Source of the DNA: a virus
DNA: 64,000 nt
IMG/VR virus record: IMGVR_UViG_3300032220_000132
Location: 1 to 64,000 of that record
Strand: one strand, 5' to 3'
Part shown: piece after piece, positions 1 through 64,000 of the stretch
How the letters are laid out: every line of letters begins with the position of its first letter
Numbering within the stretch: position 1 is the first letter of the stretch
Notes under the pieces: generated by a model
Seen by the model: only the letters and a program-made list of their open reading frames with translations
What the model was told of the DNA's origin: nothing
Database searches by the model: none
Program-made: the position numbers and the translations under genes

Positions 1-730
1 CTCTGCCATCGCTTATGACAATGCACAAGAGGCATTCACAGCACGTTATAACCACGAAACCATTGCTCTCGGCTTCTCCCTAACGGAAGAGGCAATCGAG
101 GACAACTTGTATGACAGCTTATCCGCTCGTTATACCAAGGCTTTGGCTCGTGCTATGGCTTATACCAAACAGGTTAAGTCAGCTGCTGTGTTAAACAACG
201 GTTTCACTAACTCTGCCCAGTATTACGGTGGTGACGGTGTACCTTTGTTCTCGACAGCTCACCCACTGGTTTCTGGTGGAACTAACAGCAACACTCAGTC
301 TACCGCTGCTGATTTGAACGAAACTTCCTTGGAAGCTGCCGTTATTCAAATCGCTGCTTGGACAGACGAGCGTAGTTTGTTGATCGCTGCTAAACCACGT
401 AAGTTAATTGTTCCACCTGCACTACAGTTCGTTGCAACTCGTTTGCTCGAAACCCAATTGCGTGTTGGTACAACTGACAACGACATCAACGCTTTAGTAA
501 ACAATGGTTCGATCCCAGAAGGTTATACAGTTAATAACTACCTGACCGATCCAAATGCTTACTTCCTCTGTACTGATGTTCCAAACGGTATGAAGCATTT
601 CGTTCGTACTCGTTTGAGCAACAGCATGGACGGTGACTTCGATACTGGTAACGTACGTTACAAGTCTCGTGAGCGTTACAGCTTCGGCTGGTCTGATCCC
701 CTCGGTATGTGGGGTTCACAAGGCGCTTAA
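1..730 (+). CDS. major capsid protein, C-terminal part (cut by window edge)
   Basis: This is the 3' part of a major capsid gene. The frame is open from base 2, so the first ATG at 107 is internal. The visible 242 residues include ARAMAYTKQ, a stretch typical of major capsid proteins of podovirus-like environmental phages, and end in a mixed beta region (SFGWSDPLGMWGSQGA). It builds the icosahedral shell. The same gene most likely starts at 63899: the fragments fit in order, and the junction cannot be direct because joining base 64000 to base 1 gives a stop after five codons. A short segment is therefore missing. A strong terminator follows the stop codon, as expected for the most abundant virion product. 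The identity rests on recognition of the family and on the order scaffold, head protein, capsid. Confidence 0.85.
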   Translation, partial: SAIAYDNAQEAFTARYNHETIALGFSLTEEAIEDNLYDSLSARYTKALARAMAYTKQVKSAAVLNNGFTNSAQYYGGDGVPLFSTAHPLVSGGTNSNTQSTAADLNETSLEAAVIQIAAWTDERSLLIAAKPRKLIVPPALQFVATRLLETQLRVGTTDNDINALVNNGSIPEGYTVNNYLTDPNAYFLCTDVPNGMKHFVRTRLSNSMDGDFDTGNVRYKSRERYSFGWSDPLGMWGSQGA

Positions 731-736
731 TTGTGC

Positions 737-774
737 TAAAAAAGGGGAGCCAAAAACTCCCCTTTTTCTTTTAT
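737..774 (+). terminator. Rho-independent terminator after the capsid gene
   Basis: A stem AAAGGGGAG / CTCCCCTTT with a short CAAAAA-type loop is followed by TTCTTTTA. It lies a few bases after the capsid stop codon and should end or attenuate the head-gene transcript. Confidence 0.9.
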
Positions 775-811
775 TTGTAGTAAGATTCTTTTAAGACTAG
801 GACTAATTTGT

Positions 812-852
812 CCATATCAGCCCGCCTAGGGGACGATGCACCGATGATATGG
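812..852 (+). promoter_or_regulatory. long-range inverted repeat in the leader of the next gene
   Basis: CCATATCA (812-819) and TGATATGG (845-852) are exact complements separated by 25 bases. They sit between the capsid terminator and the ribosome site (AAGGAG, about 867) of the gene at 879. The RNA could fold into an 8-bp stem. No clear sigma70 promoter was seen in this gap. A role in RNA stability or start-site presentation is inference. Confidence 0.45.
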
Positions 853-878
853 GATTATGTGCATATAAGGAGAACCTC

Positions 879-1343
879 ATGGGTTTCGCTACACATCTAG
901 GTCCTTGGTTATTAGGGACTGTTAAAAACACCACTGGCACTGCTGCTGGTACTATCCGCAACACAGGTTGCACCGTTGTTTCCCAATCAGCTAATGTAGT
1001 TTTTGGCACTTTGACTGGTAATCTAGTTACTGTTCCCGCTGGATCACAGATTGTTGATATTAAGGTTGTAACCACCACCGTATTTAGTGCAGCAACTACT
1101 GCAAAACTAAGTATTGGCGGTACTGATTTCACAACGACTGGAACCGTTACTAGCGTTGGAAGCGTAGCTTTGGGCGCCAATGCAACCACCCCAGGTGGCT
1201 GGTTAAATGTTGGTTCTACTGATGCCACGATTACCTACACATTGGCTGGTACAAGTTTAACGACTGGAGCAGCAACAATCATCGTTACTTACGCAGTCCG
1301 TAACTCTGATGGCGGTCAGTTCCAAACCACGTTTAATAATTAA
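879..1343 (+). CDS. putative capsid decoration or head-associated protein
   Basis: This encodes 154 residues starting MGFATHLGPW. An upstream ATG at 849 exists, but AAGGAG lies 7-8 bases before 879, which decides the start. The sequence is rich in Thr, Val, Gly and Ala, with alternating patterns that suggest an all-beta fold, and it lacks charged clusters. It follows the major capsid gene directly, where decoration proteins are commonly encoded. No catalytic motif is visible. The family was not recognised with certainty. A tail-surface role is also possible. Confidence 0.55.
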   Translation: MGFATHLGPWLLGTVKNTTGTAAGTIRNTGCTVVSQSANVVFGTLTGNLVTVPAGSQIVDIKVVTTTVFSAATTAKLSIGGTDFTTTGTVTSVGSVALGANATTPGGWLNVGSTDATITYTLAGTSLTTGAATIIVTYAVRNSDGGQFQTTFNN

Positions 1344-1350
1344 TCTGGCG

Positions 1351-1370
1351 GACTAGGGAAAACCCTAGTC
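1351..1370 (+). promoter_or_regulatory. intergenic hairpin without U-tract
   Basis: GACTAGGG-AAAA-CCCTAGTC forms a perfect 8-bp stem with an AAAA tetraloop between two structural genes. No T-run follows, so it is probably an mRNA stabiliser or processing signal rather than a terminator. Confidence 0.6.
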
Positions 1371-1395
1371 TACTCAACATCTTAGGAGATTAATT

Positions 1396-1911
1396 ATGAC
1401 AATGCAATATGATGTAAAACAAGCGCATTTAAATTCTAGTGGGTATCTTGTAAATTATGGTACACGAGTTAAAGGAATGTCTTTTACAGGTGGAGCTTCT
1501 GCTGGATATGCAGTTTTATTCGATGCTTCAAGCGTTCCCGTATCATCAAGCGTAACGTATGCTCAAAGCGGCAATACCGTAACAGTAACTAAAGTTGCTC
1601 ATGGACTTACTACTGGCACGAGTATTGGTATTCATTTTGCACCGAATGGTTCTGGTGTTTCGGCTACTGACGGCACATATATCATCACTAGAACGGGCGC
1701 AGATACCTTTACGCTAACCGATATTAACTCACGTACCATTACAAGTACTGCCGCTGTATATGCAGTTGGTCGGTGGATTCTTACCTACGAAAGCTTTGCT
1801 GGCGATTATTTTAGTAATACACCAACTATTCCAGGTGAAGGAATACGTGCAAATACATCGGTATATGCAGAAATTTCCAATATGGATTCGATACAAATTT
1901 ATTATGGATAA
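1396..1911 (+). CDS. beta-rich virion protein with an inserted small barrel-like domain
   Basis: This encodes 171 residues with AGGAG about 10 bases before the ATG. The ends (residues about 1-50 and 120-171) read as one beta domain. The middle (about 52-115) has the pattern GNTVTVTKVAHGLTTG followed by DGTYIITRTGADTFTLTD, a repeat-type insertion seen in many phage surface proteins. The position after the first decoration candidate suggests a head surface or fibre-like decoration role, which is inferred. No enzyme motif is present. Confidence 0.5.
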   Translation: MTMQYDVKQAHLNSSGYLVNYGTRVKGMSFTGGASAGYAVLFDASSVPVSSSVTYAQSGNTVTVTKVAHGLTTGTSIGIHFAPNGSGVSATDGTYIITRTGADTFTLTDINSRTITSTAAVYAVGRWILTYESFAGDYFSNTPTIPGEGIRANTSVYAEISNMDSIQIYYG

Positions 1912-1914
1912 ATA

Positions 1915-2685
1915 ATGTCAGAAACAGTGCAAGCACAAGGTTCTTTTAATTTAGCTGGTAGGAAGATCATGCTTGGTCTTCCCGCTTACGACTTTAAAGT
2001 ATCTGTAAAACTAGCTATTGCAATGGCTCAGTTTGCCGTAGAAGCACCTAAACACGGGGTTGATATTCAGATTTGTAATATCTCTGGATGCTCCGTTGTT
2101 TCTCGTGTTAGAAACCTGATTGCTAAAGATTTCCTAGCCTCAGACTGCACGGACTTAATGTTTATTGATTCGGACATTACCTTTAATCCGCAAGATATTT
2201 TCCGTTTGATGGCGTGGAATATTGACCCTAAAAAAGGTATCGTAGGTGGCGTTCCAGTAGCCCGTAAAAAGGGAAGTGTATACATCTCTACCTTAGAACA
2301 AGATGCTGATGGCGGGATCTATATGAACTCGTATGGTTTAGTTAAAGCTAAACGCATTGCTACTGCCTTTATGTTGATCCGTAAAGACGTATTTGAGACC
2401 CTCAGAGACAACCATCCTGAGTGGAAATACCACGATGACCGAGTAGTAGATGGACATCCAGATAAGTTCTGCTATTCATTCTTTGACTTTAAATCTACAC
2501 CAGAAGGCTATGTAGGCGAGGACTATCTTTTCTGTGACCGTGCCACTGCTCATGGTTACGAGGTATGGATTGACCCTACCATTAAGCTAGGTCATTTAGG
2601 GATGGAAGAGTTTGCAGGGTCGTTTGGTGAAGAATATCTCTATCCTCTTATTAGACCTATTGACTCCAAAAAGGATGTTGCATAA
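1915..2685 (+). CDS. GT-A fold glycosyltransferase-like protein
   Basis: This encodes 256 residues. The pattern LMFIDSDITF (a DxD-type motif that binds the metal and sugar nucleotide) is followed about 110 residues later by GEDYLFCDRA, where the acidic pair fits the general base, and then by a His in KLGHLG. This arrangement is that of family-2-like GT-A transferases. It lies among virion genes, 3 bases after the previous stop and overlapping the next start by one base. It may glycosylate a virion protein or host surface. The substrate cannot be read from the sequence. Confidence 0.7.
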   Translation: MSETVQAQGSFNLAGRKIMLGLPAYDFKVSVKLAIAMAQFAVEAPKHGVDIQICNISGCSVVSRVRNLIAKDFLASDCTDLMFIDSDITFNPQDIFRLMAWNIDPKKGIVGGVPVARKKGSVYISTLEQDADGGIYMNSYGLVKAKRIATAFMLIRKDVFETLRDNHPEWKYHDDRVVDGHPDKFCYSFFDFKSTPEGYVGEDYLFCDRATAHGYEVWIDPTIKLGHLGMEEFAGSFGEEYLYPLIRPIDSKKDVA

Positions 2686-2945
2686 TGGCTACTAAAAAGA
2701 AAGGACCCTCTCTTGCGATTGGTCGTGGTGAAAAGTTGCCTGTATCTAAGGGCGCTGGGCTTACCGCCAAAGGTCGTGCTAAATATAATAAAGCGACTGG
2801 CTCAAATCTAAAAGCTCCACAGCCAGAAGGTGGTGCTCGCAAGAAGTCATTCTGCGCTCGCATGTCTGGAATGCCTGGACCAATGAAAGATGAAAAAGGC
2901 AGACCTACTCGTAAAGCAGCTTCTTTAGCAAGATGGAAGTGCTAA
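2685..2945 (+). CDS. small basic virion-associated protein (DUF6321-like)
   Basis: This encodes 86 residues, Lys/Arg/Gly rich, with the pattern CARMSGMPGPMKDEKGRPTRKAAS near the end (shown here only as key residues Cys, Met, Pro, Lys). It resembles a small uncharacterised family found in phage structural clusters. The ATG overlaps the TAA of the glycosyltransferase. Function is unknown; it may bind DNA or condense inside the capsid. Confidence 0.5.
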   Translation: MATKKKGPSLAIGRGEKLPVSKGAGLTAKGRAKYNKATGSNLKAPQPEGGARKKSFCARMSGMPGPMKDEKGRPTRKAASLARWKC

Positions 2946-2947
2946 AC

Positions 2948-3199
2948 ATGAGCCAAGAAATGTTATATCTATGGAACGCAGGTCTAACATTAGCAGGAGT
3001 TCTTGTTGGTCTTTGGGCAAGAGAAAAGTCCTCTGAACTGGCACGTCTTAACATCCTATTAAATAAAACCCGTGAGGAGGTAGCTCGTGATAACGTCACT
3101 AATGCAGAAATTGACAAGATTATGGCTCATATTGATCAGCGCTTTAACAAGCTTGAAGTCAAAATTGACCAGCTTATTCAAGGGAAAATAAATGCCTAG
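2948..3199 (+). CDS. small membrane-anchored coiled-coil protein
   Basis: This encodes 83 residues starting MSQEMLYLWN. An ATG 15 bases earlier overlaps the previous gene and has a poorer ribosome site. Residues 5-25 form one hydrophobic segment (LYLWNAGLTLAGVLVGLWA), and the rest is a charged helix predicted to coil (NAEIDKIMAHIDQRFNKLEVKIDQL). It could be an internal virion or lysis-related membrane protein. The family was not recognised. Confidence 0.5.
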   Translation: MSQEMLYLWNAGLTLAGVLVGLWAREKSSELARLNILLNKTREEVARDNVTNAEIDKIMAHIDQRFNKLEVKIDQLIQGKINA

Positions 3200-3746
3200 C
3201 GTTAGCAAAAAACAGCACAACCTAATGGCAGCTGTGGCTAATAACCCTAAGTTTGCTAAAAAAGTTGGCATTCCTAAATCTGTTGGAGAGGATTTTATGG
3301 AAGCTGATAAAGGTAAAAAGTTTAGAACTGGTGGATCTACCAATCCATCCAAAGGTAAATTCAACAAACCACGTTCTAATCATGGGATGATGCAATTACC
3401 AAATGTTAGTTTAGAAAAGTATGTTGGTAAAAAAGAAGGTGGAACCTTGAAAGGAAAAGAAATGAAAGAATCTAAGATGATGGTTAAGAAAGAAATTGGT
3501 TTTATGAAGAAAAAAGGCGCTCCTAAATCCATGATTAAACATGAGATGGCAGAGGCTGGCATGAAAAATGGCGGTATGACATCCATGAAAAAAGTGGCTA
3601 CCAAGGCCGTTAAAGGACATGAGAAGCGTATGCATGGCATGGCTAGTGGTGGCAAAGTAGGTCAGCTATCTAAGGCTAATGGCGTTGCTGTAAAAGGCAA
3701 AACCAAAGGCACTATGGTTAAGATGAAATCAGGCGGATACTGCTAA
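3192..3746 (+). CDS. basic virion-associated protein with GG and KGKT motifs
   Basis: This encodes 184 residues, very rich in Lys, Met and Gly. The N-terminus (MPSVSKKQHNLMAAVAN) resembles small phage proteins of the DUF3008 type. The C-terminus has ANGVAVKGKTKGTMVK, a diverged form of the tag found in the next three genes. The gene overlaps the previous one by 8 bases. The strong positive charge suggests contact with packaged DNA. Function is unproven. Confidence 0.5.
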   Translation: MPSVSKKQHNLMAAVANNPKFAKKVGIPKSVGEDFMEADKGKKFRTGGSTNPSKGKFNKPRSNHGMMQLPNVSLEKYVGKKEGGTLKGKEMKESKMMVKKEIGFMKKKGAPKSMIKHEMAEAGMKNGGMTSMKKVATKAVKGHEKRMHGMASGGKVGQLSKANGVAVKGKTKGTMVKMKSGGYC

Positions 3747-3748
3747 TC

Positions 3749-4057
3749 ATGGCTAATTTCCCAGACCTTAACGATGACGGTAAAGTAACTCGTGCTGACG
3801 TCCTTAAAGGACGTGGCGTTCCAGGCTTTAATAAAGGAACTGTTGTTAAAGACGAGCTCCCACAAGAGATGGTTGATCGCCTCACTCGTGAGGAGAACGA
3901 AGCTAATCCTATGGTTAAGCTACGGGATAAGATCTTTGGTCCAGAAAAGAAAAAGCCAGAACCAGTTAAAAAAGCCAAAGGTGGAAAAGTTTTCAGTGCT
4001 TCTAAGCGAGCAGATGGCTGTGCTATTCGTGGTAAAACTAGAGGAAAGATGGTGTAA
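3749..4057 (+). CDS. small protein with C-terminal RADGCAIRGKTR tag
   Basis: This encodes 102 residues. The N-terminal part (FPDLNDDGKVTRADVLKGRG) resembles an EF-hand or dockerin-like calcium loop: Asp, Asn, Asp, Asp and Lys at spacing typical of DxNxDG loops. The C-terminus has KGGKVFSASKRADGCAIRGKTRGKMV, split here as a GGKV motif plus the shared tag. It is the first of three consecutive genes ending in the tag. A virion-internal role is inferred from context. Confidence 0.55.
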   Translation: MANFPDLNDDGKVTRADVLKGRGVPGFNKGTVVKDELPQEMVDRLTREENEANPMVKLRDKIFGPEKKKPEPVKKAKGGKVFSASKRADGCAIRGKTRGKMV

Positions 4058-4814
4058 CCATGGGATTGAAATTTGGAGATATTAGCCCTGTTGCTGGAAT
4101 GGTAACTGGTGAAGGTATGACGGGTAATCTTATACGTCAAGGTGTTGGTGGGTTTTTGCCTCAAATGATTGCTAAAGATGCTTATGATAGCAAGCAGCAA
4201 TCAATTGCCAATAAAGCTCAAGAAGATGAAAAAAATGCACAAGCTGCAGCACAAGAGGCTGCTATGGTGGCTAAGCAACAAAAAGCAGAACAAGCAAAAA
4301 ATTATATTTCTAGAGCAAGAGAAACAGGCGGATTAGAAGGATACAAATCCTATAAAAAAGGCGGTAAAGTTAAGTCTGCGTCAGCTCGTGCAGACGGCTG
4401 TGCTATCCGTGGAAAGACTAGAGCGTAATGCCAATAGAGCCTATTGACCCTTCTAAAAAGGTTGGCGGTGACGGGAATGAGAAATATAACCCTCAAAAGG
4501 AAAAGTTCGGCCCTAGCGAATACGACAAAGCAGCAGAAAAAGTAAAGCAGGAGAACGAAAGGGCTAAGGCTGAGGCACATAAAATGGCAGAAGAGCAAAG
4601 GGCAAAAGTTAAAGCTGAAAGCCCACGCACTTATGCGGAAAGACTGCAAGACATGGGTAGACTGTCTAAGCCTAGTGGTGCAGCTGGTTTAAAAATTGAC
4701 ATTGAAAAAGGCATGATGGGAAGCAGTATGCCAAAGCCTAAATTAAAAGCTGGCGGTATGGTTAAATCAGCGTCATCCAGAGCAGATGGTTGCGCTATTC
4801 GGGGAAAGACAAGA
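4007..4814 (+). repeat. three C-terminal peptide-tag repeats RADGCAIRGKTR
   Basis: The 12-residue peptide RADGCAIRGKTR is encoded at 4007-4042, 4387-4422 and 4779-4814, each at the extreme C-terminus of a different gene. Codons differ at synonymous sites in most positions (for example GGC/GGT, TGT/TGC, CGT/CGG, ACT/ACA) while the residues are identical, so the peptide rather than the DNA is conserved. Confidence 0.9.
4060..4428 (+). CDS. small protein with C-terminal RADGCAIRGKTR tag
   Basis: This encodes 122 residues. Residues about 10-40 are Gly-rich and mildly hydrophobic, about 44-85 form an Ala/Gln/Lys helix likely to coil, then YKKGGKVKSASA leads into the shared tag. It starts 2 bases after the previous stop and its TAA overlaps the next ATG. 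No enzyme motif is seen. A structural or ejected virion component is likely from context. Confidence 0.55.
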   Translation: MGLKFGDISPVAGMVTGEGMTGNLIRQGVGGFLPQMIAKDAYDSKQQSIANKAQEDEKNAQAAAQEAAMVAKQQKAEQAKNYISRARETGGLEGYKSYKKGGKVKSASARADGCAIRGKTRA

Positions 4815-4820
4815 GCATGA
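4428..4820 (+). CDS. small charged protein with C-terminal RADGCAIRGKTR tag
   Basis: This encodes 130 residues. The first 75 are Lys/Glu rich and helical, followed by a short Gly/Met linker, then KAGGMVKSASS and the shared tag. It overlaps both neighbours by 1-4 bases, so the four genes from 3749 to 5071 are translationally coupled. Function is unknown. Confidence 0.55.
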   Translation: MPIEPIDPSKKVGGDGNEKYNPQKEKFGPSEYDKAAEKVKQENERAKAEAHKMAEEQRAKVKAESPRTYAERLQDMGRLSKPSGAAGLKIDIEKGMMGSSMPKPKLKAGGMVKSASSRADGCAIRGKTRA

Positions 4821-5071
4821 GACCAAGTCGTGGAATGGGCGCTATTATGCCTACTAAAATGGGTAAACCTAAGCGTAAAGCTCGTAGGGACGATACTGAC
4901 TTTACGGAATATAAAAAAGGCGGGGAAGTTTGGGATAAGCCAAGACCAAAAGGCTTAGGCAAACCAAAAAAACTATCGACTGCTAAAAAAGCCAGTGCAA
5001 AAGCCATGGCAAAAGCTGCTGGTAGACCATATCCTAATCTTGTAGACAATATGAGAGCCGCCAAGAAATGA
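4817..5071 (+). CDS. small strongly basic protein
   Basis: This encodes 84 residues starting MRPSRGMGAIMP, with the ATG overlapping the previous TGA. About a third of residues are Lys or Arg, and YKKGGEV repeats the GG motif of its neighbours without the RADGCA tag. It is likely a DNA-associated virion protein; no family was recognised. Confidence 0.5.
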   Translation: MRPSRGMGAIMPTKMGKPKRKARRDDTDFTEYKKGGEVWDKPRPKGLGKPKKLSTAKKASAKAMAKAAGRPYPNLVDNMRAAKK

Positions 5072-5994
5072 CCACATCTGGAACTACAACCTTCAATCTA
5101 GATCTTAATAACCTTATTGAAGAGGCTTTTGAGCGTTGTGGTACGGAATTGCGTACTGGCTACGATATGCGGACTGCCCGCAGATCATTGAACCTGTTGA
5201 CTGTAGAGTGGGCTAATCGTGGTATTAACTTGTGGACTATTGAGCAGGGGCAAGTTGCAATGGTTACTGGGCAAGGGATTTATCCTATTCCAGTCAATAC
5301 GATTGACCTATTAGATCATGTAGTTCGCCAGAATAACGGTGTTACAAGCAATCAGATTGACATCAACATTACCCGTATTTCGGAGTCTACCTACTCTACG
5401 ATCCCAAATAAGCTAACAACTGGGCGTCCTATTCAGGTCTGGTTTAATCGTCAGTCAGGGCAGTCTAATACGACCGCTGTGACCTTAAACGGCACAATTA
5501 ATGCTACGACCACATCTATTACCGTTAGTGATGCTAGCGCCCTTCCTATCGGTGGCTTTGTCAAGATTGATAACGAAACAATCAGCTACGCTAACGTCAT
5601 TGGTAATGTCCTAACAAACTGCTACCGTGGTCAGAATGGTACTACTGCCGCAAGTCATACGACAGGTGCAGCAATTTCTATACAGAACCTTCCCTCAATT
5701 AATGTATGGCCCACACCCGATGCTGGTGGTGGTCCTTATACCTTTGTGTACTGGAGATTGCGTAGGATTCAAGATGCTGGATCTAATGGCACTGTAGAGC
5801 CTGATATTCCCTTTCGCCTATTACCTTGTATGGTGGCTGGATTGGCTTTCTATATGGCTCAAAAGCTACCAGACGGACAGGCAAGAGTGCAATTTTTAAA
5901 GCAAGAATACGAGGAGCAGTGGCTCCTGGCTTCTACGGAGGACAGAGAGAAAGCCGCTTCTAGGTTCGTTCCTAGGACGACCTTCTATGCCTAA
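5068..5994 (+). CDS. tail accessory / head-completion protein (P22 gp4-like position)
   Basis: This encodes 308 residues. The N-terminal helical part (NLIEEAFERCG, YDMRTARRSLNLLTVEWANRG) and the long insert of beta residues (about 130-215) match head-tail joining proteins of podovirus-like environmental phages. The C-terminal helices (LAFYMAQKLPDG, RVQFLKQEYEEQW) are typical of the same family. It should bind under the portal and help seal the neck. The start overlaps the previous gene by 4 bases. Confidence 0.65.
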   Translation: MTTSGTTTFNLDLNNLIEEAFERCGTELRTGYDMRTARRSLNLLTVEWANRGINLWTIEQGQVAMVTGQGIYPIPVNTIDLLDHVVRQNNGVTSNQIDINITRISESTYSTIPNKLTTGRPIQVWFNRQSGQSNTTAVTLNGTINATTTSITVSDASALPIGGFVKIDNETISYANVIGNVLTNCYRGQNGTTAASHTTGAAISIQNLPSINVWPTPDAGGGPYTFVYWRLRRIQDAGSNGTVEPDIPFRLLPCMVAGLAFYMAQKLPDGQARVQFLKQEYEEQWLLASTEDREKAASRFVPRTTFYA

Positions 5995-6409
5995 TAAATT
6001 TAGTAGTGGCAAATTTGCTATTGCCGAATGTGACCGATGTGGTCAGCGGTATAAGTTAAAGGAGCTACGGAAGTTAGTTGTTAAGCAACAGATAAAGAAC
6101 ATTAAGGTTTGCCCTAGTTGTTGGGATCCAGATCAGCCGCAGTTGTCGTTAGGTATGTATCCAGTGGATGACCCACAGGCTGTACGGGAACCACGCCCTG
6201 ATGTAAGCTATACGGTATCTGGAACAAGTGGTTTGCAACTAAATGGATCTAACGACAGTACGTTACAAGGCGTTGGTTATCCAGAGGGCGGTAGTAGAAT
6301 ATTTCAATGGGGATGGAACCCTGTTGGTGGTGCTAGAGATGACGGACTAACTCCTAATGATCTTGCCCCAAGCTGTTTGGTAGGAAGTGTAACGGTAACA
6401 ACAACATAA
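5987..6409 (+). CDS. zinc-ribbon virion protein ending in VGSVTVTTT
   Basis: This encodes 140 residues. CDRCG (about residues 12-16) and CPSCW (about 42-46) form a four-Cys zinc ribbon. The middle is Gly/Pro rich. The last residues LVGSVTVTTT match the 22-residue beta repeat of the protein at 8290. It lies between two neck genes. A structural role is inferred. Confidence 0.55.
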   Translation: MPNKFSSGKFAIAECDRCGQRYKLKELRKLVVKQQIKNIKVCPSCWDPDQPQLSLGMYPVDDPQAVREPRPDVSYTVSGTSGLQLNGSNDSTLQGVGYPEGGSRIFQWGWNPVGGARDDGLTPNDLAPSCLVGSVTVTTT

Positions 6410-6419
6410 GGAGTTGAAA

Positions 6420-6626
6420 ATGTTTAAGAAAGACGCAGACGGAGTAGCCAAAAAAGGCAAGACTGAAGGCACAAATTTAGGTGACTCAGGTCCTACTGTT
6501 CTTGGTATGAAAGCCAAACCCAAGATGGGTGGCAAAAGCCAGATGGACATGAAGAAAATGGGACGTAATTTAGCTAAGGTTAAGAACCAAGGCATGATGC
6601 GTAAAAGTGCTGGAAGGGGTCGATAA
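6420..6626 (+). CDS. small basic protein with N-terminal DADGVAKKGKT motif
   Basis: This encodes 68 residues. AAGGAG at 6408 lies 6 bases before the ATG, which decides this start over an upstream TTG. The N-terminus MFKKDADGVAKKGKT is a form of the tag found at the C-termini of the genes at 3749-4820. The rest is Lys/Met/Gly rich. Function is unknown. Confidence 0.5.
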   Translation: MFKKDADGVAKKGKTEGTNLGDSGPTVLGMKAKPKMGGKSQMDMKKMGRNLAKVKNQGMMRKSAGRGR

Positions 6627-6895
6627 TGGCTAATTACTCTAAAAAAGTAATGGGTAAGGAAGTTGGAGACGCTAAAGTCTATGCTCCTCCCCATACCATG
6701 AAAGGTAAAACAATCTCTGCCAAAGGCTTGTCTTCCAAAGGCATGACTGGCGCTCAAGATATGTCAGAAATGAATATCTCTGTTGGCGGTATTAGCAAGA
6801 CTCATGGCAAAGGCGTTGATAAGTACGGCAAGATTGAGATGCGTGGTGCTGGTGCAGCAACCAAAGGCAGAATGTCTAGCGGGAAGATGGGATGA
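6626..6895 (+). CDS. small basic virion-cluster protein
   Basis: This encodes 89 residues, Lys/Gly/Met rich, with repeated KGxx units (MKGKTISAKGLSSKGMTG). The ATG overlaps the previous TAA. It is similar in style to the other small basic proteins of this region and has no recognised family. Confidence 0.45.
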   Translation: MANYSKKVMGKEVGDAKVYAPPHTMKGKTISAKGLSSKGMTGAQDMSEMNISVGGISKTHGKGVDKYGKIEMRGAGAATKGRMSSGKMG

Positions 6896-7551
6896 ACTAT
6901 ACGCAGTTAACTTCTGCAATTAAAGGTTTTGCTGAGAACGACTTCCCAGCAACCGTAGGCTCATTTACATCTGCCGACCAGATTGCTAGATTTGTCCAGC
7001 TTGCAGAACAAAGGATTTATAACACCGTCCAACTGCCAGCTTTCCGTAAGAATGTTACGGGGAATGTGACTACTGCCAATAAGTATCTAGCCACCCCCGT
7101 TGACTGGCTGGCTACCTTTAGTCTTGCGGTGATTAATGCGGCAAATGAGTACCACTACCTTTTAAACAAAGATGTTAACTTTATCCGTGAATCCTACCCA
7201 GATACGGACGCTGCGTTCTATGCAAAACCTGAGTATTACGCTGTTTTTGACAATAACACCTTTATTCTAGGACCTACCCCAGATGCCAATTACGCTGTGG
7301 AGTTGCATTATTTTTATTACCCACAATCTATTGTTACTGCCAATACATCTTGGCTTGGCGACAATTTTGATTCTGTACTTTTATATGGTGCGCTTTTAGA
7401 AGCAGCCAATTTTATGAAAACAGACGCTGATACCATGACCATGTACAAAGGTCGGTATGACGCAGCGATGGCAGATTTGAAACAATTAGGCGATGCTAAA
7501 GAACGTCAAGACGCCTATAGAAGTGGACAAGTGAGGTATCCAGTCAGATGA
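6892..7551 (+). CDS. head-tail adaptor / neck protein
   Basis: This encodes 219 residues. The pattern of an N-terminal helix (FVQLAEQRIYNTVQLPAFR), a beta core around ATPVDWLATFSL and a C-terminal helix (YKGRYDAAMADLKQLGDAKER) is that of phage adaptor proteins that bind the portal ring in environmental podoviruses. It overlaps both neighbours by 4 bases. No catalytic motif is seen. Confidence 0.6.
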   Translation: MNYTQLTSAIKGFAENDFPATVGSFTSADQIARFVQLAEQRIYNTVQLPAFRKNVTGNVTTANKYLATPVDWLATFSLAVINAANEYHYLLNKDVNFIRESYPDTDAAFYAKPEYYAVFDNNTFILGPTPDANYAVELHYFYYPQSIVTANTSWLGDNFDSVLLYGALLEAANFMKTDADTMTMYKGRYDAAMADLKQLGDAKERQDAYRSGQVRYPVR

Positions 7552-7835
7552 TTAGCGTACAAGGGCTAGGCGAGTCTAGCGGTATCCAAGTATTTACAAA
7601 AGACCACGGTGGCTTTACCCCAGAGGAAGTCGCTGAACGGGCATTAGATAAGATTATTCAGGTAGGGGATCAGTCTCATCCCTTGGTTCGGGAGCAAGCA
7701 ATTGCTTTTAGGAATCATATTCGGGAAGTACTAGTCTTTTATATGAATGAAGCGGTAAAATTTGATCGTGTAACACTAGCTCACAAGCTACGGGAAGCTG
7801 GTCATCCTGAATTAATTAAACTTTTAGACGAATAG
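7548..7835 (+). CDS. small helical protein of the neck/tail cluster
   Basis: This encodes 95 residues that are mostly helical (PEEVAERALDKIIQV, LVREQAIAFRNHIREVLVFYM). Homologous small ORFs are common beside adaptor genes in such phages. It may be a tail completion or chaperone factor, but no function is assigned. Confidence 0.5.
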   Translation: MISVQGLGESSGIQVFTKDHGGFTPEEVAERALDKIIQVGDQSHPLVREQAIAFRNHIREVLVFYMNEAVKFDRVTLAHKLREAGHPELIKLLDE

Positions 7836-7844
7836 GAGTCCAAA

Positions 7845-8282
7845 ATGGCTTTTACAGGCAACTTTATGTGTACCAGCTTCAAAGTACAGTTGATGACGGC
7901 AACTCACAACTTTACGACTGGTACTGGTAATACTTTTAAACTAGCAATGTATGACAATAGTGCGTCCTTTACGGCTGCAACTACTGCTTATACGGCTACT
8001 AACGAAGTAGCAGCTTCTGGCTCATACTCTGCTGGTGGCGGTGCTTTAACCAATGTAACCCCAACTTCTTCGGGTACTACAGCATTTACCGACTTTGCAG
8101 ACCTATCGTTTACTTCTGCGACCATTACAGCTTATGGCGCCATGATCTATAACGATTCCGCTGCTGGTGATCCTTCTGTATGTATTCTAGACTTTGGTGG
8201 TGCTAAGACCTCGACAAGTGGTACGTTTACCATCGTCTTCCCAACAGCAGACGCAAGTAACGCCATTATCCGCATAGCGTGA
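7845..8282 (+). CDS. beta-rich tail or fibre-associated protein
   Basis: This encodes 145 residues rich in Thr, Ala, Ser and Gly (YDNSASFTAATTAYTATNEV), with no charged clusters. AGGAG precedes the ATG by about 8 bases. It reads as an all-beta virion surface protein and precedes the fibre genes. Function is inferred from position only. Confidence 0.45.
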   Translation: MAFTGNFMCTSFKVQLMTATHNFTTGTGNTFKLAMYDNSASFTAATTAYTATNEVAASGSYSAGGGALTNVTPTSSGTTAFTDFADLSFTSATITAYGAMIYNDSAAGDPSVCILDFGGAKTSTSGTFTIVFPTADASNAIIRIA

Positions 8283-8289
8283 TTAATAA

Positions 8290-9318
8290 GTGGCAACCTA
8301 TTCTGGCTGGGGTAGTGGCGCTTGGGGCAATGGACCTTGGGGCGAGGACTATACAGATGTAGAAGTCCCGCTAGGGGGCTGGGGCTATGGCGGTTGGGGT
8401 GAGAACCCTTGGGGTCAGAATAGTGGTGGTGTAGTAGCGGCAGGACAGGTAGGTTCAGTTACTGTACAAACTACACAAGATGCGATAGTAAACGTAACAG
8501 GTGTTTCTGGTACGGGGCAGTTAGGTAGTGCAACGGTTACAGGCTCGGCAGTTGTTAATGTAATTGGAGTAAGCGGTACGTGTCAGATAGAAGGTCCAGC
8601 TGTCGATGCTGGATCGGATGTTGGTGTAACTAGCGTAAACGGAACAGGACAGGTAGGATCAGTATCAATTTTGGCTGGGGCTGGTGTCTCAGTCACAGGC
8701 GTAGCTGGAACGGTATCTGTAGGAACTGTAACGGTAGCCACAGCGATTGATGTAAATGTAACTGGGTTATCAGCAACAGGCAGTATCGGTAGCGTAACGG
8801 TTACAGGAACTGCGGTATTTAATGTAACAGGCGTTGTAGGAACAGTAGTACAGGGTTCAGTTTCTGTAGAAGCAGCAGCAAATGCTCCAGTTACGGGACT
8901 CCAAGCTACAGGAAGCGTTGGCAGTGTAACCGTACAAGAGGGTACGGATGTTGGCGTAACTGGGGTTTCTGGAACGGGTGCGGTAGGAAGTGTAACAGTT
9001 GCAGCTGGTAGTTCTGTAGATTTAACGGGTGTAGTAGGCTCAATGCCTACACCTCAAGTAGGAATAATTACTGGACAAAATATTAGTGTCACGGGATTAC
9101 AGGCTACAGGTAGTGTTGGAAGTGTCTTTGTATCTGTTGGTGCGGTAGTAAGCGTAACAGGCGTACAAGCAGTTGGACAGGTAGGAAGTGTATTAATTTG
9201 GCAGGTAATTGATGATGGTCAAACACCAAATTGGATTGGTATAAATGACTCGCAAACAGGCACTTGGAATGATATTATTGACACACAATCGCCCAATTGG
9301 GTTGAGATAGCGGCATAA
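8290..9318 (+). CDS. repeat-built fibre protein (22-residue VGSVTV repeats)
   Basis: This encodes 342 residues from a GTG start. An N-terminal Gly/Trp segment (GWGSGAWGNGPWGEDY) is followed from about residue 55 to 300 by eleven to twelve units of about 22 residues of the form VGSVTV, six to eight variable residues, then VTGVSGTG. Such short beta units usually stack as a beta-solenoid or fibre shaft. The C-terminus (WNDIIDTQSPNWVEI) is a small non-repeat cap. It is probably a tail fibre or appendage shaft. Confidence 0.65.
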   Translation: MATYSGWGSGAWGNGPWGEDYTDVEVPLGGWGYGGWGENPWGQNSGGVVAAGQVGSVTVQTTQDAIVNVTGVSGTGQLGSATVTGSAVVNVIGVSGTCQIEGPAVDAGSDVGVTSVNGTGQVGSVSILAGAGVSVTGVAGTVSVGTVTVATAIDVNVTGLSATGSIGSVTVTGTAVFNVTGVVGTVVQGSVSVEAAANAPVTGLQATGSVGSVTVQEGTDVGVTGVSGTGAVGSVTVAAGSSVDLTGVVGSMPTPQVGIITGQNISVTGLQATGSVGSVFVSVGAVVSVTGVQAVGQVGSVLIWQVIDDGQTPNWIGINDSQTGTWNDIIDTQSPNWVEIAA

Positions 9319-9328
9319 AGGATAAATT

Positions 9329-10390
9329 ATGGCATCGACTTATTCACCACTAAAAATCGAGCTTATCGGTACAGGCGACCAGTCTGGTACTTGGGGTGCA
9401 ACAACTAACACCAATTTAGGGACTGCATTAGAAGAAGCTATCACAGGTTCTGCCGATGTGACTTTTGCTAGTGGAAACGTTACAGTAACCCTTACAGATG
9501 TAAATACTACTCAAACAGCTCGTAATCTGCGTTTAAACCTTACAGGTACTACTGCTGGCGCAAGACAGTTAATTCTTGGTTCAGGTTGCCAAATTGAGAA
9601 ACTATACCTAGTTAATAACGGTTGTGCAGATGCTATTACTGTTAAAAATACATCAGGTACAGGCATAGCCGTTCCTGCTGGTGCATCAATGTTTGTCTAT
9701 AACAACGGGACTAACGTAGTCGATGCGGTCACATACCTTAGTTCTTTAACTTTAGGAACAGCCCTACCCGTAGCTTCTGGCGGTACTGGAGTAACTTCTA
9801 GCGCAGCAGCGCCTTTTGCTCTTAAGGGTGCAAACTCTGACATTACTTCGCTGACTGGTTTAACCACTCCTTTATCAGTCAATCAAGGTGGTACAGGAGC
9901 TTCTACTCTGGCTGGTGCAAACATCCCAGTTACCAACGTAGCCAACACATTTACAGGCTTACAGACTTTTGCTGGTACATCTTCTAATGCTGACTTAAAG
10001 ACCTCTAATATTATTGAGACCGCTACAGTCTCCGCTACGGCAGCAACAGGCACGATTAACTACGATATTACGACTCAGTCAGTTTTATATTACACATCTA
10101 ACGCATCAGCAAACTGGACAGTAAACTTCCGTGGTTCTAGCGGTACATCGTTAAATACGATTATGGCTACTGGCGAGTCTATGTCTGTTACCTTCTTAGT
10201 TACTAACGGATCGACCGCATATTACAACTCAGCAGTCCAAGTAGACGGAAGTTCCGTAACCCCTAAATGGCAAGGCGGTACAGCTCCTACTAGCGGAAAC
10301 GCAAGCTCAATTGACAGCTACACTTATGTCATTATTAAAACAGGAAGTGCAGCATTTACAGTACTCGCAGCTCAAACTAAATTCGCTTAA
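9329..10390 (+). CDS. tail fibre protein
   Basis: This encodes 353 residues. It contains the N-terminal TYSPLKIELIGTGDQSGTWG and the repeats PVASGGTGVTS and SVNQGGTGAST, which are typical of phage tail fibre proteins. The rest is beta-rich. It lies between the repeat fibre and the large adhesin, so it probably connects receptor-binding parts to the tail. Confidence 0.75.
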   Translation: MASTYSPLKIELIGTGDQSGTWGATTNTNLGTALEEAITGSADVTFASGNVTVTLTDVNTTQTARNLRLNLTGTTAGARQLILGSGCQIEKLYLVNNGCADAITVKNTSGTGIAVPAGASMFVYNNGTNVVDAVTYLSSLTLGTALPVASGGTGVTSSAAAPFALKGANSDITSLTGLTTPLSVNQGGTGASTLAGANIPVTNVANTFTGLQTFAGTSSNADLKTSNIIETATVSATAATGTINYDITTQSVLYYTSNASANWTVNFRGSSGTSLNTIMATGESMSVTFLVTNGSTAYYNSAVQVDGSSVTPKWQGGTAPTSGNASSIDSYTYVIIKTGSAAFTVLAAQTKFA

Positions 10391-10401
10391 AGGTTTTATA
10401 G

Positions 10402-13400
10402 ATGCCACGCTTATCTAAAATTGGTGCAGCAGCCTTAGCAGCCTTTGGTTGGACAGGGTTGTCTTCTGTTACTGCAAGTTACCTTGTTGTTGCTGGTGGT
10501 GGTAGTGGGGGTGGAGGAAATCTTAGTGGTGGTGGCGGTGGTGGCGCTGGTGGATATTTAACTGGGTCTTTATCTTTAAATCCGTCACTTTCTTATACGG
10601 TAACTGTAGGTGCTGGAGGGACTGGTGGTTCAGGAAATGGAACAAATGGTTCAGATACAAGCGTATCTGGAACAGGAATAACAACTGTTACATCAACTGG
10701 CGGTGGTCGTGGTGCTGGTGCTGGTAGTACAACAGGAGCAAGCGGAGGTTCTGGCGGTGGAGGATCGGCTTCTGGTGCTGCTGCTGGCGGTTCTGGAACT
10801 AGCGGTCAAGGTAACGCTGGTGGTTCTGGAGCTAATTCTGGTGGATCAAATTGGGGTTCTGGCGGTGGAGGTGGTGCTTCTGCTGTTGGTGCTAATGGCT
10901 CAACTGGAGGTGGTAATGGAGGTGCTGGTTCTGCTTCTAGTATTTCAGGTTCTTCTGTAACCTATGCTGGAGGTGGCGGGGGTGCTGGAGATGCTGGTGG
11001 AAGTGGCTCTGGTGGCGCTGGAGGAGGAGGAGCTGGAAGCACAGGAACTCCTACCGCTGGTACTGCTAATTTAGGCGGTGGCGGTGGTGGTGGTAATACT
11101 GGTGCAAATGGCGGTTCAGGAATCGTCATCATCTCCTATGTAGGCGCACAACAATTCGGTGGCGGTGTCGTTACCTCAAGCGGTGGCAACACAATTCACA
11201 CATTCAATACATCTGGCACATTAAGCCCATTGTCCTCGTTGACAGCAAGCTATTTAATCGTAGCTGGCGGTGGTGGCGGTGGTGGTAGACGAGGTGGTGG
11301 TGGCGGTGCAGGTGGATTGCTTAGTGGTTCTAACTTAACGCTTGATACAAACTCGATCTATGCCGTTACTGTAGGTGCTGGCGGTGCTGGCGGTGTTGGA
11401 ACACCATCAACAGTTAATATTGGATCAAGTGGAACAAACTCTGCATTTAGCATGGTTTCAACTTCTGCTGTTGGCGGTGGTGGCGGTGCTGGAGATGGCG
11501 AAGGTGCTGGTCTAGCAGGAGGTTCTGGTGGTGGTGGCTCTAGTGGTGCTGGTGCTGCTGGTACATCAGGACAAGGAAATAATGGAGGAAGTGGGTCAAA
11601 CGATGCGCCTAATTATGGCGGTGGCGGTGGTGGCGGTGCTTCTGCTGTCGGTTCAAACGGAACATCAACTGTTGGTGGTAATGGTGGCGCAGGAACTGCA
11701 TCATCTATTTCTGGCACATCTACTACCTATGCAGGTGGCGGTGGCGGTGGAACTTACCAAGGTGGAACTGCTGGAACAGGTGGTTCTGGTGGAGGTGGTG
11801 GTGGTGGAACAGGTGGTACTGACAATAACGGAACTGCTGGAACTAATGGTTTAGGCGGTGGCGGTGGTGGCGGTTCTATTCAGGCAGATTCATCTAACAG
11901 GGCTGGCGGCAATGGCGGTAGCGGTGTAGTAATCATCTCCTATCCAGGCTCTACTCAACAAATGGCTGGCGGTACAGTTACCGTAGCTGGCGGTAATGTA
12001 ATCCACACATTCACATCAAGCGGATACCTAACCCCAATCGTGTTAGTAAATAACTCATTGCGTTTCCGTTCAAGTGCTTCTGCTTATTTAAATCGTACAT
12101 TTACACAAAGCGGTGATACTCAAAAGTTTACTCAATCTGTTTGGTGTAAGCGTGGAACTTTAGGCGCATTCCAAACAATTGGTTATACATTTTTTACAGG
12201 TACATATAACGGTCAAATGCGTTTTAATTCAAACGATACGCTAGACATTTATGTTTATTACGATGGTTCTTCTTACACTGGTCAATTATCAACCACCCAA
12301 GTATTTCGTGACCCATCTGCTTGGTATCACTTTGTCTTAGCTGTAGATACAACACAAGCTACTGCATCAAACAGAATTAAATTCTATGTTAATGGAGTTC
12401 AAGTAACTGCATTTGGAACAGCAAACTACCCAAATCAAAACCAAGCATTATTGTGGAATGCGTCTGGCAATACTGGCTATTTTATAAATGCACAGCAAGG
12501 AAATCAAAATTTCTTTGATGGCTACTTAGCCGAATTAAATTATATTGACGGTCAAGCCCTAACACCAAACAGCTTCGGTACATCTAACGGACTCGGTGTC
12601 TGGCAACCTATCCGCTACGGTGGTAGCTACGGAACAAACGGCTTCTACTTGCCAATGACTGTAAGTAGTTCAACTGTCTCTGCAAACTATTTAGTAGTGG
12701 CTGGTGGAGGCGGTGGCGGTTCACGGTTTGGTGGTGGTGGTGGTGCTGGTGGATTCTTAACTAGTACAACATCACTTAATTCAGCAACTGCGTATGCCGT
12801 TACTGTTGGTGCAGGTGGAGCTGGTTCTCCAGCAAATAATGGTTCAGCAGGTACAGTATCAGCAGCAACTGCTGGTTCTAATTCAGTATTTAATGCAATC
12901 ACATCTACTGGCGGTGGTGCTGGTGGTGCAGGTGACGATAATAACGCAGCAGGTTCTACTGGCGGTTCTGGTGGTGGTTCAGCTGGTCGTTTTGCTTGTT
13001 CTGGATACGCTGGTACTAGTGGTCAAGGTAATGCAGGTGGTAGCTCAACTGGAACTTTAATTGCTGGATCAGACACATATCGTGGCTCAGGCGGTGGTGG
13101 AGCTGGCGGTGCAGGGTCTATATCAACAAACTCTAGTCCTTTTGGCGGGCAAGGTGGTGTTGGTTTAACCTCGTCTATATCTGGAACTTCAACATACTAT
13201 GCAGGTGGTGGTGGTGGAGCTACTGGAGCTGGTCCTGGTGGAGAAGGTCAACAAAGTCCAGCCACAGGTGGATTAGGTGGTGGCGGCAACGGTGGAAATG
13301 CAACACCAACAGCACCTGCATCTGGCACAGCAAATCTTGGTGGCGGTGGCGGGGGTGGTTACTATTCAGGTCCATCCAATCCAAATAACGGAGCAGGTGG

Positions 13401-15225
13401 CGCTGGTGGCTCAGGTGTTGTTATTGTTTCTTATGCTGGCACACAGAGGTTTGTTGGCGGTAATGTTGGAAATGCTGGTGGAAATACAATCCACACCTTC
13501 ACAACATCTGGCACATTAACACCTATTGGTCTTGACTATTCCCCACAGGGTAACAACTGGACAGCTAATAACATCAGCCTAACTGCTGGCTCTACTTATG
13601 ACAGCATGACCGATGTTCCTACGCTGACAAGTGCTACGGTGGCTAATTATTGCACTTTGAATCCGCTTGACTATGGTTCACGCAGTACATCAACATTTGG
13701 TGGTGGCAACCTTAATGTAAGCAATGCTAATGGCGGTTCAGCAGATAGTATTTATCGTTCAACTTTTGGTGTTTCTAGCGGTAAATGGTATTTTGAAACT
13801 ACATTTACACAAATGTATAACGATGAAGCATGGGTAGGTATTGCAAGAGGTTCAGATTCTTTTACACTTAAAACATCTTCTAATCCTTTTTATGTAGGTA
13901 CTTATACATACAATTCTTATTATGCAAGTGGAGTTAAACTTGCCAGCGGTTCGTCTAGTTCTTATGGAGCTTCATGGACAGCTAATGATGTTATTGGTGT
14001 AGCTTTAGATTTAGATGCTGGAACACTTACATTTTATAAAAATAACTCAAGTCAAGGCACAGCATTTACTGGTCTTACTGGAACTTGGTTTCCTACAGTT
14101 CTAAATGGTGGTGGTAATAGTGCAATCGTAGTTAACTTTGGTCAACGCCCATTCGCCTACACCCCACCAACAGGTTTTGTAAGACTAAACACATTTAACT
14201 TACCTACTCCTACGATTGGTGCTACTGCATCTACAACAGCGAATAAGTATTTTAATGCTGTTCTTTATACTGGAAATGGTGGTACTCAATCGGTAACAGG
14301 TGTTGGATTTCAACCTGATATGGTTTGGAATAAATCAAGAAGTAGTGCATTTGACCATGGAATAAATGATGCTGTAAGAGGTGCTGGTAATACAGTATTG
14401 CCAAACACAACAAACTCTGAACAGGCTTGGCAAATATACTTTACATCTTTTGACTCAGATGGTTTTAGTATGGGAAGTGGCGGTGGGACTTTTAATGCCA
14501 CATCTGGTAGCTATGTAGCTTGGAACTGGAAAGCCAACGGAGCAGGCTCAACCAACACAAACGGTTCTATTAACTCTACAGTAAGTGCTAATACAACTGC
14601 TGGATTTAGTGTTGTTACTTATACAGGTAATGGAGCAAACTCAACAGTAGGACATGGGTTAGGTGTAGCACCAGCCATGTATATTGTTAAAAGACGAAAT
14701 AATGCCGATGCTTGGTTTGTGTATAGCAATCAATTAGCGGCAACTCAATATTTAAGATTAAATTCAAGTAATGCTGCCGCAACATTTAACTTTTGGCAAA
14801 ATACTGCACCAACATCATCTGTGTTTTATATTTCAACCGATGTTAGTGTAAATGCAAGTTCAGACACCTATGTAGCCTACTGCTTTGCACAAGTCGCTGG
14901 ATACTCTGCATTTGGCTCATACACAGGTAATGGTTCTAGTGATGGAACTTTTGTGTTTACTGGGTTTAGACCACGCTATATTTTGATTAAATCTACTGGT
15001 GTTGAAGATTGGGCAATTATTGATTCTTCTAGAAGCTCTTACAACATTCAAGGTGCTGATTTATACGCAGACTTATCTATTGCCGAGGGAACTTCTCAGG
15101 CAATGGACTTTTTAAGTAATGGTGTAAAGATGAGAAACACAGGTGGCTCTTGGAACGCTAATGGAGTAACTTACATATACATGGCATTTGCCGAATCACC
15201 TTTTAAATACGCTAACGCAAGATAG
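10402..15225 (+). CDS. giant glycine-rich adhesin with LamG-like and SPRY domains
   Basis: This encodes 1607 residues and is likely the receptor-binding protein. It has three glycine-rich modules (about residues 25-250, 275-550 and 755-1040), each beginning with SYLVVAGGGGGG-type sequence and ending with a GGNxIHTFxTSG strand. Between modules two and three (about 555-745) is a concanavalin/LamG-like domain (FTQSVWCKRG, WYHFVLAVD, YVNGVQV, DGYLAELNYIDG). After module three comes a SPRY-like domain (about 1110-1260: GKWYFETTF, WVGIARG, VIGVALDLDAGTLTFYKN). The C-terminal part repeats a VVTYTGNG / YVAYCFA pattern of the DUF7483 type. The glycine-rich parts may form polyglycine helices as in known phage adhesins. 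Confidence 0.75.
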   Translation: MPRLSKIGAAALAAFGWTGLSSVTASYLVVAGGGSGGGGNLSGGGGGGAGGYLTGSLSLNPSLSYTVTVGAGGTGGSGNGTNGSDTSVSGTGITTVTSTGGGRGAGAGSTTGASGGSGGGGSASGAAAGGSGTSGQGNAGGSGANSGGSNWGSGGGGGASAVGANGSTGGGNGGAGSASSISGSSVTYAGGGGGAGDAGGSGSGGAGGGGAGSTGTPTAGTANLGGGGGGGNTGANGGSGIVIISYVGAQQFGGGVVTSSGGNTIHTFNTSGTLSPLSSLTASYLIVAGGGGGGGRRGGGGGAGGLLSGSNLTLDTNSIYAVTVGAGGAGGVGTPSTVNIGSSGTNSAFSMVSTSAVGGGGGAGDGEGAGLAGGSGGGGSSGAGAAGTSGQGNNGGSGSNDAPNYGGGGGGGASAVGSNGTSTVGGNGGAGTASSISGTSTTYAGGGGGGTYQGGTAGTGGSGGGGGGGTGGTDNNGTAGTNGLGGGGGGGSIQADSSNRAGGNGGSGVVIISYPGSTQQMAGGTVTVAGGNVIHTFTSSGYLTPIVLVNNSLRFRSSASAYLNRTFTQSGDTQKFTQSVWCKRGTLGAFQTIGYTFFTGTYNGQMRFNSNDTLDIYVYYDGSSYTGQLSTTQVFRDPSAWYHFVLAVDTTQATASNRIKFYVNGVQVTAFGTANYPNQNQALLWNASGNTGYFINAQQGNQNFFDGYLAELNYIDGQALTPNSFGTSNGLGVWQPIRYGGSYGTNGFYLPMTVSSSTVSANYLVVAGGGGGGSRFGGGGGAGGFLTSTTSLNSATAYAVTVGAGGAGSPANNGSAGTVSAATAGSNSVFNAITSTGGGAGGAGDDNNAAGSTGGSGGGSAGRFACSGYAGTSGQGNAGGSSTGTLIAGSDTYRGSGGGGAGGAGSISTNSSPFGGQGGVGLTSSISGTSTYYAGGGGGATGAGPGGEGQQSPATGGLGGGGNGGNATPTAPASGTANLGGGGGGGYYSGPSNPNNGAGGAGGSGVVIVSYAGTQRFVGGNVGNAGGNTIHTFTTSGTLTPIGLDYSPQGNNWTANNISLTAGSTYDSMTDVPTLTSATVANYCTLNPLDYGSRSTSTFGGGNLNVSNANGGSADSIYRSTFGVSSGKWYFETTFTQMYNDEAWVGIARGSDSFTLKTSSNPFYVGTYTYNSYYASGVKLASGSSSSYGASWTANDVIGVALDLDAGTLTFYKNNSSQGTAFTGLTGTWFPTVLNGGGNSAIVVNFGQRPFAYTPPTGFVRLNTFNLPTPTIGATASTTANKYFNAVLYTGNGGTQSVTGVGFQPDMVWNKSRSSAFDHGINDAVRGAGNTVLPNTTNSEQAWQIYFTSFDSDGFSMGSGGGTFNATSGSYVAWNWKANGAGSTNTNGSINSTVSANTTAGFSVVTYTGNGANSTVGHGLGVAPAMYIVKRRNNADAWFVYSNQLAATQYLRLNSSNAAATFNFWQNTAPTSSVFYISTDVSVNASSDTYVAYCFAQVAGYSAFGSYTGNGSSDGTFVFTGFRPRYILIKSTGVEDWAIIDSSRSSYNIQGADLYADLSIAEGTSQAMDFLSNGVKMRNTGGSWNANGVTYIYMAFAESPFKYANAR

Positions 15226-15233
15226 GAACTAAT

Positions 15234-15671
15234 ATGTTTATTAGACAAGACGAAATCAGACCAGATGACCGCTACTACTGGGTAACGGCAAACGAGAACG
15301 GCTCATATACTGCCACGCCAAAGGCACTGGAAGACCGTGAAGAAGTTGACAAAGACGGCAACCCAATGTTTGTAAAGGTCTTGGGCGAGGTTGATGGTAA
15401 GCCAGCAATGGTGGATTCTACCAAACGACTCGTCACCAAAGGTCTCAAATCAAACCACATTGCACAGGTCAAGCAGACAGCCAACTCCATCCTATCCCAA
15501 ACCGATTGGATGGTAATCCGCAAAGCCGAGCGCAATGTAGACATCCCAGCCGATACCGTAGTGTATCGTGCTGCTGTAGTAGCTAAGGCATCCGAACTAG
15601 AAACCGCTATCTCTGCCGTAACTAGCGTAGAAGAACTTATTGCTTTAAACCTATCATTTCCAACGGAGTAA
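15234..15671 (+). CDS. tail fibre assembly chaperone-like protein
   Basis: This encodes 145 residues. The C-terminal half has LSQTDWMVIRKAE followed by VVYRAAVVAK, the pattern of tail fibre assembly / tail assembly chaperone proteins. It follows the adhesin gene directly, where such chaperones are normally encoded. It probably helps fold or attach the adhesin. Confidence 0.65.
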   Translation: MFIRQDEIRPDDRYYWVTANENGSYTATPKALEDREEVDKDGNPMFVKVLGEVDGKPAMVDSTKRLVTKGLKSNHIAQVKQTANSILSQTDWMVIRKAERNVDIPADTVVYRAAVVAKASELETAISAVTSVEELIALNLSFPTE

Positions 15672-15674
15672 TCA

Positions 15675-16040
15675 ATGGCACACTTTGCAAAAATAGAAAA
15701 TGGCGTAGTTGTACAAGTAGTTGTAGCTGAAGAGGCGTTTATCGCTACTGGTGCGTTGGGCGATCCAGCAAACTGGGTACAGACATCCTACAACACCCGT
15801 GGTGGAGTTCACTATAACCAAGACGGCACACCTAGCGGTCGTGAGCCACTACATAAAAACTATGCAGGTATCGGTTATACATGGGACGGCACAGGATTTG
15901 CTGCTCCACAACCATTCCCAAGCTGGTCAATGAACCAAGATTCTTATCTATGGGAGTCCCCAGTACCGTATCCAAACGATGACAAACGCTACTCGTGGGA
16001 CGAGGCTACAACCTCATGGGTTGAGTTAGAAACCGTATGA
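15675..16040 (+). CDS. conserved phage virion protein (HFAKI / NTRGGVHY family)
   Basis: This encodes 121 residues. AHFAKIENGVV, YNTRGGVHY, KNYAGIGYTWDG and PFPSWSMNQDSYLWESPVPYP mark a family widespread in cyanophage and other aquatic phage structural regions. It is a small beta protein of unknown function and starts 3 bases after the chaperone. Confidence 0.6.
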   Translation: MAHFAKIENGVVVQVVVAEEAFIATGALGDPANWVQTSYNTRGGVHYNQDGTPSGREPLHKNYAGIGYTWDGTGFAAPQPFPSWSMNQDSYLWESPVPYPNDDKRYSWDEATTSWVELETV

Positions 16041-16246
16041 AAGCCGTATACGAAGCTCAACTAGTTGATGGGCAAGTACAGCCTAAACACGAAGTTGAGA
16101 TTGTGTGTGCTGCGTGTGGGTATGACCTAGATACATCTGAGTTAGAGGCAGATACTTGTGCCGATTGCAGTGCGCCCTTGAACCTAAAGCAGCATATATC
16201 TATCCATGCAACTTCAGTCCCTGCCGCTGGCGGAGAGGTATTTTAA
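16037..16246 (+). CDS. small zinc-ribbon protein
   Basis: This encodes 69 residues. CAACG and CADCS form a four-Cys zinc ribbon (residues about 25-47). It overlaps the previous gene by 4 bases. It may be a virion or regulatory adaptor; no family was recognised. Confidence 0.5.
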   Translation: MKAVYEAQLVDGQVQPKHEVEIVCAACGYDLDTSELEADTCADCSAPLNLKQHISIHATSVPAAGGEVF

Positions 16247-16254
16247 ATTGAATC

Positions 16255-16707
16255 ATGGCAGACGAACTGGGGTTATCGGCTGGTGCTAAAGGCATTAGTG
16301 AAGGGATAAAAACTGGACGGGAAGCTGGTCGAGAGATTGGCAAAAACATCGAGGAAGTACAGAAGGAAGCAGTAGATGTTGCAAAGCAGCAAGCAAACGC
16401 AAGGATTCGTGAGCGTAGAGAAGCAGAGTTAAAGAAAGAACGGGCGATATTTAAAGCCCTTGAGGAGTACAAACACCGCAAAAAGATAAGCGATGAAGAG
16501 TACAAATTAAGGGTGGACTTTATAAAGCAGCACGGCACCAAAGAGTGGCAAAAGGTGCTAGACATCAAGACCGAGATTGAACGGCTTGAGAAGGAAGACA
16601 AGAAGTATTTTGATGCCGAGTTATCAAAGGTTAAATGGGTGCAGTTCTGGTGCTTTTTGGTAGCTGCTTGGATTGCTTATTACATAGTATGGGGGTCTAA
16701 AAGATGA
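16255..16707 (+). CDS. coiled-coil protein with C-terminal membrane segment
   Basis: This encodes 150 residues. A long charged helix (about 35-120) is followed by one membrane segment (WVQFWCFLVAAWIAYYIVW). It overlaps the next gene by 4 bases. Together with the next three genes it forms the lysis block. It may be a spanin-like or antiholin component, but there is no lipobox, so the assignment stays open. Confidence 0.5.
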   Translation: MADELGLSAGAKGISEGIKTGREAGREIGKNIEEVQKEAVDVAKQQANARIRERREAELKKERAIFKALEEYKHRKKISDEEYKLRVDFIKQHGTKEWQKVLDIKTEIERLEKEDKKYFDAELSKVKWVQFWCFLVAAWIAYYIVWGSKR

Positions 16708-16964
16708 ATATGCAAGACGTACTAAAGGCGGTTATTCCGATCTTGGTAGCCTGTATAGCGTGGCTACTCGGTCAAGTATCCTCATTCCAAACCCGCCTAA
16801 CTCAAATCGAGGGCAAGATGCCCGCCCTAATTACTTCGGAAGGCATCCCAACGGACAGCCCTATTTCAGCCGAGCGCAGGGCAAAGATGCGTGAGGAACT
16901 GTACAAAGAACTCCATGACCTCCATGTGCGGGTCAAACTCTTAGAAGAAAGAGGAAAGAAATGA
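16704..16964 (+). CDS. small membrane protein of the lysis block
   Basis: This encodes 86 residues with one N-terminal membrane segment (VIPILVACIAWLLGQV) and a C-terminal charged helix (AKMREELYKELHDLHVRVKLLEERG). It resembles small holin-associated or Rz-like proteins. It overlaps both neighbours by 4 bases. The exact class is uncertain. Confidence 0.5.
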   Translation: MNMQDVLKAVIPILVACIAWLLGQVSSFQTRLTQIEGKMPALITSEGIPTDSPISAERRAKMREELYKELHDLHVRVKLLEERGKK

Positions 16965-17446
16965 TTACCCTATTTACTACCCTTATATCGTTCCTGTCAG
17001 GCGGACTACCTAGCCTACTGGGATTTTTTCAAGACAAGTCCGACAAGAGGCATGAGATGGAAATGGCTCGTTTGCAGACCGAACGGGAACTCCAGATGAT
17101 AGAGCGTGGTTTCCAAGCACAAGCCCATGTAGAAGAGATTAAGACCCAGCAGATTGAGATGCAGACCCAAGCCCAAGAAAGGGCGTCTTTGTATGCCCAC
17201 GACATCGAGATTGGCAAGGGAGCTTCCCAGTGGGTTACAAATTCACGGGCAATGGTTAGACCTGCCATTACCTACGGTATGTTCTTGATGTTCATGTTTG
17301 TAGAACTGTTTGGGTTCTGGTTTGCCTTCCATCGGGAAGTGCCATTTGACGTGGCGTTAAACCTCCTATGGGATGATGAGACCCAGATTATCTGGGCAAG
17401 TATTGTTTCTTTCTGGTTTGGAACACAGGCATTTTCTAAGAAATGA
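16961..17446 (+). CDS. holin of the three-TM (GTA/3TM) type
   Basis: This encodes 161 residues. Hydrophobic segments lie at about 3-22 (LFTTLISFLSGGLPSLLGFF), 106-125 (PAITYGMFLMFMFVELFGFWFA region) and 140-157, with a coiled helix between the first two. SRAMVRPAITYG is typical of the 3TM holin family. It overlaps the endolysin gene by 4 bases. It should form the inner-membrane lesion that times lysis. Confidence 0.7.
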   Translation: MITLFTTLISFLSGGLPSLLGFFQDKSDKRHEMEMARLQTERELQMIERGFQAQAHVEEIKTQQIEMQTQAQERASLYAHDIEIGKGASQWVTNSRAMVRPAITYGMFLMFMFVELFGFWFAFHREVPFDVALNLLWDDETQIIWASIVSFWFGTQAFSKK

Positions 17447-17919
17447 AAGTAAGCGATAAAGCCATCAAGATGATAAAACATCATGAAGGTTGCAAACAAC
17501 GTCCCTACCGCTGTCCCGCAAAATTGTGGACGATTGGTGTCGGGCATGTACTCTACCCACGGCAAGGAGCTTTAAAGATAGAAGAACGGGATGCCTACCC
17601 ACTGGAGTACAAGGATGACCGTACCTTTTCAATGGAGGAAGTAGATGACATTCTTAGAGACGATCTTAATCGCTTTGAGCGAGGTGTTGAACGCTTCTGT
17701 CCTGTCAAGCTCACTCAAGGTCAATTCGATGCTCTTGTATCTTTTAGCTTTAATGTTGGTCTGGGAACACTACAGCGCAGCACCCTCCGTCAGAAGGTTA
17801 TTCGGGGCGAAATGGAAGAAGCGGCAGAAGAGTTCTTGAAATATACGCTGGCTGGGGGTAAAGTACTGAAAGGTCTAGTAACCCGCAGGAACGATGAACG
17901 TGCCTTATTCTTGAGTTAA
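17443..17919 (+). CDS. GH24 endolysin (lysozyme) with E-C-T triad
   Basis: This encodes 158 residues. The catalytic region reads E15, C24, T30 followed by IGVGH, which is the T4-lysozyme E-8-D-5-T spacing with Cys in place of Asp, as in some P1/P21-type endolysins. It lacks an N-terminal signal or SAR segment, so export depends on the holin. It cleaves the peptidoglycan glycan strand. Length fits a single-domain GH24 enzyme. Confidence 0.85.
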   Translation: MKVSDKAIKMIKHHEGCKQRPYRCPAKLWTIGVGHVLYPRQGALKIEERDAYPLEYKDDRTFSMEEVDDILRDDLNRFERGVERFCPVKLTQGQFDALVSFSFNVGLGTLQRSTLRQKVIRGEMEEAAEEFLKYTLAGGKVLKGLVTRRNDERALFLS

Positions 17920-17920
17920 T

Positions 17921-19792
17921 ATGCCACTACAGAAACTACAATTTAAGCCAGGGGTCAACCGAGATCAGACCAACTACACTAACGAAGGTGGCTGGTTTCA
18001 ATGTGACAAAATTCGTTTCCGTTCTGGCTATCCTCAAAAAATAGGCGGTTGGCTACGCTACGGCACATTTACCATTATTGGTATTTGCCGTCAGATGTTT
18101 AACTGGGTCACTACCCAAAGCGATAACTACCTTGCGATGGGGACTAGCAAAAAGGTCTACCTAGAGGCTGGAACGGAGGTCTATGACATTACCCCCTTAC
18201 AGCATACTTCTACTACCCTAGGGGCTGCTGCTGGTCCGTTTACGGCTACTTCAGGCTCTTCTACTCTTACAGTATCTTATTCTACCGATACCGCCTACAA
18301 CCCAGAGGTAGGCAACTATGTGACTTATTCTGGTGTTGTTAGCTTAGGCGGGAACATTACTGCTTTAGTCTTAAATGCTGAGTTTGGCTACGAAATTCTA
18401 ACCGTCAATACGGCTGCAAAAACCTACACCATATCCGTTACAGCTACGGCAAACGGCTCTGATACAGGCAAAGGCGGAGCAACCGTTACAGCCGAGTACG
18501 ACATTGATGTCGGTTATGACGTAGATACTTACGGCTATGGCTGGGGCGCTGGTGCTTGGAGTCGTTTGGGTTGGGGTTCTGGCGCAGTGACTCCTGTTGT
18601 TTTACAGCAAAGGGATTGGTTCTTCAATAACTTTGACAACGACCTAGTAATGAATATTCGCAATGGTCCAATCTATTACTGGCAACGTTCTGCTGGTATT
18701 ACATCCCGTGCAGCCCTGTTATCCGCTACTACCCTTAATGGCATAGCCCCAGCAGATGTACCAACAGAAGCTACCGAGATTCTGGTATCTCAAAACGACA
18801 AACATCTTATTTGTTTTGGTGCTACCCCTTATGGTGGTGGAGACTTTGACCCTCTATTAATCCGTTGGGCTACCCAAGATCAGCCCAATGTTTGGACTCC
18901 GTTAGTGACTAACTCGGCAGGGTTCCTACGCTTATCCCGTGGGTCTAAGATTGTTTGTGCCGTTACAACCCGTCAGGAGATCCTAGTCTATACCGAGGGA
19001 ACGCTTAATTCCTTCCAGTTTTTAGGCACTACAGACGTATTCGGTGTTCAAGAACTTGCCGACAACATATCTATTATTAGCCCAAGAGCCGTATCCGTGG
19101 TTAATAACGTAGCCTACTGGATGGGAAAAGATAAGTTCTATGCGTATTCTGGACGGGTAGAAACACTTCCATCTACTTTAAGAAATCATGTCTTTACCAA
19201 CCTCAACTTTGCTCAGGCAGATCAGATTATTACTGGTACTAATGAAGGCTGGAATGAGATTTGGTGGTTCTATCCTACCGCCAATAGTCAGGTTAACGAT
19301 GCCTATGTGGTCTATAACCATCTAGAAAAGATCTGGTACTACGGCACAATTAACCGCACTGCATGGCTAGATTCTCCTGTTAGAGAATACCCTCAAGCGG
19401 TTGGCGATAATAAGCTTTATAACCACGAGCTGGGTTCTAATGATGACACCCTACCGTTACTTGCCAATATCGCCTCCTCAGACTTTGACCTTGTGGACGG
19501 GGATCAGTTCATCCTGACCAAACGGATCATCCCTGATATTAACTTTAGTGGCTCTACGGCTGCTACCCCAACCGCTACTATGTACATTAAGCCAAGGAAC
19601 TTCCCTGGCAACGCTTATACCAACACAGAATCCCAGAACGTTATTGAGACCTCCGTAGACGTATATACCGAGCAGATCTTTATGCGGGCTAGGGCTAGAC
19701 AGATGGCAATTGAGATTGCTTCTACAGACTTAAATGTCCAGTGGCAGTTGGGTAGTCCTAGATTAGACGGTAGACCAGATGGGCGCAGATAA
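17921..19792 (+). CDS. tail hub / structural protein (P22 gp10-like position)
   Basis: This encodes 623 residues starting MPLQKLQFKPGVNRDQ, followed by NEGGWFQCDKIRFRSGYPQKIGGW, a signature of a conserved virion protein in aquatic podoviruses. The rest is beta-rich with repeated Trp/Gly motifs, suggesting propeller-like blades. It begins one base after the endolysin stop. The role as tail hub is by analogy in gene content, not proven. Confidence 0.6.
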   Translation: MPLQKLQFKPGVNRDQTNYTNEGGWFQCDKIRFRSGYPQKIGGWLRYGTFTIIGICRQMFNWVTTQSDNYLAMGTSKKVYLEAGTEVYDITPLQHTSTTLGAAAGPFTATSGSSTLTVSYSTDTAYNPEVGNYVTYSGVVSLGGNITALVLNAEFGYEILTVNTAAKTYTISVTATANGSDTGKGGATVTAEYDIDVGYDVDTYGYGWGAGAWSRLGWGSGAVTPVVLQQRDWFFNNFDNDLVMNIRNGPIYYWQRSAGITSRAALLSATTLNGIAPADVPTEATEILVSQNDKHLICFGATPYGGGDFDPLLIRWATQDQPNVWTPLVTNSAGFLRLSRGSKIVCAVTTRQEILVYTEGTLNSFQFLGTTDVFGVQELADNISIISPRAVSVVNNVAYWMGKDKFYAYSGRVETLPSTLRNHVFTNLNFAQADQIITGTNEGWNEIWWFYPTANSQVNDAYVVYNHLEKIWYYGTINRTAWLDSPVREYPQAVGDNKLYNHELGSNDDTLPLLANIASSDFDLVDGDQFILTKRIIPDINFSGSTAATPTATMYIKPRNFPGNAYTNTESQNVIETSVDVYTEQIFMRARARQMAIEIASTDLNVQWQLGSPRLDGRPDGRR

Positions 19793-20091
19793 TGGGAATG
19801 CAAAAGTTCCGTGCGCCAGCCCTACCGCTTGCGACACCAGAATACGATCAACAGCAGTTATCCCAGCTTATTGGGGTTTTAAGGCTTTATTTTGGTCAAT
19901 TGGACTCAACCACCCCTTTACAAGTGGACGGAATCAGGCTATTAAATCTACCAACATCAGGGTACAATTTGCCAGAAGGCACTGTATTTCAAGTTGGCGA
20001 AGACTTGCGGATTGTTGTACCTTATATTTCTTATCTATTTGGAGTATCTGCCACAGCTAGTGTGGGGACTGTAACTGTTACTATTACATGA
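19792..20091 (+). CDS. small virion protein ending in VGTVTVTIT
   Basis: This encodes 99 residues, with the ATG overlapping the previous stop. The C-terminus GVSATASVGTVTVTIT matches one unit of the 22-residue repeat in the fibre protein at 8290. The middle is a mixed helix-strand segment. Function is unknown; it may be displayed with or docked to the fibre. Confidence 0.5.
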   Translation: MGMQKFRAPALPLATPEYDQQQLSQLIGVLRLYFGQLDSTTPLQVDGIRLLNLPTSGYNLPEGTVFQVGEDLRIVVPYISYLFGVSATASVGTVTVTIT

Positions 20092-20125
20092 TGAACTTTA
20101 ATAAATTTAACCCTGTGAGGCCCAT

Positions 20126-20653
20126 ATGAGCTTCTTTGACAGTTTAATAGACACGCCTACCTATCAATCTCAAATAATGTCGAGACCAGCTGGCGCTCCT
20201 CAAACTGCATTGCCACAGCAACCAATGCCTCAAATGCCAGCACAAGGCATGGCAAAAGGTGGACTAACCGCTGCTAATGAGAATATTAAGCAAATCCAAA
20301 TAATGAAAGTAATTGCTAATTACTTTAAGAATAAGGGTTTACCCGTAGATAAAGCAATGGCTGGAGTACAAAAGGAGATTGAAAATGGTCTCCAGTTAAT
20401 TCCATTTGAGAGCTCAGTTATGGGCTTTAAACCATTAGGAAAAGACACTGCGCAGATTCATTTTTTTACAGTCGGGACAATGAAAGATCTTGCTGATGAT
20501 ATGCAGTATTTCTATAAGTACTTGAAAAATAAAGGTATTACTACAGTCTACGACTCTATCCCAGCACCAATAACAATCCAAATGTTCCAGCAATTAGGAG
20601 CAAAGGTAATGCGGTCTGATAATCCCAAGTACAAGTTCAAGGCTACTATATGA
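20126..20653 (+). CDS. virion-cluster protein, possible GNAT-like fold
   Basis: This encodes 175 residues. A Gln/Pro-rich N-terminus leads to MAKGGLTAANENI, a GG motif shared with nearby virion proteins. The C-terminal part (MKDLADDMQYFYKYLKNKGI, then MFQQLGAKVMRSD) has the order of a GNAT fold but no clear acetyl-CoA loop. Its start follows a short gap with AGG about 10 bases upstream. It is probably an internal virion protein. Confidence 0.45.
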   Translation: MSFFDSLIDTPTYQSQIMSRPAGAPQTALPQQPMPQMPAQGMAKGGLTAANENIKQIQIMKVIANYFKNKGLPVDKAMAGVQKEIENGLQLIPFESSVMGFKPLGKDTAQIHFFTVGTMKDLADDMQYFYKYLKNKGITTVYDSIPAPITIQMFQQLGAKVMRSDNPKYKFKATI

Positions 20654-21069
20654 CAATAGTCGCACTAAAGCCTAAAGAGCCTTCTCTCCTAGAGCAGAAA
20701 GTCAATACGCTTTATGAGGCAGCTATTGCTCAGCCTCAGATTAAGTGCGAAGAGAAGCATCATTTTGGACCCAATATCTATATCAAAGAAGTAACCATGC
20801 CAGCGGGTGCTTTGATTATTGGCAAGCACCATCGCATGGAGCATCTTTGCAATATGGTCTCTGGTCGGATGAGAATCCTATTAGAAGACGGCACAACCCA
20901 AGAGCTGGTAGCTCCGATGACCTTTATGGCTAAGCCAGGTCGCAAAGTGGCTTACATCATAGAAACAGTAGTCTTTCAGAACATCTATTCCACACCTGAG
21001 ACGGATATAGAAAAGCTGGAAAATATGTGTGTAGATAACTCAAAACCTCTATTAGAGGGAGGGAAATAA
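20650..21069 (+). CDS. cupin-fold protein
   Basis: This encodes 139 residues. The core MPAGALIIGKHHRMEHLCNMVSG and GRMRILLEDG, then PMTFMAKPGRK, gives the two-motif cupin pattern with His pairs that could bind metal. It overlaps the previous gene by 4 bases. Such cupins recur in phage structural regions; the substrate is unknown. Confidence 0.65.
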   Translation: MTIVALKPKEPSLLEQKVNTLYEAAIAQPQIKCEEKHHFGPNIYIKEVTMPAGALIIGKHHRMEHLCNMVSGRMRILLEDGTTQELVAPMTFMAKPGRKVAYIIETVVFQNIYSTPETDIEKLENMCVDNSKPLLEGGK

Positions 21070-21070
21070 T

Positions 21071-22306
21071 ATGGCATTCGTTGCGGTAGCAGCTACAGTA
21101 GGCACAACAATAGGACTAGGTGGCACAGCAGCCATTATTGGCGGTGGCGCACTTATTGGTGCTGGTGTTGGTGGTTTATACAGTGCCGTTACTGGTGACG
21201 GAAATATTCTGAACAGTATGCTTACTGGCGGTCTTATTGGCGGTGCTGGGGCATTTGGATTAGGTTCATTTGGACTTGGTGGTGCAGAAGCTCAAGCATT
21301 AATGGCTGGACCATTCTGGGGAGGAGCTCCTGGAACAGTGCCGATGGTTACACCTGGGGCAGCAACTACAGTATCTACTCCAACTCCAGCATTAGAAGCT
21401 GCAAAAGGTTTAACAGCTTCTTCAAGTCCAGCAGCGTTTGAGGCGGCAGCTGCCGCTCAAGGCGTTTATCCAGAAGGAGCTGCTGCGCTTAGAGGCGCTG
21501 GCATGACAGTTGCTCCTGATGTAGTAACACCGCAAATGATTGCTCAAGGAGCAGCACCAGTTGCTGGATCTGGACCAAGTGGGATGAAAATGCTCGGATA
21601 TGGTTTAGCTGGAACTACAGCCCTGTCATTATTAGGTGGCAAACAAAAAGGACCAGGGGCAGGAACAATGCCTGATCCTGGCAGTATTCGACCATTTGAA
21701 TATACCTCAACCCCAACGACACCCACAGGTGATTATCCAGCGCCATACGCTACAGCAAGATATGAGTCATCAGGTAATCCAATTCTAGATACTAGAGAAC
21801 GGAATTACTTTGATCAGGGCTTTGCTGCAATGCAACCATACTCAGCAAAAATTGGTGCAGCAAACCCAAATATACCTTTGCCATCTAGTAGCCCAATTGC
21901 TGCCGCTAGTGGTGGCATTATGAGGAACTATGACGATGAGCTAGGCGGTGATTACTCCGCTATGGGCATGGATCAAGGAAACCTACAAAAAGGTTTATTT
22001 AATATGGGATATGCCGCTGGTGGTATGACTAGCTTAGGAGGGTACTCAGATGGAGGAAGGATGCTTAAAGGTCCTGGTGATGGTATGTCTGATTCTATTC
22101 CTGGCGTTATCGGTAGCAAACAGCCAGCTCGATTGGCTGATGGGGAGTTCGTTGTTCCAGCGGATGTAGTAAGTCACTTAGGTAACGGCTCTACTGATGC
22201 TGGTGCTAAGCGCCTGTATGCCATGATGGATAAGGTTCGTAAAGCTAGAACAGGTAATAAGAAGCAAGGTAAGCAGATTAAAGCTGAGAAGTATCTTCCT
22301 GCATAA
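21071..22306 (+). CDS. internal virion or tail protein with glycine-rich membrane-like N-terminus
   Basis: This encodes 411 residues. Residues 1-70 are a Gly/Ala/Val-rich, membrane-like stretch. Residues about 280-330 contain repeated GG motifs (AASGGIM, YAAGGMTS, YSDGGRM). The C-terminus (ARLADGEFVVPADVVSHLGNG, then a Lys-rich tail) is a conserved block in phage virion proteins. The hydrophobic start would suit a protein that enters or crosses the host membrane on ejection. Confidence 0.55.
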   Translation: MAFVAVAATVGTTIGLGGTAAIIGGGALIGAGVGGLYSAVTGDGNILNSMLTGGLIGGAGAFGLGSFGLGGAEAQALMAGPFWGGAPGTVPMVTPGAATTVSTPTPALEAAKGLTASSSPAAFEAAAAAQGVYPEGAAALRGAGMTVAPDVVTPQMIAQGAAPVAGSGPSGMKMLGYGLAGTTALSLLGGKQKGPGAGTMPDPGSIRPFEYTSTPTTPTGDYPAPYATARYESSGNPILDTRERNYFDQGFAAMQPYSAKIGAANPNIPLPSSSPIAAASGGIMRNYDDELGGDYSAMGMDQGNLQKGLFNMGYAAGGMTSLGGYSDGGRMLKGPGDGMSDSIPGVIGSKQPARLADGEFVVPADVVSHLGNGSTDAGAKRLYAMMDKVRKARTGNKKQGKQIKAEKYLPA

Positions 22307-22759
22307 ATGCTACAGAGCGCCCAGTCATATGAAGCCAAGCAAAAAGCAGCAGAGATATTGCTTGAACATGTTGGGGTGCAACCTTGCGGTGATTTAGAAG
22401 CATTGTTTTGGGTAGATGAAGAGAATAAAATTGAATGGGTAGTAGGGTTTACGGCTTTTATAGGAAAGACTTGCCAGATGCACGTTATAAACCTAGTAGA
22501 TTCGTATACCCCAAAAGGGTTGTTATTTGGAGCATTTGATTTTCCATTTAACTATCTAGGCGTAGAGAAAATAATTGCCATAGTTAATAGTCTTAATACT
22601 AGGGCTATGAACTATGACAAGAAATTAGGCTTTACCGAGGTTGTGCGTTTAGAAGGTATGCACGATGATGGTGGAGATTTGGTAGTTTTAGAAATGAATA
22701 AAGCTGACTGTCGCTGGATTAGGGAGCGTGTAAAACATGAAACAGAATTGGTCTCGTAG
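22307..22759 (+). CDS. GNAT acetyltransferase-like protein
   Basis: This encodes 150 residues. The pattern WVVGFTAFIG, then LLFGAFDFPFNYLGVEKIIAIVNSLNTRAMNYDKKLGFTEV, is typical of GNAT proteins (second strand pair, helix, and the RAMNYDKKLGF end motif). It sits among virion genes, starts at the base after the previous stop and overlaps the next gene by 23 bases. The acceptor is unknown. Confidence 0.65.
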   Translation: MLQSAQSYEAKQKAAEILLEHVGVQPCGDLEALFWVDEENKIEWVVGFTAFIGKTCQMHVINLVDSYTPKGLLFGAFDFPFNYLGVEKIIAIVNSLNTRAMNYDKKLGFTEVVRLEGMHDDGGDLVVLEMNKADCRWIRERVKHETELVS

Positions 22760-24881
22760 AGAGTTAGAAGCCTTTGGTGAGCCCCTAGGCGATAGCGTCA
22801 CCCAGCGTAAGCTCGGTGGTGGATACATTTGCGGTGGCGGTGGTAAGGGCGGTGGCGGTGGTGGTGGTAGTCCTCCCCCAGCCAGCCAGACTGTGACTCA
22901 AACCTCAATCCCTGAGTATGCCCGCCCATATGTGGAGACCATGCTTGGCAAGTCCGAGGCTCTCACAGATATTAACCAGAATCCTTATCAAGCCTACGGT
23001 GGTCAGCGGATTGCTGGGTTTAATCCAATACAAGAACAAGCGTTTCAAAACATTACCAACCAGCAAGTAGCTGGTCAGGTTGGCGCTGGAACTGCCATGG
23101 CTGGAGCAGCTGGCTTAGGCTCATTAGGCGCAGGGGCAGACTATCGCAACATGGCTACCAACCCTAATGCGACTGCTGCTTATATGTCTCCTTACATGCA
23201 GAATGTCGTAGACGTTCAGAAGAATGAGGCGTTTCGTGACGCCCAGATGCGTAACATTGGTGCAAATCTTGGCGCTGCCCGTCAAGGAACCTATGGTGGT
23301 GCTAGACAACTATTGGCTGAGCAGGAAAGAAATCGCAACCTTCAACAGCAGATGGCAAACATTCAAGCCACTGGAACGCAGAACGCTTTCCAAGCGGCTC
23401 AACAAGCTCAACAGTTTGGCACAACCGCTGGTTTACAAGGTTACGGACAGGCTCTTCAAGGCGCTGGCGCTTTGGGTCAGCTTGGTCAAACTCAATTTGG
23501 TCAGCAACAGGCTATTAATCAGGGACTACAAAACGTAGGCGCTGTGCAACAAGCTCAGGCTCAGCAAGGTCTAGACTTGGCATATCAGGATTTCCTCAAA
23601 CAGCGTAACTACCCATATCAGCAATTGGCATTTATGTCGGATATGACCCGTGGTATTCCTTTATCTCAGGCTGCCCAACAGGTATATACAGCACCTCCAA
23701 GTGCAGCATCCCAGCTTGGCGGTCTAGGTATGTCAGCCCTAGGTATCTACGGCATGTCAGGCGGATTTAAGGCTAAAGGCGGTCAGATTAAAGAGATGGC
23801 TAAGGGTGGTCTAGCCTATGCTACTGGCGGTGACATTAAGACAATGACTACTGATCAGTTAGAAGCTCTTCTAGAAAATCCAGGCCTAACTCCGCTAGAA
23901 GTAGACATGGTTGAAAAGCAGTTAATGGTTCGTAGACGCATGGCAATGAACCCTGAATCGGATCAAATCATGGCTCCTGCCTTGCGTTCTGGTATTGCCA
24001 GCATCGCTACAGGCGATATGGTTCCAGAGGAAATGGCTGGTGGCGGTATCGTAGCGTTTGCCACGGGCAATAAGGTTCAAGACAAGTTTGCTGCTTACGA
24101 AGACATGATGTTAGAAGACATCAAGAGACGGCAAAAGGCCTTAGAGCAAGGTGATCCGTATGCAAAAGCAGAGGCTGAAGAAGCTAATATTAGGAAAAGC
24201 CTACAGAAAAACAGAGAAACTGCACCATACCGAGCACTAGCCATGGCTGGTCTTGGAACAATGGCTGGCACATCTCAAAACGCCTTATCTAACCTAGGAC
24301 TAGGTGGTATTGAAGGATTGAAGAGCTACGCCCAAGCTATGCGTGAACAGGATGAAGGTCAGAAACTACTCTTGCAACAGGCTGGTGATCGTGAGAAGTC
24401 TAAGTTTGCTCGTGAGACTGCGTTGCTTGGATCTCAGCAGACTGCCCTTGGTCAGATGCTTGGTCGCAGGGCTTCGGCTGAGGCATCGGCTGCTGCCCGT
24501 GCAGAAACTGCATCTAGAAACAAGCAGTTAGATTTTACAAGAGCGCAGACTGCCTATAACAGCTTATATAACAATGCCTTAGACAATCTAAAGGATACGG
24601 CTAAGCCTGGTGGCGTTAATTACAGGAAGTACAAAGACGATCCTACCGCAATGAACAGGGATGCCCGTGCTGCTGCAATGAACGAACTATCACCACAACT
24701 GCGTGATACTCTTGGCTTCCAAGCTCCAACAGCCACAGGTACTCTTCCTCCAGCAGCACCTGTAAAAGCACCTCCAAAAGCAGCTGTTCAGCAGTTAAAA
24801 AATATGGATACTCCTGAAACAAGAAAGCAATTTGATGCTATATTTGGTCCTGGTGCAGCGCAAAGAGCGCTAGGCAAATAA
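22737..24881 (+). CDS. internal virion protein, glutamine- and alanine-rich
   Basis: This encodes 714 residues. A Gly-rich stretch at about 28-45 precedes the conserved block SIPEYARPYVETMLGKSEAL. Residues about 95-300 are Gln/Ala-rich helices. GG motifs recur (FKAKGGQIKEMAKGGLAYATGGD and MAGGGIVAFATG, each given in parts). It precedes the giant polyvalent gene by 15 bases, the arrangement of ejection-protein operons. It is likely ejected or forms an inner core. Confidence 0.55.
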   Translation: MKQNWSRRELEAFGEPLGDSVTQRKLGGGYICGGGGKGGGGGGGSPPPASQTVTQTSIPEYARPYVETMLGKSEALTDINQNPYQAYGGQRIAGFNPIQEQAFQNITNQQVAGQVGAGTAMAGAAGLGSLGAGADYRNMATNPNATAAYMSPYMQNVVDVQKNEAFRDAQMRNIGANLGAARQGTYGGARQLLAEQERNRNLQQQMANIQATGTQNAFQAAQQAQQFGTTAGLQGYGQALQGAGALGQLGQTQFGQQQAINQGLQNVGAVQQAQAQQGLDLAYQDFLKQRNYPYQQLAFMSDMTRGIPLSQAAQQVYTAPPSAASQLGGLGMSALGIYGMSGGFKAKGGQIKEMAKGGLAYATGGDIKTMTTDQLEALLENPGLTPLEVDMVEKQLMVRRRMAMNPESDQIMAPALRSGIASIATGDMVPEEMAGGGIVAFATGNKVQDKFAAYEDMMLEDIKRRQKALEQGDPYAKAEAEEANIRKSLQKNRETAPYRALAMAGLGTMAGTSQNALSNLGLGGIEGLKSYAQAMREQDEGQKLLLQQAGDREKSKFARETALLGSQQTALGQMLGRRASAEASAAARAETASRNKQLDFTRAQTAYNSLYNNALDNLKDTAKPGGVNYRKYKDDPTAMNRDARAAAMNELSPQLRDTLGFQAPTATGTLPPAAPVKAPPKAAVQQLKNMDTPETRKQFDAIFGPGAAQRALGK

Positions 24882-24896
24882 TTCGAGGATTAAACC

Positions 24897-27800
24897 ATGG
24901 CGATTAAGCCTGAGAACGTCAACCCGTTTGCAAAATACGTTGAAGAACCAGCTGAAGCGCCTCCCGAAAACCCGTTTGCCAAGTATCTTCAGATATCCCA
25001 ACTAGAAGAAGCAACCAAGAAGTACGAAGAAGAAGTACCTTTTTTACAACGTGTTACTGATCCATTACAAGCTGGAATTGCAAGAATTCCTGGGATACTG
25101 CCAGGATTAGAAGTATCAGCTATTCAGAAACAAATCAACGCCATACGAGAAGGTAAGGGCGGTCCCCGTGATCCTATTACAGGCGAGTCGCTACCTTTTC
25201 AGCCAGAAGAAGCTGATGCAGCAATTAAGATGTTGCAAGCCCAGCAATCAGAGGCACAGAAGAAAGTCATGGCTGCTCAGGCAGAGGCTGGTAAATACCA
25301 AACTAGACCAGCAGTAGCTGCGCTTGGCAATGCAAAAACAGCAAGAGAGGCGTTTGATTTATTCCAAGTAGACCCATTAGGGGTAATGTCTAGCGTATCC
25401 CTAGAAAGTCTCCCACAAATGGGTCCAGCCCTTATCTTGGGTGCGGTTACTAGAAACCCCACGGTAGGTGCTTTAGCAATGGGTAGCACCAGCTTTGCTG
25501 GAGAGTTGTCCTCTGGAATTACTGAGTACTTTCAAGATAAGGGTGTAGATGTTAAAAACCCAGTAGCGGTCAATAAAGCCTTAAATGATCCAGTTTTGTT
25601 TGCAGAGGCATATAACCACGCTCTAACACGGGCATCTATCATTGCTCCATTAGATGCGGCATCTGCTGGTTTAGCCAGCAAAATGCTGGTTCCCAAGCAA
25701 GTTATAAAAAATCAGTTCGCTAAGGAAGCTCTTAATATTGGCGTAGCCCAGCCTGTTGCTCAGATGATTAGTGGTGCTGGCGGTGAGGCATTAGCCCAGT
25801 TAGCCACAGAAGGTGAGATAACCAAGCCTGGTCAAGTATTAATGGAGGCAGCTGGAGAAGGACCATCTAGCGTTCTTGAGACGGCAGCCTTTGGCGGTAA
25901 AGAAGCATATGATCGTTTAAAAGCTAGTCAGCCACCTGCACCACCAGTTCCACCAGCTCCAACTGTAACAGGTGCTCCACCAGCAGTTCCTCCAGCTGCA
26001 CCAACTGATTTAGCTCCAACAGTTGAAGAGGATGACTTAGCTCCATCAGCCATAGTTCCTCCTAGCGTAGTAGCTCCATTGGCTGGTATGGTATCTACAG
26101 AAGGCTTAGACCCAGCAATTGCACAGCAAGTAGAAAGTCTTAAAGCCGAACTCCTAATGATTGAAAATAGGAGAACAGACCCTACTCGCAACGTCAGCGA
26201 AATGGAATTAGAATTTTTGGCACAAAGAGAAGCCGAAGTTGCCAAAGAAATTACTGCCTTATTAACTCCTAAAGCACCAGAAACTTTAGTAACTCCAGTA
26301 ACTCCAGAAGCTCCTGTTACGCCTCCTGTTACACCTCCTGTTGCACAACTAGATTTAATTGGCAGATTGCAAGAGTTTGGCGAGGTTATTGAGTCACGGC
26401 AAGATGCAGAGACTCGTTTCTCTAACGGGGAACAAATATACGCCTTCTCAGAACAAGACGAGCAGCCATTCCTTATTCGCAATATAGATGAAATATCGGC
26501 TTATACGCCAGATAGACTGTTGGCTTTGCCTGCTGCAGTAGCGGAGGAAGTAACTACTGAGCCAGAGGTTGCTACTACAAACCAAGTATTTTCAAATGAT
26601 GGTTTGCAAATTTTTGCTGGTAAAAATAAAGAAGGAACTTTTGTAGCAACAAAAGGTAACCTTGGTGATGGCACTGAAAAGACTTTATTACTTGATAAAG
26701 ACGGAAACACCTTTTGGGGCGATAGAAAAGAAAGTATTAACCCAACAACTGGTGAACGCACAATTGTTGGCGCTGATAAAGATGCAACTCCAGCAACATT
26801 TGCTACAGCAAAAGAAGCTCGTTCTGCTGGTGAAAGAACTTTAGAGGCTGTTCCAGCTGTAGAGGAAACGCCAGCAGAGCCTACCAAAGAAGAGCAGATT
26901 GCTATTAACAAAGCTCGTCAGGAAGAGCAAAGAGCTGCTGCAGAAGCTGAGAAAGCTGAAAAGGAAAAAGCTGAAAAGGAAAAAGCGCCTACTGAGGAAG
27001 AGATAGCCAAACCTACTGGTGGGCCAGCTATTGGAGGACCAGCTGCCCCTACTGGTGGACCAGCTGCGCCTAAAAAGGTAGCTCCAACGGAGGAAGAGAA
27101 GAAAGAAAAAGAAGAGGAAAAGAAAGCTAAAGAGGAAGAGAAGAAGGCTAGAGAAGAAGAGAAGAAAGCCAAAGAAGAAGAGAAGGCTCAAAAAGAAGAG
27201 CAAAAAAAGAAGATAGCTGAATTAAACACAAACCCAATGAAGGTTGCCATGGAAACTGGCAATGCGGATGCGGTTGCAACACTCCTATACGGACATGCTG
27301 TTGATGAAAATTTACATCCAGTTATCTTCCCAGAAGAGATGCTGTTGCGTATTCCAGTCGAAACAACTCTTCTAAGTCAGATAGAAGACCAATTAGTTAA
27401 AAACAAATTCCGCATTACTGACAGAGCAGTTCCAGCAAAAACAGACGATCCGTCCTATGTAGGTCCTGAAAGAATTACTATATCTGCGTTATATAACCCA
27501 GAAAAAGTAAGCATACAGGGTGGTGGTGCTGAATTTTTTAACAACCGTAAAGGACAAATTACTGCTGCTCCATTACCAAAAGATGCCACAGAAAAACAAA
27601 AAGATGCGCTGGTAACTGAATTGTTAGATTTGGCAAACCCCAAAAAATTATTAGACATTCAATCGAATCCAAAAAACACATTTGGCGCATTGATGTTTAA
27701 AGAGGGGTTGGTATCTAAGATAAAGTCACCTGGAGACTATCTCTTTGAGTTAATTAACTTGAATGCAAGAGCTGGCGGACAGTTCAATACTTACATTCCT

Positions 27801-30800
27801 TCTAAAGCAGGAAATCGCCAAGCAATCAAATTAGTCATAGATGATGGCAAAGAACAGTTAGTTAGAAAACTATTAGTAGATTATGTAACGTCTTTACAGA
27901 CCCTACAAGCTGTAATTAACGAGCATTCTAATGTTACCCCTTTATACGATGCATTGGTGGCAAAGTATGTAAAGGATGAGAATGCAGACCGCATACCTGA
28001 CATATATACACCAGAGGGTGTAGATTTAAGAAATAAAATTGAAGATGTTAGGCTGTATCAATACATTCCAAGATTGTTTCTTTTGTTTAGCCTTGATGAA
28101 AACTCTACTGATCAAACAAACCGAATTGTAAAGAAAGACGCAGAGACTCCACCAGAGTTAGGTAACATCATTCGCCGTGGTATGCGTGATCATCGGCAAG
28201 GTCGAGATGTAGATGTACAAGACTTTTTGCAAACATTTAAATTTTTACCAGGCGGTATTGACTTTGGTAATTGGGTTAATCAGTCAGAACGTGCAGCCCA
28301 TCTAAACGCTATTTACGATGCGATGTATGACTTAGCAGATATTGCTGGTATAGCGCCAGAGATGCTAGGCTTGAATGAAAAGTTAAAACTAGCTGTAGGT
28401 GCACAGGGTCGTGGTGGCAAAACTGCGGCTTGGTTCGTTCCTCAATACAACGAAATCAACTTAACAAAAACAAAGGGAGACGGAACACTAGGGCATGAAT
28501 GGCAACACGCATTAGATTGGAATTTAAGAACATCTGCCAACGGAAAAGTCTTAATGGCTGATACGGCACATACTCTACAAAATATGATTACTGTAGAAAG
28601 AGTAGAAAATAATTTACGGTCAATCTTAACCAATACAGCCAATAGTGAAAATAACCGTAATACGCCACCTAAAAAAGCATTTTTTAATGCTATTTCAAAT
28701 AGTCGATATGGTGAAGCAGACATCTATCGTAGCTCTTTTACTGATACACAATTTTACAAAGATGCTTTGGAATTAGACAGAGGTAGAGATAAACCCTATT
28801 GGAGCACTCCAGTAGAATTGTTGTCTAGGTCTTTTGAATCTTTAATATATGATCTATCAAAAGGTGGATCTCCATATCTAGTTGGACCAACAGTAGCCGA
28901 TGGATATGTATCTAAAAAGAATGGTTATCTTGGCACTACTTATCCAGCTGGTAAAGAGCGCCCTGTAATCAATCAAATATATCAACAGATGTTGGATCAA
29001 ATTGATCCTAAGACTTTAGAGATAAAAACATACAAAATAGAAAATCAAATTATTGCGGTTGAAGAGTTAGGTTATGCAGTAGTTGATCAGTATTACCTTG
29101 ATCGTGGTCGACTAGGTGGTTTAAATTGGTTTAAAACAAAAGAAGAAGCAAAAGAAGCTAAAGAACAACGTGACGGCACAGAAGCAATATTAACGCCACG
29201 GCTAATGCAAATTAGCAAGGTTAATCAAAGCATCATTAACATGGCACAACGTATTGATGCCATTATGGATGAGATGGGCTTGTTTAAGTGGCCTGAAATC
29301 AAAAATGGCTCAATGGCTGAATCCATGTTCTACCATATGCGTCAAGGCTGGTGGCCCAAGAACAACCGTGAACTAGCTGAGTATGGCATCAAAGCGTATT
29401 TGCAAGCTCCTGAGCTATTGGGATTTAACCCTGCTAAAAACCAAAGGGAAATAGACAACTACAAAATTGCTGATTTTGAAGGTGATCGAGTTAAGTTAAA
29501 ACAAACTCAAGAAGACTTTGAGGCAGCAGCGGTTCGGTTTATTAGCCAAGTCATTACAGATATGCGATCAGAAGGTTCTGATACCAAAGCTATCTATGAC
29601 CATATTGTTGGCTTATACCAAAATCAACCTACATTAGATGTTAAGTCAGTATTAAGCGTATCCAATAATGCTTACTCTACGCCTTTGCCGATTGCATACC
29701 TTGCTGGCATGTTATCTCGTGTTAAATCGACTACAACAGTATTAGATCCAACTGGCGGTAATGGAATGCTGGTTGTTACGGCTAATCCTAAAAACGTAAC
29801 AACAATAGAGATAGACCCACATCGTGTTAACAATTTAGAGTTAATGCAAATAGGAGATGTGATTGAAGGTGATGCATTAGTAAAAATAAAAGACATACAA
29901 GACCAAAAGGTAGACGTAGTTCTTACAAACCCTCCATTTGGATCACTTCCAACGCCTGTAGATGTTAAGTCTTGGACAGGACAAAATTACAAGATTGGTG
30001 CAATAGATCAACTGATTGCTGCAGAATCATTGCGAACAATGGCAAATGACGGTAGAGCAGTTTTAATACTCGGATCTCATGTCAAGCCAAACACTATTAC
30101 ATCAACAGATAGAGTGTTTTTAAATTGGTTATACGGCAATTACAATGTTGCTGACCACTTTGAAATTGCTGGAAATTTATATCGTAAACAAGGTGCGTCT
30201 TTTCCGTTGCGTGTCTTGGTTATTGCTGGAAGAAATCAAACGGACAATGTTTTCCCAAATGATTTTGTTGTCAATAGAATAAATTCATTTGATGAATTGT
30301 GGAGCAGATATGTTCAAGCCAGTGATCGTAGCGAACAAGTCGTGGTGGGTACCAGAAAATTACGGGGACCTGCTGGCGGTGCAGATAGAACAACCAGAAC
30401 AGTACCAACAGGCGATAATCTCCAAGATGGCGAAACTAGCGGAGGAATGGGGAGGACTGGAGAGGGCGCTGGCATCGGCGAACAATTACCTCCGACAGGA
30501 GGGGTCAACGTACCTCCCAGTGCCAGTGGACGTGGAACAGCTGGTGGAGTTCGTGATACAGAACAACAGCAGGATAGCGGAGAAGATCAACGAGGGAGAC
30601 CCAGAGGTGGCGAACCCAGCACCGCAGAAAGAAGCGATATATCTGGTGAAGAATCAAGCACTGAACTGGGAGGACTTTCTGACCTAGAGCTAGACGATAT
30701 ATTTAATAGCTTAGGCAAAAAACCAAAAACAGGAACAACGACACCAAAAGGAGAGCCTAAAGGTGTTAGAGGTCCAAGAGCTCCTAAAGGAGCAGCTAAA

Positions 30801-33800
30801 ACTAAAACAGTCATTCCTAAAGAGTTAGAAGGTTTAGGACTTGAAAGTTTGCTTGATGAATTAGATGCAGCATTAAATGGTAAAGCTCCAGAGGTAACAA
30901 TTACAGAGCCGACCCCAGAAAACAGCGATGCTCGACTAGACAAGCAATCTCAAGAAGCAATGGATCGTATAGCGCAAAATGCAAAAAATACTAGCGATGA
31001 TCCTAACAGTGGACTGTATTCTAGAAAAGACGACCAAGAGTATGCCAATGTAAAACCAATTATTCAAAAAGTTTGGGAAGCTGTCGGACAAAAAATTACA
31101 GATACCAAACAACGTATTCAACAAGTTTATGATTTATTGGTTAAAAAATTTGGTGATTTAATTAAAGGTCATTTAAGAACCTATGTTAATGAACTAAGAA
31201 ATACAGTACAAAGAAGACCTAAAAATCAAACTCCAGTACAGAGTGAGCCAATTGATACAGAATCAAGAGTTGTTTATTTAGGCAAGTCAAGGTTTTCAAG
31301 CGATGGCATTTACTTACCTCGTGCTCAATCACAGCATGCGTATACGGCTTTAGAAAACCTAGAGGCACAAGTTGGCAATATAGATGAATTTGTTGCCAAA
31401 GAATTAGGATACTCATCTATTGATCAAATGGCAAAGGGACTTGCTGGTTATCAAATCGATGCACTAGGTTTAGCAATTCAAGCTAACAAACTTGGAAAAG
31501 GTTTTATTATTGGAGACGATACTGGCGTAGGTAAAGGCAGAACAGCTGCAGCCATGATTGTCTGGGCAAAGAAGCAAGGCAAAGTTCCAATCTTTGTTAC
31601 CCTGAGTGATTCTTTATACACTGCAATGTATGCCGACTTAATTGCCATTGGTCATGGCGATATTCAAGTGGCAATGACTAATTCTGATTCCAAAATAATT
31701 AAGGACGTTGGAGAAGGCAAAACTGAATTAGTTTTTGAAAACAAAAAAGGTGATAACGACAAGTTAATTAAATACATTACACAAAATAGAAAATTGCCTC
31801 CTGGCAAAGATGTTTTATTTACTGCATATTCTCAGTTAAATGGTGGCGTAGGATCTCCAGCAAGACAATCAGCAATAGCATCTCTAGTTGCAAGTGGAGA
31901 TGCTGTATTAATTATGGATGAAGCCCATAATGCCGCTGGTACGCCAAGCGACAAAGACTCAATGGGTCAAAATGCCTTCTTTATGTCTTTGCTAACGGGT
32001 GAAAACTTATTGGGCAAAGGCGAGGAAGTGCCTGAAAGTTGGAAGCCACCGCCCACTGTTTACTTATCTGCTACGTTTGCAAAACGTCCAGATAACATGC
32101 CTTTGTATATCCATACAAACTTACGTTATGCCGCAGACACTCCAGAAGATTTAACAGCCTTGTTTGGTAAAGGCGTTAAAACAGATGTGTTGCAACAAGT
32201 GTCTTCAGAGATGTTGGTAGAGTCTGGCTCAATGATACGCAGAGAAAGATCGTATGAAGGCGTAACGATGGAATTCGTTATTGATGACAAGAATACCGCA
32301 AGAGATACTAGAGAAGTTGACAAGGTTACAGAAATACTAAGATCTTTGGTTAATGCAGACCGAGCTTTTAAAGAGTGGATAAAAACTGAGGGCGGAAAGG
32401 ACGCAGTAGTTAAGTTAGGTCCTCCAGGCTCGTATATGGGTAAAGTTGGACCAACAGCATTTAATGATACAAAATCTAATCCATTTACCTCTGTAGTGCA
32501 TAACTACATAGGATCGTTGCTGCTTTCAACTAAAACTCAAACTGCTGTAGACATGGTTGTTGACAAACTTAACAACAATGAAAAAGTAGTTGTTGGATTA
32601 CAAAACACCAATGGCAGCGCATTAGAAGATTTTGTTGCACAAAACAACATTAAAAAAGGCGATGACATCCCTGACTTTGGATGGCAAACATTAATTAAAC
32701 GTGCCGTAAAATCCACTACAAAAGTAACTTTAAAATCCGCTAGTGGCAATAAAGACATGGATCAGGTTGTATATGTTCCTTATGAACTAATGCCACCGAA
32801 TATCCGAGCTGGATATGAGAACGTTGAAAATGCTTTAGAAAATTTCCAATCTGATTTACCAGCCGCACCAATTGATTTCATACGCACAGAGTTAGAACAG
32901 AAATATGTATGGACTATTGATGGCAAAACCCACGTTGGAGACACACCGCCTAAAGGGGTAAAAGCAAGACACTTAGTTGTAAAAGAAATTACAGGCAGAA
33001 AGAACGGAATAGATTACTCTGGAGACGTACCAAAGTATGTAACGCTAGATAATCCTAGTCGTACAAGTATGATTTCGTCATATCAAAATGGCGAAGAATC
33101 TAAAAATGGACCAATAGATGTACTGATAATTAACTCCGCAGGCGCAACTGGAATCTCGTTGCATGCCTCAGTAGATGCATTTGACCAGCGTCCACGGCAC
33201 ATGATTGTCTTACAGCCACATGGGGATATTAGCGTCTTCATTCAGTTGTTAGGAAGAATACATAGAACGGGTCAGGTTGAATGGCCTTCATTCACTATGT
33301 TAGCAACTGGAATACCAGCTGAGAGACGAATCTTAGCCATGTTGCGTAAGAAATTGTCTAGCTTGAAGTCCAATACTTCTGGCGGATCTAGCAGTACAAA
33401 GGTTGAAGGCGTAGATTTTATTAATATGTATGGCGATGTAGCAACAGCCGAATACTTGAATGAACATCCAGACATACAAGCCTTTTTAAGTGTGCCTCAG
33501 TATTCAGATCCTGCCGAAGCCGCTGGTTCTGACTTGGCTCACAAAGCGTCAGGCACAGCAGGATTGCTATCTTCGGCAGACCAAAAAGAGTTCTTTGACT
33601 CTATTGAAGCCAGTTATATAGCGGAAATAGATTTAAGGAATGCTACAGGAACTAATGCATTAGAAAGAAGGGTATTGCCATTAGAAGCTGAAATTATCAA
33701 AGAAAACTTAATCGAAGAGGGTTTAGATAGTTCCAATCCATTCTTAACTGATGTAGTAATGGCACAGTTTAACGTGGATATTATTGGCTCAATACCTACT

Positions 33801-36800
33801 GTACAAAACATAAAAGATGACATCAGTTTTGCATTAAACGGCAAGACAGCGCAGGACGTTGTTAATGAAATAGAGACAGATTTAAACAGCGTCTATATTG
33901 AAGTAAGAAATCAAATTGTTCTTAAACAGCAAGCGCTTGATGAAGCTATAAAAAATCCAACAGCTACTGAAAAAGATATAGCAGAGTTAAATAAGCAAAA
34001 AATAGCGTTAGACAATCAATTTGCCACATTAAATGAACGTAAAGATAAAACGCTACAGGCACTAAGCAACACCTTTGCAATTGGAACTGGCTTTGAATCT
34101 TTTATAGTTAACAGTGTTCCATCCGCTGCTGTAGTTATAGGAATAAAGGTAGATAAAGCACGGATAGGTAAATCCAAAACTGGTAATCCTTATTCACCAT
34201 CAAACTTCCAAGTTATTATCAAACGAAATATTCCTGAAGGTAGGATATCTCCAACCTTGGCAACATTGGAAGGTACATCAATTGAGCGATCTAGTCCTTG
34301 GACAAACCCTCCTCTAGAAGATTGGTTTGCCTTAAAGTCGGTTACTGGTGGAAGAACAACTAGATATATAGCCTTAGGAAACATACTAAAAGCTGCTCAA
34401 TTGTTTGGTCCTAGTGGCGGTGAAATTGCTAAATTTACTTTGCAAAATAGCAAAGAAGCAATATCTGGCGTAGTCATGCCATCTAAGTATGTGCCAGTGG
34501 CAATTAGCGAACAAGCGGTTCGGTTAAGAAACCCAGAAGCAGCAGTTCAATATTTGCTGGCTATGTGGGACAGCATAGTACAGAAAAAATATAACGATAC
34601 TCAAATTGAATCATATAAAGAATTAAGTGATACCTTAAAACCTTTAATGATTCCTAATTTGCCAAACCCTTTTGATGGAGAAAAGACTAGTACAAATGCT
34701 GTTATATTGCGTGGCTCAGCACAAACATGGCAGTTGCGGATTGATCCGTATCGACCAAATAACTTTAAAGTAATTATTGCAGGAGATGTTCCAAAGAAAT
34801 TAATAACTGCACCAATACTTAAAACGTTAATTCCAGGTGGCCTTGCCAAAAAAGGTAACAAAGCATATGAGATGTCTGGCGGTGATTCATTAACAGATCC
34901 ACAAAAAATAATATTGTTAGTCAAGTTCTTACATAAAAATTACCCAGCGACAGTAGAAGCAGATAGCGCTAAGTTTGCTCGTGAAGTAATGAAAGTGGAG
35001 TTTGACTATAGTGAAAGTAAGAAAGGTTTAGCATCACGGGGTCCTGCAGAGGGCGGTCAAACGGTTGAAGCTGTTCAAGCACAGATTGTTCCTATAAAAG
35101 GAATTACAGTTAACGTTCTTCAATCAGTTGATGAATTGCCAGACAATACTGCGCCAGCTGACGTAGAAGGTATGTGGCTTTCGGGCAGAACTGTTTACTT
35201 AATTGCAGATAACCTACCAAATGCAAAAAGAGTACAGGAAGTATTAGCGCATGAGGCTGTTGGTCACGCTCTTTTAGAAGAGATGTTGGGACCAAAGCTG
35301 ATGGCAGAATTGGTTAGAAATGTCCAAAACTTAGAAAAGACTTCTAGCCTTGTTAAGGAAATAGCCGCCAAAGTAGATCGTACACAGCCTGGCTTATCGC
35401 CAGAGCGAAGAGCCAAAGAAATCGTAGCAAACATGGCAGAGCGTGGCATGTACAAAATAGGTCTAGTACAGCGTGTTATTCAAGCCATTCGCAATTGGTT
35501 GAGAAGCCAAGGGTATACGATTAGCTTCTCTGATAGGGATATTGTTGAACTATTAAACTTTGCCGAAAACTACTTTGATCGTAAAGAAGCAGTCCGCTTT
35601 CCATCTTTACAACCTGCACCAGCAAAGACTCAAGCAGAGATCAATAGAGAGCGTCAACAACAAAAGCGGGAAAAGGCTGCTGGGTACTTCAGTAGAGAAG
35701 GCGAAGGCAAGAACACTGAAGACTTTGACAAGCAATTTGCTGAAGATGGCTTTAACAACACTCCAATTAGGTCTTCATCTACAGTAAAGGACACTTTACT
35801 TGGCGGTGCAAAACAGGCAAAGCAGGCTTACGACAACACTATAGATGCTCCAGCCATGGCATATAAAGCCATGAGTGGCAAGCTCTTGCGTGGCATTACC
35901 TATGTCCGTAATAAGAACATCTGGTATGGTGCTGGTTTGGAATTGGCTGAGAAAATCAACCAAAAGGCAGCTGGTTTATCTGGCAAGCTGCGTGATGGTC
36001 AAGGTAGAGCCATGGCTTCTATTGCCATTACCAATGCCTTACACGCTGGCAATATTGCCGTAGATGTTATTAGACAGGGCTCATTGGCGTTTAATAGAGA
36101 TAGCCAGATGTTCCAAGCAATTAAACGACCATTCTCTATGGCTAACGTAATCATTGAAAAATCAAAGTTGATAGCTAGAGTTGGTGAACAACGTGCCCAC
36201 GACATGATTCAAATGTACTTTGAAGCCAAGCGCTCCAAGAGCATTAATGACGAATTCCAGAAAATAGAAGAGGAAATTGCTCGTTTAGATAAAGAGCGCC
36301 TTTCACCAGGACTAGACAACGATCAGCTCAATCAAATTCTTAATGACCTTTTAAATGCCAAGCAGGACTTGAAGCAGATTGGTATTGCGAAAAAGAAGGT
36401 TCGCATGACCGAAAAGCAGATAGATTTTTACAGAAAACTAGATGAAAAGCATCCAGAACTAGGCAAGATGATGGAGAACTGGACCAAAGTCAATCAAAAC
36501 ATGATTGACATGATGTTGTTTAGCAAAATCATCAGCAGTAAACGTGCAGAACGGCTTAAGAGCATTGAGGATTATGTTCCTTGGTATCGTATCCAAGATG
36601 ATATGGAAGACGTTCACGATACAAGCACCATGGGTAGTGTGCGTAGCAATACTAATATTGCCAAAGAAAAGAAATTCAAGGATACCGAAGTAAATAAGGA
36701 TATTGATGACATTGTGGATAACATGCTCCACAACGTTATGACTATTACCCGTAACTCTATGCGTAACTACGCTGCCAACCGTGTAGTTGATTCTTTTGCA

Positions 36801-38549
36801 ACCCGTGTTAAAGGAAAAATAGCAGTCTTTCCAAAAGAAGGACCCACAACAAATGGCGCAGTTCGATTAAACATCTTACGCAATGGTCGCAGAATCATCG
36901 TTGAAATCAAGGATCCATTGATTGCCGAGTCCGTAACAGGTATGGAAGATGTTGCTATTCCTGGCATGGATGTCCTCGGTATGGCTGCAAACGGATTACG
37001 CAGAGGTATTACGTTATGGCCTGCGTTCCAAATAAGACAGCTATTTATGGATGCCCCAACAGCTGCTCTGGTTTCTGGAGTAAAGAACCCAACTAAGCTC
37101 TGGGGAGAAGTATTTGGTGGTTTTATAAAGTCAGTAAAAAAGGATGATCCTATAGTTGAGCTCTTACGGTCCTATGGAATAGGTGGATATCAGTCCTATA
37201 CCAGAACTGCAGAAATGGAACTGAAACAAAGGATTGGCTTAATTGAAAAGAACAAGTTTGATTGGTTGATGAGTAAATTAGATCAAATTGGAGATGCCTC
37301 AGATATGGCGCAGCGTGTGGCTATATACAATCGTGTTTTGGCTGAGACTAAATCTGACGAATTTCCTAATGGCGATCAGATGCAAGCCCTTATATCTGCC
37401 AACAACATTATTGACTTCAAAAAACGTGGCTCAGGTCGTTTAGCCCAGTTCCTAACCAGAACTGTATCCTTTATGAACGCCTATGCCCAGCAGATTGACG
37501 TGCTGGCATTGACAATCGCTGGTTCTGGGTACACTGGCAAGAGCAAATCAGACGCCTATGTGCAGTTAGCCAAGACAGCAGTGCTGTTCTCTTTCTACGT
37601 CATGCTCTATTCATGGGCAGTTGGTGGAGAAGATGACTACGAAGAACTAGATGATCAGACAAAACTGCGTAATCTTTATATTCCAAAGGCGCTGACCAAA
37701 CAAATTGGCATGGACAACGGTTTATTAATTCCAATGCACACATCGGCTAGTTTCTTCTTTAAGTCAATTCCAGAGCTAACCTATAACACAGTAATGAAAG
37801 AGGGAACAGAAAATGAAATTGATGGCGCTCGTCTTCGTAAAGCCCTTGCCGAAGCTGCTATAGACTCATTATTAGGTCCTAACCCAGTGCCAACTGGTAT
37901 CAAACCAGGTTTTGAGATTTTGCTCAATAGAAACTTCTTTACTGGTGGCACAGTAACTCCTAAAGGTATGGAAGACCTAGATGCTGTTGAGCAATACACC
38001 GCATCAACCTCTGAGCTTGGCAAGATTCTTAGCGCTATAACTAACATCCCATTCACCGATAAGCGTATTCTTAACCCAATTGAGGCAGATCACCTAGTTC
38101 GTGGTTTATTTGGAACTACTGGTGCAGCTGTCCAGTGGGGTAGCAATATATTCTCTGGTGATCGCCCAACCGCTACAGCTAGACAGAATCCGCTGTATGG
38201 CTCGTTTATTGCCCCTGATGTAGCCCGTGGTAATGAGGAACTGTTCTATGACTTTAAGAGTAAGGTTGATAACAAGTACGAAACCTATATGAAGCTCTTA
38301 GAGCGTGATAAGGCAGATGAGGCTGATAGGTACTACAACAAGCATGCTGACCTGATCTCAGCCCGTGACTATGTGACTGGCATGGAAGTAGCCTTGCGTG
38401 ACTTAAACCGCCAGATTCGTAACACTGGTGAGGTAAAGGACAAGAGTTTCACGCCTGATCAACGTAGACAGGAGATCACTGATCTACAGCGCTCTAAGCA
38501 GGAGCTGCTAGAAGGGATTATCCAGATGCGCTTGGACTCTGGACTGTAA
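24897..38549 (+). CDS. giant DarB-like polyvalent ejection protein (4550 residues)
   Basis: One uninterrupted 13.65-kb frame covers about a fifth of the window. Visible modules in order: tandem NPFAKY at 9-14 and 25-30; Pro- and Lys/Glu-rich linkers to about 790; a zincin motif HEWQH at 1200-1204; an N6-type methyltransferase with DPTGGNG at 1617-1623 and NPPFG at 1678-1682; a low-complexity linker (about 1800-1960) that overlaps another ORF; a strawberry-notch-type helicase with GDDTGVGKGRT at 2206-2216, DEAH at 2341-2344 and GRIHRTGQ at 2786-2793; a second metal-site motif HEAVGH at 3452-3457; and a long helical tail with a hydrophobic stretch near 4220. The methyltransferase-helicase pair is that of phage P1 DarB, an ejected anti-restriction protein. 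The tail resembles LPD38-type polyvalent regions. An ejected multi-tool protein is the best reading. Confidence 0.8.
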   Translation: MAIKPENVNPFAKYVEEPAEAPPENPFAKYLQISQLEEATKKYEEEVPFLQRVTDPLQAGIARIPGILPGLEVSAIQKQINAIREGKGGPRDPITGESLPFQPEEADAAIKMLQAQQSEAQKKVMAAQAEAGKYQTRPAVAALGNAKTAREAFDLFQVDPLGVMSSVSLESLPQMGPALILGAVTRNPTVGALAMGSTSFAGELSSGITEYFQDKGVDVKNPVAVNKALNDPVLFAEAYNHALTRASIIAPLDAASAGLASKMLVPKQVIKNQFAKEALNIGVAQPVAQMISGAGGEALAQLATEGEITKPGQVLMEAAGEGPSSVLETAAFGGKEAYDRLKASQPPAPPVPPAPTVTGAPPAVPPAAPTDLAPTVEEDDLAPSAIVPPSVVAPLAGMVSTEGLDPAIAQQVESLKAELLMIENRRTDPTRNVSEMELEFLAQREAEVAKEITALLTPKAPETLVTPVTPEAPVTPPVTPPVAQLDLIGRLQEFGEVIESRQDAETRFSNGEQIYAFSEQDEQPFLIRNIDEISAYTPDRLLALPAAVAEEVTTEPEVATTNQVFSNDGLQIFAGKNKEGTFVATKGNLGDGTEKTLLLDKDGNTFWGDRKESINPTTGERTIVGADKDATPATFATAKEARSAGERTLEAVPAVEETPAEPTKEEQIAINKARQEEQRAAAEAEKAEKEKAEKEKAPTEEEIAKPTGGPAIGGPAAPTGGPAAPKKVAPTEEEKKEKEEEKKAKEEEKKAREEEKKAKEEEKAQKEEQKKKIAELNTNPMKVAMETGNADAVATLLYGHAVDENLHPVIFPEEMLLRIPVETTLLSQIEDQLVKNKFRITDRAVPAKTDDPSYVGPERITISALYNPEKVSIQGGGAEFFNNRKGQITAAPLPKDATEKQKDALVTELLDLANPKKLLDIQSNPKNTFGALMFKEGLVSKIKSPGDYLFELINLNARAGGQFNTYIPSKAGNRQAIKLVIDDGKEQLVRKLLVDYVTSLQTLQAVINEHSNVTPLYDALVAKYVKDENADRIPDIYTPEGVDLRNKIEDVRLYQYIPRLFLLFSLDENSTDQTNRIVKKDAETPPELGNIIRRGMRDHRQGRDVDVQDFLQTFKFLPGGIDFGNWVNQSERAAHLNAIYDAMYDLADIAGIAPEMLGLNEKLKLAVGAQGRGGKTAAWFVPQYNEINLTKTKGDGTLGHEWQHALDWNLRTSANGKVLMADTAHTLQNMITVERVENNLRSILTNTANSENNRNTPPKKAFFNAISNSRYGEADIYRSSFTDTQFYKDALELDRGRDKPYWSTPVELLSRSFESLIYDLSKGGSPYLVGPTVADGYVSKKNGYLGTTYPAGKERPVINQIYQQMLDQIDPKTLEIKTYKIENQIIAVEELGYAVVDQYYLDRGRLGGLNWFKTKEEAKEAKEQRDGTEAILTPRLMQISKVNQSIINMAQRIDAIMDEMGLFKWPEIKNGSMAESMFYHMRQGWWPKNNRELAEYGIKAYLQAPELLGFNPAKNQREIDNYKIADFEGDRVKLKQTQEDFEAAAVRFISQVITDMRSEGSDTKAIYDHIVGLYQNQPTLDVKSVLSVSNNAYSTPLPIAYLAGMLSRVKSTTTVLDPTGGNGMLVVTANPKNVTTIEIDPHRVNNLELMQIGDVIEGDALVKIKDIQDQKVDVVLTNPPFGSLPTPVDVKSWTGQNYKIGAIDQLIAAESLRTMANDGRAVLILGSHVKPNTITSTDRVFLNWLYGNYNVADHFEIAGNLYRKQGASFPLRVLVIAGRNQTDNVFPNDFVVNRINSFDELWSRYVQASDRSEQVVVGTRKLRGPAGGADRTTRTVPTGDNLQDGETSGGMGRTGEGAGIGEQLPPTGGVNVPPSASGRGTAGGVRDTEQQQDSGEDQRGRPRGGEPSTAERSDISGEESSTELGGLSDLELDDIFNSLGKKPKTGTTTPKGEPKGVRGPRAPKGAAKTKTVIPKELEGLGLESLLDELDAALNGKAPEVTITEPTPENSDARLDKQSQEAMDRIAQNAKNTSDDPNSGLYSRKDDQEYANVKPIIQKVWEAVGQKITDTKQRIQQVYDLLVKKFGDLIKGHLRTYVNELRNTVQRRPKNQTPVQSEPIDTESRVVYLGKSRFSSDGIYLPRAQSQHAYTALENLEAQVGNIDEFVAKELGYSSIDQMAKGLAGYQIDALGLAIQANKLGKGFIIGDDTGVGKGRTAAAMIVWAKKQGKVPIFVTLSDSLYTAMYADLIAIGHGDIQVAMTNSDSKIIKDVGEGKTELVFENKKGDNDKLIKYITQNRKLPPGKDVLFTAYSQLNGGVGSPARQSAIASLVASGDAVLIMDEAHNAAGTPSDKDSMGQNAFFMSLLTGENLLGKGEEVPESWKPPPTVYLSATFAKRPDNMPLYIHTNLRYAADTPEDLTALFGKGVKTDVLQQVSSEMLVESGSMIRRERSYEGVTMEFVIDDKNTARDTREVDKVTEILRSLVNADRAFKEWIKTEGGKDAVVKLGPPGSYMGKVGPTAFNDTKSNPFTSVVHNYIGSLLLSTKTQTAVDMVVDKLNNNEKVVVGLQNTNGSALEDFVAQNNIKKGDDIPDFGWQTLIKRAVKSTTKVTLKSASGNKDMDQVVYVPYELMPPNIRAGYENVENALENFQSDLPAAPIDFIRTELEQKYVWTIDGKTHVGDTPPKGVKARHLVVKEITGRKNGIDYSGDVPKYVTLDNPSRTSMISSYQNGEESKNGPIDVLIINSAGATGISLHASVDAFDQRPRHMIVLQPHGDISVFIQLLGRIHRTGQVEWPSFTMLATGIPAERRILAMLRKKLSSLKSNTSGGSSSTKVEGVDFINMYGDVATAEYLNEHPDIQAFLSVPQYSDPAEAAGSDLAHKASGTAGLLSSADQKEFFDSIEASYIAEIDLRNATGTNALERRVLPLEAEIIKENLIEEGLDSSNPFLTDVVMAQFNVDIIGSIPTVQNIKDDISFALNGKTAQDVVNEIETDLNSVYIEVRNQIVLKQQALDEAIKNPTATEKDIAELNKQKIALDNQFATLNERKDKTLQALSNTFAIGTGFESFIVNSVPSAAVVIGIKVDKARIGKSKTGNPYSPSNFQVIIKRNIPEGRISPTLATLEGTSIERSSPWTNPPLEDWFALKSVTGGRTTRYIALGNILKAAQLFGPSGGEIAKFTLQNSKEAISGVVMPSKYVPVAISEQAVRLRNPEAAVQYLLAMWDSIVQKKYNDTQIESYKELSDTLKPLMIPNLPNPFDGEKTSTNAVILRGSAQTWQLRIDPYRPNNFKVIIAGDVPKKLITAPILKTLIPGGLAKKGNKAYEMSGGDSLTDPQKIILLVKFLHKNYPATVEADSAKFAREVMKVEFDYSESKKGLASRGPAEGGQTVEAVQAQIVPIKGITVNVLQSVDELPDNTAPADVEGMWLSGRTVYLIADNLPNAKRVQEVLAHEAVGHALLEEMLGPKLMAELVRNVQNLEKTSSLVKEIAAKVDRTQPGLSPERRAKEIVANMAERGMYKIGLVQRVIQAIRNWLRSQGYTISFSDRDIVELLNFAENYFDRKEAVRFPSLQPAPAKTQAEINRERQQQKREKAAGYFSREGEGKNTEDFDKQFAEDGFNNTPIRSSSTVKDTLLGGAKQAKQAYDNTIDAPAMAYKAMSGKLLRGITYVRNKNIWYGAGLELAEKINQKAAGLSGKLRDGQGRAMASIAITNALHAGNIAVDVIRQGSLAFNRDSQMFQAIKRPFSMANVIIEKSKLIARVGEQRAHDMIQMYFEAKRSKSINDEFQKIEEEIARLDKERLSPGLDNDQLNQILNDLLNAKQDLKQIGIAKKKVRMTEKQIDFYRKLDEKHPELGKMMENWTKVNQNMIDMMLFSKIISSKRAERLKSIEDYVPWYRIQDDMEDVHDTSTMGSVRSNTNIAKEKKFKDTEVNKDIDDIVDNMLHNVMTITRNSMRNYAANRVVDSFATRVKGKIAVFPKEGPTTNGAVRLNILRNGRRIIVEIKDPLIAESVTGMEDVAIPGMDVLGMAANGLRRGITLWPAFQIRQLFMDAPTAALVSGVKNPTKLWGEVFGGFIKSVKKDDPIVELLRSYGIGGYQSYTRTAEMELKQRIGLIEKNKFDWLMSKLDQIGDASDMAQRVAIYNRVLAETKSDEFPNGDQMQALISANNIIDFKKRGSGRLAQFLTRTVSFMNAYAQQIDVLALTIAGSGYTGKSKSDAYVQLAKTAVLFSFYVMLYSWAVGGEDDYEELDDQTKLRNLYIPKALTKQIGMDNGLLIPMHTSASFFFKSIPELTYNTVMKEGTENEIDGARLRKALAEAAIDSLLGPNPVPTGIKPGFEILLNRNFFTGGTVTPKGMEDLDAVEQYTASTSELGKILSAITNIPFTDKRILNPIEADHLVRGLFGTTGAAVQWGSNIFSGDRPTATARQNPLYGSFIAPDVARGNEELFYDFKSKVDNKYETYMKLLERDKADEADRYYNKHADLISARDYVTGMEVALRDLNRQIRNTGEVKDKSFTPDQRRQEITDLQRSKQELLEGIIQMRLDSGL
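30310..30687 (+). CDS. candidate overprinted gene inside the giant protein's linker
   Basis: In the +1 frame relative to the giant gene there is a 125-codon ORF starting MFKPVIVANKSWWVPENYGD and ending NWEDFLT. GGAG at 30301-30304 lies 5 bases before this ATG; in-frame starts also exist at 30289 (TTG) and 30292. The product looks like a folded helical protein (aromatic, aliphatic and charged residues mixed), whereas the host frame here reads as Gly/Arg/Thr/Ser-rich disorder. By hand count about 86 of 125 codons end in G or C, unlike neighbouring genes. No known family was recognised. It could be a functional nested gene or a relic of an older reading frame. Confidence 0.55.
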   Translation: MFKPVIVANKSWWVPENYGDLLAVQIEQPEQYQQAIISKMAKLAEEWGGLERALASANNYLRQEGSTYLPVPVDVEQLVEFVIQNNSRIAEKINEGDPEVANPAPQKEAIYLVKNQALNWEDFLT

Positions 38550-38550
38550 A

Positions 38551-38580
38551 AAAAAGGGGGGTGTTCTAAGCCCCCCAAAA
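38551..38580 (-). terminator. terminator between convergent genes
   Basis: GGGGGG and CCCCCC flank a 9-base loop. On the minus strand the stem is followed by TTTTTTTT, a strong terminator for the RusA transcript. On the plus strand it is followed by AAAA, so it works mainly leftward. Confidence 0.85.
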
Positions 38581-38609
38581 CGTGAAGAAGCCACATTGCT
38601 GCGGCATCT

Positions 38610-38948
38610 TCATTTTATCTCGACTACTATCTTTCCGAGTGGCTCATCGCTAAATTTAAAGGTGGGTAGGAAGCGTTTATCGTTGACCTTTAGGGCATCG
38701 GCTACCCCATCCAAGCCAGCCTTTATAGAAGCCACCATATTGTCTGCATCCCTATGCCGTCTATCTGGGGGGTAGAAGGTTATGTGGATGTCAATCTTGC
38801 CCTCCCCTGAGGGCGCTGTTAGCTTTTGAGACAGCGCTAAAGCCCAGCAAGTCTGCCGATAGGACTTCTTAAACTTCATCTTCTTAGCCCAGTGCAACGT
38901 GGCGTTAGGAGATAGTTCTTTTGGCGGGTATGGTAATTCTATTTTCAT
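38610..38948 (-). CDS. rusA: RusA-family Holliday junction resolvase
   Basis: This encodes 112 residues. The motif RRHRDADNMVASIKAGLDGVADAL followed by NDKRF (key residues: the two Asp of DAD, the Asp of GLDG, and the later Asp) is the RusA signature of metal-binding aspartates. It resolves branched DNA made during recombination-dependent replication. It is the only leftward gene here and is convergent with the giant gene. Its promoter region carries a palindromic operator. Confidence 0.9.
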   Translation of the reverse strand: MKIELPYPPKELSPNATLHWAKKMKFKKSYRQTCWALALSQKLTAPSGEGKIDIHITFYPPDRRHRDADNMVASIKAGLDGVADALKVNDKRFLPTFKFSDEPLGKIVVEIK

Positions 38949-38966
38949 CTAAGTGTTTTCCCTATG

Positions 38967-38989
38967 TCACTATAACACTGTTATAGTGA
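38967..38989. promoter_or_regulatory. perfect palindrome, candidate operator (copy 1)
   Basis: Half-site TCACTATAACA (38967-38977) and its exact reverse complement (38979-38989) flank one central base. The site overlaps the expected transcription start of the leftward rusA promoter, so a bound protein would block it. A second copy lies at 56635. Confidence 0.75.
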
Positions 38990-38990
38990 G

Positions 38991-39020
38991 AATATAGCAC
39001 ATGAATTATATTGGGTACAA
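38991..39020 (-). promoter_or_regulatory. sigma70-like promoter for rusA
   Basis: On the minus strand TTGTAC (39020-39015), an 18-base spacer and TATATT (38996-38991) give a fair -35 and a good -10. The palindrome lies just downstream. Confidence 0.55.
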
Positions 39021-39024
39021 CCTA

Positions 39025-39053
39025 TTGACATACCCAAAACTCTGATACATACT
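39025..39053 (+). promoter_or_regulatory. sigma70-like early promoter
   Basis: TTGACA (39025-39030), 17 bases, then CATACT (39048-39053). The -35 is consensus and four of six -10 bases match. It drives the early rightward region beginning at 39084 and is back-to-back with the rusA promoter. Confidence 0.7.
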
Positions 39054-39083
39054 TGAGTCTAGTTTAACTGCTAGGAGAACTAA

Positions 39084-39311
39084 ATGAAAACAATTCCGTA
39101 CACCACTTCCAAAGGCATTCAGATTGGCTGTCGCTATAACGAATCCCCAAAGCCCATGCCCATCGATGATGAGGACATGATCTATATCCAAAGCCTGTTT
39201 ATATTTCCCCCAGAGTGGCATCGCCAACGCAATCTAGAGCGTTTAGTGCTGCTCTCTTGTACTGGGTTTGTCATGCTTCTTGGCATTGTTTTATTGATGA
39301 CAAGCAAATGA
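39084..39311 (+). CDS. first early gene, small membrane protein
   Basis: This encodes 75 residues. The C-terminus is one membrane segment (LVLLSCTGFVMLLGIVLLM). The leader has the CTGCTAGGAG box at 39068-39077, 6 bases before the ATG, which is repeated before three leftward genes. Being first after the early promoter, it may alter the host envelope or exclude other phages. Function is unknown. Confidence 0.6.
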   Translation: MKTIPYTTSKGIQIGCRYNESPKPMPIDDEDMIYIQSLFIFPPEWHRQRNLERLVLLSCTGFVMLLGIVLLMTSK

Positions 39312-39469
39312 GAAAGGGATGGAAGACTCGCATGGATGAGCGCAGATACTTTGAGGAAAAGAAAGAAGAAAGAGACCAGAAGCTCCAGTTCTTTCGCATG
39401 ATGCGCCAACATATGTACGAACAAATGCAAGCTGAATTAGCTACAAGGAAAAAACATGAAATTAACTAA
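39308..39469 (+). CDS. small charged helical protein
   Basis: This encodes 53 residues starting MRKGWKTRMDERR, almost entirely Glu, Lys, Arg, Gln and Met, so probably one long helix. The ATG overlaps the previous TGA (ATGA) and the end overlaps the exonuclease start by 14 bases. Function is unknown. Confidence 0.5.
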   Translation: MRKGWKTRMDERRYFEEKKEERDQKLQFFRMMRQHMYEQMQAELATRKKHEIN

Positions 39470-40334
39470 CGAATACGGCATCCCACAGACCTTTATCAAT
39501 GTCTTGGAACGCCCTACCTATAACAAGGGCAAGGCTCACCTGTCTGCTACCCAGTTGCTCAATAGCCCAAAGATCGTGGCTTTGACCCGTAAGTTTGAGG
39601 AAGAGATCGAGCAAGATGCCTCGGAGATGGTATGGTCAATAGTCGGATCAGCCATCCATAACTTCTTGGAACAGGGCAAGGATGAGAACCACATTGTCGA
39701 GCAACGCATCCATGTCGAGCATGATGGCTGGCATATCACTGGGGCGATTGACCTACAGGAAGTAGCCACCGATGGAATCCATGTAAAGGACTATAAGTTC
39801 ACATCCGTATGGGCTGCTATGAACGAGAAGCCTGAATGGGAGAACCAGTTAAATATCTACGCATGGCTAGTCGAGAAGGTTAAGAAAGTGCCTGTCCAGT
39901 CAGTCACCATTGTTGCTATGTTGCGTGACTGGAGTAGGCGGGATCGAGAGAAAGAGGGCTACCCTAAAGCCCCTATCCTAGAGATACCCATGAAGTTGTG
40001 GACGATGCAGGAGCGTGAAGCCTATGTTGCCAAACGAATCTCTTTACACAGTGCCTGCGAGTTCTCGATTGAGACCGATGGCGATCTACCAGACTGTACC
40101 CCAGAAGAGATGTGGGAGAAGCCCACTGTATGGGCGGTGCGTAAGAAAGGAAATGTTAGGGCGAAAGCCTTATATGAATCAGAAGCCCTTGCTACAGTTG
40201 CCTTAGAGCAATACGGCAAGGACTATGAGATCGAAGTGCGTCAGGGCGAGCGTACTCGGTGTGCAAACTTTTGCCCAGTCTCCCAGTACTGCCAACAGTA
40301 TCGGGATTATTTATCAACTAAGGAGAATGTATGA
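39456..40334 (+). CDS. PD-(D/E)XK exonuclease, RecB/Cas4-like
   Basis: This encodes 292 residues. H68xxxE72, D99 (in TGAID) and KDYK (111-114) form the PD-(D/E)XK nuclease motifs. The C-terminal CANFCPVSQYC has Cys spacing like the iron-sulphur cluster of Cas4/AddB-type nucleases. AAGGA precedes the ATG by 6 bases. With the ERF protein at 40679 it makes an exonuclease-annealing recombination pair. Confidence 0.8.
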   Translation: MKLTNEYGIPQTFINVLERPTYNKGKAHLSATQLLNSPKIVALTRKFEEEIEQDASEMVWSIVGSAIHNFLEQGKDENHIVEQRIHVEHDGWHITGAIDLQEVATDGIHVKDYKFTSVWAAMNEKPEWENQLNIYAWLVEKVKKVPVQSVTIVAMLRDWSRRDREKEGYPKAPILEIPMKLWTMQEREAYVAKRISLHSACEFSIETDGDLPDCTPEEMWEKPTVWAVRKKGNVRAKALYESEALATVALEQYGKDYEIEVRQGERTRCANFCPVSQYCQQYRDYLSTKENV

Positions 40335-40474
40335 AGAAGCTAATTGCTGTGGCGTTTATCGCCATGATGTCCACTGGTGTTATGGCTCAAGTTAAGTGCG
40401 AGTCTGATGGTCGTGGCGGTATGTGCTGTTGGGATACCAAAGTCAATGGTCCATGGAAACCAATCGGCTGTTGA
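40331..40474 (+). CDS. small secreted cysteine-containing protein
   Basis: This encodes 47 residues. MKKLIAVAFIAMMSTGVMA is a signal peptide, with cleavage likely before QVKC. The mature 28 residues carry four Cys (KC, CC, GC) that could form disulphides in the periplasm. AAGGAG lies 7 bases upstream and the ATG overlaps the exonuclease TGA. Function is unknown. Confidence 0.65.
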   Translation: MKKLIAVAFIAMMSTGVMAQVKCESDGRGGMCCWDTKVNGPWKPIGC

Positions 40475-40475
40475 T

Positions 40476-40682
40476 ATGGGCTACGGCTATGTAATTTGGG
40501 ATACTGCCACGGGCATTTATGACGGGGCATATGCCCAAAAAGAAATGGCGATGGAAAGATACTTTTCCATGTTGGAAGAGGATCCAAAAAGAGGCTGGGT
40601 GTTGGTTGAAATAATCTACCCTGAGCATTACAAACTAAGAGACGAAAGGTTTCACGCAATAGTGAAAAAGGACCAATTATGA
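40476..40682 (+). CDS. small protein upstream of ERF
   Basis: This encodes 68 residues starting MGYGYVIWDTATGIYDGAY. The start at 40476 just follows the previous TGA and is preferred to an upstream start at 40377 that overlaps the secreted protein. It is a mixed alpha-beta sequence and overlaps the ERF start by 4 bases. Family unknown. Confidence 0.5.
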   Translation: MGYGYVIWDTATGIYDGAYAQKEMAMERYFSMLEEDPKRGWVLVEIIYPEHYKLRDERFHAIVKKDQL

Positions 40683-41383
40683 GTGTGTATAAAAAACTGC
40701 AACAGGCTAGGATGTTGCTACAAGGTACAAAGTTATCCAAATCAGGTAAGAATAAGTTTGCTGGCTATGAGTACTTTGAGTTGGGCGATTTTCTTCCAGC
40801 AATTCAGAAGATATGCCATGACGTAGGGCTGTGTGGTGCTGTATCGTTTACTGAGCATATGGCATACCTTCAGATTAACGATGTAGAGGATGGCACATCC
40901 ATTATGTTTACATCGCCCATGAGTTCAGCAGCCCTCAAAGGTTGCCATGATGTACAGAACCTTGGTGCGGTGCAGACATATCTGCGTAGGTATCTGTGGA
41001 CTAATGCCTTTGAGATCGTGGAGCATGATGCCTTGGATGCCACCATGGGAGCATCTGAGCCAGTGGCTAAGACTGCTCCAAAGGCAGAACCAAAGCCTGA
41101 ACCTAAGAAGCCTGACCCCAAGCCAATCACTGGTGAGAAGGGTGAGTGGCAGATCGTAGCACCAGGAAAACCAGGCGATAACGCAGAGGACTGGCTTGAG
41201 TTAATCAAGACTACCTCGCACCAGTTGCTCGATCTTACTGAGAACGAGGAAGATGTCATGTTGATTTTCAAGAAGAACAAGGTGTTGTTTGACACTGTCA
41301 AAGCTACCGATGCCACATTCTTCAAGGAAATGATGGGCAAGTTTACTGCCAAGAAAAACGAATTTACTAAGGAGGAAGCGTAA
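40679..41383 (+). CDS. erf: ERF-family single-strand annealing protein
   Basis: This encodes 234 residues. KLQQARMLLQ, then AGYEYFELGDFLPAIQKI and the block GAVQTYLRRYLWTNAFEI, are ERF-family motifs. A Pro/Lys-rich linker (about 125-155) leads to a helical tail. It anneals complementary single strands and works with the exonuclease at 39456 to join or circularise phage DNA. Confidence 0.85.
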   Translation: MSVYKKLQQARMLLQGTKLSKSGKNKFAGYEYFELGDFLPAIQKICHDVGLCGAVSFTEHMAYLQINDVEDGTSIMFTSPMSSAALKGCHDVQNLGAVQTYLRRYLWTNAFEIVEHDALDATMGASEPVAKTAPKAEPKPEPKKPDPKPITGEKGEWQIVAPGKPGDNAEDWLELIKTTSHQLLDLTENEEDVMLIFKKNKVLFDTVKATDATFFKEMMGKFTAKKNEFTKEEA

Positions 41384-41637
41384 TGGCATTTGTACCAAAA
41401 CCCAATACAGGCACACTGTGGCCTAACGATAAGAAGAAGACCGATAGCCACCCTGATGTACGGGGTGACTTAAATCTTGATCGGTCTTTCCTAAAAGATA
41501 TGCTTGCCAAAACGGATGATGACCTTATCAAGGTCTCAATAGCGGGATGGAAGAAAGAGATCAATGGCAAGAAGACTTTGTCAATCTCTGCTTCTGAGCC
41601 ATATGTCAAGCCTGTTGATAACGACTTACCTTACTAG
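41383..41637 (+). CDS. small recombination-cluster protein (DUF736-like)
   Basis: This encodes 84 residues. NTGTLWPNDKKKTDSHPDVRGDLNLD, then KKTLSISASEPY, matches small proteins that accompany ERF or single-strand binding genes in phages. It starts with TAATG overlap. It may bind single-stranded DNA, but this is inferred from the family context. Confidence 0.5.
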   Translation: MAFVPKPNTGTLWPNDKKKTDSHPDVRGDLNLDRSFLKDMLAKTDDDLIKVSIAGWKKEINGKKTLSISASEPYVKPVDNDLPY

Positions 41638-41645
41638 GAGCAGTC

Positions 41646-41879
41646 ATGGGACGAACTAAAAAGATATACACCTTTGATGATATCAACGCTGAATCTGAGC
41701 GATTTGCAAACTCTGCCAAACAGAAAATTAGTCTGTACAAAGAGTCTCAGCTTCAATCTTTACATGACACCATTGATGTTAAAGATGTTCAGATTGCGGA
41801 GTTAAACCACCAAATCGTTGGTTACAAGGCGGTGATTTCTTATCTTGAACACCAGTTAGGACTTGGAAAGAGTCAATGA
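41646..41879 (+). CDS. small coiled-coil protein
   Basis: This encodes 77 residues. Residues about 30-75 (LYKESQLQSLHDTIDVKDVQIAELNHQIV) form a coiled coil. AGGAG precedes the ATG by 6 bases and the end overlaps the next start. Function is unknown. Confidence 0.5.
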   Translation: MGRTKKIYTFDDINAESERFANSAKQKISLYKESQLQSLHDTIDVKDVQIAELNHQIVGYKAVISYLEHQLGLGKSQ

Positions 41880-42298
41880 AAACGCTTAACTTTGAGGGGG
41901 TAAAAGTTGCCCTCAAACAAGATAAGACGGGTTATGTTCTAACCCTATCCATGCACCCAGACGACATCCCAGAAGACCTTCTTCGGGATTTTGTCGGGGC
42001 TAGGTATCAGGTAGTTATGGTTAGGATAGGCGGGGATGAAAGCCCGATGGATCGACAGGCTGAGTTTGAAGGCGATAAGTCTATCCGTATGGCTGGCTTA
42101 CTCTGCCGAGACCCTAAGTTCTGGAAGTTCTTGTTTGATGATTCTCAGATCTTTGAAGAGGATGAGGAGTCATGCACCGAGTGGTTGCGTGATTACCTAG
42201 CCGTTCAGTCTAGGTCTGAGCTAAAAACCAATGAAGAAGCACGTAAACGATTAGACAAAATATATAGGGAATATAAAGAATGGGCGCAAAAAACTTAG
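41876..42298 (+). CDS. conserved early phage protein of the recombination cluster
   Basis: This encodes 140 residues. The C-terminal part (CTEWLRDYLAVQSRSEL, then EEARKRLDKIYREYKEW) is common in small phage proteins near recombination genes. The N-terminal half is beta-rich. It does not show the lambda NinB motifs clearly. Function is unknown. Confidence 0.5.
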   Translation: MKTLNFEGVKVALKQDKTGYVLTLSMHPDDIPEDLLRDFVGARYQVVMVRIGGDESPMDRQAEFEGDKSIRMAGLLCRDPKFWKFLFDDSQIFEEDEESCTEWLRDYLAVQSRSELKTNEEARKRLDKIYREYKEWAQKT

Positions 42299-42564
42299 TG
42301 CCATACTCGGTATACATTCCAGTAGAGATGCATGCAAAGCTGAAAGAGGCAGCCAGAACCCGCAAGGCTTCTGTGCTAATTCGGGATGCCATAACCATGA
42401 TTATTGAAGGCAATGAAGCGTACACCAGTGGGTATAACAAAGCCCTTAAGGATGCATCGCAATTAGTCTACGACTGTGAAGAAGCCCAGATGGTAGCCAT
42501 AAAAGGGAAAGACCTTGGCTCGATCTTGACTGACAGGATTGAATCGCTGGAGATTAAGAAATGA
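42280..42564 (+). CDS. ribbon-helix-helix DNA-binding protein
   Basis: This encodes 94 residues. PYSVYIPVEMHAKLKEAARTRKASVLIRDAI (given as a strand, helix, turn, helix) has the CopG/Arc-like order, followed by a longer helical tail. It overlaps the previous gene by 19 bases. It is the best candidate among small proteins here for binding the two-fold palindromes at 38967 and 56635, but this link is inference. Confidence 0.6.
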   Translation: MGAKNLVPYSVYIPVEMHAKLKEAARTRKASVLIRDAITMIIEGNEAYTSGYNKALKDASQLVYDCEEAQMVAIKGKDLGSILTDRIESLEIKK

Positions 42565-42746
42565 CCGATCAAGATAAAGAATACCTAGAGTCTCTCTATG
42601 CAGGATTTGCCATGATTGGCTTTTTAATGAATGGGAATTATTCTGTAGAGGAAATACCCAGCAGATCTAAATCTCTGGCAAAAGCTATGATTGAACCAGA
42701 GGTTACTGTTGGGTTGCCAGCCATTAAAAGGAAGCGTACAAAATGA
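42561..42746 (+). CDS. small early protein
   Basis: This encodes 61 residues. It has a helical N-terminus (EYLESLYAGFAMIGFLMNG) and a basic C-terminus (IKRKRTK). It is coupled by ATGA overlaps on both sides. Family unknown. Confidence 0.5.
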   Translation: MTDQDKEYLESLYAGFAMIGFLMNGNYSVEEIPSRSKSLAKAMIEPEVTVGLPAIKRKRTK

Positions 42747-42916
42747 TAGTCACTGTTCTTAATATGTTTGCCCTGTTTGTGGCTACCTGTGCGGTGCTGA
42801 TCTTTGCCGTAGTCTTTGCGTTTTTCCTGTTCATTATGTATGCCTGTATACACATTGGCTGGAGAGAGATCAAAGGGATGCCGTTGTCTGAGTTGTGGGA
42901 GAGGATTCAAAAATGA
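42743..42916 (+). CDS. small membrane protein
   Basis: This encodes 57 residues. Residues about 8-40 form one long or two short membrane segments (FALFVATCAVLIFAVVFAFF). ATGA overlaps link it to both neighbours. It could be a superinfection or membrane-targeting factor; nothing more can be read. Confidence 0.6.
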   Translation: MIVTVLNMFALFVATCAVLIFAVVFAFFLFIMYACIHIGWREIKGMPLSELWERIQK

Positions 42917-43203
42917 ACAATGAACCAGTAGCGTGGATGTCAAACGGAAAAGAGTTTTATGTTCAGAAGAATTACTGCCCTGACTTTATTCCACTCTATA
43001 ACCATCCAGTATCCAAAGCAAAAGATAGATTTCCTAACTATGAATCAATCTGCCTTCAATGTGGCACAACAATTTATAAGCCAGCGTTTAAGACACTAAC
43101 AGATGAGGAAATAGAAGAAATTTATTACAAAGACTTTAACCATGATGGTGAAGATATGCTTGAGTTTGCTAGAGCAATACTAAGAAAGGCACAAGAGAAA
43201 TGA
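42913..43203 (+). CDS. small zinc-binding candidate ending in LRKAQEK
   Basis: This encodes 96 residues starting MNNEPVAWMSNGKEFYV. CLQC plus an upstream Cys and His could bind zinc. The C-terminus ILRKAQEK recurs in the genes at 43394 and 43549, encoded by the same DNA. Function is unknown. Confidence 0.55.
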   Translation: MNNEPVAWMSNGKEFYVQKNYCPDFIPLYNHPVSKAKDRFPNYESICLQCGTTIYKPAFKTLTDEEIEEIYYKDFNHDGEDMLEFARAILRKAQEK

Positions 43204-43397
43204 ACGCATACGAATTAGCAGACCAAGTTGAAATGTGGGGAGAGGACTTGCTTGCCTTGAACATGAAAGGGGGCATTCCTGTTATAGAAGGTGCAAAGAT
43301 GCTCCGCCACCAAGCAGACTACATTGCCCAGCTAGAAAAGGGGCTGGAGTCGAGCATAGCGATGAATAAGGCACAGGCAGAACGGCAAGAAAAATGA
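43200..43397 (+). CDS. small helical early protein
   Basis: This encodes 65 residues (MNAYELADQVEMWGEDL and later AQLEKGLESSIAMNKAQAERQEK, split into helix and tail). It overlaps both neighbours by 4 bases. It resembles small phage proteins of unknown function that start with NAYELADELE-type sequence. Confidence 0.5.
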   Translation: MNAYELADQVEMWGEDLLALNMKGGIPVIEGAKMLRHQADYIAQLEKGLESSIAMNKAQAERQEK

Positions 43398-43552
43398 GAA
43401 AGGTGAGCATACGAACAGTTGAAAATACTATTGGGCTGGCACGTAGTGTTGCTAATGGAACAACCAAGTTCCCGTTTATGGGCTATTGCGCAGACCTGAT
43501 GGAAAAGATGTTAGAAGAGATTAAACAAGCAAGAAAGGCACAAGAGAAATGA
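43394..43552 (+). CDS. small early protein ending in RKAQEK
   Basis: This encodes 52 residues: MRKVSIRTVENTIGLARSVA, then GYCADLMEKMLEEIKQ and the shared RKAQEK end. It starts at ATGA overlapping the previous stop. Function is unknown. Confidence 0.55.
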   Translation: MRKVSIRTVENTIGLARSVANGTTKFPFMGYCADLMEKMLEEIKQARKAQEK

Positions 43553-43785
43553 AAACTATAATTCATGTAAATCAACATGAAGTTAAGGCTAATTCTAAAA
43601 ACGGGACTGACAACCCTGTGCTTACTATAAAAACGTACAAGAGTAATACTTATGCCCACGAGGTAGCAATTAAAGGTGAAAGCAAGGTAGTGTATTCGCC
43701 TGATAAACCATTACCTTGTGGTGCTAAAGTATGGATAGAAACTAACTCACCAGTGGAGATACTAAGAAAGGCACAAGAGAAATGA
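43549..43785 (+). CDS. small beta-rich early protein ending in LRKAQEK
   Basis: This encodes 78 residues. The N-terminal 65 are beta-like (TIIHVNQHEVKAN, VLTIKTYKSNTYAHEVAIKG) and the last residues repeat EILRKAQEK. It looks like a different domain joined to the common end. Function is unknown. Confidence 0.55.
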   Translation: MKTIIHVNQHEVKANSKNGTDNPVLTIKTYKSNTYAHEVAIKGESKVVYSPDKPLPCGAKVWIETNSPVEILRKAQEK

Positions 43786-43994
43786 CCACTTTTACCACTG
43801 AAGATCGTGAAAATGCCTCACCCCCACATATTGTGGACACAGGCGCTAGTTATGAACCTATCCCATTTGCTGGTCTGGTAGCCTTACAGGACAAAGAAGA
43901 TACCGAACAGATGCTCCGAGAGCAACTGCATGTTGTTCAGGCTGAGTGCCAAAGACTCCAAGCCATATTAAGACAAGCTGGGATCCCGTATTAA
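43782..43994 (+). CDS. small early protein with coiled C-terminus
   Basis: This encodes 70 residues. The C-terminal helix (EQMLREQLHVVQAECQRLQAIL) should coil. ATGA overlap with the previous gene. Function is unknown. Confidence 0.5.
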   Translation: MTTFTTEDRENASPPHIVDTGASYEPIPFAGLVALQDKEDTEQMLREQLHVVQAECQRLQAILRQAGIPY

Positions 43995-43995
43995 T

Positions 43996-44169
43996 ATGAA
44001 CAGAATGGAAGAAGAGTTTAACCAATGGGCTATAAATAATATAGAGCCATGGCCTCATCCCCAAAAGATCCTGCAAAATTATTGGATCGTCTGGCAAGCA
44101 GGGTGGAATCGGGCATACAATGTATCCTCTAGTGTGAGGGTCAGCGATGAAGACGATGGTAGATGTTAA
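43996..44169 (+). CDS. small early protein
   Basis: This encodes 57 residues starting MNRMEEEFNQWAINNIEPWP, rich in Trp and acidic residues. It begins one base after the previous stop and overlaps the sigma-like gene by 23 bases. Family unknown. Confidence 0.5.
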   Translation: MNRMEEEFNQWAINNIEPWPHPQKILQNYWIVWQAGWNRAYNVSSSVRVSDEDDGRC

Positions 44170-44332
44170 TAAAACAACTGGGTTTGAAGCAGAATTAACC
44201 CATGAAGAGATAGCCAAGGAGATGGGCATATCTCGTGCTTATGTATCCCATTTGGAGAAGATTGCCTTAGATAAGATTAGACGAGCTTTAAGAGCTCGCT
44301 ATGACGTTTATGCCCCAGATGATCTTATATGA
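44147..44332 (+). CDS. stand-alone sigma70 region 4-like HTH protein
   Basis: This encodes 61 residues. LTHEEIAKEMGISRAYVSHLEKIALDKIRRAL has the length and order of sigma70 region 4.2 (LT-EEIG-x-x-x-G-x-S/T-R-x-x-V/I-x-x-x-E-x-x-A-L-x-K-L/I-R). Regions 1-3 are absent. In host sigma this element binds the -35 box and contacts activators. It may redirect host polymerase or act as an anti-sigma decoy. It could also be a simple HTH repressor. The start may be 44147 or 44156; neither has a clear ribosome site, so coupling is likely. Confidence 0.65.
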   Translation: MKTMVDVNKTTGFEAELTHEEIAKEMGISRAYVSHLEKIALDKIRRALRARYDVYAPDDLI

Positions 44333-44622
44333 CCATCTACCGCAATAAGAAGCTCCTAGAGTCCGTTAGAACCAGCCCATGCCAGAACTGTGGCAAACAA
44401 GACGGGACAGTCTGCGCTGCACATTCAAACCAGCTCCGTGACGGAAAAGGGAGATCCCTCAAGTCCCACGATTACCGCATCGCAGCATTATGTTTTCGGT
44501 GTCATTCCAATCTGGATCAGGGCTACCAGATGAGCAAAGAAGAACGTACCGAGCTTTGGGAAGAGGCGCACCGCAAGACGATTGGCTGGCTCTTTGAGAA
44601 CGGAATAATTGATATAAAATAA
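44329..44622 (+). CDS. YbcO-like nuclease (DUF1364 family)
   Basis: This encodes 97 residues. CQNCG, CAAHSNQLRDGKG and CFRCHSNLDQG give the zinc and HNH-like residues of the YbcO/DUF1364 family found in lambdoid phages beside recombination genes. It probably acts on branched or single-stranded DNA. It overlaps the sigma-like gene by 4 bases and ends the early run before a long non-coding block. Confidence 0.7.
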   Translation: MTIYRNKKLLESVRTSPCQNCGKQDGTVCAAHSNQLRDGKGRSLKSHDYRIAALCFRCHSNLDQGYQMSKEERTELWEEAHRKTIGWLFENGIIDIK

Positions 44623-44655
44623 AATCGTATGCTTGGTGTCTTTCAATAAGGCTGA

Positions 44656-44682
44656 CCCCTAACCCCATGTTAGGGGGGTTTG
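44656..44682 (+). terminator. weak terminator after the YbcO-like gene
   Basis: CCCCTAAC-CCCAT-GTTAGGGG forms an 8-bp stem followed by GGTTTG. The T-run is short, so termination may be partial. Confidence 0.5.
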
Positions 44683-44759
44683 AATACCAAGTAGTTGGTG
44701 TTGAGCCCCAATAGACTACACGAAAAGCTCCTTAGACCCAAGCATACAACTACTAAATA

Positions 44760-44789
44760 TTGACACTTTTTTTTGATTTGTGCTATATT
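44760..44789 (+). promoter_or_regulatory. strong sigma70-like promoter in the non-coding block
   Basis: TTGACA (44760-44765), an 18-base spacer containing a T8 run, and TATATT (44784-44789). No gene starts within the next 120 bases and a terminator follows, so it most likely makes a short RNA or a leader that can read on to 45256. Confidence 0.75.
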
Positions 44790-44795
44790 TAGTGC

Positions 44796-44915
44796 ACCAG
44801 CCCACACTGGTATCGCACGTTCTCCACTCCTAGCAGATTGGTTTTGTGCAAAGCAAGCCCTCGGTGAACACACTCACCTCAAAACCCCCAGGCTCACACT
44901 CCTGGGGGTTTTTCT
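44796..44915 (+). ncRNA. candidate small RNA carrying an antisense leader box
   Basis: Between the promoter at 44760 and the terminator at 44881 lies an RNA of about 120 bases without a credible gene. It can form CCAG-CCCACA-CTGG near the 5' end. At 44827-44836 it has CTCCTAGCAG, the exact complement of the CTGCTAGGAG ribosome-site box before four phage genes. It could mask those sites. The alternative is a leftward leader on the opposite strand. Confidence 0.5.
44881..44915 (+). terminator. strong Rho-independent terminator
   Basis: AAAACCCCCAGG, loop CTCACACT, then CCTGGGGGTTTTTCTTTT: an 8-bp GC-rich stem with a T-run. On the minus strand only TTTT follows, so it works mainly rightward. 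Confidence 0.9.
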
Positions 44916-44989
44916 TTTGTGAAAAAAAATTGTTGCAAATTTATTTCTGTTGGTTTAATCTAGTCGTGCTAGGAGAATTACGAGAACGT

Positions 44990-45230
44990 GTGAAAGGCAT
45001 AACTGCCTCTTCACTCTTCGTAACTCTCCACAGCTACACCATATAGGTCGGACATAACAACAGCTATATGGGAAGACCCCCTACTGTGGGATTAGATCTG
45101 AAACAGGGGAAAGGATGGCGAAGCCAGAGTCCTAGATCGAACGTCTGGCGGGTGCAGTGGCTCCGAAAAGCAACTGTTGAAGGCACACCTAGGAGAGGCT
45201 AGGTGCGTCCACCAAAAAGCAACTCTTCTT
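44990..45230 (+). ncRNA. structured non-coding RNA candidate
   Basis: No ORF with coding character spans this block. It holds nested perfect stems: CCACAG (45028-45033) with CTGTGG (45084-45089) around CCATATAG (45039-45046) with CTATATGG (45064-45071); then GCCAGA (45123-45128) with TCTGGC (45144-45149); then CACCTAG (45186-45192) with CTAGGTG (45199-45205). AAAAGCAACT occurs twice (45166-45175, 45215-45224). It lies just upstream of the alpha-CTD-like operon. It does not show tRNA, tmRNA, RNase P or group I intron core motifs that I could recognise. Confidence 0.5.
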
Positions 45231-45255
45231 ACTTGACTGTATTACTTACTTAACT

Positions 45256-45414
45256 ATGACCAAATATGAGATAAGAGATGAGACAGGCGACCTGATGCGA
45301 ATAGTCGGGCGCTTAGAAGAAGCCAAGAGTTTAATCGCTGTGCGTAAGGGCTGGTCGTACAAGCGAGTGAAGGACCATAAACCAGCCTTTGTGTTTGAAG
45401 AAGCCCCATTTTAA
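45256..45414 (+). CDS. small protein upstream of the alpha-CTD-like gene
   Basis: This encodes 52 residues: MTKYEIRDETGDLMRIVGRL, EEAKSLIAVRKGWSYKRV, then KPAFVFEEAPF. The compact beta-alpha-beta pattern is typical of small phage proteins. Its stop codon overlaps the AAGGAG ribosome site of the next gene, so the two are coupled. Family unknown. Confidence 0.6.
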   Translation: MTKYEIRDETGDLMRIVGRLEEAKSLIAVRKGWSYKRVKDHKPAFVFEEAPF

Positions 45415-45424
45415 GGAGAGTGTT

Positions 45425-45829
45425 ATGAAAATGACTGTAGAGTTCAATAGTATTGCGGACATGGCAAACTTTTCTGCCTTTGTCAATCAGCGTTTAGAAG
45501 AAGATGCAAAAGTCAGAGAGTTAAATCAATTGCGAGGACAACTGGATTTAGCCAAGCAACAACTGGAACGTGCCTATGCCCGCTTGCGTTTTAAGGATGA
45601 CAAGGACAACGAGAAGACTTATGCGATCTCGCTTGATGATCTGCCACTAAAAGTCCGAACCTACAACTGTTTGATAGCAGAAGGATGCCAAAATGTTGGT
45701 GATGTTGTGGCATTGTTCCAAAAAAACCAATTGCGTAAAATCCCAAACTTTGGCAACGGCAGTTTCAGTAATCTCAAAAGAGTCTTTGCCGAACAATTAA
45801 AAATAACCCTTGATCGGAAACAAGCATGA
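45425..45829 (+). CDS. RNA polymerase alpha-CTD-like protein
   Basis: This encodes 134 residues. AAGGAG at 45413 is 6 bases before this ATG, which rules out the upstream TTG at 45389. Residues about 22-55 are a coiled coil. Residues about 70-128 align with the C-terminal domain of bacterial RpoA: LPLKVRTYNCL matches LTVRSANCL and LRKIPNFGNGSFSNLK matches LLKTPNLGKKSLTEIK. DNA-contact positions keep R78 (E. coli R265), N81 (N268), C82 (C269), G110 (G296) and S113 (S299), while K298 becomes G112 and E302 becomes N116. It likely binds promoter DNA and competes with or replaces the host alpha-CTD; the coiled coil may dimerise it. The next gene overlaps by 4 bases. Confidence 0.8.
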   Translation: MKMTVEFNSIADMANFSAFVNQRLEEDAKVRELNQLRGQLDLAKQQLERAYARLRFKDDKDNEKTYAISLDDLPLKVRTYNCLIAEGCQNVGDVVALFQKNQLRKIPNFGNGSFSNLKRVFAEQLKITLDRKQA

Positions 45830-46695
45830 AGAAACTAAATATACTCAACATCCGCACTGATGGGGGCACTCAGCCCCGTGTCCAACTGGATCAAGACCTA
45901 GTCAAAGAATATGCCGAGGTCATGCGTGAGGGAGTCGTTTTCCCACCAGTAGAAGTATTCCATGATGGCTCAGAATACTGGCTAGTCGATGGATTCCATC
46001 GCTACTTTGGTTATAAAGCTAATGGTTTAACCAGTATCGAAGCGATTGTCCATACTGGCACACTGCGTGAAGCCCAGTTTTACGCATGGAAAGCCAACAA
46101 CAAGCATGGCAACCGCCTTAAAGCCGAAGATATCCGTGCCATTCTCCGCATCATGCTTGTCGATGAGGTATATAGCAAATGGTCAAACAACCATATTGCT
46201 AAGGAACTAGGTATTTCCAGCATGACTGTTGGGCGTGTGCGGGTAGCAATGCAAGAAGAAGCTAAAACCCCAGCCCAAACTTCTGTTACTTATGTCGATA
46301 AGCATGGCAACACAACCACCATGAAGACCGATAAAAAGAAGAAAAAGGCTACAACCAAAGCTCCAACTACTAAACCTGATGTCACCACCGAAAGCCCAAC
46401 CGCAGAACTAGAGCAAAAGGTAAACGAATTAACCGATACAGTGAACTCACTGGCAGACGAAAACACCCTACTGCGGGATAAGATTGCCATCGGACAGTGG
46501 GATGCCTCAGAAATTGAGAAGATCGATGCTGAGCAGACCATCAAAGACTTGCGTGAGCAGATCCGAGTATTGGAAATTGAGAACAAATCATTGCGTGAAG
46601 GCAGAGATATGTATCAGAACCGCAACTCCGAGTTAATGAAGACTGTTAAATCATTAACCAGCAGGCTAAAGAAATTTGAAAAGGAGACTGCATGA
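45826..46695 (+). CDS. ParB-like nuclease-domain protein with HTH and coiled coil
   Basis: This encodes 289 residues. The N-terminal ParB/sulfiredoxin-like domain has QPRVQLDQDLVKEYAEVM and LVDGFHRYFGYKANG, followed by an HTH (NNHIAKELGISSMTVGRVR, about 125-145), a Lys/Thr-rich linker and a C-terminal coiled coil. It probably binds a specific DNA site for replication, partition or regulation. It overlaps the alpha-CTD-like gene by 4 bases. Confidence 0.75.
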   Translation: MKKLNILNIRTDGGTQPRVQLDQDLVKEYAEVMREGVVFPPVEVFHDGSEYWLVDGFHRYFGYKANGLTSIEAIVHTGTLREAQFYAWKANNKHGNRLKAEDIRAILRIMLVDEVYSKWSNNHIAKELGISSMTVGRVRVAMQEEAKTPAQTSVTYVDKHGNTTTMKTDKKKKKATTKAPTTKPDVTTESPTAELEQKVNELTDTVNSLADENTLLRDKIAIGQWDASEIEKIDAEQTIKDLREQIRVLEIENKSLREGRDMYQNRNSELMKTVKSLTSRLKKFEKETA

Positions 46696-46856
46696 CCGAC
46701 TACTCCGATGTATGCACAGCGATCAAGCATACGATCCGCACCGCATACGAACTAGCCAATGAAAGGAAGATAAAAGAGGCTTTGGAAGAAGCCCGATTCC
46801 TTTCTGCGTTGGCAACACAGTTAGAAGAAGCACTTAAAAAAGAACTGGGCAAATAA
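46692..46856 (+). CDS. small helical protein
   Basis: This encodes 54 residues: MTDYSDVCTAIKHTIRTAYE and LEEARFLSALATQLEEALKK, two amphipathic helices. It is coupled by ATGA to the ParB-like gene. A hairpin GTTAGG/CCTAAC follows at about 46874-46891. Function is unknown. Confidence 0.55.
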   Translation: MTDYSDVCTAIKHTIRTAYELANERKIKEALEEARFLSALATQLEEALKKELGK

Positions 46857-46903
46857 CTGCCCAAGCCCAAGTTAGGGGGGAATCCTAACAGTTAGGAGTA
46901 TTT

Positions 46904-48385
46904 ATGCAGTCTTTAGAATTGCGTGAGCATCAACTCAACGTGGTCGATGCTCTACGAGATGGATTTAAACGTGGTCATAGATCGCAATTGCTTTATGCAC
47001 CAACAGGATTTGGAAAGACTGAGGTAGCCATCTACCTTATGAAAGCCACATCTGATAACTACAAACGAACATCCATGGTCCTAGATCGGGTGGTGCTGGT
47101 CGATCAAACCAGTATGCGCCTGACCAAGTATGGCATCAAGCATGGTGTATTCCAAGCTGACCATTGGATGTTTGACCGCCACAACCGCATTCAGGTATGT
47201 TCTGCCCAAACCCTAGAACGCAGATCTGACTTCCCAGAGGTCGATTTGATGATCGTGGACGAGTGCCATATCGCTAGGAAGCAGACATCTGACTTTATCC
47301 TGAACAATCCCAACATCAAAGTCATAGGGCTCACCGCAACCCCATTTACCAAAGGATTGGGGGATCTCTATACCAATGTGGTGTGTGGCGCAACCACCGA
47401 AGATCTAGTCAATAAGAAGTGGCTGACCCCCTTGAAAGTCTATATCGCCAAAGAGATAGACATGACTGGGGTAAAGAAGGTCGCTGGTGAGTGGTCGGCA
47501 GATCAAGTAACAGAACGAGGGATGCGTATTACTGGCGATATTGTGGATGAATGGATCAAAAAGACCCATGAAATCTATGGCAAACCCATGAAGACCATCG
47601 TTTTTTGTTCAGGTGTAGCCCATGGCGCAGACCTTGTAGAGCAGTTTGCTATCAAGGGATACAACTTTGTCTCAATATCCTACAAGGATAATGACGATTT
47701 TAAAAAGGCAGCGATTGAGGATTTTGCCAAGCCCGATACCCAGATCAACGGGCTGATCGCCACCGACATCCTGACCCGTGGCTTTGATGTCTCGGATGTA
47801 ATGATCGGAGTTTCTGCCCGACCCTTTTCCAAATCCCTGTCATCCCACATCCAACAGATGGGGCGTGTAATGCGAACCCACGAAGGCAAGGAGTTTGCCC
47901 TGTGGCTTGATCATTCGGGCAACTACATTCGTTTTCGAGAGGATTGGGATGAAATATACGAAGATGGGGTGCGTTCTTTGCGTGGCAAACAGGAAAAAGC
48001 CAAGAAAGAACCCACTGAGAAGATCAAAAATGAGTCCAAATGCCCATCCTGTGGGTATTTATGGCCCAAAAACAGCGATACCTGCCCTGCCTGTGGTCAT
48101 GTCCGTAAGAGACGCAACCATGTTGATGCTGTGGCAGGTGAGTTAATCGAACTGGTAGCGGGCGTAAAAGCAAGAAAAGATGATAAGCAGATCTTTTACT
48201 CTGAACTTTTGTATATCGCACAGCAAAGAAGTTACAACCCCAACTGGGCAAGTCATAAGTATCGGGAGAAGTTTGGGGTATGGCCTAAAGGATTAGCGGA
48301 TACCACCATTCCCCCATCCATCAATACCCAAAAGTGGATCAGGAGTAAAGACATTCAATGGGCAAAAAGGAGAGATAGGGCATGA
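46904..48385 (+). CDS. superfamily 2 DNA helicase (DEAD/DEAH type)
   Basis: This encodes 493 residues. GFGKT at 35-39 (Walker A), DECH at 119-122, GLTATPFTKG (motif III) and QMGRVMRTHEGKE (motif VI) define an SF2 helicase of the UvsW/RecG-like phage type. The C-terminal CPSCGY and CPACGH form a zinc ribbon. It follows TTAGGAG 6 bases upstream. It probably unwinds or remodels replication forks. Confidence 0.85.
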   Translation: MQSLELREHQLNVVDALRDGFKRGHRSQLLYAPTGFGKTEVAIYLMKATSDNYKRTSMVLDRVVLVDQTSMRLTKYGIKHGVFQADHWMFDRHNRIQVCSAQTLERRSDFPEVDLMIVDECHIARKQTSDFILNNPNIKVIGLTATPFTKGLGDLYTNVVCGATTEDLVNKKWLTPLKVYIAKEIDMTGVKKVAGEWSADQVTERGMRITGDIVDEWIKKTHEIYGKPMKTIVFCSGVAHGADLVEQFAIKGYNFVSISYKDNDDFKKAAIEDFAKPDTQINGLIATDILTRGFDVSDVMIGVSARPFSKSLSSHIQQMGRVMRTHEGKEFALWLDHSGNYIRFREDWDEIYEDGVRSLRGKQEKAKKEPTEKIKNESKCPSCGYLWPKNSDTCPACGHVRKRRNHVDAVAGELIELVAGVKARKDDKQIFYSELLYIAQQRSYNPNWASHKYREKFGVWPKGLADTTIPPSINTQKWIRSKDIQWAKRRDRA

Positions 48386-49158
48386 GAAGAAACTATCCAG
48401 CACGAATACATTTGAAATGTGAAGTTTGTGAAACAGAATTTACAAGACCGCCAAGCCTTGTTAAAAAGGTTAAACGATCCTTTTGTAGCAAAACCTGTGC
48501 AGATATAGCGCAAACTACCGCACCAAGATTTGATTTTAAGTGCGAGGTATGCAAGAAAGTTTTTAGAGATACCAAAGATCATGGTGCTGACAGGCGTTTT
48601 TGTAGCCGTGAATGTTTTTGTGCTAACGCACCAGACCTATCTGAAAGAGACTGCCCTCAGTGTGGTGTTTTATTTAAGCCACATAAATCATCACATACAG
48701 AAGAAAGGGCAAGTAAATATTGTTCTAAAAAGTGCTACACAGAAAGCCAAAAGACTGGTGAAGAAGTGTCATGCTTAAATTGTGGAAAACTTTTTTATAC
48801 CAATCCAAGCCATTCAAACACTTGCTGTTCCATAAAATGCAGTAGCGAGCATTACAGAGGGTCAACTTCTCATATGTGGAAAGGTGGGAAATATGTCGCT
48901 GAAACCACAGGGCATAAGTTTGTGGCATTAGAACGACCTGACAGGGTAGGGAAGTATGTTGCAGAACACAGAATGGTAGCCATGCGACAGATTGGAAGAT
49001 TGCTAGAGCAATACGAAAAGGTAATTCACCTTAACAATTTGCCTGACGATAACAGACCTGAAAATCTATACATATGTGGCACAAATAGTCATATGAGAAA
49101 ACTATTTAATGGCACTCTGCCATGGCCTAAGAAAAGCAACTTAAAGGAATACAAGTAA
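48382..49158 (+). CDS. HNH endonuclease with multiple zinc fingers
   Basis: This encodes 258 residues. Four to five CxxC zinc motifs (CEVCE, CEVCK, CPQCG, CLNCG and partner Cys) fill the first 150 residues. The C-terminal EHRMVAMRQIGRLLEQYE, then NLPDDNRPENLYIC, is an HNH_3-type nuclease motif. It overlaps the helicase by 4 bases and the primase by 1. Its codons are more A/T-rich than its neighbours by eye, so it is probably a homing endonuclease that moved in between two replication genes. Confidence 0.75.
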   Translation: MRRNYPARIHLKCEVCETEFTRPPSLVKKVKRSFCSKTCADIAQTTAPRFDFKCEVCKKVFRDTKDHGADRRFCSRECFCANAPDLSERDCPQCGVLFKPHKSSHTEERASKYCSKKCYTESQKTGEEVSCLNCGKLFYTNPSHSNTCCSIKCSSEHYRGSTSHMWKGGKYVAETTGHKFVALERPDRVGKYVAEHRMVAMRQIGRLLEQYEKVIHLNNLPDDNRPENLYICGTNSHMRKLFNGTLPWPKKSNLKEYK

Positions 49159-49964
49159 TGAGGTTTGAAGACTTTGCCCGATCCCATGGGCTGATTATCA
49201 ACAGTGTTGTTCCTTTTAAATGGGTAGCAACCCCAACAGATGACCATCCACATAAGCGTAATGGGCGCTATAAATTCATGGGTGATGTTGGCTGGGTGCA
49301 AAACTGGGCAACCATGGATAAGCCAAGTATGTGGCGCAATAATGGAAATTATGCGACAACCCCACAGTTTCTAAAACTGCGAGACCAAGAAGACCAAAAA
49401 CGCAAGGCTTTGGCTGATCGTGCTTGTGCAAAAGCAGGCTGGATCATGCACCAGACTGAAGTTATGCACCATCCATATCTGTTAAAAAAAGGTTTTCCAG
49501 ACGAGAAAATGCCCGTGCATGACGGCAAATTAGTAGTGGCGATGCGGAAAGATGGAAAAATAGTAGGATGCCAACTCATCAATGACGAGGGGGATAAGAA
49601 GTTTCTCTATGGTCAGCAGACGAAGGGGGCAACTTTCACCTTTGATGCAAAAGGTGTCCCGATCTTCTGCGAGGGTTTGGCTACGGGCTTGTCTATTCAG
49701 GCGGTAATGAGAGCCAATAAAATGCGATACACAATCCATGTTTGCTTTAGTGCAGGCAACCTCAAGGAAGTAGCAAGGCTTATCCCCAATGGGATAGTCG
49801 TGGCTGACAATGACCCCAGTGGTGTCGGAGAAAGAATCGCCAAAGAGACAGGCAAACCTTATTGGATCAGCGACACAATCGGGCATGATTTCAATGATGA
49901 CTATGTTGCTCATGGTCTATTTAGGATGTCCCAATCCCTCAAAAAGGTGTTGATAGGCAGATAA
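49158..49964 (+). CDS. Toprim primase-like protein
   Basis: This encodes 268 residues. FCEGLATGLS provides the Toprim glutamate and VVADNDPSGVGERIAKETG the DxD, as in phage primases. The N-terminal part (FARSHGLIINSVVPFKWVATP) resembles the domain before Toprim in phage primase families. No helicase motif is present, so the separate helicase at 46904 may supply it. It should prime DNA synthesis by the host polymerase. Confidence 0.75.
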   Translation: MRFEDFARSHGLIINSVVPFKWVATPTDDHPHKRNGRYKFMGDVGWVQNWATMDKPSMWRNNGNYATTPQFLKLRDQEDQKRKALADRACAKAGWIMHQTEVMHHPYLLKKGFPDEKMPVHDGKLVVAMRKDGKIVGCQLINDEGDKKFLYGQQTKGATFTFDAKGVPIFCEGLATGLSIQAVMRANKMRYTIHVCFSAGNLKEVARLIPNGIVVADNDPSGVGERIAKETGKPYWISDTIGHDFNDDYVAHGLFRMSQSLKKVLIGR

Positions 49965-49970
49965 TATAGA

Positions 49971-50004
49971 AAAACCCCCAGTCTTACGGCACTGGGGGTA
50001 TCTA
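49971..50004 (-). terminator. bidirectional terminator between convergent operons
   Basis: CCCCCAGT, loop of 8, ACTGGGGG. On the minus strand the stem is followed by TTTTTC, so it ends the leftward accessory operon; rightward it is followed by TATCTATTT and may also end the early operon. Confidence 0.8.
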
Positions 50005-50021
50005 TTTACTGCTAGGTAAAT

Positions 50022-50168
50022 CTAATTAGGTTTTGGATCTTTCTTTTCCTCTAACTCCTCAACCCGCTTAATTAGGGTATCAACTCGGTCATTCCACAAC
50101 TGGGAATCCACCGACTGAGGCCATGTAATTAAGTGTTCTTTTATAAGTTCTAAGATACTTTTAGGCAT
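50022..50168 (-). CDS. small accessory protein
   Basis: This encodes 48 residues: MPKSILELIKEHLITWPQSV, DSQLWNDRVDTLIKRVEEL and a Lys-rich end. It is helical. It is the last gene of the leftward operon and overlaps its upstream neighbour by 8 bases. It begins with the MPK start shared by several genes here. Confidence 0.5.
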   Translation of the reverse strand: MPKSILELIKEHLITWPQSVDSQLWNDRVDTLIKRVEELEEKKDPKPN

Positions 50169-50334
50169 TCGGATCTACCTCATCTAATCCGTAAACCTCA
50201 ACAATTTCCCAGTTATCTACATCCTTGGGATTAGCCACATCCATCCCATATTCTTCAGGATCTTCCCCATTTGGCACATCCACCTCAACATAGGTAGTCC
50301 CAATAAATTTGACACTCATTCCATATCTACGCAT
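50161..50334 (-). CDS. small acidic accessory protein
   Basis: This encodes 57 residues starting MRRYGMSVKFIGTTYVEVDV. AGGAAG precedes this ATG; MSVKF 15 bases later is another possible start. The C-terminal two thirds are strongly acidic. Family unknown. Confidence 0.5.
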   Translation of the reverse strand: MRRYGMSVKFIGTTYVEVDVPNGEDPEEYGMDVANPKDVDNWEIVEVYGLDEVDPNA

Positions 50335-50510
50335 GATTCTTCCTTTATTCCACATACACACAAATAAACACCTTTACAGTCAGGATCAAACCCAAAACTC
50401 TTGGCAAGATCATCCCAATCCCTTGGCACTATCTCAGGATCAACATACATCCACCCACCCTTGGGTAAAACTGTATATCCCGCTTGTTCTACCTCTTGTT
50501 GGTTAAGCAT
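50316..50510 (-). CDS. small accessory protein with Cys pair
   Basis: This encodes 64 residues starting MLNQQEVEQAGYTVLPKGGW. AGGAG lies about 7 bases upstream, which decides this start over a far longer open frame. CVCG near the end might bind metal. It resembles small phage proteins with a PKGGWMYVDPE pattern; function is unknown. Confidence 0.5.
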   Translation of the reverse strand: MLNQQEVEQAGYTVLPKGGWMYVDPEIVPRDWDDLAKSFGFDPDCKGVYLCVCGIKEESCVDME

Positions 50511-50658
50511 CTTGCATCTCCTCAACTCTGACATACTCAGGTGTCTCAAAATGATCCCATGTAGATTGCTCGTATGCTTTACTAATCGCACTATCTTGAT
50601 CTTTAGCATCAACTTCTACATACCCATACGATACAAACACAACTGTATATTTAGGCAT
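50503..50658 (-). CDS. small acidic accessory protein
   Basis: This encodes 51 residues: MPKYTVVFVSYGYVEVDAKD, then an acidic helical part. It overlaps both neighbours by 8 bases. MPK start. Function is unknown. Confidence 0.55.
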   Translation of the reverse strand: MPKYTVVFVSYGYVEVDAKDQDSAISKAYEQSTWDHFETPEYVRVEEMQDA

Positions 50659-51292
50659 CTTCCATCTCCTCAAGTTCTTTCTTCTTGGCGATCAACTGGG
50701 CAGAAAGTTCAGCATCATCCTTTTCTTTCAAGGTTTCTTCCAGTTCCTCGATCTCATCAGCAAGTTCTTGCATAGCCCATTCTTTCATGCTCTCGGTGAT
50801 GCCAAACTCAAGGTCAATGTTATCGGGGATATTGTTTTTGACATCCAACCAATTACCGCTAATGTCATAGGTCTCATCTGAACCATCCACATATTGACCG
50901 CAAAAGCAACAACCGCCCTCATAGTAAAGAGCATTCACCCCATAACCTTGATCTACCAGTTTGTCAAAGATTCCAGTAGGCGGAGACCACGCAGTGGCGA
51001 ATGATGCTCTGATCTCATTTTCCTGAATATCAATGTAGGCTTCATCCGTAGTAATCTCCCACTTTGTTCCCCAGTTCTGAACCCGCCAATCCCACCATGC
51101 TGATTCAGGATTAACTGGATCGTCATTACCCTTGATACTGGGGAATGTCGGCTTGACCTTTACCTTGGTGTAATCAGGCTCAGGATGGATAGTTCCAAAG
51201 AATTTGTTTGCTTTCCACGCATCCACAAGAACCTGAATCTTCTTGGGATCATCATGGGTTATATATACAGTGTTATCGCACCAATTAGGCAT
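50651..51292 (-). CDS. Api92-like (DUF1281) protein
   Basis: This encodes 213 residues. MPNWCDNTVYITHD, the Trp-rich middle (WWDWRVQNWGTKWE) and the SPPTGIFDKL motif are typical of the Api92-like/DUF1281 family with a ferredoxin-like fold, common in phages and plasmids. An acidic coiled coil makes up the last 50 residues. Its role is not known. Confidence 0.7.
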   Translation of the reverse strand: MPNWCDNTVYITHDDPKKIQVLVDAWKANKFFGTIHPEPDYTKVKVKPTFPSIKGNDDPVNPESAWWDWRVQNWGTKWEITTDEAYIDIQENEIRASFATAWSPPTGIFDKLVDQGYGVNALYYEGGCCFCGQYVDGSDETYDISGNWLDVKNNIPDNIDLEFGITESMKEWAMQELADEIEELEETLKEKDDAELSAQLIAKKKELEEMEDA

Positions 51293-51470
51293 TTTGATTC
51301 TCCTTATGTTGTTGTTCAGCCAGTCTTCTTTGCTTCATAGCCATCAGCCGACCATAGTGCATCTTGTCTTCTAATCGCCATTCGTAATATTCGATCTTGC
51401 ATCTTTTCGTTAAATCGAAAAACATACTATTCATTTCCAATTCAATTTCTTCAAGTGATTTTTTAGGCAT
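51285..51470 (-). CDS. small helical accessory protein
   Basis: This encodes 61 residues starting MPKKSLEEIELEMNSMFF, with AGGAG 8 bases upstream. The rest is a charged helix rich in Arg, Lys and Gln. MPK start. Function is unknown. Confidence 0.5.
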   Translation of the reverse strand: MPKKSLEEIELEMNSMFFDLTKRCKIEYYEWRLEDKMHYGRLMAMKQRRLAEQQHKENQNA

Positions 51471-51642
51471 TTGCTTTCTCCTCTTCAGAAATAACAAAGT
51501 AATAGGTGCTATAACATTTTGGGCAAACTACCTCGGCTTCTTCCTGCCCTTCAATCTCATGCTCGGCATGGGTAAACCCAATGTGATGGCAGTCCAAGCA
51601 AATGTTCTGCACATCATCTTCTACTTCAAAGTATTTAGGCAT
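51463..51642 (-). CDS. small zinc-ribbon accessory protein
   Basis: This encodes 59 residues starting MPKYFEVEDD. CLDCHH and CPKCYS form a zinc ribbon. Otherwise acidic. GGGAG precedes the ATG. Function is unknown. Confidence 0.55.
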   Translation of the reverse strand: MPKYFEVEDDVQNICLDCHHIGFTHAEHEIEGQEEAEVVCPKCYSTYYFVISEEEKANA

Positions 51643-51814
51643 CTTCACACTCCCCTGCATAAACTTCTTCGTAGATTGATTTGATAACCTCACCCTCATG
51701 CTCATCAGCACAGTATTCAATGACATCCTGAACTGTCCAATGTCCTACATGGATTGTTCTGCCTGATGCAAACTCAACCATGTAAGCCTTTTCGTAATCT
51801 GAGTCATAACTCAT
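51635..51814 (-). CDS. small acidic accessory protein
   Basis: This encodes 59 residues starting MSYDSDYEKAYMVEF, with AGGAG 7 bases upstream. Acidic residues far outnumber basic ones. Beta start and helical end. Function is unknown. Confidence 0.5.
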   Translation of the reverse strand: MSYDSDYEKAYMVEFASGRTIHVGHWTVQDVIEYCADEHEGEVIKSIYEEVYAGECEDA

Positions 51815-52109
51815 CTTCACACTCCTCATCAGTGCTAACGCATACCTCTAACCCATCACCCTCATAAGGCACTTCGGTAATGTAATAGTAGATACGATTG
51901 ACCAAGTGATAACCATCCACCACATAAGTCCCGCCATCCCCATCCACATAAGTCCATACCCGCTTTGGCTGAGTATCTGCAATACCCAAGACATAACCCA
52001 GTTCAATGTCGTATGTCTCAAAGTAATCCCTTGTGCATTCCCGATTCTCACCTCTTGCGAGGTGATTTTGAATCGGTTTGTATTTGTCATACCATTCATC
52101 AAAATCCAT
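51804..52109 (-). CDS. acidic accessory protein
   Basis: This encodes 101 residues: MDFDEWYDKYKPIQNHL, then a beta-rich part with VWTYVDGDGGTYVVDGYHLVN and an acidic tail. It overlaps the next gene by 11 bases. It is similar to small phage proteins of unknown role. Confidence 0.5.
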   Translation of the reverse strand: MDFDEWYDKYKPIQNHLARGENRECTRDYFETYDIELGYVLGIADTQPKRVWTYVDGDGGTYVVDGYHLVNRIYYYITEVPYEGDGLEVCVSTDEECEDEL

Positions 52110-52118
52110 ATAGCCCCC

Positions 52119-52598
52119 TTACCAACTGGCTTGATAGTAAAACTCATACTGATCTTCGGGCAGTGATTCCAACGCACTGGTAATGCCCTCGACAGTATTC
52201 TTTAGGTCTTGCCAATACCATTCATCCTTTTCGTATGAACCAAAAAAGAATCCCTCTACTGGATCTAAATCATCATCCCTTATGCCATCAGGATCATTCA
52301 GGATTGACTGGCACAAGTCCCGCAACTCCACCAGTTTTTCCCTTGGCACATAGGATTGCTGACACTCATCCACCCCACCCTGACAGTTTTCCACGAACCA
52401 CCCATGGATAGCGTTAGCCTTTCTCCAATACATGGCATCAATGGATACTTCCTTGACCACAAGGCTCGATCCCCCAAATCGTTTCTCAGGATTACCATCA
52501 ACCCCAATCATTTGATTGACCTTTTGAGATATTTCCTTGTCCTCGTCTCGGTGAGACGAAAGATATCTCTTGGCAGTTAAATACATATCTAAACCCAT
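52119..52598 (-). CDS. conserved phage accessory protein (MGLDMYL / WRKANAIHGWFV family)
   Basis: This encodes 159 residues. MGLDMYLTAKRYL and YWRKANAIHGWFVENCQ mark a family frequent in phages and plasmids; the biochemical role is unknown. The leader has the CTGCTAGGAG box and a two-hairpin element, so expression may be controlled at the RNA level. Confidence 0.65.
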   Translation of the reverse strand: MGLDMYLTAKRYLSSHRDEDKEISQKVNQMIGVDGNPEKRFGGSSLVVKEVSIDAMYWRKANAIHGWFVENCQGGVDECQQSYVPREKLVELRDLCQSILNDPDGIRDDDLDPVEGFFFGSYEKDEWYWQDLKNTVEGITSALESLPEDQYEFYYQASW

Positions 52599-52601
52599 AA
52601 C

Positions 52602-52679
52602 ATTCTCCTAGCAGTTAAAGTTATGATTGCCGAATGACAATCCCTATGCCCTCACACAAAGGCATAGAAGTATCACTCA
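52602..52679 (-). promoter_or_regulatory. two-hairpin leader RNA element (copy 1)
   Basis: Read leftward, the element starts at the TGA stop of the upstream gene: TGAGTGATACTT, a hairpin with stem CTATGCC/GGCATAG, a second with GATTG/CAATC, then AACTGCTAGGAG and the ATG. A diverged copy lies at 55254, with base changes on both stem sides that keep pairing. Confidence 0.7.
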
Positions 52680-52928
52680 GGGCATCACTGGCAAACAGGA
52701 TTGCTTATCATCACTGGTAAACAATGCACCACCACCATTCCCCTCATCATCCCGACTGGGGAAGAACCACAGACCATCATGGGTTTGAAAAGCGATTGAC
52801 CTTTCATACCAACCCATCTCCCCCATTTCTTCCTTGGTCATGTATCGAACATTGACAATGCGTTTATGCAACAACAGTTTTTTGGCTTCATCATTCCAAT
52901 ACTTGTCGTAATCCTTAATTTCTTTCAT
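52677..52928 (-). CDS. small accessory protein
   Basis: This encodes 83 residues starting MKEIKDYDKYWNDEAKKLLL. TAGGAG precedes the ATG; the GTG just upstream is a poorer start. It is mixed alpha-beta, with WFFPSRDDEGNGGGALF in the middle. Function is unknown. Confidence 0.5.
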   Translation of the reverse strand: MKEIKDYDKYWNDEAKKLLLHKRIVNVRYMTKEEMGEMGWYERSIAFQTHDGLWFFPSRDDEGNGGGALFTSDDKQSCLPVMP

Positions 52929-52937
52929 CACACTCTC

Positions 52938-53015
52938 CTAGTTAAAAGTAACGATTGCAGACCACACCACATACGCAGTGTAGGCTACTGCTATTGGCAC
53001 AATCCAGTCCCACAT
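52938..53015 (-). CDS. 25-residue membrane microprotein
   Basis: The ORF MWDWIVPIAVAYTAYVVWSA plus IVTFN is one membrane segment with no charged core. GAGGGGG lies 8 bases before the ATG, which overlaps the previous TAA (TAATG), and its own TAG is part of the AGGAG of the next gene. The tight coupling supports translation; the short length keeps confidence moderate. Confidence 0.45.
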   Translation of the reverse strand: MWDWIVPIAVAYTAYVVWSAIVTFN

Positions 53016-53299
53016 TACTGCACCCCCTCTAATTCGTAATCAACTTCAAAAATAGTGAGATTGTCCTTATCAATCTCAACAATGGTGAAGTCCTCACCAT
53101 CATTAAGAACATCTCCCGCTTTCAACGATTCCATTTCCTGCCCAGTCAAAAAGAAGTAAATCTTTTCATCTGCCCAACTATCAAAATACGCATCTTCAGG
53201 ATGACCATCTTCTGCAACTCCCAGTAATACATTTGCACCATCACCTAACCAGTCGCAACTAATGACTGCGTCATAGGCTTTAATCTTCATTGTCGGCAT
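53015..53299 (-). CDS. acidic accessory protein
   Basis: This encodes about 94 residues. MPTMKIKAYDAVISC is preferred because the CTGCTAGGAG box (53306-53315) is 6 bases upstream; an ATG directly after the box (53305) is too close. It is beta-rich and acidic (DGEDFTIVEIDKDNLTIFEVDY). Function is unknown. Confidence 0.5.
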   Translation of the reverse strand: MPTMKIKAYDAVISCDWLGDGANVLLGVAEDGHPEDAYFDSWADEKIYFFLTGQEMESLKAGDVLNDGEDFTIVEIDKDNLTIFEVDYELEGVQ

Positions 53300-53305
53300 A
53301 TCCAT

Positions 53306-53423
53306 CTCCTAGCAGTTTGACAAAGACCCCCCGACTGCTTCGTTTACTCATACAGGCATATTGCGTCATATACTCAGTAAGGTAATTAGGGGGGTTTCGA
53401 CTATTCAAGTCTCTTCAGTTTGC
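53306..53423 (-). promoter_or_regulatory. leader region with CTGCTAGGAG box and G/C-run pairing
   Basis: This 118-base gap holds the CTGCTAGGAG box next to the gene. CCCCCC and GGGGGG runs about 60 bases apart could pair. Only a 29-codon overlapping frame is present. No promoter was seen. Confidence 0.45.
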
Positions 53424-53609
53424 CTAGTAATCCTCGTTTTCTTCCCACAGGCAAGGATCAACTAACCTTTGCCCGAAAGCATTGAACAACTGCCCACAAT
53501 CACAAGCAACATCCTCGCCTGAACCATCCGAGCAGACCTTTTTATTGCACTGGCACTTCCATTCCCGCCACAGAATTCGACCAGTATCTTGGCATTCAAC
53601 GATTCTCAT
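53424..53609 (-). CDS. small cysteine-rich accessory protein
   Basis: This encodes 61 residues. Several Cys (CQCNKKVC, CDCGQ) suggest zinc binding. The ATG overlaps the previous TAA (TAATG). Function is unknown. Confidence 0.55.
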   Translation of the reverse strand: MRIVECQDTGRILWREWKCQCNKKVCSDGSGEDVACDCGQLFNAFGQRLVDPCLWEENEDY

Positions 53610-53911
53610 TATTCAAACTCCTTTGGCACGATCACATCAAACTTACGCAACAGGGCTATTGCCTTGTCAGACAGGCACATCACTCCGTCATATTCATCCA
53701 AGGTGCGGACTCCAAACTGGTCAATGGTGAACCACAGACCAATGTATTCAAAACCCACATCCTCGATATCCCACTCAATGAACCCAGTAGCATCATCCCT
53801 AAAATACAACTCCATGGTGGATTCGTGAGTCCCGATATCCTTCTCGCCCCAACTGCCTTCCATAATCAAAGGGCAGTTAAAGGTCTCTTTGCCGATAAAG
53901 TAGTGAGTCAT
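53609..53911 (-). CDS. acidic accessory protein
   Basis: This encodes 100 residues starting MTHYFIGKETFNCPLIM; an ATG two codons upstream is also possible. It is beta-rich and acidic. Function is unknown. Confidence 0.5.
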   Translation of the reverse strand: MTHYFIGKETFNCPLIMEGSWGEKDIGTHESTMELYFRDDATGFIEWDIEDVGFEYIGLWFTIDQFGVRTLDEYDGVMCLSDKAIALLRKFDVIVPKEFE

Positions 53912-53913
53912 AA

Positions 53914-54276
53914 TCAATACTCCGAACTAAGCATAAGAACATTGTCGGTCAGGAAGAACTGATACTCCCCATCAGGGCAGTCAGTATGCTCAATATGCTT
54001 TTGTTTGAAAGTCCTGTAATCACCATCTTCAATACTGATATCGGCACTGCCATTGGCAACTGCCAATTTGATAGCCAAAAATGGCTCTTTCTTGAGCAGT
54101 GGAAATGCTTCAGTGGCGATAATGTCCAAGAACCAGTAAGCACCATTTCCCGCATTGTCAGCAAAGTATTTAACTCCGTCAGTGTGAACCATGTCCTTAG
54201 CAAAAATAGGATTGGTGCGATAGTAATTCTCAGTCCCATAAAACTGGGATAAATCTAATTTGGTAGTCGATTCCAT
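53914..54276 (-). CDS. DUF6876-like accessory protein
   Basis: This encodes 120 residues. LSQFYGTENYYRTN, TDGVKYFADNAGNGAYWFLDIIAT and the ending MLSSEY match the DUF6876 family order (FTGTE-x-YR, YTDGVKYLA, YWLLD, LPSEY). This family is widespread in phages and plasmids and uncharacterised. Confidence 0.65.
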   Translation of the reverse strand: MESTTKLDLSQFYGTENYYRTNPIFAKDMVHTDGVKYFADNAGNGAYWFLDIIATEAFPLLKKEPFLAIKLAVANGSADISIEDGDYRTFKQKHIEHTDCPDGEYQFFLTDNVLMLSSEY

Positions 54277-54471
54277 TTAATTCTCTCCCTTAATTGAGGT
54301 AGGTTTTAACGATTTAACAAAAGCAACTGCGTGGTGATGAAAAGCAAATGTAGCAAGCCAGTATTTCCTAACATGGATATCAGGCTTGCTTGACACAGGA
54401 CTGGCATCATATTCGTCAAGTCTGACAACCTTAAAAGTAAAATCAGGTGTTTTTTCTATTTCATAATTCAT
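54277..54471 (-). CDS. small accessory protein
   Basis: This encodes 64 residues starting MNYEIEKTPDFTFKVV. GAGGAUGAAGAAG-type sequence precedes it and the end of the upstream gene overlaps by 11 bases. It contains HHHAV. Function is unknown. Confidence 0.45.
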   Translation of the reverse strand: MNYEIEKTPDFTFKVVRLDEYDASPVSSKPDIHVRKYWLATFAFHHHAVAFVKSLKPTSIKGEN

Positions 54472-54859
54472 CTTCTTCATCCTCTGCACCAAGCACAGTA
54501 TCGACAATGTAATCACCAAACTTCAGAACCCCATCATCATTGGTGCATAAGGTGGCAGTCTCAAACACTACAAGCGTTGAATCCTTGCGATCATCAGTAG
54601 CGTAAGCAACAGGCACAAGACCAATCAAACCCGCATCAACTGGGTAAGTATTGCCTTTGTTATCGGGATAGCAACCATCACCCCATTTAGTGCCAAAAGC
54701 AAGAACTTCAAAGTCCCCAACTTTGCCAACAGGGGCATTGAAGTAATTGCATGATGCAAGCAGATCGCCCCAATCCTTATCAGGCACTACATAGCAGGGA
54801 TCGCCAAGGATGTAAGCACCCTTTGGAACTACGACAGATATAGAACTTAATGTAAGCAT
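54461..54859 (-). CDS. GDPCY-motif accessory protein
   Basis: This encodes 132 residues. YILGDPCYVVPDKDWGDLL, FGTKWGDGCYPDNKGNTYPVD and AGLIGLVPV form a family seen in many phages and some bacteria. The Cys in GDPCY and GDGCY recur. Biochemical role unknown. Confidence 0.6.
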   Translation of the reverse strand: MLTLSSISVVVPKGAYILGDPCYVVPDKDWGDLLASCNYFNAPVGKVGDFEVLAFGTKWGDGCYPDNKGNTYPVDAGLIGLVPVAYATDDRKDSTLVVFETATLCTNDDGVLKFGDYIVDTVLGAEDEEDEL

Positions 54860-54861
54860 GA

Positions 54862-55251
54862 TTAGATTCCTCTGTAATTGTCAGGGTTATATTCCCGTTG
54901 ATGCCCCGCATAATCAACGGCTTTGTAGTCAGCAATCTCAACATTCAAAGGGATCACCTGCAACCCAGTTAATTGCTCGATACGGCAAGCAGTCAGGATG
55001 CTAACAATCATGGTGTAAAGATTATCATCATCAGACCTAACATCCAGTAGAAGCGAGGTGTGGCGGTCAGTAGTGCTAATCAATCTGCCAATCTCGCCAG
55101 TCCAAACAAGCAGACCATCCTCTGTGGAAGATGGATCATTCAGGTTAGCGATGCTATGGTCAGCAAGGGCAACAGTGTTGTTGTCCTCATTGTGGAACAG
55201 GTAATGCGAGAAGCATTTCTTGGCTTCAATTTTATTAACCAATTCAAACAT
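54862..55251 (-). CDS. accessory protein with hairpin leader
   Basis: This encodes 129 residues starting MFELVNKIEAKKCFSHYLF. Beta-alpha pattern; the last third (IPLNVEIADYKAVDYAGHQ) is not similar to known families to me. It has the CTGCTAGGAG box and the second two-hairpin leader. Function is unknown. Confidence 0.5.
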   Translation of the reverse strand: MFELVNKIEAKKCFSHYLFHNEDNNTVALADHSIANLNDPSSTEDGLLVWTGEIGRLISTTDRHTSLLLDVRSDDDNLYTMIVSILTACRIEQLTGLQVIPLNVEIADYKAVDYAGHQREYNPDNYRGI

Positions 55252-55253
55252 AT

Positions 55254-55335
55254 TAAATCTCCTAGCAGTTAGTCGAATGATTGTTGAATAACAATCCCTA
55301 AACCCATTGGGTAATGGGCTTAGAGGTATTACTCA
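55254..55335 (-). promoter_or_regulatory. two-hairpin leader RNA element (copy 2)
   Basis: Read leftward: TGAGTAATACCT starting at the stop codon of the upstream gene, a hairpin CTAAGCCCATT/AATGGGTTTAG, a second GATTGT/ACAATC, then AACTGCTAGGAG. It mirrors copy 1 at 52602 in order and spacing, with different but still paired stem bases. Confidence 0.7.
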
Positions 55336-55557
55336 ATAACTGGCTCTCGCTTCTGCTTGATGCTCAGCCATCATATCGGCACGAACATCAACCATGGCTT
55401 GCAGGGATTGGATTGTCTTAACGACATCCATATCGTTTAGGGCTAATTCTTCCAGTAATTGGCTATCATCATAGGCTTCTACTACGACATCCCAACCCAT
55501 GTTGTATAAGGCTTCAGCGTATGCTTTGATTGCTTGAATCTTGTCTTGCTCAGTCAT
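55333..55557 (-). CDS. first gene of the leftward operon
   Basis: This encodes 74 residues starting MTEQDKIQAIKAYAEALYNMG; helical and acidic. A near-consensus CTACTAGGAG precedes the ATG by 7 bases. As the promoter-proximal gene it is expressed first. Function is unknown. Confidence 0.55.
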   Translation of the reverse strand: MTEQDKIQAIKAYAEALYNMGWDVVVEAYDDSQLLEELALNDMDVVKTIQSLQAMVDVRADMMAEHQAEARASY

Positions 55558-55602
55558 TATTTTCTCCTAGTAGTCGAATCGGTGTTTAAGCACCTACCGA
55601 CA

Positions 55603-55630
55603 GTTTTACAAAGTAGCAATACCATGTCAA
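55603..55630 (-). promoter_or_regulatory. leftward promoter of the accessory operon
   Basis: On the minus strand TTGACA (55630-55625), a 16-base spacer and TAAAAC (55608-55603). The -35 is consensus and the -10 matches at four of six. A GGTG-CTTAAA-CACC hairpin lies in the leader. Confidence 0.65.
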
Positions 55631-55680
55631 TACCTTTTTGAAAATATTTTTAGGGCTTACTGGATAAGGGTTTGCGGGGC

Positions 55681-56643
55681 ATGGAGTCTGGGCAAATAGA
55701 CCTAAAAGCGGGCAAAGGTGCGAAGCACAACAGTCCAGTAGCAAAGACACTAGAGAGAGATATAGGAGAGATAGAAGATAGTAGTAGCAGAATCATCCTG
55801 ATTGCCCTAGAATCAGGCTATGACGATTCTCAAGAGATACCTATGAAAAGGCTAACAAGGAAAGAGATAGAGCAAGGCTTACAGGCTATGCCAGTGGATA
55901 CTCTTTTACTGGGGGTTAGCACTGCCAAAGAAAAGCGATTAACCCACAAACAAATCGAATTTGCCAAGCAGGTAGCACTGGGAGAAAGCAAGGCAGGGGC
56001 TTATCGGAAGTCGCATAACAGTAAGGGAAAGCCAAGCACACAGAGCAAGAATGGGCAGGCTCTCGCAAAAAACAAGGCTATCCAAACCCAAATAGATGCG
56101 TTTAAGGTGGCACTTGAGGCACAGAAATATCAAACTCCTGCTCATTTAAGGGCATTGGCAATCCATCGGATCACTGAAAAGGCTCTCGATCCTGCTTGCC
56201 CGCCTGCTCAGCAACTCAAGGCACTGGAACTATTGGGGAAGATAACCGAGGTCGCACTCTTTACCGAGAGACGAGAGGTAATTAAGGTCAGTGATCCCAG
56301 TGAGATGCGGGAGAAACTCATGGCGAGTATCAGACTGGCAATCGAGAACAGTCAGGCAATCGACATTGAGGCACGATCCGCAGACGATCTACTGGCAGAA
56401 CTCGTGGGAACTAACAATCAAGATGATGATGTGGCGGGAAATGATGCAGAACTAGATGATGTGGATGCAGAGACATCCTTAAAAGAGGTGGCAGACCCTT
56501 CGCAAAAGGCAGATCTCGAAGACCCACAGACCCCCGACAGCCAAATTTTGGCATTGGCTCGTGAGCCAGACTTGCATAGTATTCCACACAATGAATCCCC
56601 TCCTAAATCCACTGAACCTAGGGAAAACCCTGCCTCACTATAA
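55681..56643 (+). CDS. small terminase subunit-like protein
   Basis: This encodes 320 residues from ATG 55681; a TTG at 55672 also opens the frame. RLTHKQIEFAKQVALGESKAGAYRKSH is a terS-type helix-turn-helix followed by a helical oligomerisation region (about 130-210). The last 90 residues are acidic and Asp/Glu/Pro rich. It should recognise the packaging site. It lies upstream of the large terminase with three small genes between. Confidence 0.65.
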   Translation: MESGQIDLKAGKGAKHNSPVAKTLERDIGEIEDSSSRIILIALESGYDDSQEIPMKRLTRKEIEQGLQAMPVDTLLLGVSTAKEKRLTHKQIEFAKQVALGESKAGAYRKSHNSKGKPSTQSKNGQALAKNKAIQTQIDAFKVALEAQKYQTPAHLRALAIHRITEKALDPACPPAQQLKALELLGKITEVALFTERREVIKVSDPSEMREKLMASIRLAIENSQAIDIEARSADDLLAELVGTNNQDDDVAGNDAELDDVDAETSLKEVADPSQKADLEDPQTPDSQILALAREPDLHSIPHNESPPKSTEPRENPASL

Positions 56644-56658
56644 CAGCTGTTATAGTGA
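56635..56658. promoter_or_regulatory. perfect palindrome, candidate operator (copy 2)
   Basis: TCACTATAACA (56635-56645), GC, then its exact complement (56648-56658). CCCTG and CAGGG flank it as extra arms. It contains the stop codon of the small terminase gene and precedes the packaging genes. No good -35/-10 pair was found beside it. Confidence 0.7.
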
Positions 56659-56708
56659 CACAGGGTAAACCCTAACTCTTATACAAGACCCCCCACCCCC
56701 TCATAAAT

Positions 56709-56897
56709 ATGTCAGACGATAAAAAAATTGTTCCACGTGAAACACCCCCCGTCAGTGATTTGGGTCCCATCCTAACGCTAGACCCAGATGTATTAGAAGA
56801 TCGGCTAAAGAGGTTAAGTGTCAAAGACCAAAAGAAATTATTGGATATGATTAATAAATATCAGGCAGTAATGTTAAGTAAGGACTCACAACCATGA
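56709..56897 (+). CDS. small protein of the packaging operon
   Basis: This encodes 62 residues: acidic, Pro-containing N-terminus and a helical C-terminus (VLEDRLKRLSVKDQKKLLDM). It overlaps the next gene by 4 bases. Function is unknown. Confidence 0.5.
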   Translation: MSDDKKIVPRETPPVSDLGPILTLDPDVLEDRLKRLSVKDQKKLLDMINKYQAVMLSKDSQP

Positions 56898-57076
56898 ACG
56901 CACCAAAAATTACGGCAGTACAAAAAGAACAGCTCGTCTTGGATTATTTGGAAGAGTTATTACATAAAGACAAGGGTCGGTTGTTACGGATGATGAGTTA
57001 TTTGAAAGAAAGAATATTGGAAGAGGAAGCAATGGCACGGGCTCAAGATGTCATTGAACGTGTCAAACATGGGTAG
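56894..57076 (+). CDS. small helical protein of the packaging operon
   Basis: This encodes 60 residues, almost all helix (VQKEQLVLDYLEELLHKDKG, then MSYLKERILEEEAMARAQDV). Overlaps both neighbours. Function is unknown. Confidence 0.5.
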   Translation: MNAPKITAVQKEQLVLDYLEELLHKDKGRLLRMMSYLKERILEEEAMARAQDVIERVKHG

Positions 57077-57317
57077 AAAAAAGGAGAGAGAATTGACTCC
57101 CGCACAAAAAGAGATCTTCTTGGTCATAGACGAGTTTTGGAAGAAGTATGGATTTGCTCCGAGTATTGAGGATGTGATGTATATCACTGGCGAAAAGGGG
57201 CGGGGTAATGTGAGTAGGAAGATGTGGCGCTTAGTCGAGCTTGGGATCTGTAAAGGGATTAAAGGAAAAATGAGGAGTATTCGTCCTTCATACATAAAGG
57301 TAAGACACATTGAGTGA
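57069..57317 (+). CDS. LexA-type winged-helix DNA-binding protein
   Basis: This encodes 82 residues starting MGRKKERELTPAQKEIFLVI. The order LTPAQKEIFLVIDEFWKKYGFAPS, then IEDVMYITG, NVSRKMWRLVELGICKG and RSIRP matches the LexA N-terminal winged helix (LTxRQxEVL, G-x-x-P-x-x-x-E-I, L-x-x-L-x-x-K-G-x-I, R-x-I-x). The self-cleaving peptidase domain is absent. The start at 57069 is preferred over 57048 because it overlaps the previous stop. It may regulate late genes or bind SOS-type sites. Confidence 0.65.
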   Translation: MGRKKERELTPAQKEIFLVIDEFWKKYGFAPSIEDVMYITGEKGRGNVSRKMWRLVELGICKGIKGKMRSIRPSYIKVRHIE

Positions 57318-58809
57318 TCAATTACAACGGTTTTTAGAGAGCCTTCCAGAAGGTGATCGGGAGAACCTGTTTGCCATGGCTGAGGATTATAAGAACTCGG
57401 TCATTCGGAAAACGGCTGAAAAGTCGTTTATGGCGTTTGTTAAACAGATGTGGCCTGGGTTTATATTGGGTAGACACCACGCTTTGATGGCTAAAAAATT
57501 TGAGGAGATTGCCGATGGTAAAGTTAGACGCCTTATTATTAATATGCCTCCTCGTCATACTAAATCTGAGTTTGCGTCATATCTTCTCCCTGCATGGTTT
57601 CTAGGCAGATATCCGCATAAGAAAGTTATTCAGTGTTCCAATACTGCCGAACTAGCGGTAGGCTTTGGACGTAAAGTTAGAAACTTAGTCGATGGAGAAG
57701 CCTATGCCAAGATATTCCCAAATGTCGCTTTGCGAACTGATTCCAAGGCTGCTGGTCGTTGGGCTACTAACGCCAACGGTGATTATTTTGCTATTGGTGT
57801 GGGCGGTACCGTTACTGGTAAAGGAGCAGATTTGCTCATTATTGATGACCCCCACTCGGAACAAGAGGCAGCTTTAGCCGCCTCCGATCCAAGTGTCTAC
57901 GACAAAGTCCATGAATGGTTTACCTCTGGTCCACGTCAGCGTCTCCAACCTGGAGGCTCAATCGTGATCGTGATGACCCGCTGGGGTAAACGAGATTTGA
58001 CTGGCAGAGTCCTCCAGTCCATGATCGAGCGTGACGGAGATGAATGGGAAGTCATTAATCTCCCAGCGATCATGCCCACGGGAAAACCGTTATGGCCTGA
58101 GTTCTGGTCGTTAGACGAATTAGAAAAACTAAGAAACGAACTCCCGATCTCCAAATGGTCAGCCCAGTACCAACAAGATCCGTCAGCTGAGGAAGGCGCC
58201 CTAGTTAAACGAGAATGGTGGCAAGTCTGGGAAAAGGATAATCCTCCGATTTGTGACTTTATTATTCAGTCTTGGGATACCGCCTTTACGAAAAATGAAC
58301 GCTCAGACTATTCCGCATGCACGACTTGGGGTGTCTTTCGTAAAGACGAAGACCCCAGTGACGTGCATATCATTCTCTTAGACGCCCTAAAAGAACGGTT
58401 AGAGTTCCCCGAATTAAAGATCCGAGCCATGGAAATGTATAAGGAATGGGAGCCAGATGCGTTTATAGTAGAGGCTAAGGCTTCGGGTGCTCCGTTAGTT
58501 TTTGAGCTACGAAGAATGGGTATCCCTGTACAAGAATTTACGCCAACCCGTGGTAATGACAAGATCACCCGTGTAAACTCTGTAGCAGACATCTTTGCAT
58601 CAGGAAAAGTATGGGCGCCAAGAAAGCGCTGGGCTGAGGAAGTGATAGAAGAAATGGCAGCATTTCCCAATTCAGACCATGACGACTTGGTAGACTCCGC
58701 AACACAAGCGTTGATACGATTTAGAAAAGGCGGTTTTATCCGATTACAAACAGACGAGGAAGACGAGATTAAGTACTTCAAGTCTAAGCGAGCAGTCAGT
58801 TATTACTAA
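57310..58809 (+). CDS. terL: large terminase subunit
   Basis: This encodes 499 residues. PPRHTKSE (80-87) is the ATPase P-loop, LLIIDDPH the Walker B, and SWDTAF, VEAKASG and HDDLVDS the RNase H-like nuclease aspartates. It cuts and pumps DNA into the prohead through the portal that follows 8 bases later. The start is a TTG at 57310 that overlaps the previous gene by 8 bases; the next ATG would cut off the first 22 residues. Confidence 0.93.
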   Translation: MSDQLQRFLESLPEGDRENLFAMAEDYKNSVIRKTAEKSFMAFVKQMWPGFILGRHHALMAKKFEEIADGKVRRLIINMPPRHTKSEFASYLLPAWFLGRYPHKKVIQCSNTAELAVGFGRKVRNLVDGEAYAKIFPNVALRTDSKAAGRWATNANGDYFAIGVGGTVTGKGADLLIIDDPHSEQEAALAASDPSVYDKVHEWFTSGPRQRLQPGGSIVIVMTRWGKRDLTGRVLQSMIERDGDEWEVINLPAIMPTGKPLWPEFWSLDELEKLRNELPISKWSAQYQQDPSAEEGALVKREWWQVWEKDNPPICDFIIQSWDTAFTKNERSDYSACTTWGVFRKDEDPSDVHIILLDALKERLEFPELKIRAMEMYKEWEPDAFIVEAKASGAPLVFELRRMGIPVQEFTPTRGNDKITRVNSVADIFASGKVWAPRKRWAEEVIEEMAAFPNSDHDDLVDSATQALIRFRKGGFIRLQTDEEDEIKYFKSKRAVSYY

Positions 58810-58817
58810 GGAACGAT

Positions 58818-61247
58818 ATGTCTATTGAAAAATCACTCTATGAATTACCTAAAGGTCTTGAAGCAGCTGTGCAAGAACCAATTGAAATCGAAATCGAAGA
58901 TCCAGAATCCGTCAAGATTGGTATCGATGGCTTAGAGATTGAGATCGAACCAAAAGAGGAAAGCGCAGACGACTTTGACGCTAACCTTGCCGAATACCTT
59001 AGTGACGGTGAATTAAATGAAATCGCTGGCGACTTATTAGGAGATGTTGACTCCGATATTGGCGCCCGTAAGGAATGGATGCAGACCTATACAGACGGCA
59101 TCGAGCTTTTGGGAATGAAGATCGAGGAACGCACCGAACCTTGGGAAGGCGCCTGTGGTGTCTATCACCCCCTTCTCTCCGAAGCCCTTGTTAAGTTCCA
59201 AGCCGAAACCGTAATGGAGACCTTGCCTCCAGCTGGACCCGTAAAGACTGTGATTATCGGTAAAGAAACTGCTGAGAAAATGGCAGCTGCTGATCGTGTT
59301 CAAAAGGACATGAACTACCAGATCACCGAAGAAATGCCTGAATACCGCCCAGAGCACGAGAGAATGTGCTGGGGACTAGGACTCTCAGGTAATGCCTTTA
59401 AGAAAGTCTACTTTGATCCATCCTTAGATCGGCAAGTGTCCTTATTTGTTCCCGCAGAAGACTTGATCGTTCCCTATGGCGCATCTGATCTACAGACCGC
59501 AGAGCGTGTCACCCACGTCATGCGTAAGACCGAGAATGAATTACGTAAACTTCAGGTAGCAGGATTTTATAAAGACGTAGACCTAGGCACTCCTAGCACC
59601 GCCTTTGATGAGGTAGAAAAAAAGATTGCCCAGAAAATGGGCTTTCAGGCTACCTCAGATGACCGCTATAAGATCCTTGAAATCCAAGTTAACTTAGATA
59701 TTGAAGGGTTTGAAGACAAAGATAAAGACGGCAAACCCACAGGAATCGCCTTACCTTATATTGTGACCATTGAAAAGGGAACGCAACAGGTATTAGCGAT
59801 CCGTAGAAATTGGAGACCCGAAGATGAAACTAAGCAAAAACGTCAACATTTCGTCCATTATGGCTATGTTCCAGGCTTTGGCTTTTATTGTTTTGGGCTT
59901 ATTCACCTTGTCGGTGCTTTTGCTAAGTCTGGTACTAGTCTTATTCGGCAGCTCGTGGATGCTGGAACCCTCTCGAACTTGCCAGGTGGCTTTAAGACCC
60001 GTGGCATGCGAGTCAAAGGTGACGACACCCCGATCTCCCCAGGAGAGTTTAGGGACGTGGACGTTCCTTCTGGGGCGCTAAAAGATAACATCCTCCCACT
60101 TCCATACAAAGAACCCAGCCAAGTTTTATATACCTTACTAGGTACTATCGTAGAAGAAGGAAGACGCTTTGCCTCGGCATCCGATATGAAGATTGCCGAT
60201 ATGTCAGCCAATACTCCAGTAGGCACTACTCTGGCGATCCTAGAGCGCACTCTTAAAGTCATGTCGGCAGTCCAAGCCCGTGTTCATTACTCAATGAAAC
60301 AAGAGCTCAAACTCCTAAAAGACATCATCCGTGACTACACGCCTGACGAATACAGCTACCAACCTGATATTGGCAACCGCTTTGCTAAGCAGTCGGACTA
60401 CGATAACTGCGATGTAATCCCAGTATCCGATCCAAATGCAGCGACCATGAGTCAGAAGGTTGTTCAGTATCAAGCCGTATTGCAATTAGCTCAACAGGCT
60501 CCACAGCTCTATGACTTAGGACAGCTGCACCGCCAGATGTTAGAAGTCTTGGGGATTAAGAACGCTAAGAAGCTGGTCAAGATTGAAGACGACCAGATGC
60601 CAGAAGACCCGATTACAGAGAACATGAACATCCTAAACATGAAGCCTGTGAAGGCGTTTATGTATCAGGACCATCAGGCACACATTACGATTCATATGAA
60701 TGCCATGAAAGACCCCAAGATTGCCGCATTAATGGGTCAAAACCCACAGGCTCAAGCAATTGCCTCGGCTGCAATGGCACATATTCAACAGCATTTAGCC
60801 TTTGAATATAAGAAACAAATGCAAGAAATGATGGGAATGCCTCTGCCAACAGGCGAAGAGGACGAAGCAATCCCACGAGATTTGGAAGTTCAGATCTCAC
60901 AAATGGCGGTCGATGCTTCCAATGCCTTGTTACAGCGAAATCAGACCGAAATCGCTGCCCAACAAGCGCAACAGGCAGCCCAAGACCCAGTAATTCAAAT
61001 GCAAGCGAAGGAACTCGAACTCAAACAGGCCGAGGAACAACGCAAAGCATTGAAAGACCAAGCCGATGCAGCAGAAGCAGCTGCTCGCTTGGAAGTAGAA
61101 AGAGAAAGAATTGCCTCTCAAGAACGTATTGCTGGCGCTCAGCTTCTGGCAAAAACAGAAAAAGACGCTATGGAAGTCGAAATCAAGAGAATGCAAGAAC
61201 TTTCCAAGATGCAACAACTAACTAAACCTCAAACAGGGAAAAGATAG
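58818..61247 (+). CDS. portal protein
   Basis: This encodes 809 residues. An acidic N-terminus precedes EWMQTYTDGIELLGMK, EPWEGACGVYHPLLSEALVKFQAE and a long helical C-terminus rich in Ala, Gln and Glu. This is the large portal type of podovirus-like environmental phages. It forms the ring for packaging and neck assembly. The last 130 residues form a coiled coil. Confidence 0.8.
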   Translation: MSIEKSLYELPKGLEAAVQEPIEIEIEDPESVKIGIDGLEIEIEPKEESADDFDANLAEYLSDGELNEIAGDLLGDVDSDIGARKEWMQTYTDGIELLGMKIEERTEPWEGACGVYHPLLSEALVKFQAETVMETLPPAGPVKTVIIGKETAEKMAAADRVQKDMNYQITEEMPEYRPEHERMCWGLGLSGNAFKKVYFDPSLDRQVSLFVPAEDLIVPYGASDLQTAERVTHVMRKTENELRKLQVAGFYKDVDLGTPSTAFDEVEKKIAQKMGFQATSDDRYKILEIQVNLDIEGFEDKDKDGKPTGIALPYIVTIEKGTQQVLAIRRNWRPEDETKQKRQHFVHYGYVPGFGFYCFGLIHLVGAFAKSGTSLIRQLVDAGTLSNLPGGFKTRGMRVKGDDTPISPGEFRDVDVPSGALKDNILPLPYKEPSQVLYTLLGTIVEEGRRFASASDMKIADMSANTPVGTTLAILERTLKVMSAVQARVHYSMKQELKLLKDIIRDYTPDEYSYQPDIGNRFAKQSDYDNCDVIPVSDPNAATMSQKVVQYQAVLQLAQQAPQLYDLGQLHRQMLEVLGIKNAKKLVKIEDDQMPEDPITENMNILNMKPVKAFMYQDHQAHITIHMNAMKDPKIAALMGQNPQAQAIASAAMAHIQQHLAFEYKKQMQEMMGMPLPTGEEDEAIPRDLEVQISQMAVDASNALLQRNQTEIAAQQAQQAAQDPVIQMQAKELELKQAEEQRKALKDQADAAEAAARLEVERERIASQERIAGAQLLAKTEKDAMEVEIKRMQELSKMQQLTKPQTGKR

Positions 61248-61438
61248 TGGATAAAAACTTGGATTACCTCTTAAATGAGTACCGTGACCGCATAAATATG
61301 CTCCAAAACGCTATTTCTGCGGGAAATTGTGCAAATTACGAGGAGTATAAGTACGCTTGTGGACAAATACGAGGTCTTGAGTCCGCTTGTTTAGGAATAA
61401 CAGACCTCAAACAACGAATGGAGAAATCTAATGACTGA
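61247..61438 (+). CDS. small protein after the portal gene
   Basis: This encodes 63 residues from a GTG start overlapping the portal stop: helical (LDYLLNEYRDRINMLQNAISAG), with three Cys and Tyr-rich centre. Similar small ORFs follow portals in related phages. Function is unknown. Confidence 0.5.
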   Translation: MDKNLDYLLNEYRDRINMLQNAISAGNCANYEEYKYACGQIRGLESACLGITDLKQRMEKSND

Positions 61439-61841
61439 AATACTAATCGGCTCAAATCCCGATGACGTATCCGCAGTAACAACTCTGCCTCAAACAGCAG
61501 AGGAAAAAGCAAAACAACTACCCGAACCCTCTGGATATCGCATTTTGTGCGCTATTCCAGATGTTGATGAGACTTACGAAAGCGGCATCCTCAAATCGGA
61601 TACCACACTGCGTCACGAAGAAGTCCTATCAACGGTGTTTTTTGTTGTCAAAATGGGTCCTGATTGTTACAAGGACGCAAGCCGTTTCCCTACTGGGCCA
61701 TGGTGCAAAGTTGGTGACTTTATCCTAGCCAGACCAAACTCTGGCACACGATTAAAGATCCACGGACGTGAATTTAGGATCATCAATGACGATTCTGTAG
61801 AAGGAATAGTCGAAGATCCTCGTGGCATAACCAGACCTTAA
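61431..61841 (+). CDS. GroES-like co-chaperonin fold protein
   Basis: This encodes 136 residues. After a 35-residue leader, PSGYRILCAIPDVDETYESGI matches the GroES N-terminal strand (LxDRVxVK) and mobile loop. VVKMGPDCYKD, CKVGDFILARPNSGTRL and FRIINDDSVEGIV match the later strands and the C-terminal IVE-type end. It lies between portal and scaffold, where a capsid-folding role is likely. It may replace host GroES for capsid folding with host GroEL. Confidence 0.7.
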   Translation: MTEILIGSNPDDVSAVTTLPQTAEEKAKQLPEPSGYRILCAIPDVDETYESGILKSDTTLRHEEVLSTVFFVVKMGPDCYKDASRFPTGPWCKVGDFILARPNSGTRLKIHGREFRIINDDSVEGIVEDPRGITRP

Positions 61842-61851
61842 GGAGAAAATC

Positions 61852-62811
61852 ATGCCTGAATTAGAATTGGAAGAATTTAAGTTTCCTGATGAAAAGAAGG
61901 AAGAAGAAGAGCTTGAAATAGTCATCGAAGACGATACCCCAGAGGAAGACCGTGTTAATGCAACACCAATGCCTAAAGATATCGTTGAAGAACTTGATAC
62001 CGATGACCTAGAAGCCTTTACTGGCAAAGCTAAGGAAAAACTCTTACAGCTTAAGAAGGTTTGGAACGATGAACGCAGAGCAAGGGAAGACTCGACTAAA
62101 GAAGCAAAAGAGGCTGCCCGTGTAGCACAGCAATTGCTTGCGGAAAATCAAAAACTAAAGACCAAATTAAGCGCTGGCGAGCAAACCTTGCACACCAAGT
62201 ACAAGGAAAACATAGCCCATGAATTAGAAAAGGCTAAGTCAGAATACAAGAACGCATATGACTCTGGCGATTCAGATCGTCTTGTAGAAGCTCAAGAAAA
62301 ACTCACCAAAGTACAGCTCGAATCCCAACAGGTGGAGCAGTACAAACCAGAATTTGCAGAAGACACTTTACAAAATGAAGAAACTCCTGTACAAATACAA
62401 CAACAACCTCAAAGATTGGACTCAAAAACCCAATCTTGGCTGGACAAAAACCAGTGGTACGGGGTTGATGAAGACATGAGCTACCTAGCGATGGGTGTTC
62501 ATAGACGCTTGGAAAGAGAAGGAGTTCCGATAGGATCTGACCACTATTTCAAGGTCATTGACACAGAAATGCGTCAAAGATTCCCAGAGAAATTTGGGGT
62601 CGCAGAAGAGACCAAATACTCTTCGGAGACGGAGGCCAAAACCTCTGTGAAAACTAGTAAACCGAGCACGGTAGTTGCGCCAGCGACTAGGTCTACCTCT
62701 CCAAAAAGAGTCAAACTTACGCCAACGCAAGTACAACTGGCTAAGAAATTTAATCTAACACCAGAGCAATACGCTCGTGAACTTACTAAACTGGAGTCCC
62801 AAAATGGCTGA
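61852..62811 (+). CDS. scaffold-like protein
   Basis: This encodes 319 residues: an acidic first 60 residues, a coiled coil from about 70 to 165 (NDERRAREDSTKEAKEAARV), Gln-rich linker, and a basic C-terminus (KRVKLTPTQVQLAKKFNL), the usual shape of capsid scaffolds. It lies upstream of the head and capsid genes. It overlaps the next gene by 8 bases. Confidence 0.7.
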   Translation: MPELELEEFKFPDEKKEEEELEIVIEDDTPEEDRVNATPMPKDIVEELDTDDLEAFTGKAKEKLLQLKKVWNDERRAREDSTKEAKEAARVAQQLLAENQKLKTKLSAGEQTLHTKYKENIAHELEKAKSEYKNAYDSGDSDRLVEAQEKLTKVQLESQQVEQYKPEFAEDTLQNEETPVQIQQQPQRLDSKTQSWLDKNQWYGVDEDMSYLAMGVHRRLEREGVPIGSDHYFKVIDTEMRQRFPEKFGVAEETKYSSETEAKTSVKTSKPSTVVAPATRSTSPKRVKLTPTQVQLAKKFNLTPEQYARELTKLESQNG

Positions 62812-63250
62812 AAACAGAAAACCTCGTGAAGTAGAAACCCGTCAACAAGACATGCGTCCCCAGCAGTGGAAACCGCCTGAATTGTTGCCAGAACCAGACA
62901 AGCAAGCAGGATTTGCTTACCGCTGGATCAGAACTTCTACTTTAGGTACTGCGGACCCCCGCAATCTCTCTGCCAAACTCAGAGAAGGATGGGAACCTGT
63001 ACGAATAGAGGAGCAACCGAAGTTCCAACTGCTAGTTGATCCCAATAGTCGTTTTAAGGACAACATTGAGATTGGCGGTTTATTGTTATGCAAAACTCCA
63101 GATGAGTTTGTTGGACAACGTAATCAACATTACCGAATCCAAGCAGAAAGTCAGATGGACGCTGTAGACAATAATCTTATGCGCCAGAATGACCCAAGGA
63201 TGCCTCTCTTTAATGAGAAAAAATCCACGGTGACTTTTGGAAAAGGTTAA
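62804..63250 (+). CDS. head-cluster protein
   Basis: This encodes 148 residues starting MAENRKPREVETRQQDMRP. GGAG precedes this ATG. AYRWIRTSTLGTADPRNLSAKLREGWEPVR is a conserved block in aquatic podoviruses between scaffold and capsid. Its role, such as a head completion factor, is not known. Confidence 0.55.
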   Translation: MAENRKPREVETRQQDMRPQQWKPPELLPEPDKQAGFAYRWIRTSTLGTADPRNLSAKLREGWEPVRIEEQPKFQLLVDPNSRFKDNIEIGGLLLCKTPDEFVGQRNQHYRIQAESQMDAVDNNLMRQNDPRMPLFNEKKSTVTFGKG

Positions 63251-63272
63251 TTTTTTAATTTAGGAGTTTTAA

Positions 63273-63887
63273 ATGGCTTATCCTACCGTAGACGGACCCT
63301 ATGGGTTCAGACCGATCAATTTGATCGGTGGTCAGGTATTTGCTGGTCAAACTCGTTCAATTCCCATCGCTTCAGGTTCTACAACCGCCATTTTCTTTGG
63401 TGACGTTGTACGTCTGAACACAGGTGGTACTTTGAGCCGTGTTTCAACCACAACTACTGCAACCGATGCTGTTGGTATTTTCATGGGCTGTCAGTTCACA
63501 AACCCAACTACCAAACAGTTGTTACAACAACAGTTCTATCCAGGCGCTATTACCGCTTCGGATATTACTGCGTTCGTAGCTGATGATCCAGATGGCCTCT
63601 TCAAAGTGGCTGTATTGTCGAACAGCACCACCATTGGTGGCTTAACTCAGACTGACGTTGGCAACAACGTATCAATTCTGACTACCGCTGGTTCAACAAC
63701 TTCTGGCGACTCAAATATGGGTGTTTTAAACAGCACCAGCGATTCAACAACCACTCTTCCATTCCGTATTATTGCGGGTGTGCCAGAGACTGTTAATGCG
63801 TCTGGATCTTTCACTGAGGTTATCGTTAAATTTAACTTTGGCGTACATACCTATTACAGTGCAACCCCTGTTGCAACTGCAGCTTAA
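63273..63887 (+). CDS. capsid-associated structural protein
   Basis: This encodes 204 residues, beta-rich (AYPTVDGPYGFRPINLIGG; FKVAVLSNSTTIGG). AGGAG is 8 bases upstream. It sits directly before the major capsid gene, a common place for a capsid or decoration protein in this phage group. Function inferred. Confidence 0.6.
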   Translation: MAYPTVDGPYGFRPINLIGGQVFAGQTRSIPIASGSTTAIFFGDVVRLNTGGTLSRVSTTTTATDAVGIFMGCQFTNPTTKQLLQQQFYPGAITASDITAFVADDPDGLFKVAVLSNSTTIGGLTQTDVGNNVSILTTAGSTTSGDSNMGVLNSTSDSTTTLPFRIIAGVPETVNASGSFTEVIVKFNFGVHTYYSATPVATAA

Positions 63888-63898
63888 GGAGCAATTAA

Positions 63899-64000
63899 AT
63901 GGCTATTTCTCGTGCCCAACTACTTAAAGAGTTGCTCCCTGGATTAAACGCATTGTTTGGTCTTGAGTACGCAACATATGGTGAACAACACAAAGAGATC
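63899..64000 (+). CDS. major capsid protein, N-terminal part (cut by window edge)
   Basis: The first 34 codons, MAISRAQLLKELLPGLNALF and GLEYATYGEQHKEI, run to the window end. They match the N-terminus expected for the capsid fragment at 1-730. AAGGAG precedes the ATG by 8 bases. Confidence 0.85.
   Translation, partial: MAISRAQLLKELLPGLNALFGLEYATYGEQHKEI

Follow-up and report, generated by a model that had tools for sequence, protein, structure and literature searches.

DarB-type DNA methylase–helicase dyads of polyvalent proteins have been described, and P1 DarB is packaged in the virion and protective against restriction (PMC5512222). That paper never uses the word "overlapping". Phage methylases are already known to harbour out-of-frame genes, as in ShiLan, an out-of-frame HNH endonuclease gene in actinophage methylases that behaves as a patchy homing insertion (PMC11855218). 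The ShiLan element starts with GTG, lacks a detectable RBS and has an HNH fold. The gene we propose here differs in being nearly universal in its host family, in having an ATG with a Shine–Dalgarno sequence, in lacking HNH, in its unknown fold and in having a free-standing homolog. Its family is itself undescribed, as judged from a literature search limited to open access; no description of the gene was found there.

The window (the whole stretch analysed, 64,000 nucleotides) lies in a 64-kb virus record. Its giant host gene resembles the DarB-type dyad (PMC5512222) in carrying an adenine-type methyltransferase and then an SF2 helicase in one giant phage protein with LPD domains, and it has the domain make-up expected of a DarB-like gene, namely an NPPF methyltransferase of adenine type followed by AAA_34 and Helicase_C_4, with LPD1 and LPD38. 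The host frame remains open throughout the ORF that concerns us. The relevant features are as follows.

24897–38549, + strand: host gene, a 4550-aa polyvalent protein with LPD1, an adenine-type methyltransferase with NPPF, a Strawberry-notch-type SF2 helicase and LPD38
29520–30300, + strand: the host gene's methyltransferase module (phrog_3820 match), located immediately upstream of the ORF
30301–30304, + strand: Shine–Dalgarno GGAG, 5 nt ahead of the ORF's ATG
30310–30687, + strand: proposed overlapping gene of 125 codons and a TAG stop, read +1 relative to host ORF 24897–38549
30351–30683, + strand: host-frame linker, predicted disordered (pLDDT 22–27, without secondary structure); coincides with the ORF
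31491–32279, + strand: AAA_34, the N-terminal NTPase core of the host protein's helicase
32979–33464, + strand: Helicase_C_4, the C-terminal domain of the host protein's Strawberry-notch helicase

Elsewhere in the window, positions 10402–15225 encode a 1607-aa protein that matches virion/tail-fibre PHROGs, and the DNA there has many short GGT/GGC-type repeats.

The initial annotation had pointed to a 125-codon +1-frame ORF with GGAG 5 bases before its ATG, which is present at 30310–30687, and had called its composition protein-like and the host linker low-complexity. Both descriptions are borne out. The predicted product (125 aa) is acidic (net charge −8) and mostly helical, with zero Cys, zero His, a W-x-P motif near its N-terminus and 12 aromatic residues; the linker read from the same bases contains 1 aromatic residue, 80% disorder-promoting residues and 21% Gly. 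The count of about 69% G/C-ending codons was likewise correct (GC3 of 0.69), but its use as an argument for coding fails: the phage's other genes have a GC3 of 0.34, and their codon usage correlates negatively with that of the ORF (r = −0.43, where the 5th percentile of real gene stretches is +0.07). Third positions of the ORF are first positions of the host frame, which Gly, Arg, Asp, Glu and Ala codons make G- and C-rich, so the high GC3 is not coding evidence. The length of the ORF is only mildly unusual, being matched by 3% of synonymous-codon shuffles of the linker, and in many Gly-rich, G+C-rich relatives, where the fraction of shuffles reaching ORF length rises to as much as ~0.8, length carries no significance by itself. 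An attempt to date the two frames by codon usage gave a better-fitting frame that varies from genome to genome. Length and codon usage would not suffice, and the proof of a gene is comparison with relatives.

A search with four ORF orthologs yielded 22 viral loci. All 22 keep the ATG, the GGAG (as GGAGC or GGAGT) and the +1 frame, and none is interrupted by a stop, one being cut by its contig end. The ORF is 35–92% identical among these loci and the host linker varies, while the host methyltransferase module is 91–96% identical among close relatives. Differences by codon position within the overlap follow the ORF frame (0.184, 0.125 and 0.287), and host third positions differ at 12.5% inside the ORF as compared to 45–50% outside. 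Suppressed synonymous change in the host frame and conservation of the ORF with its start signals had been proposed as checks, and +1-frame stops in close relatives as part of the refutation. Both comparative tests strongly support a second protein made from the linker, although translation itself was not observed. The other possibility raised, that the linker is merely a relic of an older gene, finds no support, the ORF being intact and under selection.

That selection was estimated in nine clades by comparing sequences pair by pair, each site being classed as synonymous or nonsynonymous for either frame; upstream and downstream flanks, handled identically, served as controls. The intervals come from bootstrapping codons and are uncorrected for the shared ancestry of pairs. 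The dN/dS of the ORF is 0.56 (0.42–0.71) in the window clade and 0.57, 0.48, 0.73, 0.83 (0.68–1.00), 0.82 (0.70–0.97), 0.43, 0.50 and 0.24 in the eight others. Values thus range from 0.24 to 0.83, with the upper 95% bound below 1 in eight of the nine clades and at 1.00 in one. Flanking controls gave 0.84–1.09. The exceptions are two pairs that differ at few sites, L135/142 (0.71 and 0.72) and L092/94 (0.91 and 0.47), where wide intervals leave the contrast between ORF and control weak. Host-frame dN/dS is 0.92–2.07 in the overlap and 0.03–0.42 outside it. Selection in the overlap thus sees mainly the ORF rather than the host protein; by these substitution estimates, the host frame within the overlap is essentially unconstrained. 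The locus satisfies three sequence-level criteria for a nested gene: the ORF lies wholly within another open coding frame that is itself conserved as protein, it has its own start signal in a conserved ATG with a Shine–Dalgarno sequence, and in nine clades selection acts on the nested frame beyond the host frame.

The same nested gene is conserved in more than a hundred phage and plasmid sequences. A methyltransferase profile built from 12 sequences was used to fetch 80 viral loci. In the inspected loci whose contig covers the linker, a +1 ORF of 88–160 aa begins at, or close to, the corresponding position of the host gene; L081 and L133, whose contigs end too early, and L131 and L134, which were not looked at individually, were left out. 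Nearly every phage or cyanobacterial-plasmid homolog that covers the linker has the ORF at this spot, always in the +1 frame. Bacteroides phage BS-TP4 (L055) is the only isolated phage in which the gene was detected, and Picosynechococcus PCC 7117 (L057) carries the plasmid form. A second, Bacteroidota-centred profile found 57 fused loci in which the helicase could be located; of these, 53 have a +1 ORF of at least 75 aa, and further cases occur among its loci without a located helicase. A few short ORFs (L277, L278, L280) may be another type. L278 and L280, together with L132 and L140, have shorter +1 ORFs (88–107 aa) without the N-terminal W-x-P part and are possibly N-terminally truncated or a separate type. 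Members of the family are recognised by W-x-P close to the N-terminus, a stretch of L-A-V, helices and, at the C-terminus, a motif of the L-x-x-[IFW]-L type.

Start sites are also preserved. The mean anti-Shine–Dalgarno energy is −6.1 kcal/mol as compared to −1.7 kcal/mol for 3931 control +1 ATGs, with the caveat that loci are not independent. Every close relative retains the Shine–Dalgarno sequence, and most distant relatives have one that differs in sequence; it is weak in some Bacteroidota-type loci.

Among cyanobacteria, a profile of five ORFs searched against 386 genomes gave six matches. The five loci read on the + strand (L177, L180, L182, L183, L184) are all nested in the +1 frame of the same host gene; the sixth, L181, was not re-read on its other strand. 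Some matched genomes had supplied the profile, but L183 and L184 had not. In 7.3 Gb of plasmids, a tblastn search with the Leptolyngbya ORF found, besides itself, only two sequences (22–24% identity), both lying under annotated helicase genes. The plasmid host genes start just before the methyltransferase and end after the helicase (about 2060–2580 aa), and the cyanobacterial-plasmid host gene is annotated only as a helicase. Several methyltransferase–helicase lineages with a short linker or split genes are without the small gene, so the pair can work without it and it is not universally required. A six-frame HMM search of P1 DarB and PEp14 gp27 found no convincing family match. L146 and L148 (Oscillatoria sp. 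CS-180 and Hydrococcus rivularis) appear to be decayed methyltransferase–helicase copies with the small ORF or its remnants. In some split loci (L255, about 5051–5731; L153, 6789–7478), a cytosine-type-methyltransferase-like gene lies between methyltransferase and helicase, the small gene's place elsewhere.

Profile comparison by HHalign joins the main groups, namely A7 (the window type), A6 (a large phage group), A8 (a third group) and A9 (cyanobacterial). Five of the six pairs score 70–95%, and scores among the four groups lie above all 100 column shuffles; the A7–A9 pair, at 4.3%, is not confident though still above shuffles. AlphaFold2 run on the ORF with 56 sequences gave a pLDDT of 93.7 and a pTM of 0.86. 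The host frame of the same bases, modelled with 15 sequences in a piece of overall low quality (pLDDT 49.5), has a pLDDT of 22–27 over residues 278–388. The ORF product is thus predicted to be confidently folded and the host-frame reading disordered. No member group has a convincing match in Pfam, PHROGs, NCBIfam, PADLOC or PDB sequences, and at E ≤ 0.001 a Foldseek search with the ORF model returned neither a PDB nor a viral match. The window ORF and the flavobacterial ORFs described below have no match in annotated phages or plasmids. Weak Pfam, NCBIfam and PADLOC hits (DUF7897, Cas11a and others) were far below curated cut-offs or confined to few members and so were not used. No biochemical activity of the ORF product can be inferred from known families or folds.

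The family profile also matched an ORF of Aquimarina agarilytica between separate methyltransferase and helicase genes. This free-standing homolog occurs at 12 flavobacterial loci, in marine flavobacteria, as the middle gene of a three-gene operon. L155 and its relatives resemble the nested gene in protein homology, position and similar length (140–141 aa), but are not nested, overlapping both neighbours by only 1–8 nt. The flavobacterial profile has modest direct matches to A5 and A6 (36–79%) and no direct match to A7 or A9. Six overlapped phage ORFs (L205, L208, L214, L221, L246, L247) form a bridge: they match the flavobacterial family at 97.7% (E 1.6e-12, HHalign) and A6 at 95.9%, and A6 matches A7 at 95.3%, the last step of a chain from flavobacteria through the bridge and A6 to the window type. 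As far as profile homology can establish it, the free-standing homolog, linked through these intermediates, decisively supports a real gene.

A tree of 114 methyltransferase rows, obtained by a quick search and weak at many forks, was given an assumed root among gamma-proteobacterial plasmids without the ORF; it nests the flavobacterial operons inside the overlapped group. With that root and a long branch, the tree favours a fission that would have exposed a once-nested gene over a fusion across a free gene. The long flavobacterial branch and the assumed root leave the order of origin of the two frames unsettled. In the same tree the overlapped L214, L246 and L247 fall among split loci without the ORF, which suggests recombination or regain of the small gene.

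We are highly confident that the ORF is a real, overprinted and separately initiated protein-coding gene, one that annotation has missed. Its translation is inferred, without ribosome profiling or mass spectrometry, as is any role with a partner; the ORF, its start site, selection, foldability, free-standing homology and co-occurrence are computed. In the proposed mechanism, ribosomes would start internally on the giant gene's mRNA at the ORF's own GGAG and ATG and yield a separate acidic, mostly helical protein of ~14 kDa. Other ribosomes, one frame back, would translate these bases into a disordered spacer leading from methyltransferase to helicase. The constant place between these two in phages, cyanobacterial plasmids and the flavobacterial operon makes work with the pair the most likely role, and the same position in plasmid host genes suggests a role with the pair rather than with the virion. 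From this context we lean somewhat towards a product that acts with the methyltransferase–helicase anti-restriction pair as binding partner, assembly factor or regulator.

A real gene whose product acts freely in counter-defence, such as an acidic DNA mimic inhibiting a host restriction enzyme, is the alternative that survives best, and we regard it as unlikely but open. The proteins are strongly acidic (mean net charge −9.4 to −11.5, median pI 4.45) and are encoded within an anti-restriction gene. That acidity, however, may stem in part from Gly codons of the host frame, no fold match supports mimicry, and the strict placement, held even in plasmids and the three-gene operon, better fits a partner of the pair. 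Programmed frameshifting alone, with the ORF as a C-terminal extension of a truncated methyltransferase, is very improbable. The +1 frame is open for 25–75 codons upstream of the ATG in some relatives, but an in-frame stop lies only 9 codons before the ATG in the window, no codon intervenes in ten relatives, the ATG and its Shine–Dalgarno sequence stay at the same spot, and in flavobacteria the homolog stands as a separate gene that has an ATG of its own. A selfish out-of-frame insertion carrying a homing endonuclease finds its precedent in ShiLan, where an out-of-frame gene likewise sits in a phage DNA methylase gene whose host frame stays open (PMC11855218). We consider it still less credible here. 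The ShiLan element is marked by HNH with zinc fingers and by patchiness among close relatives; the ORF matches neither a family nor a fold of endonucleases, its window version is free of His and Cys, and CxxC occurs in none of 85 members. It is present in nearly all relatives, including every close one, and it co-diverges with the methyltransferase (Mantel r 0.66, p 0.001). A chance ORF without product, left open by Gly/Arg/Thr/Ser-rich codons, would accord with the shuffles of G+C-rich relatives and the atypical codon usage in the window, but is practically ruled out by ORF-frame constraint in nine clades that is much weaker or absent in the flanking controls of well-populated ones (unless a DNA-level constraint mimics codon structure), the conserved start, the confident predicted fold and the free-standing homolog.

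If the product does serve the pair, the methyltransferase–helicase systems of phages and plasmids would have a third component, overlooked because the linker between the other two covers its gene in a different frame. That linker would be a disordered by-product of translation across an intact gene, and fission in flavobacteria would have re-exposed the gene; this fuller account is evenly balanced in our judgement. Phages, cyanobacterial plasmids and cyanobacterial genomes share one nested gene at one recurrent place, and flavobacteria have its natural un-overlapped counterpart; with both forms available, this system makes it possible to test how overprinting arose and what it costs. The finding adds an unnamed protein family, confidently folded by prediction, to a widespread anti-restriction system, and indicates that what passes for a long "linker" in a giant phage protein can be a second gene that annotation missed.

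What the first reader, a model, noticed from the sequence alone, without database searches (positions are those of the whole stretch)
52602..55335. Duplicated two-hairpin leader with compensatory changes
Two leftward leaders (52602-52679, 55254-55335) share the same order: start at the upstream TGA, TGAGTRATAC, hairpin A, hairpin B (GATTG/CAATC), then AACTGCTAGGAG. Hairpin A differs in sequence (CTATGCC/GGCATAG versus CTAAGCCCATT/AATGGGTTTAG) but still pairs. That is the signature of a conserved RNA structure rather than of conserved sequence.
Basis: seen in the sequence. Interest (0 to 1): 0.75.

Follow-up and report, generated by a model that had tools for sequence, protein, structure and literature searches.

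The report
Mobile two-state RNA hairpin between genes
Two intergenic leaders in this phage belong to a family of short RNA elements, not in the RNA family library searched, that sit between unrelated phage genes and can fold in two mutually exclusive ways, which points to a generic device for handling the messages of neighbouring genes.

Summary
Both leaders exist on the minus strand between co-directional genes, each starting at the upstream stop codon and ending in AGGAG before the next start. A covariance search gave 93 copies in virus contigs (53 distinct sequences). Hairpin A is strongly supported by compensatory changes. G-U pairs outnumber A-C mismatches 121 to 8 (P1+A) and 39 to 5 (B), so the folded molecule is the sense-strand RNA. 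Neighbouring genes fall into 32 (upstream) and 30 (downstream) clusters. One copy (L100) is a natural chimera joined inside the element. Rfam, genome contigs and named phages gave no match. Neither fold hides the ribosome-binding site. Best explanation: an intercistronic processing/insulation hairpin (RNase III-type), with hairpin B becoming the 5' cap of the downstream message; a ribosome-set switch is the main rival. The anatomy is well supported; the mechanism is inferred.

The parts
52605..52679 (-). Element copy 2 (75 nt), from the stop codon of ORF 52677-52931 to the Shine-Dalgarno of ORF 52119-52598
   Evidence: 85.1 bits
55259..55335 (-). Element copy 1 (77 nt), from the stop codon of ORF 55333-55557 to the Shine-Dalgarno of ORF 54862-55251
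   Evidence: 77.3 bits
52671..52678 (-). P1 5' strand GAGTGATA, overlapping the upstream TGA stop
52632..52639 (-). P1 3' strand TGTCATTC, overlapping hairpin B 5' arm and loop
52644..52667 (-). Hairpin A (CTATGCCTT / AGGGCATAG)
52625..52642 (-). Hairpin B (GATTGTC / GGCAATC), exclusive with P1
55327..55334 (-). P1 5' strand GAGTAATA
55286..55293 (-). P1 3' strand TGTTATTC
55298..55323 (-). Hairpin A (CTAAGCCCATT / AATGGGTTTAG)
55279..55296 (-). Hairpin B (GATTGTT / AACAATC), exclusive with P1
52605..52609 (-). Shine-Dalgarno AGGAG of ORF 52119-52598
55259..55263 (-). Shine-Dalgarno AGGAG of ORF 54862-55251

Best explanation
Shown by comparison: these are two copies of a mobile intercistronic RNA element about 70-90 nt long. 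It begins at the upstream gene's stop codon and ends at the next gene's ribosome-binding site. It folds either as one long bulged hairpin (P1 + A) or as hairpin A plus hairpin B; P1 and B compete for the same middle strand. Inferred: it works like the intercistronic processing hairpins of phage T7. In the polycistronic transcript, P1+A is the double-stranded substrate for the host's RNase III (or a similar nuclease), cut on the 3' side near the bulged GGAUUG. The upstream message keeps hairpin A at its 3' end. The downstream message, now without the P1 5' strand, refolds so that hairpin B stands at its 5' end just before the Shine-Dalgarno and shields it from 5'-end-dependent decay. A ribosome stopping at the built-in stop codon also opens P1, so upstream translation can gate the process. 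Because the element is self-contained (stop, hairpins, Shine-Dalgarno), genes can be exchanged around it by recombination.
For: P1+A: 95.2% of cells paired against 26-50% slid, 161 double-change cells against 47.8 shuffled. B: 94.7% against 17-58% slid, 27 against 6.1. P1 alone: 90.0% against 18-58% slid, 44 against 11.9. Own-partner duplexes beat swapped partners among 22 subtype representatives: P1 14/5000 permutations as good, B 0/5000. Sense-strand RNA: G-U 121 against A-C 8, and 39 against 5. The stop codon of the longest upstream frame is at offset 0 or +4 of the element in 57 of 69 contexts and within -7 to +10 in 67 of 69. 32 upstream and 30 downstream protein clusters, so the role is generic. 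Removing everything before GGATT makes B the MFE fold in 49 of 53. Shine-Dalgarno accessibility is the same in both states (0.48 against 0.49), which argues for RNA processing or stability rather than RBS occlusion. T7 R1.1 is cut once into a 47-nt and a 13-nt product (PMC4858673, passages), a similar geometry to cutting this hairpin of about 50 nt near its 3' bulge. RNase III cuts that leave stabilising 5' or 3' hairpins are proposed in E. coli (PMC5371410, passages). L100 is a chimera with its junction inside the element.
Against: There are no cleavage, transcript or expression data. No nuclease specificity was tested. P1 is imperfect: columns 11-51 are unpaired in 15 of 52 rows and columns 12-50 in 9 of 52, and one subtype (L056, folded) pairs the bulge instead of leaving it open. 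Folded alone, both window copies are almost wholly P1 (0.9999 and 0.996), so B needs a trigger. B is the free MFE fold in 13 of 53 copies, which would weaken a dsRNA substrate there.
Confidence: 0.42

Rival explanations
1. Ribosome-set switch. A ribosome terminating on the stop codon inside the P1 5' strand opens P1, B forms, and this changes re-initiation or decay of the next gene, so the element reports upstream translation.
For: The stop codon lies in or next to the P1 5' strand in 67 of 69 contexts, also in diverged subtypes with TAG. Blocking the first 13 nt gives B in 49 of 53 MFE folds and B above 0.5 in 48 of 57 contexts.
Against: The Shine-Dalgarno is equally accessible in both states (mean change 0.012), so no read-out is evident. 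The stop position may only reflect compact gene packing.
Confidence: 0.2
2. Primarily a recombination linker: conserved homology between genes that lets phages swap small genes, with RNA structure as a by-product.
For: L100 joins the upstream gene and 5' half of the L091/L092-type element to the 3' half and downstream gene of the L098 type. Gene pairings are mixed. The element takes the place of a small gene between the same neighbours in L039 compared with the window.
Against: Homology for recombination needs conserved sequence, whereas here sequence diverges while pairing is kept, and the G-U bias fits the sense-strand RNA only.
Confidence: 0.13
3. Operator for an RNA-binding protein (phage or host) that regulates a set of phage genes.
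For: Bulges at fixed places and near-invariant GGATT (alignments).
Against: 30 downstream clusters, and GGATTG is replaced by GGGCTGA or GGGCTAA in diverged copies.
Confidence: 0.12
4. Processive antitermination RNA like HK022 put.
For: Similar size (about 70 nt) and two stem-loops (PMC9378689, passages).
Against: [quoted passage not shown] No exclusive P1/B design appears in the passages on put that I saw.
Confidence: 0.08

Closest known systems
T7-type RNase III processing sites (R1.1 and others)
   Same: Bulged long hairpins between genes of a polycistronic phage transcript, next to the downstream ribosome-binding site (placement recalled; the single cut of R1.1 is from passages of PMC4858673).
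   Different: Here the 3' strand can re-pair as a second hairpin (B) and the stop codon lies in the closing stem. Cleavage is untested.
T4 PeSL mobile regulatory cassettes (Arbiol et al. 2010; seen only as a citation in PMC4177764; content recalled)
   Same: Short stem-loop elements interspersed among small phage genes, associated with gene shuffling.
   Different: PeSLs carry an early promoter (recalled). No sigma-70-like promoter was called inside these elements, and the three-strand switch is not part of that description as I recall it.
HK022 put antitermination RNA
   Same: About 70 nt, two stem-loops (PMC9378689, passages).
   Different: Placed after promoters, not between genes; acts on RNA polymerase.

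Membership tests
T7-type RNase III processing site | Double-stranded hairpin of about two turns with a bulge or internal loop | tested here: met
   P1 8 bp + 2 bp + A 9-11 bp with small bulges, conserved by covariation
T7-type RNase III processing site | Lies between co-directional genes | tested here: met
   Stop codon at the 5' end and start codon after the 3' end of nearly all copies
T7-type RNase III processing site | Cleaved by RNase III | not testable with these tools
   needs biochemistry
T4 PeSL | Contains an early promoter (recalled) | tested here: not met
   sigma-70 scan of 49900-56300 calls no promoter inside either copy; phage-specific promoters are not covered
T4 PeSL | Dispersed stem-loop associated with gene shuffling | tested here: met
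HK022 put | Located downstream of an early promoter | tested here: not met
   copies lie between genes; no promoter called next to them
HK022 put | Suppresses termination through the RNAP beta' zinc-binding domain | not testable with these tools
   needs biochemistry
RBS-occluding riboswitch or thermometer | One of the two folds pairs the Shine-Dalgarno | tested here: not met
   Shine-Dalgarno unpaired 0.48 free and 0.49 with the 5' strand blocked, mean over 57 contexts
Any Rfam 15 family | Score above the gathering threshold | tested here: not met
   no match at the copies in the window or at copies in 6 related loci

The most novel reading that the evidence does not exclude
A portable, gene-independent RNA switch whose state is set by the ribosome terminating on a stop codon built into its closing stem. 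Phages use it as a standard connector between exchangeable small genes, so that each new gene pair is insulated and the decay or re-initiation of the second gene is tied to translation of the first.
Probability: 0.2. Interest if true: 0.8.

Novelty: new variant of a known kind. Interest (0 to 1): 0.62.

Why it matters
Phage accessory regions are full of small genes that come and go. A self-contained connector carrying a stop codon, an RNA-processing or switching structure and a ribosome-binding site would explain how such genes can be swapped and still be expressed. The three-strand covariation gives clear stem mutants and repairs to test, and no Rfam family matched.

Tried and rejected
Simple ribosome-binding-site repeat: rejected, because the RBS occurs without the hairpins and some copies carry another RBS (L071, L072, L080). 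Intrinsic terminator: hairpin A of both copies was flagged by a loose scan (tail ATTGTYATTC; 13 sites in the region against 4.6 in shuffles), but the tail is not a T-run and a gene follows at once. RBS-occluding switch: not met. Integron attC site: considered from memory only, not tested. Bacterial or prophage origin: two genome contigs pattern scans found 0. Named phages: blastn of the region found none, and of a leader query only an 18-nt match in two records of one Bdellovibrio phage, taken as chance. The intergenic region 53295-53428 with the same RBS folds no better than shuffles (z -0.72). A model hit on the opposite strand of G014 (E 0.0014) was only a promoter-like stretch plus RBS, a false positive.

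Rows dropped: of 97 matches with E up to 0.0011, I used 93 and left out four (L038 and L052, same contigs as L027 and L008). In one search two of 53 rows (L099, L013) were left out because the model alignment cuts them. In one search the four copies without B in the fold (L070:42, L087:7189, L099, L013) are those where the alignment misplaces B; by eye each has a B-like stem. Chance loci were fetched too: 6 of 14 stretches (none of the 6 has a B 3' arm, against all 10 matches in the other 8 stretches; read by eye), three of 33 stretches (L040, L044, L058), and a number of the 51 stretches.

Full report
What is there. The window is 64,000 of 64,206 bases of a virus record with terminase large subunit, portal, helicase and primase genes. 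Two leaders lie on the minus strand in a cluster of small genes, of which one of ten scanned passes a Pfam cut-off (DUF6876). Copy 1 (55335-55259) starts at the stop codon of ORF 55333-55557 and ends at the Shine-Dalgarno of ORF 54862-55251. Copy 2 (52679-52605) does the same between ORFs 52677-52931 and 52119-52598.

A third pairing strand. The minimum-energy fold of both copies, and of two relatives, is one long hairpin. Hairpin B (GATTGTC/GGCAATC, GATTGTT/AACAATC) uses the same middle strand, so P1 and B exclude each other.

Relatives. Pattern scans of viral contigs were made with B required, with the B 3' arm free and for a diverged hairpin A. A covariance model of P1+A (R1) searched over 82 sources gave 170 matches at E up to 5, of which 97 at E up to 0.0011. 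I kept 93 of these 97, which are 53 distinct sequences. The model's structure does not include B. In 20 whole virus records the element occurs one to three times each by strong hits (E below 1e-4); five weaker hits (E 0.001-0.009) remain, of which one was read and is false.

Tests of structure. On the 53 distinct copies P1+A is paired in 95.2% of cells against 26-50% in slid controls, with changes on both sides at 15 of 19 pairs. P1 alone: 90.0% against 18-58%, 7 of 8 pairs. B: 94.7% against 17-58%, 27 double-change cells against 6.1 in shuffles; but the number of B pairs with double changes (3 of 7) and of pair types was not clearly above shuffles (98/500 and 122/500). The alignment is fitted to P1+A, which favours that structure but not B. 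Own partners bind better than swapped ones among 22 subtype representatives: P1 -4.50 against -3.43 kcal/mol (14/5000 permutations as good), B -7.86 against -5.97 (0/5000). Copies found without asking for the B 3' arm keep it: all 8 stretches (read) and the 10 matches with a hairpin A, two of them (L099, L104) with an altered, longer stem; the six other matches have none (read). In L078:3391-3470 all three strands have changed together, ATGTGCCA/TGGTATAT and GATTGGT/ACTAATC (read by eye). Two diverged copies (L070:42, L087:7189) have a different sequence in P1, A and B with the same plan, P1 with one mismatch each (by eye).

Level of action. G-U pairs (121 in P1+A, 39 in B) far outnumber A-C mismatches (8, 5) on the sense strand, so the selected molecule is the transcript, not double-stranded DNA or the antisense RNA.

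Context. The longest upstream frame ends at offset 0 or +4 of the element in 57 of 69 contexts and within -7 to +10 in 67 of 69 (my tally of the list). The contexts are not independent, and the pattern forced TAA at the 5' end of the copies that it found. Upstream proteins form 32 clusters (89 proteins), downstream ones 30 (92 proteins); a few clusters may rest on wrong start choices. Pairs of copies that share only the downstream cluster are more alike in A, middle and tail (0.79, 0.85, 0.84) than pairs sharing neither (0.50, 0.72, 0.59). Pairs that share only the upstream cluster are more alike in the P1 5' strand (0.82 against 0.63), and also somewhat in the other parts. L100 matches L092 up to inside the element (91.9%) and L098 from the element on (93.3%), so the junction lies within it. 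L039 has an element where the window has a small gene, between the same two neighbours (positions from the alignment ends).

Folding logic. Evaluated on projected structures, the two states have similar energies (mean -16.8 and -17.7 kcal/mol; rough, with a spread of 5). The free MFE holds P1 in 37 and B in 13 of 53; with the first 13 nt blocked B appears in 49 of 53; in the fragment from GGATT on B appears in 49 of 53. With 35 nt of downstream sequence included, P1 is dominant in 38 and B in 14 of 57 contexts, and Shine-Dalgarno access does not differ between free and blocked (0.48, 0.49). Both window copies are nearly all P1 when free. So B needs a trigger there: removal of the 5' strand by cleavage, or a ribosome on the stop codon. 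Neither fold hides the Shine-Dalgarno.

Interpretation. The cleavage model uses both folds in sequence and explains the generic gene context; the ribosome model explains the stop codon inside P1. They are not exclusive. I rank cleavage first because there is no Shine-Dalgarno read-out and because a bulged intercistronic hairpin next to a ribosome-binding site is how T7 processing sites are built (recalled; single-cut R1.1 from passages of PMC4858673). This step is inference.

Known or new. No Rfam family matches. No genome contig matched two exact patterns, and no named phage matched at blastn sensitivity except an 18-base match taken as chance. Literature searches (listings, plus passages of PMC3014915, PMC4177764, PMC9378689, PMC4858673 and PMC5371410) showed no description of it; the library lacks most subscription papers, and Arbiol 2010 is not held.

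Noticed in passing
window 45037-45153 (+); also L087 986-1100 (+): Rfam RF02932 Betaproteobacteria-1 RNA (98.3 and 88.9 bits) inside phage contigs, in the window preceded by a GTGCTAGGAG motif at 44966 without an obvious ORF. Suggests a betaproteobacterial host or a phage origin of that RNA.
   Followed up: partly
window 39023-39077 (+): TTGACA promoter-like stretch followed by TTTAACTGCTAGGAG and ATG; a related stretch is on virus record G014 (L120). CTGCTAGGAG seems to be a standard RBS of these phages.
   Followed up: partly
window 53295-53428 (-): Intergenic region with ACCCCCC and GGGGGGT far apart, ending in the same AACTGCTAGGAG; folds no better than shuffles.
   Followed up: partly
window 55560-55635 (-): By eye, TTGACA upstream of the first small gene (ORF 55333-55557), then GGTAGGTG..CACCGATTCGACTACTAGGAG: a different 5' hairpin leader; a similar one occurs in L031 before another gene.
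   Followed up: no
L091 4604-4676, L092 2870-2940, L098 434-521, L100 2740-2810: Copies with an added third hairpin CCCGCCCGAAAGGGC between hairpin B and the Shine-Dalgarno.
   Followed up: no
window 24897-38549 (+): Single ORF of 4550 aa.
   Followed up: no
window 45826-46695 (+): ParB-like partition protein (PHROG 1033, E 3e-19) in the phage, possibly a phage-plasmid trait.
   Followed up: no
window 53914-54276 (-): DUF6876 gene (PF21781, E 3e-28); relatives in other contigs carry their own element copies with a distinctive hairpin A loop (GCACTGC), while the window copy of this gene has none.
   Followed up: partly
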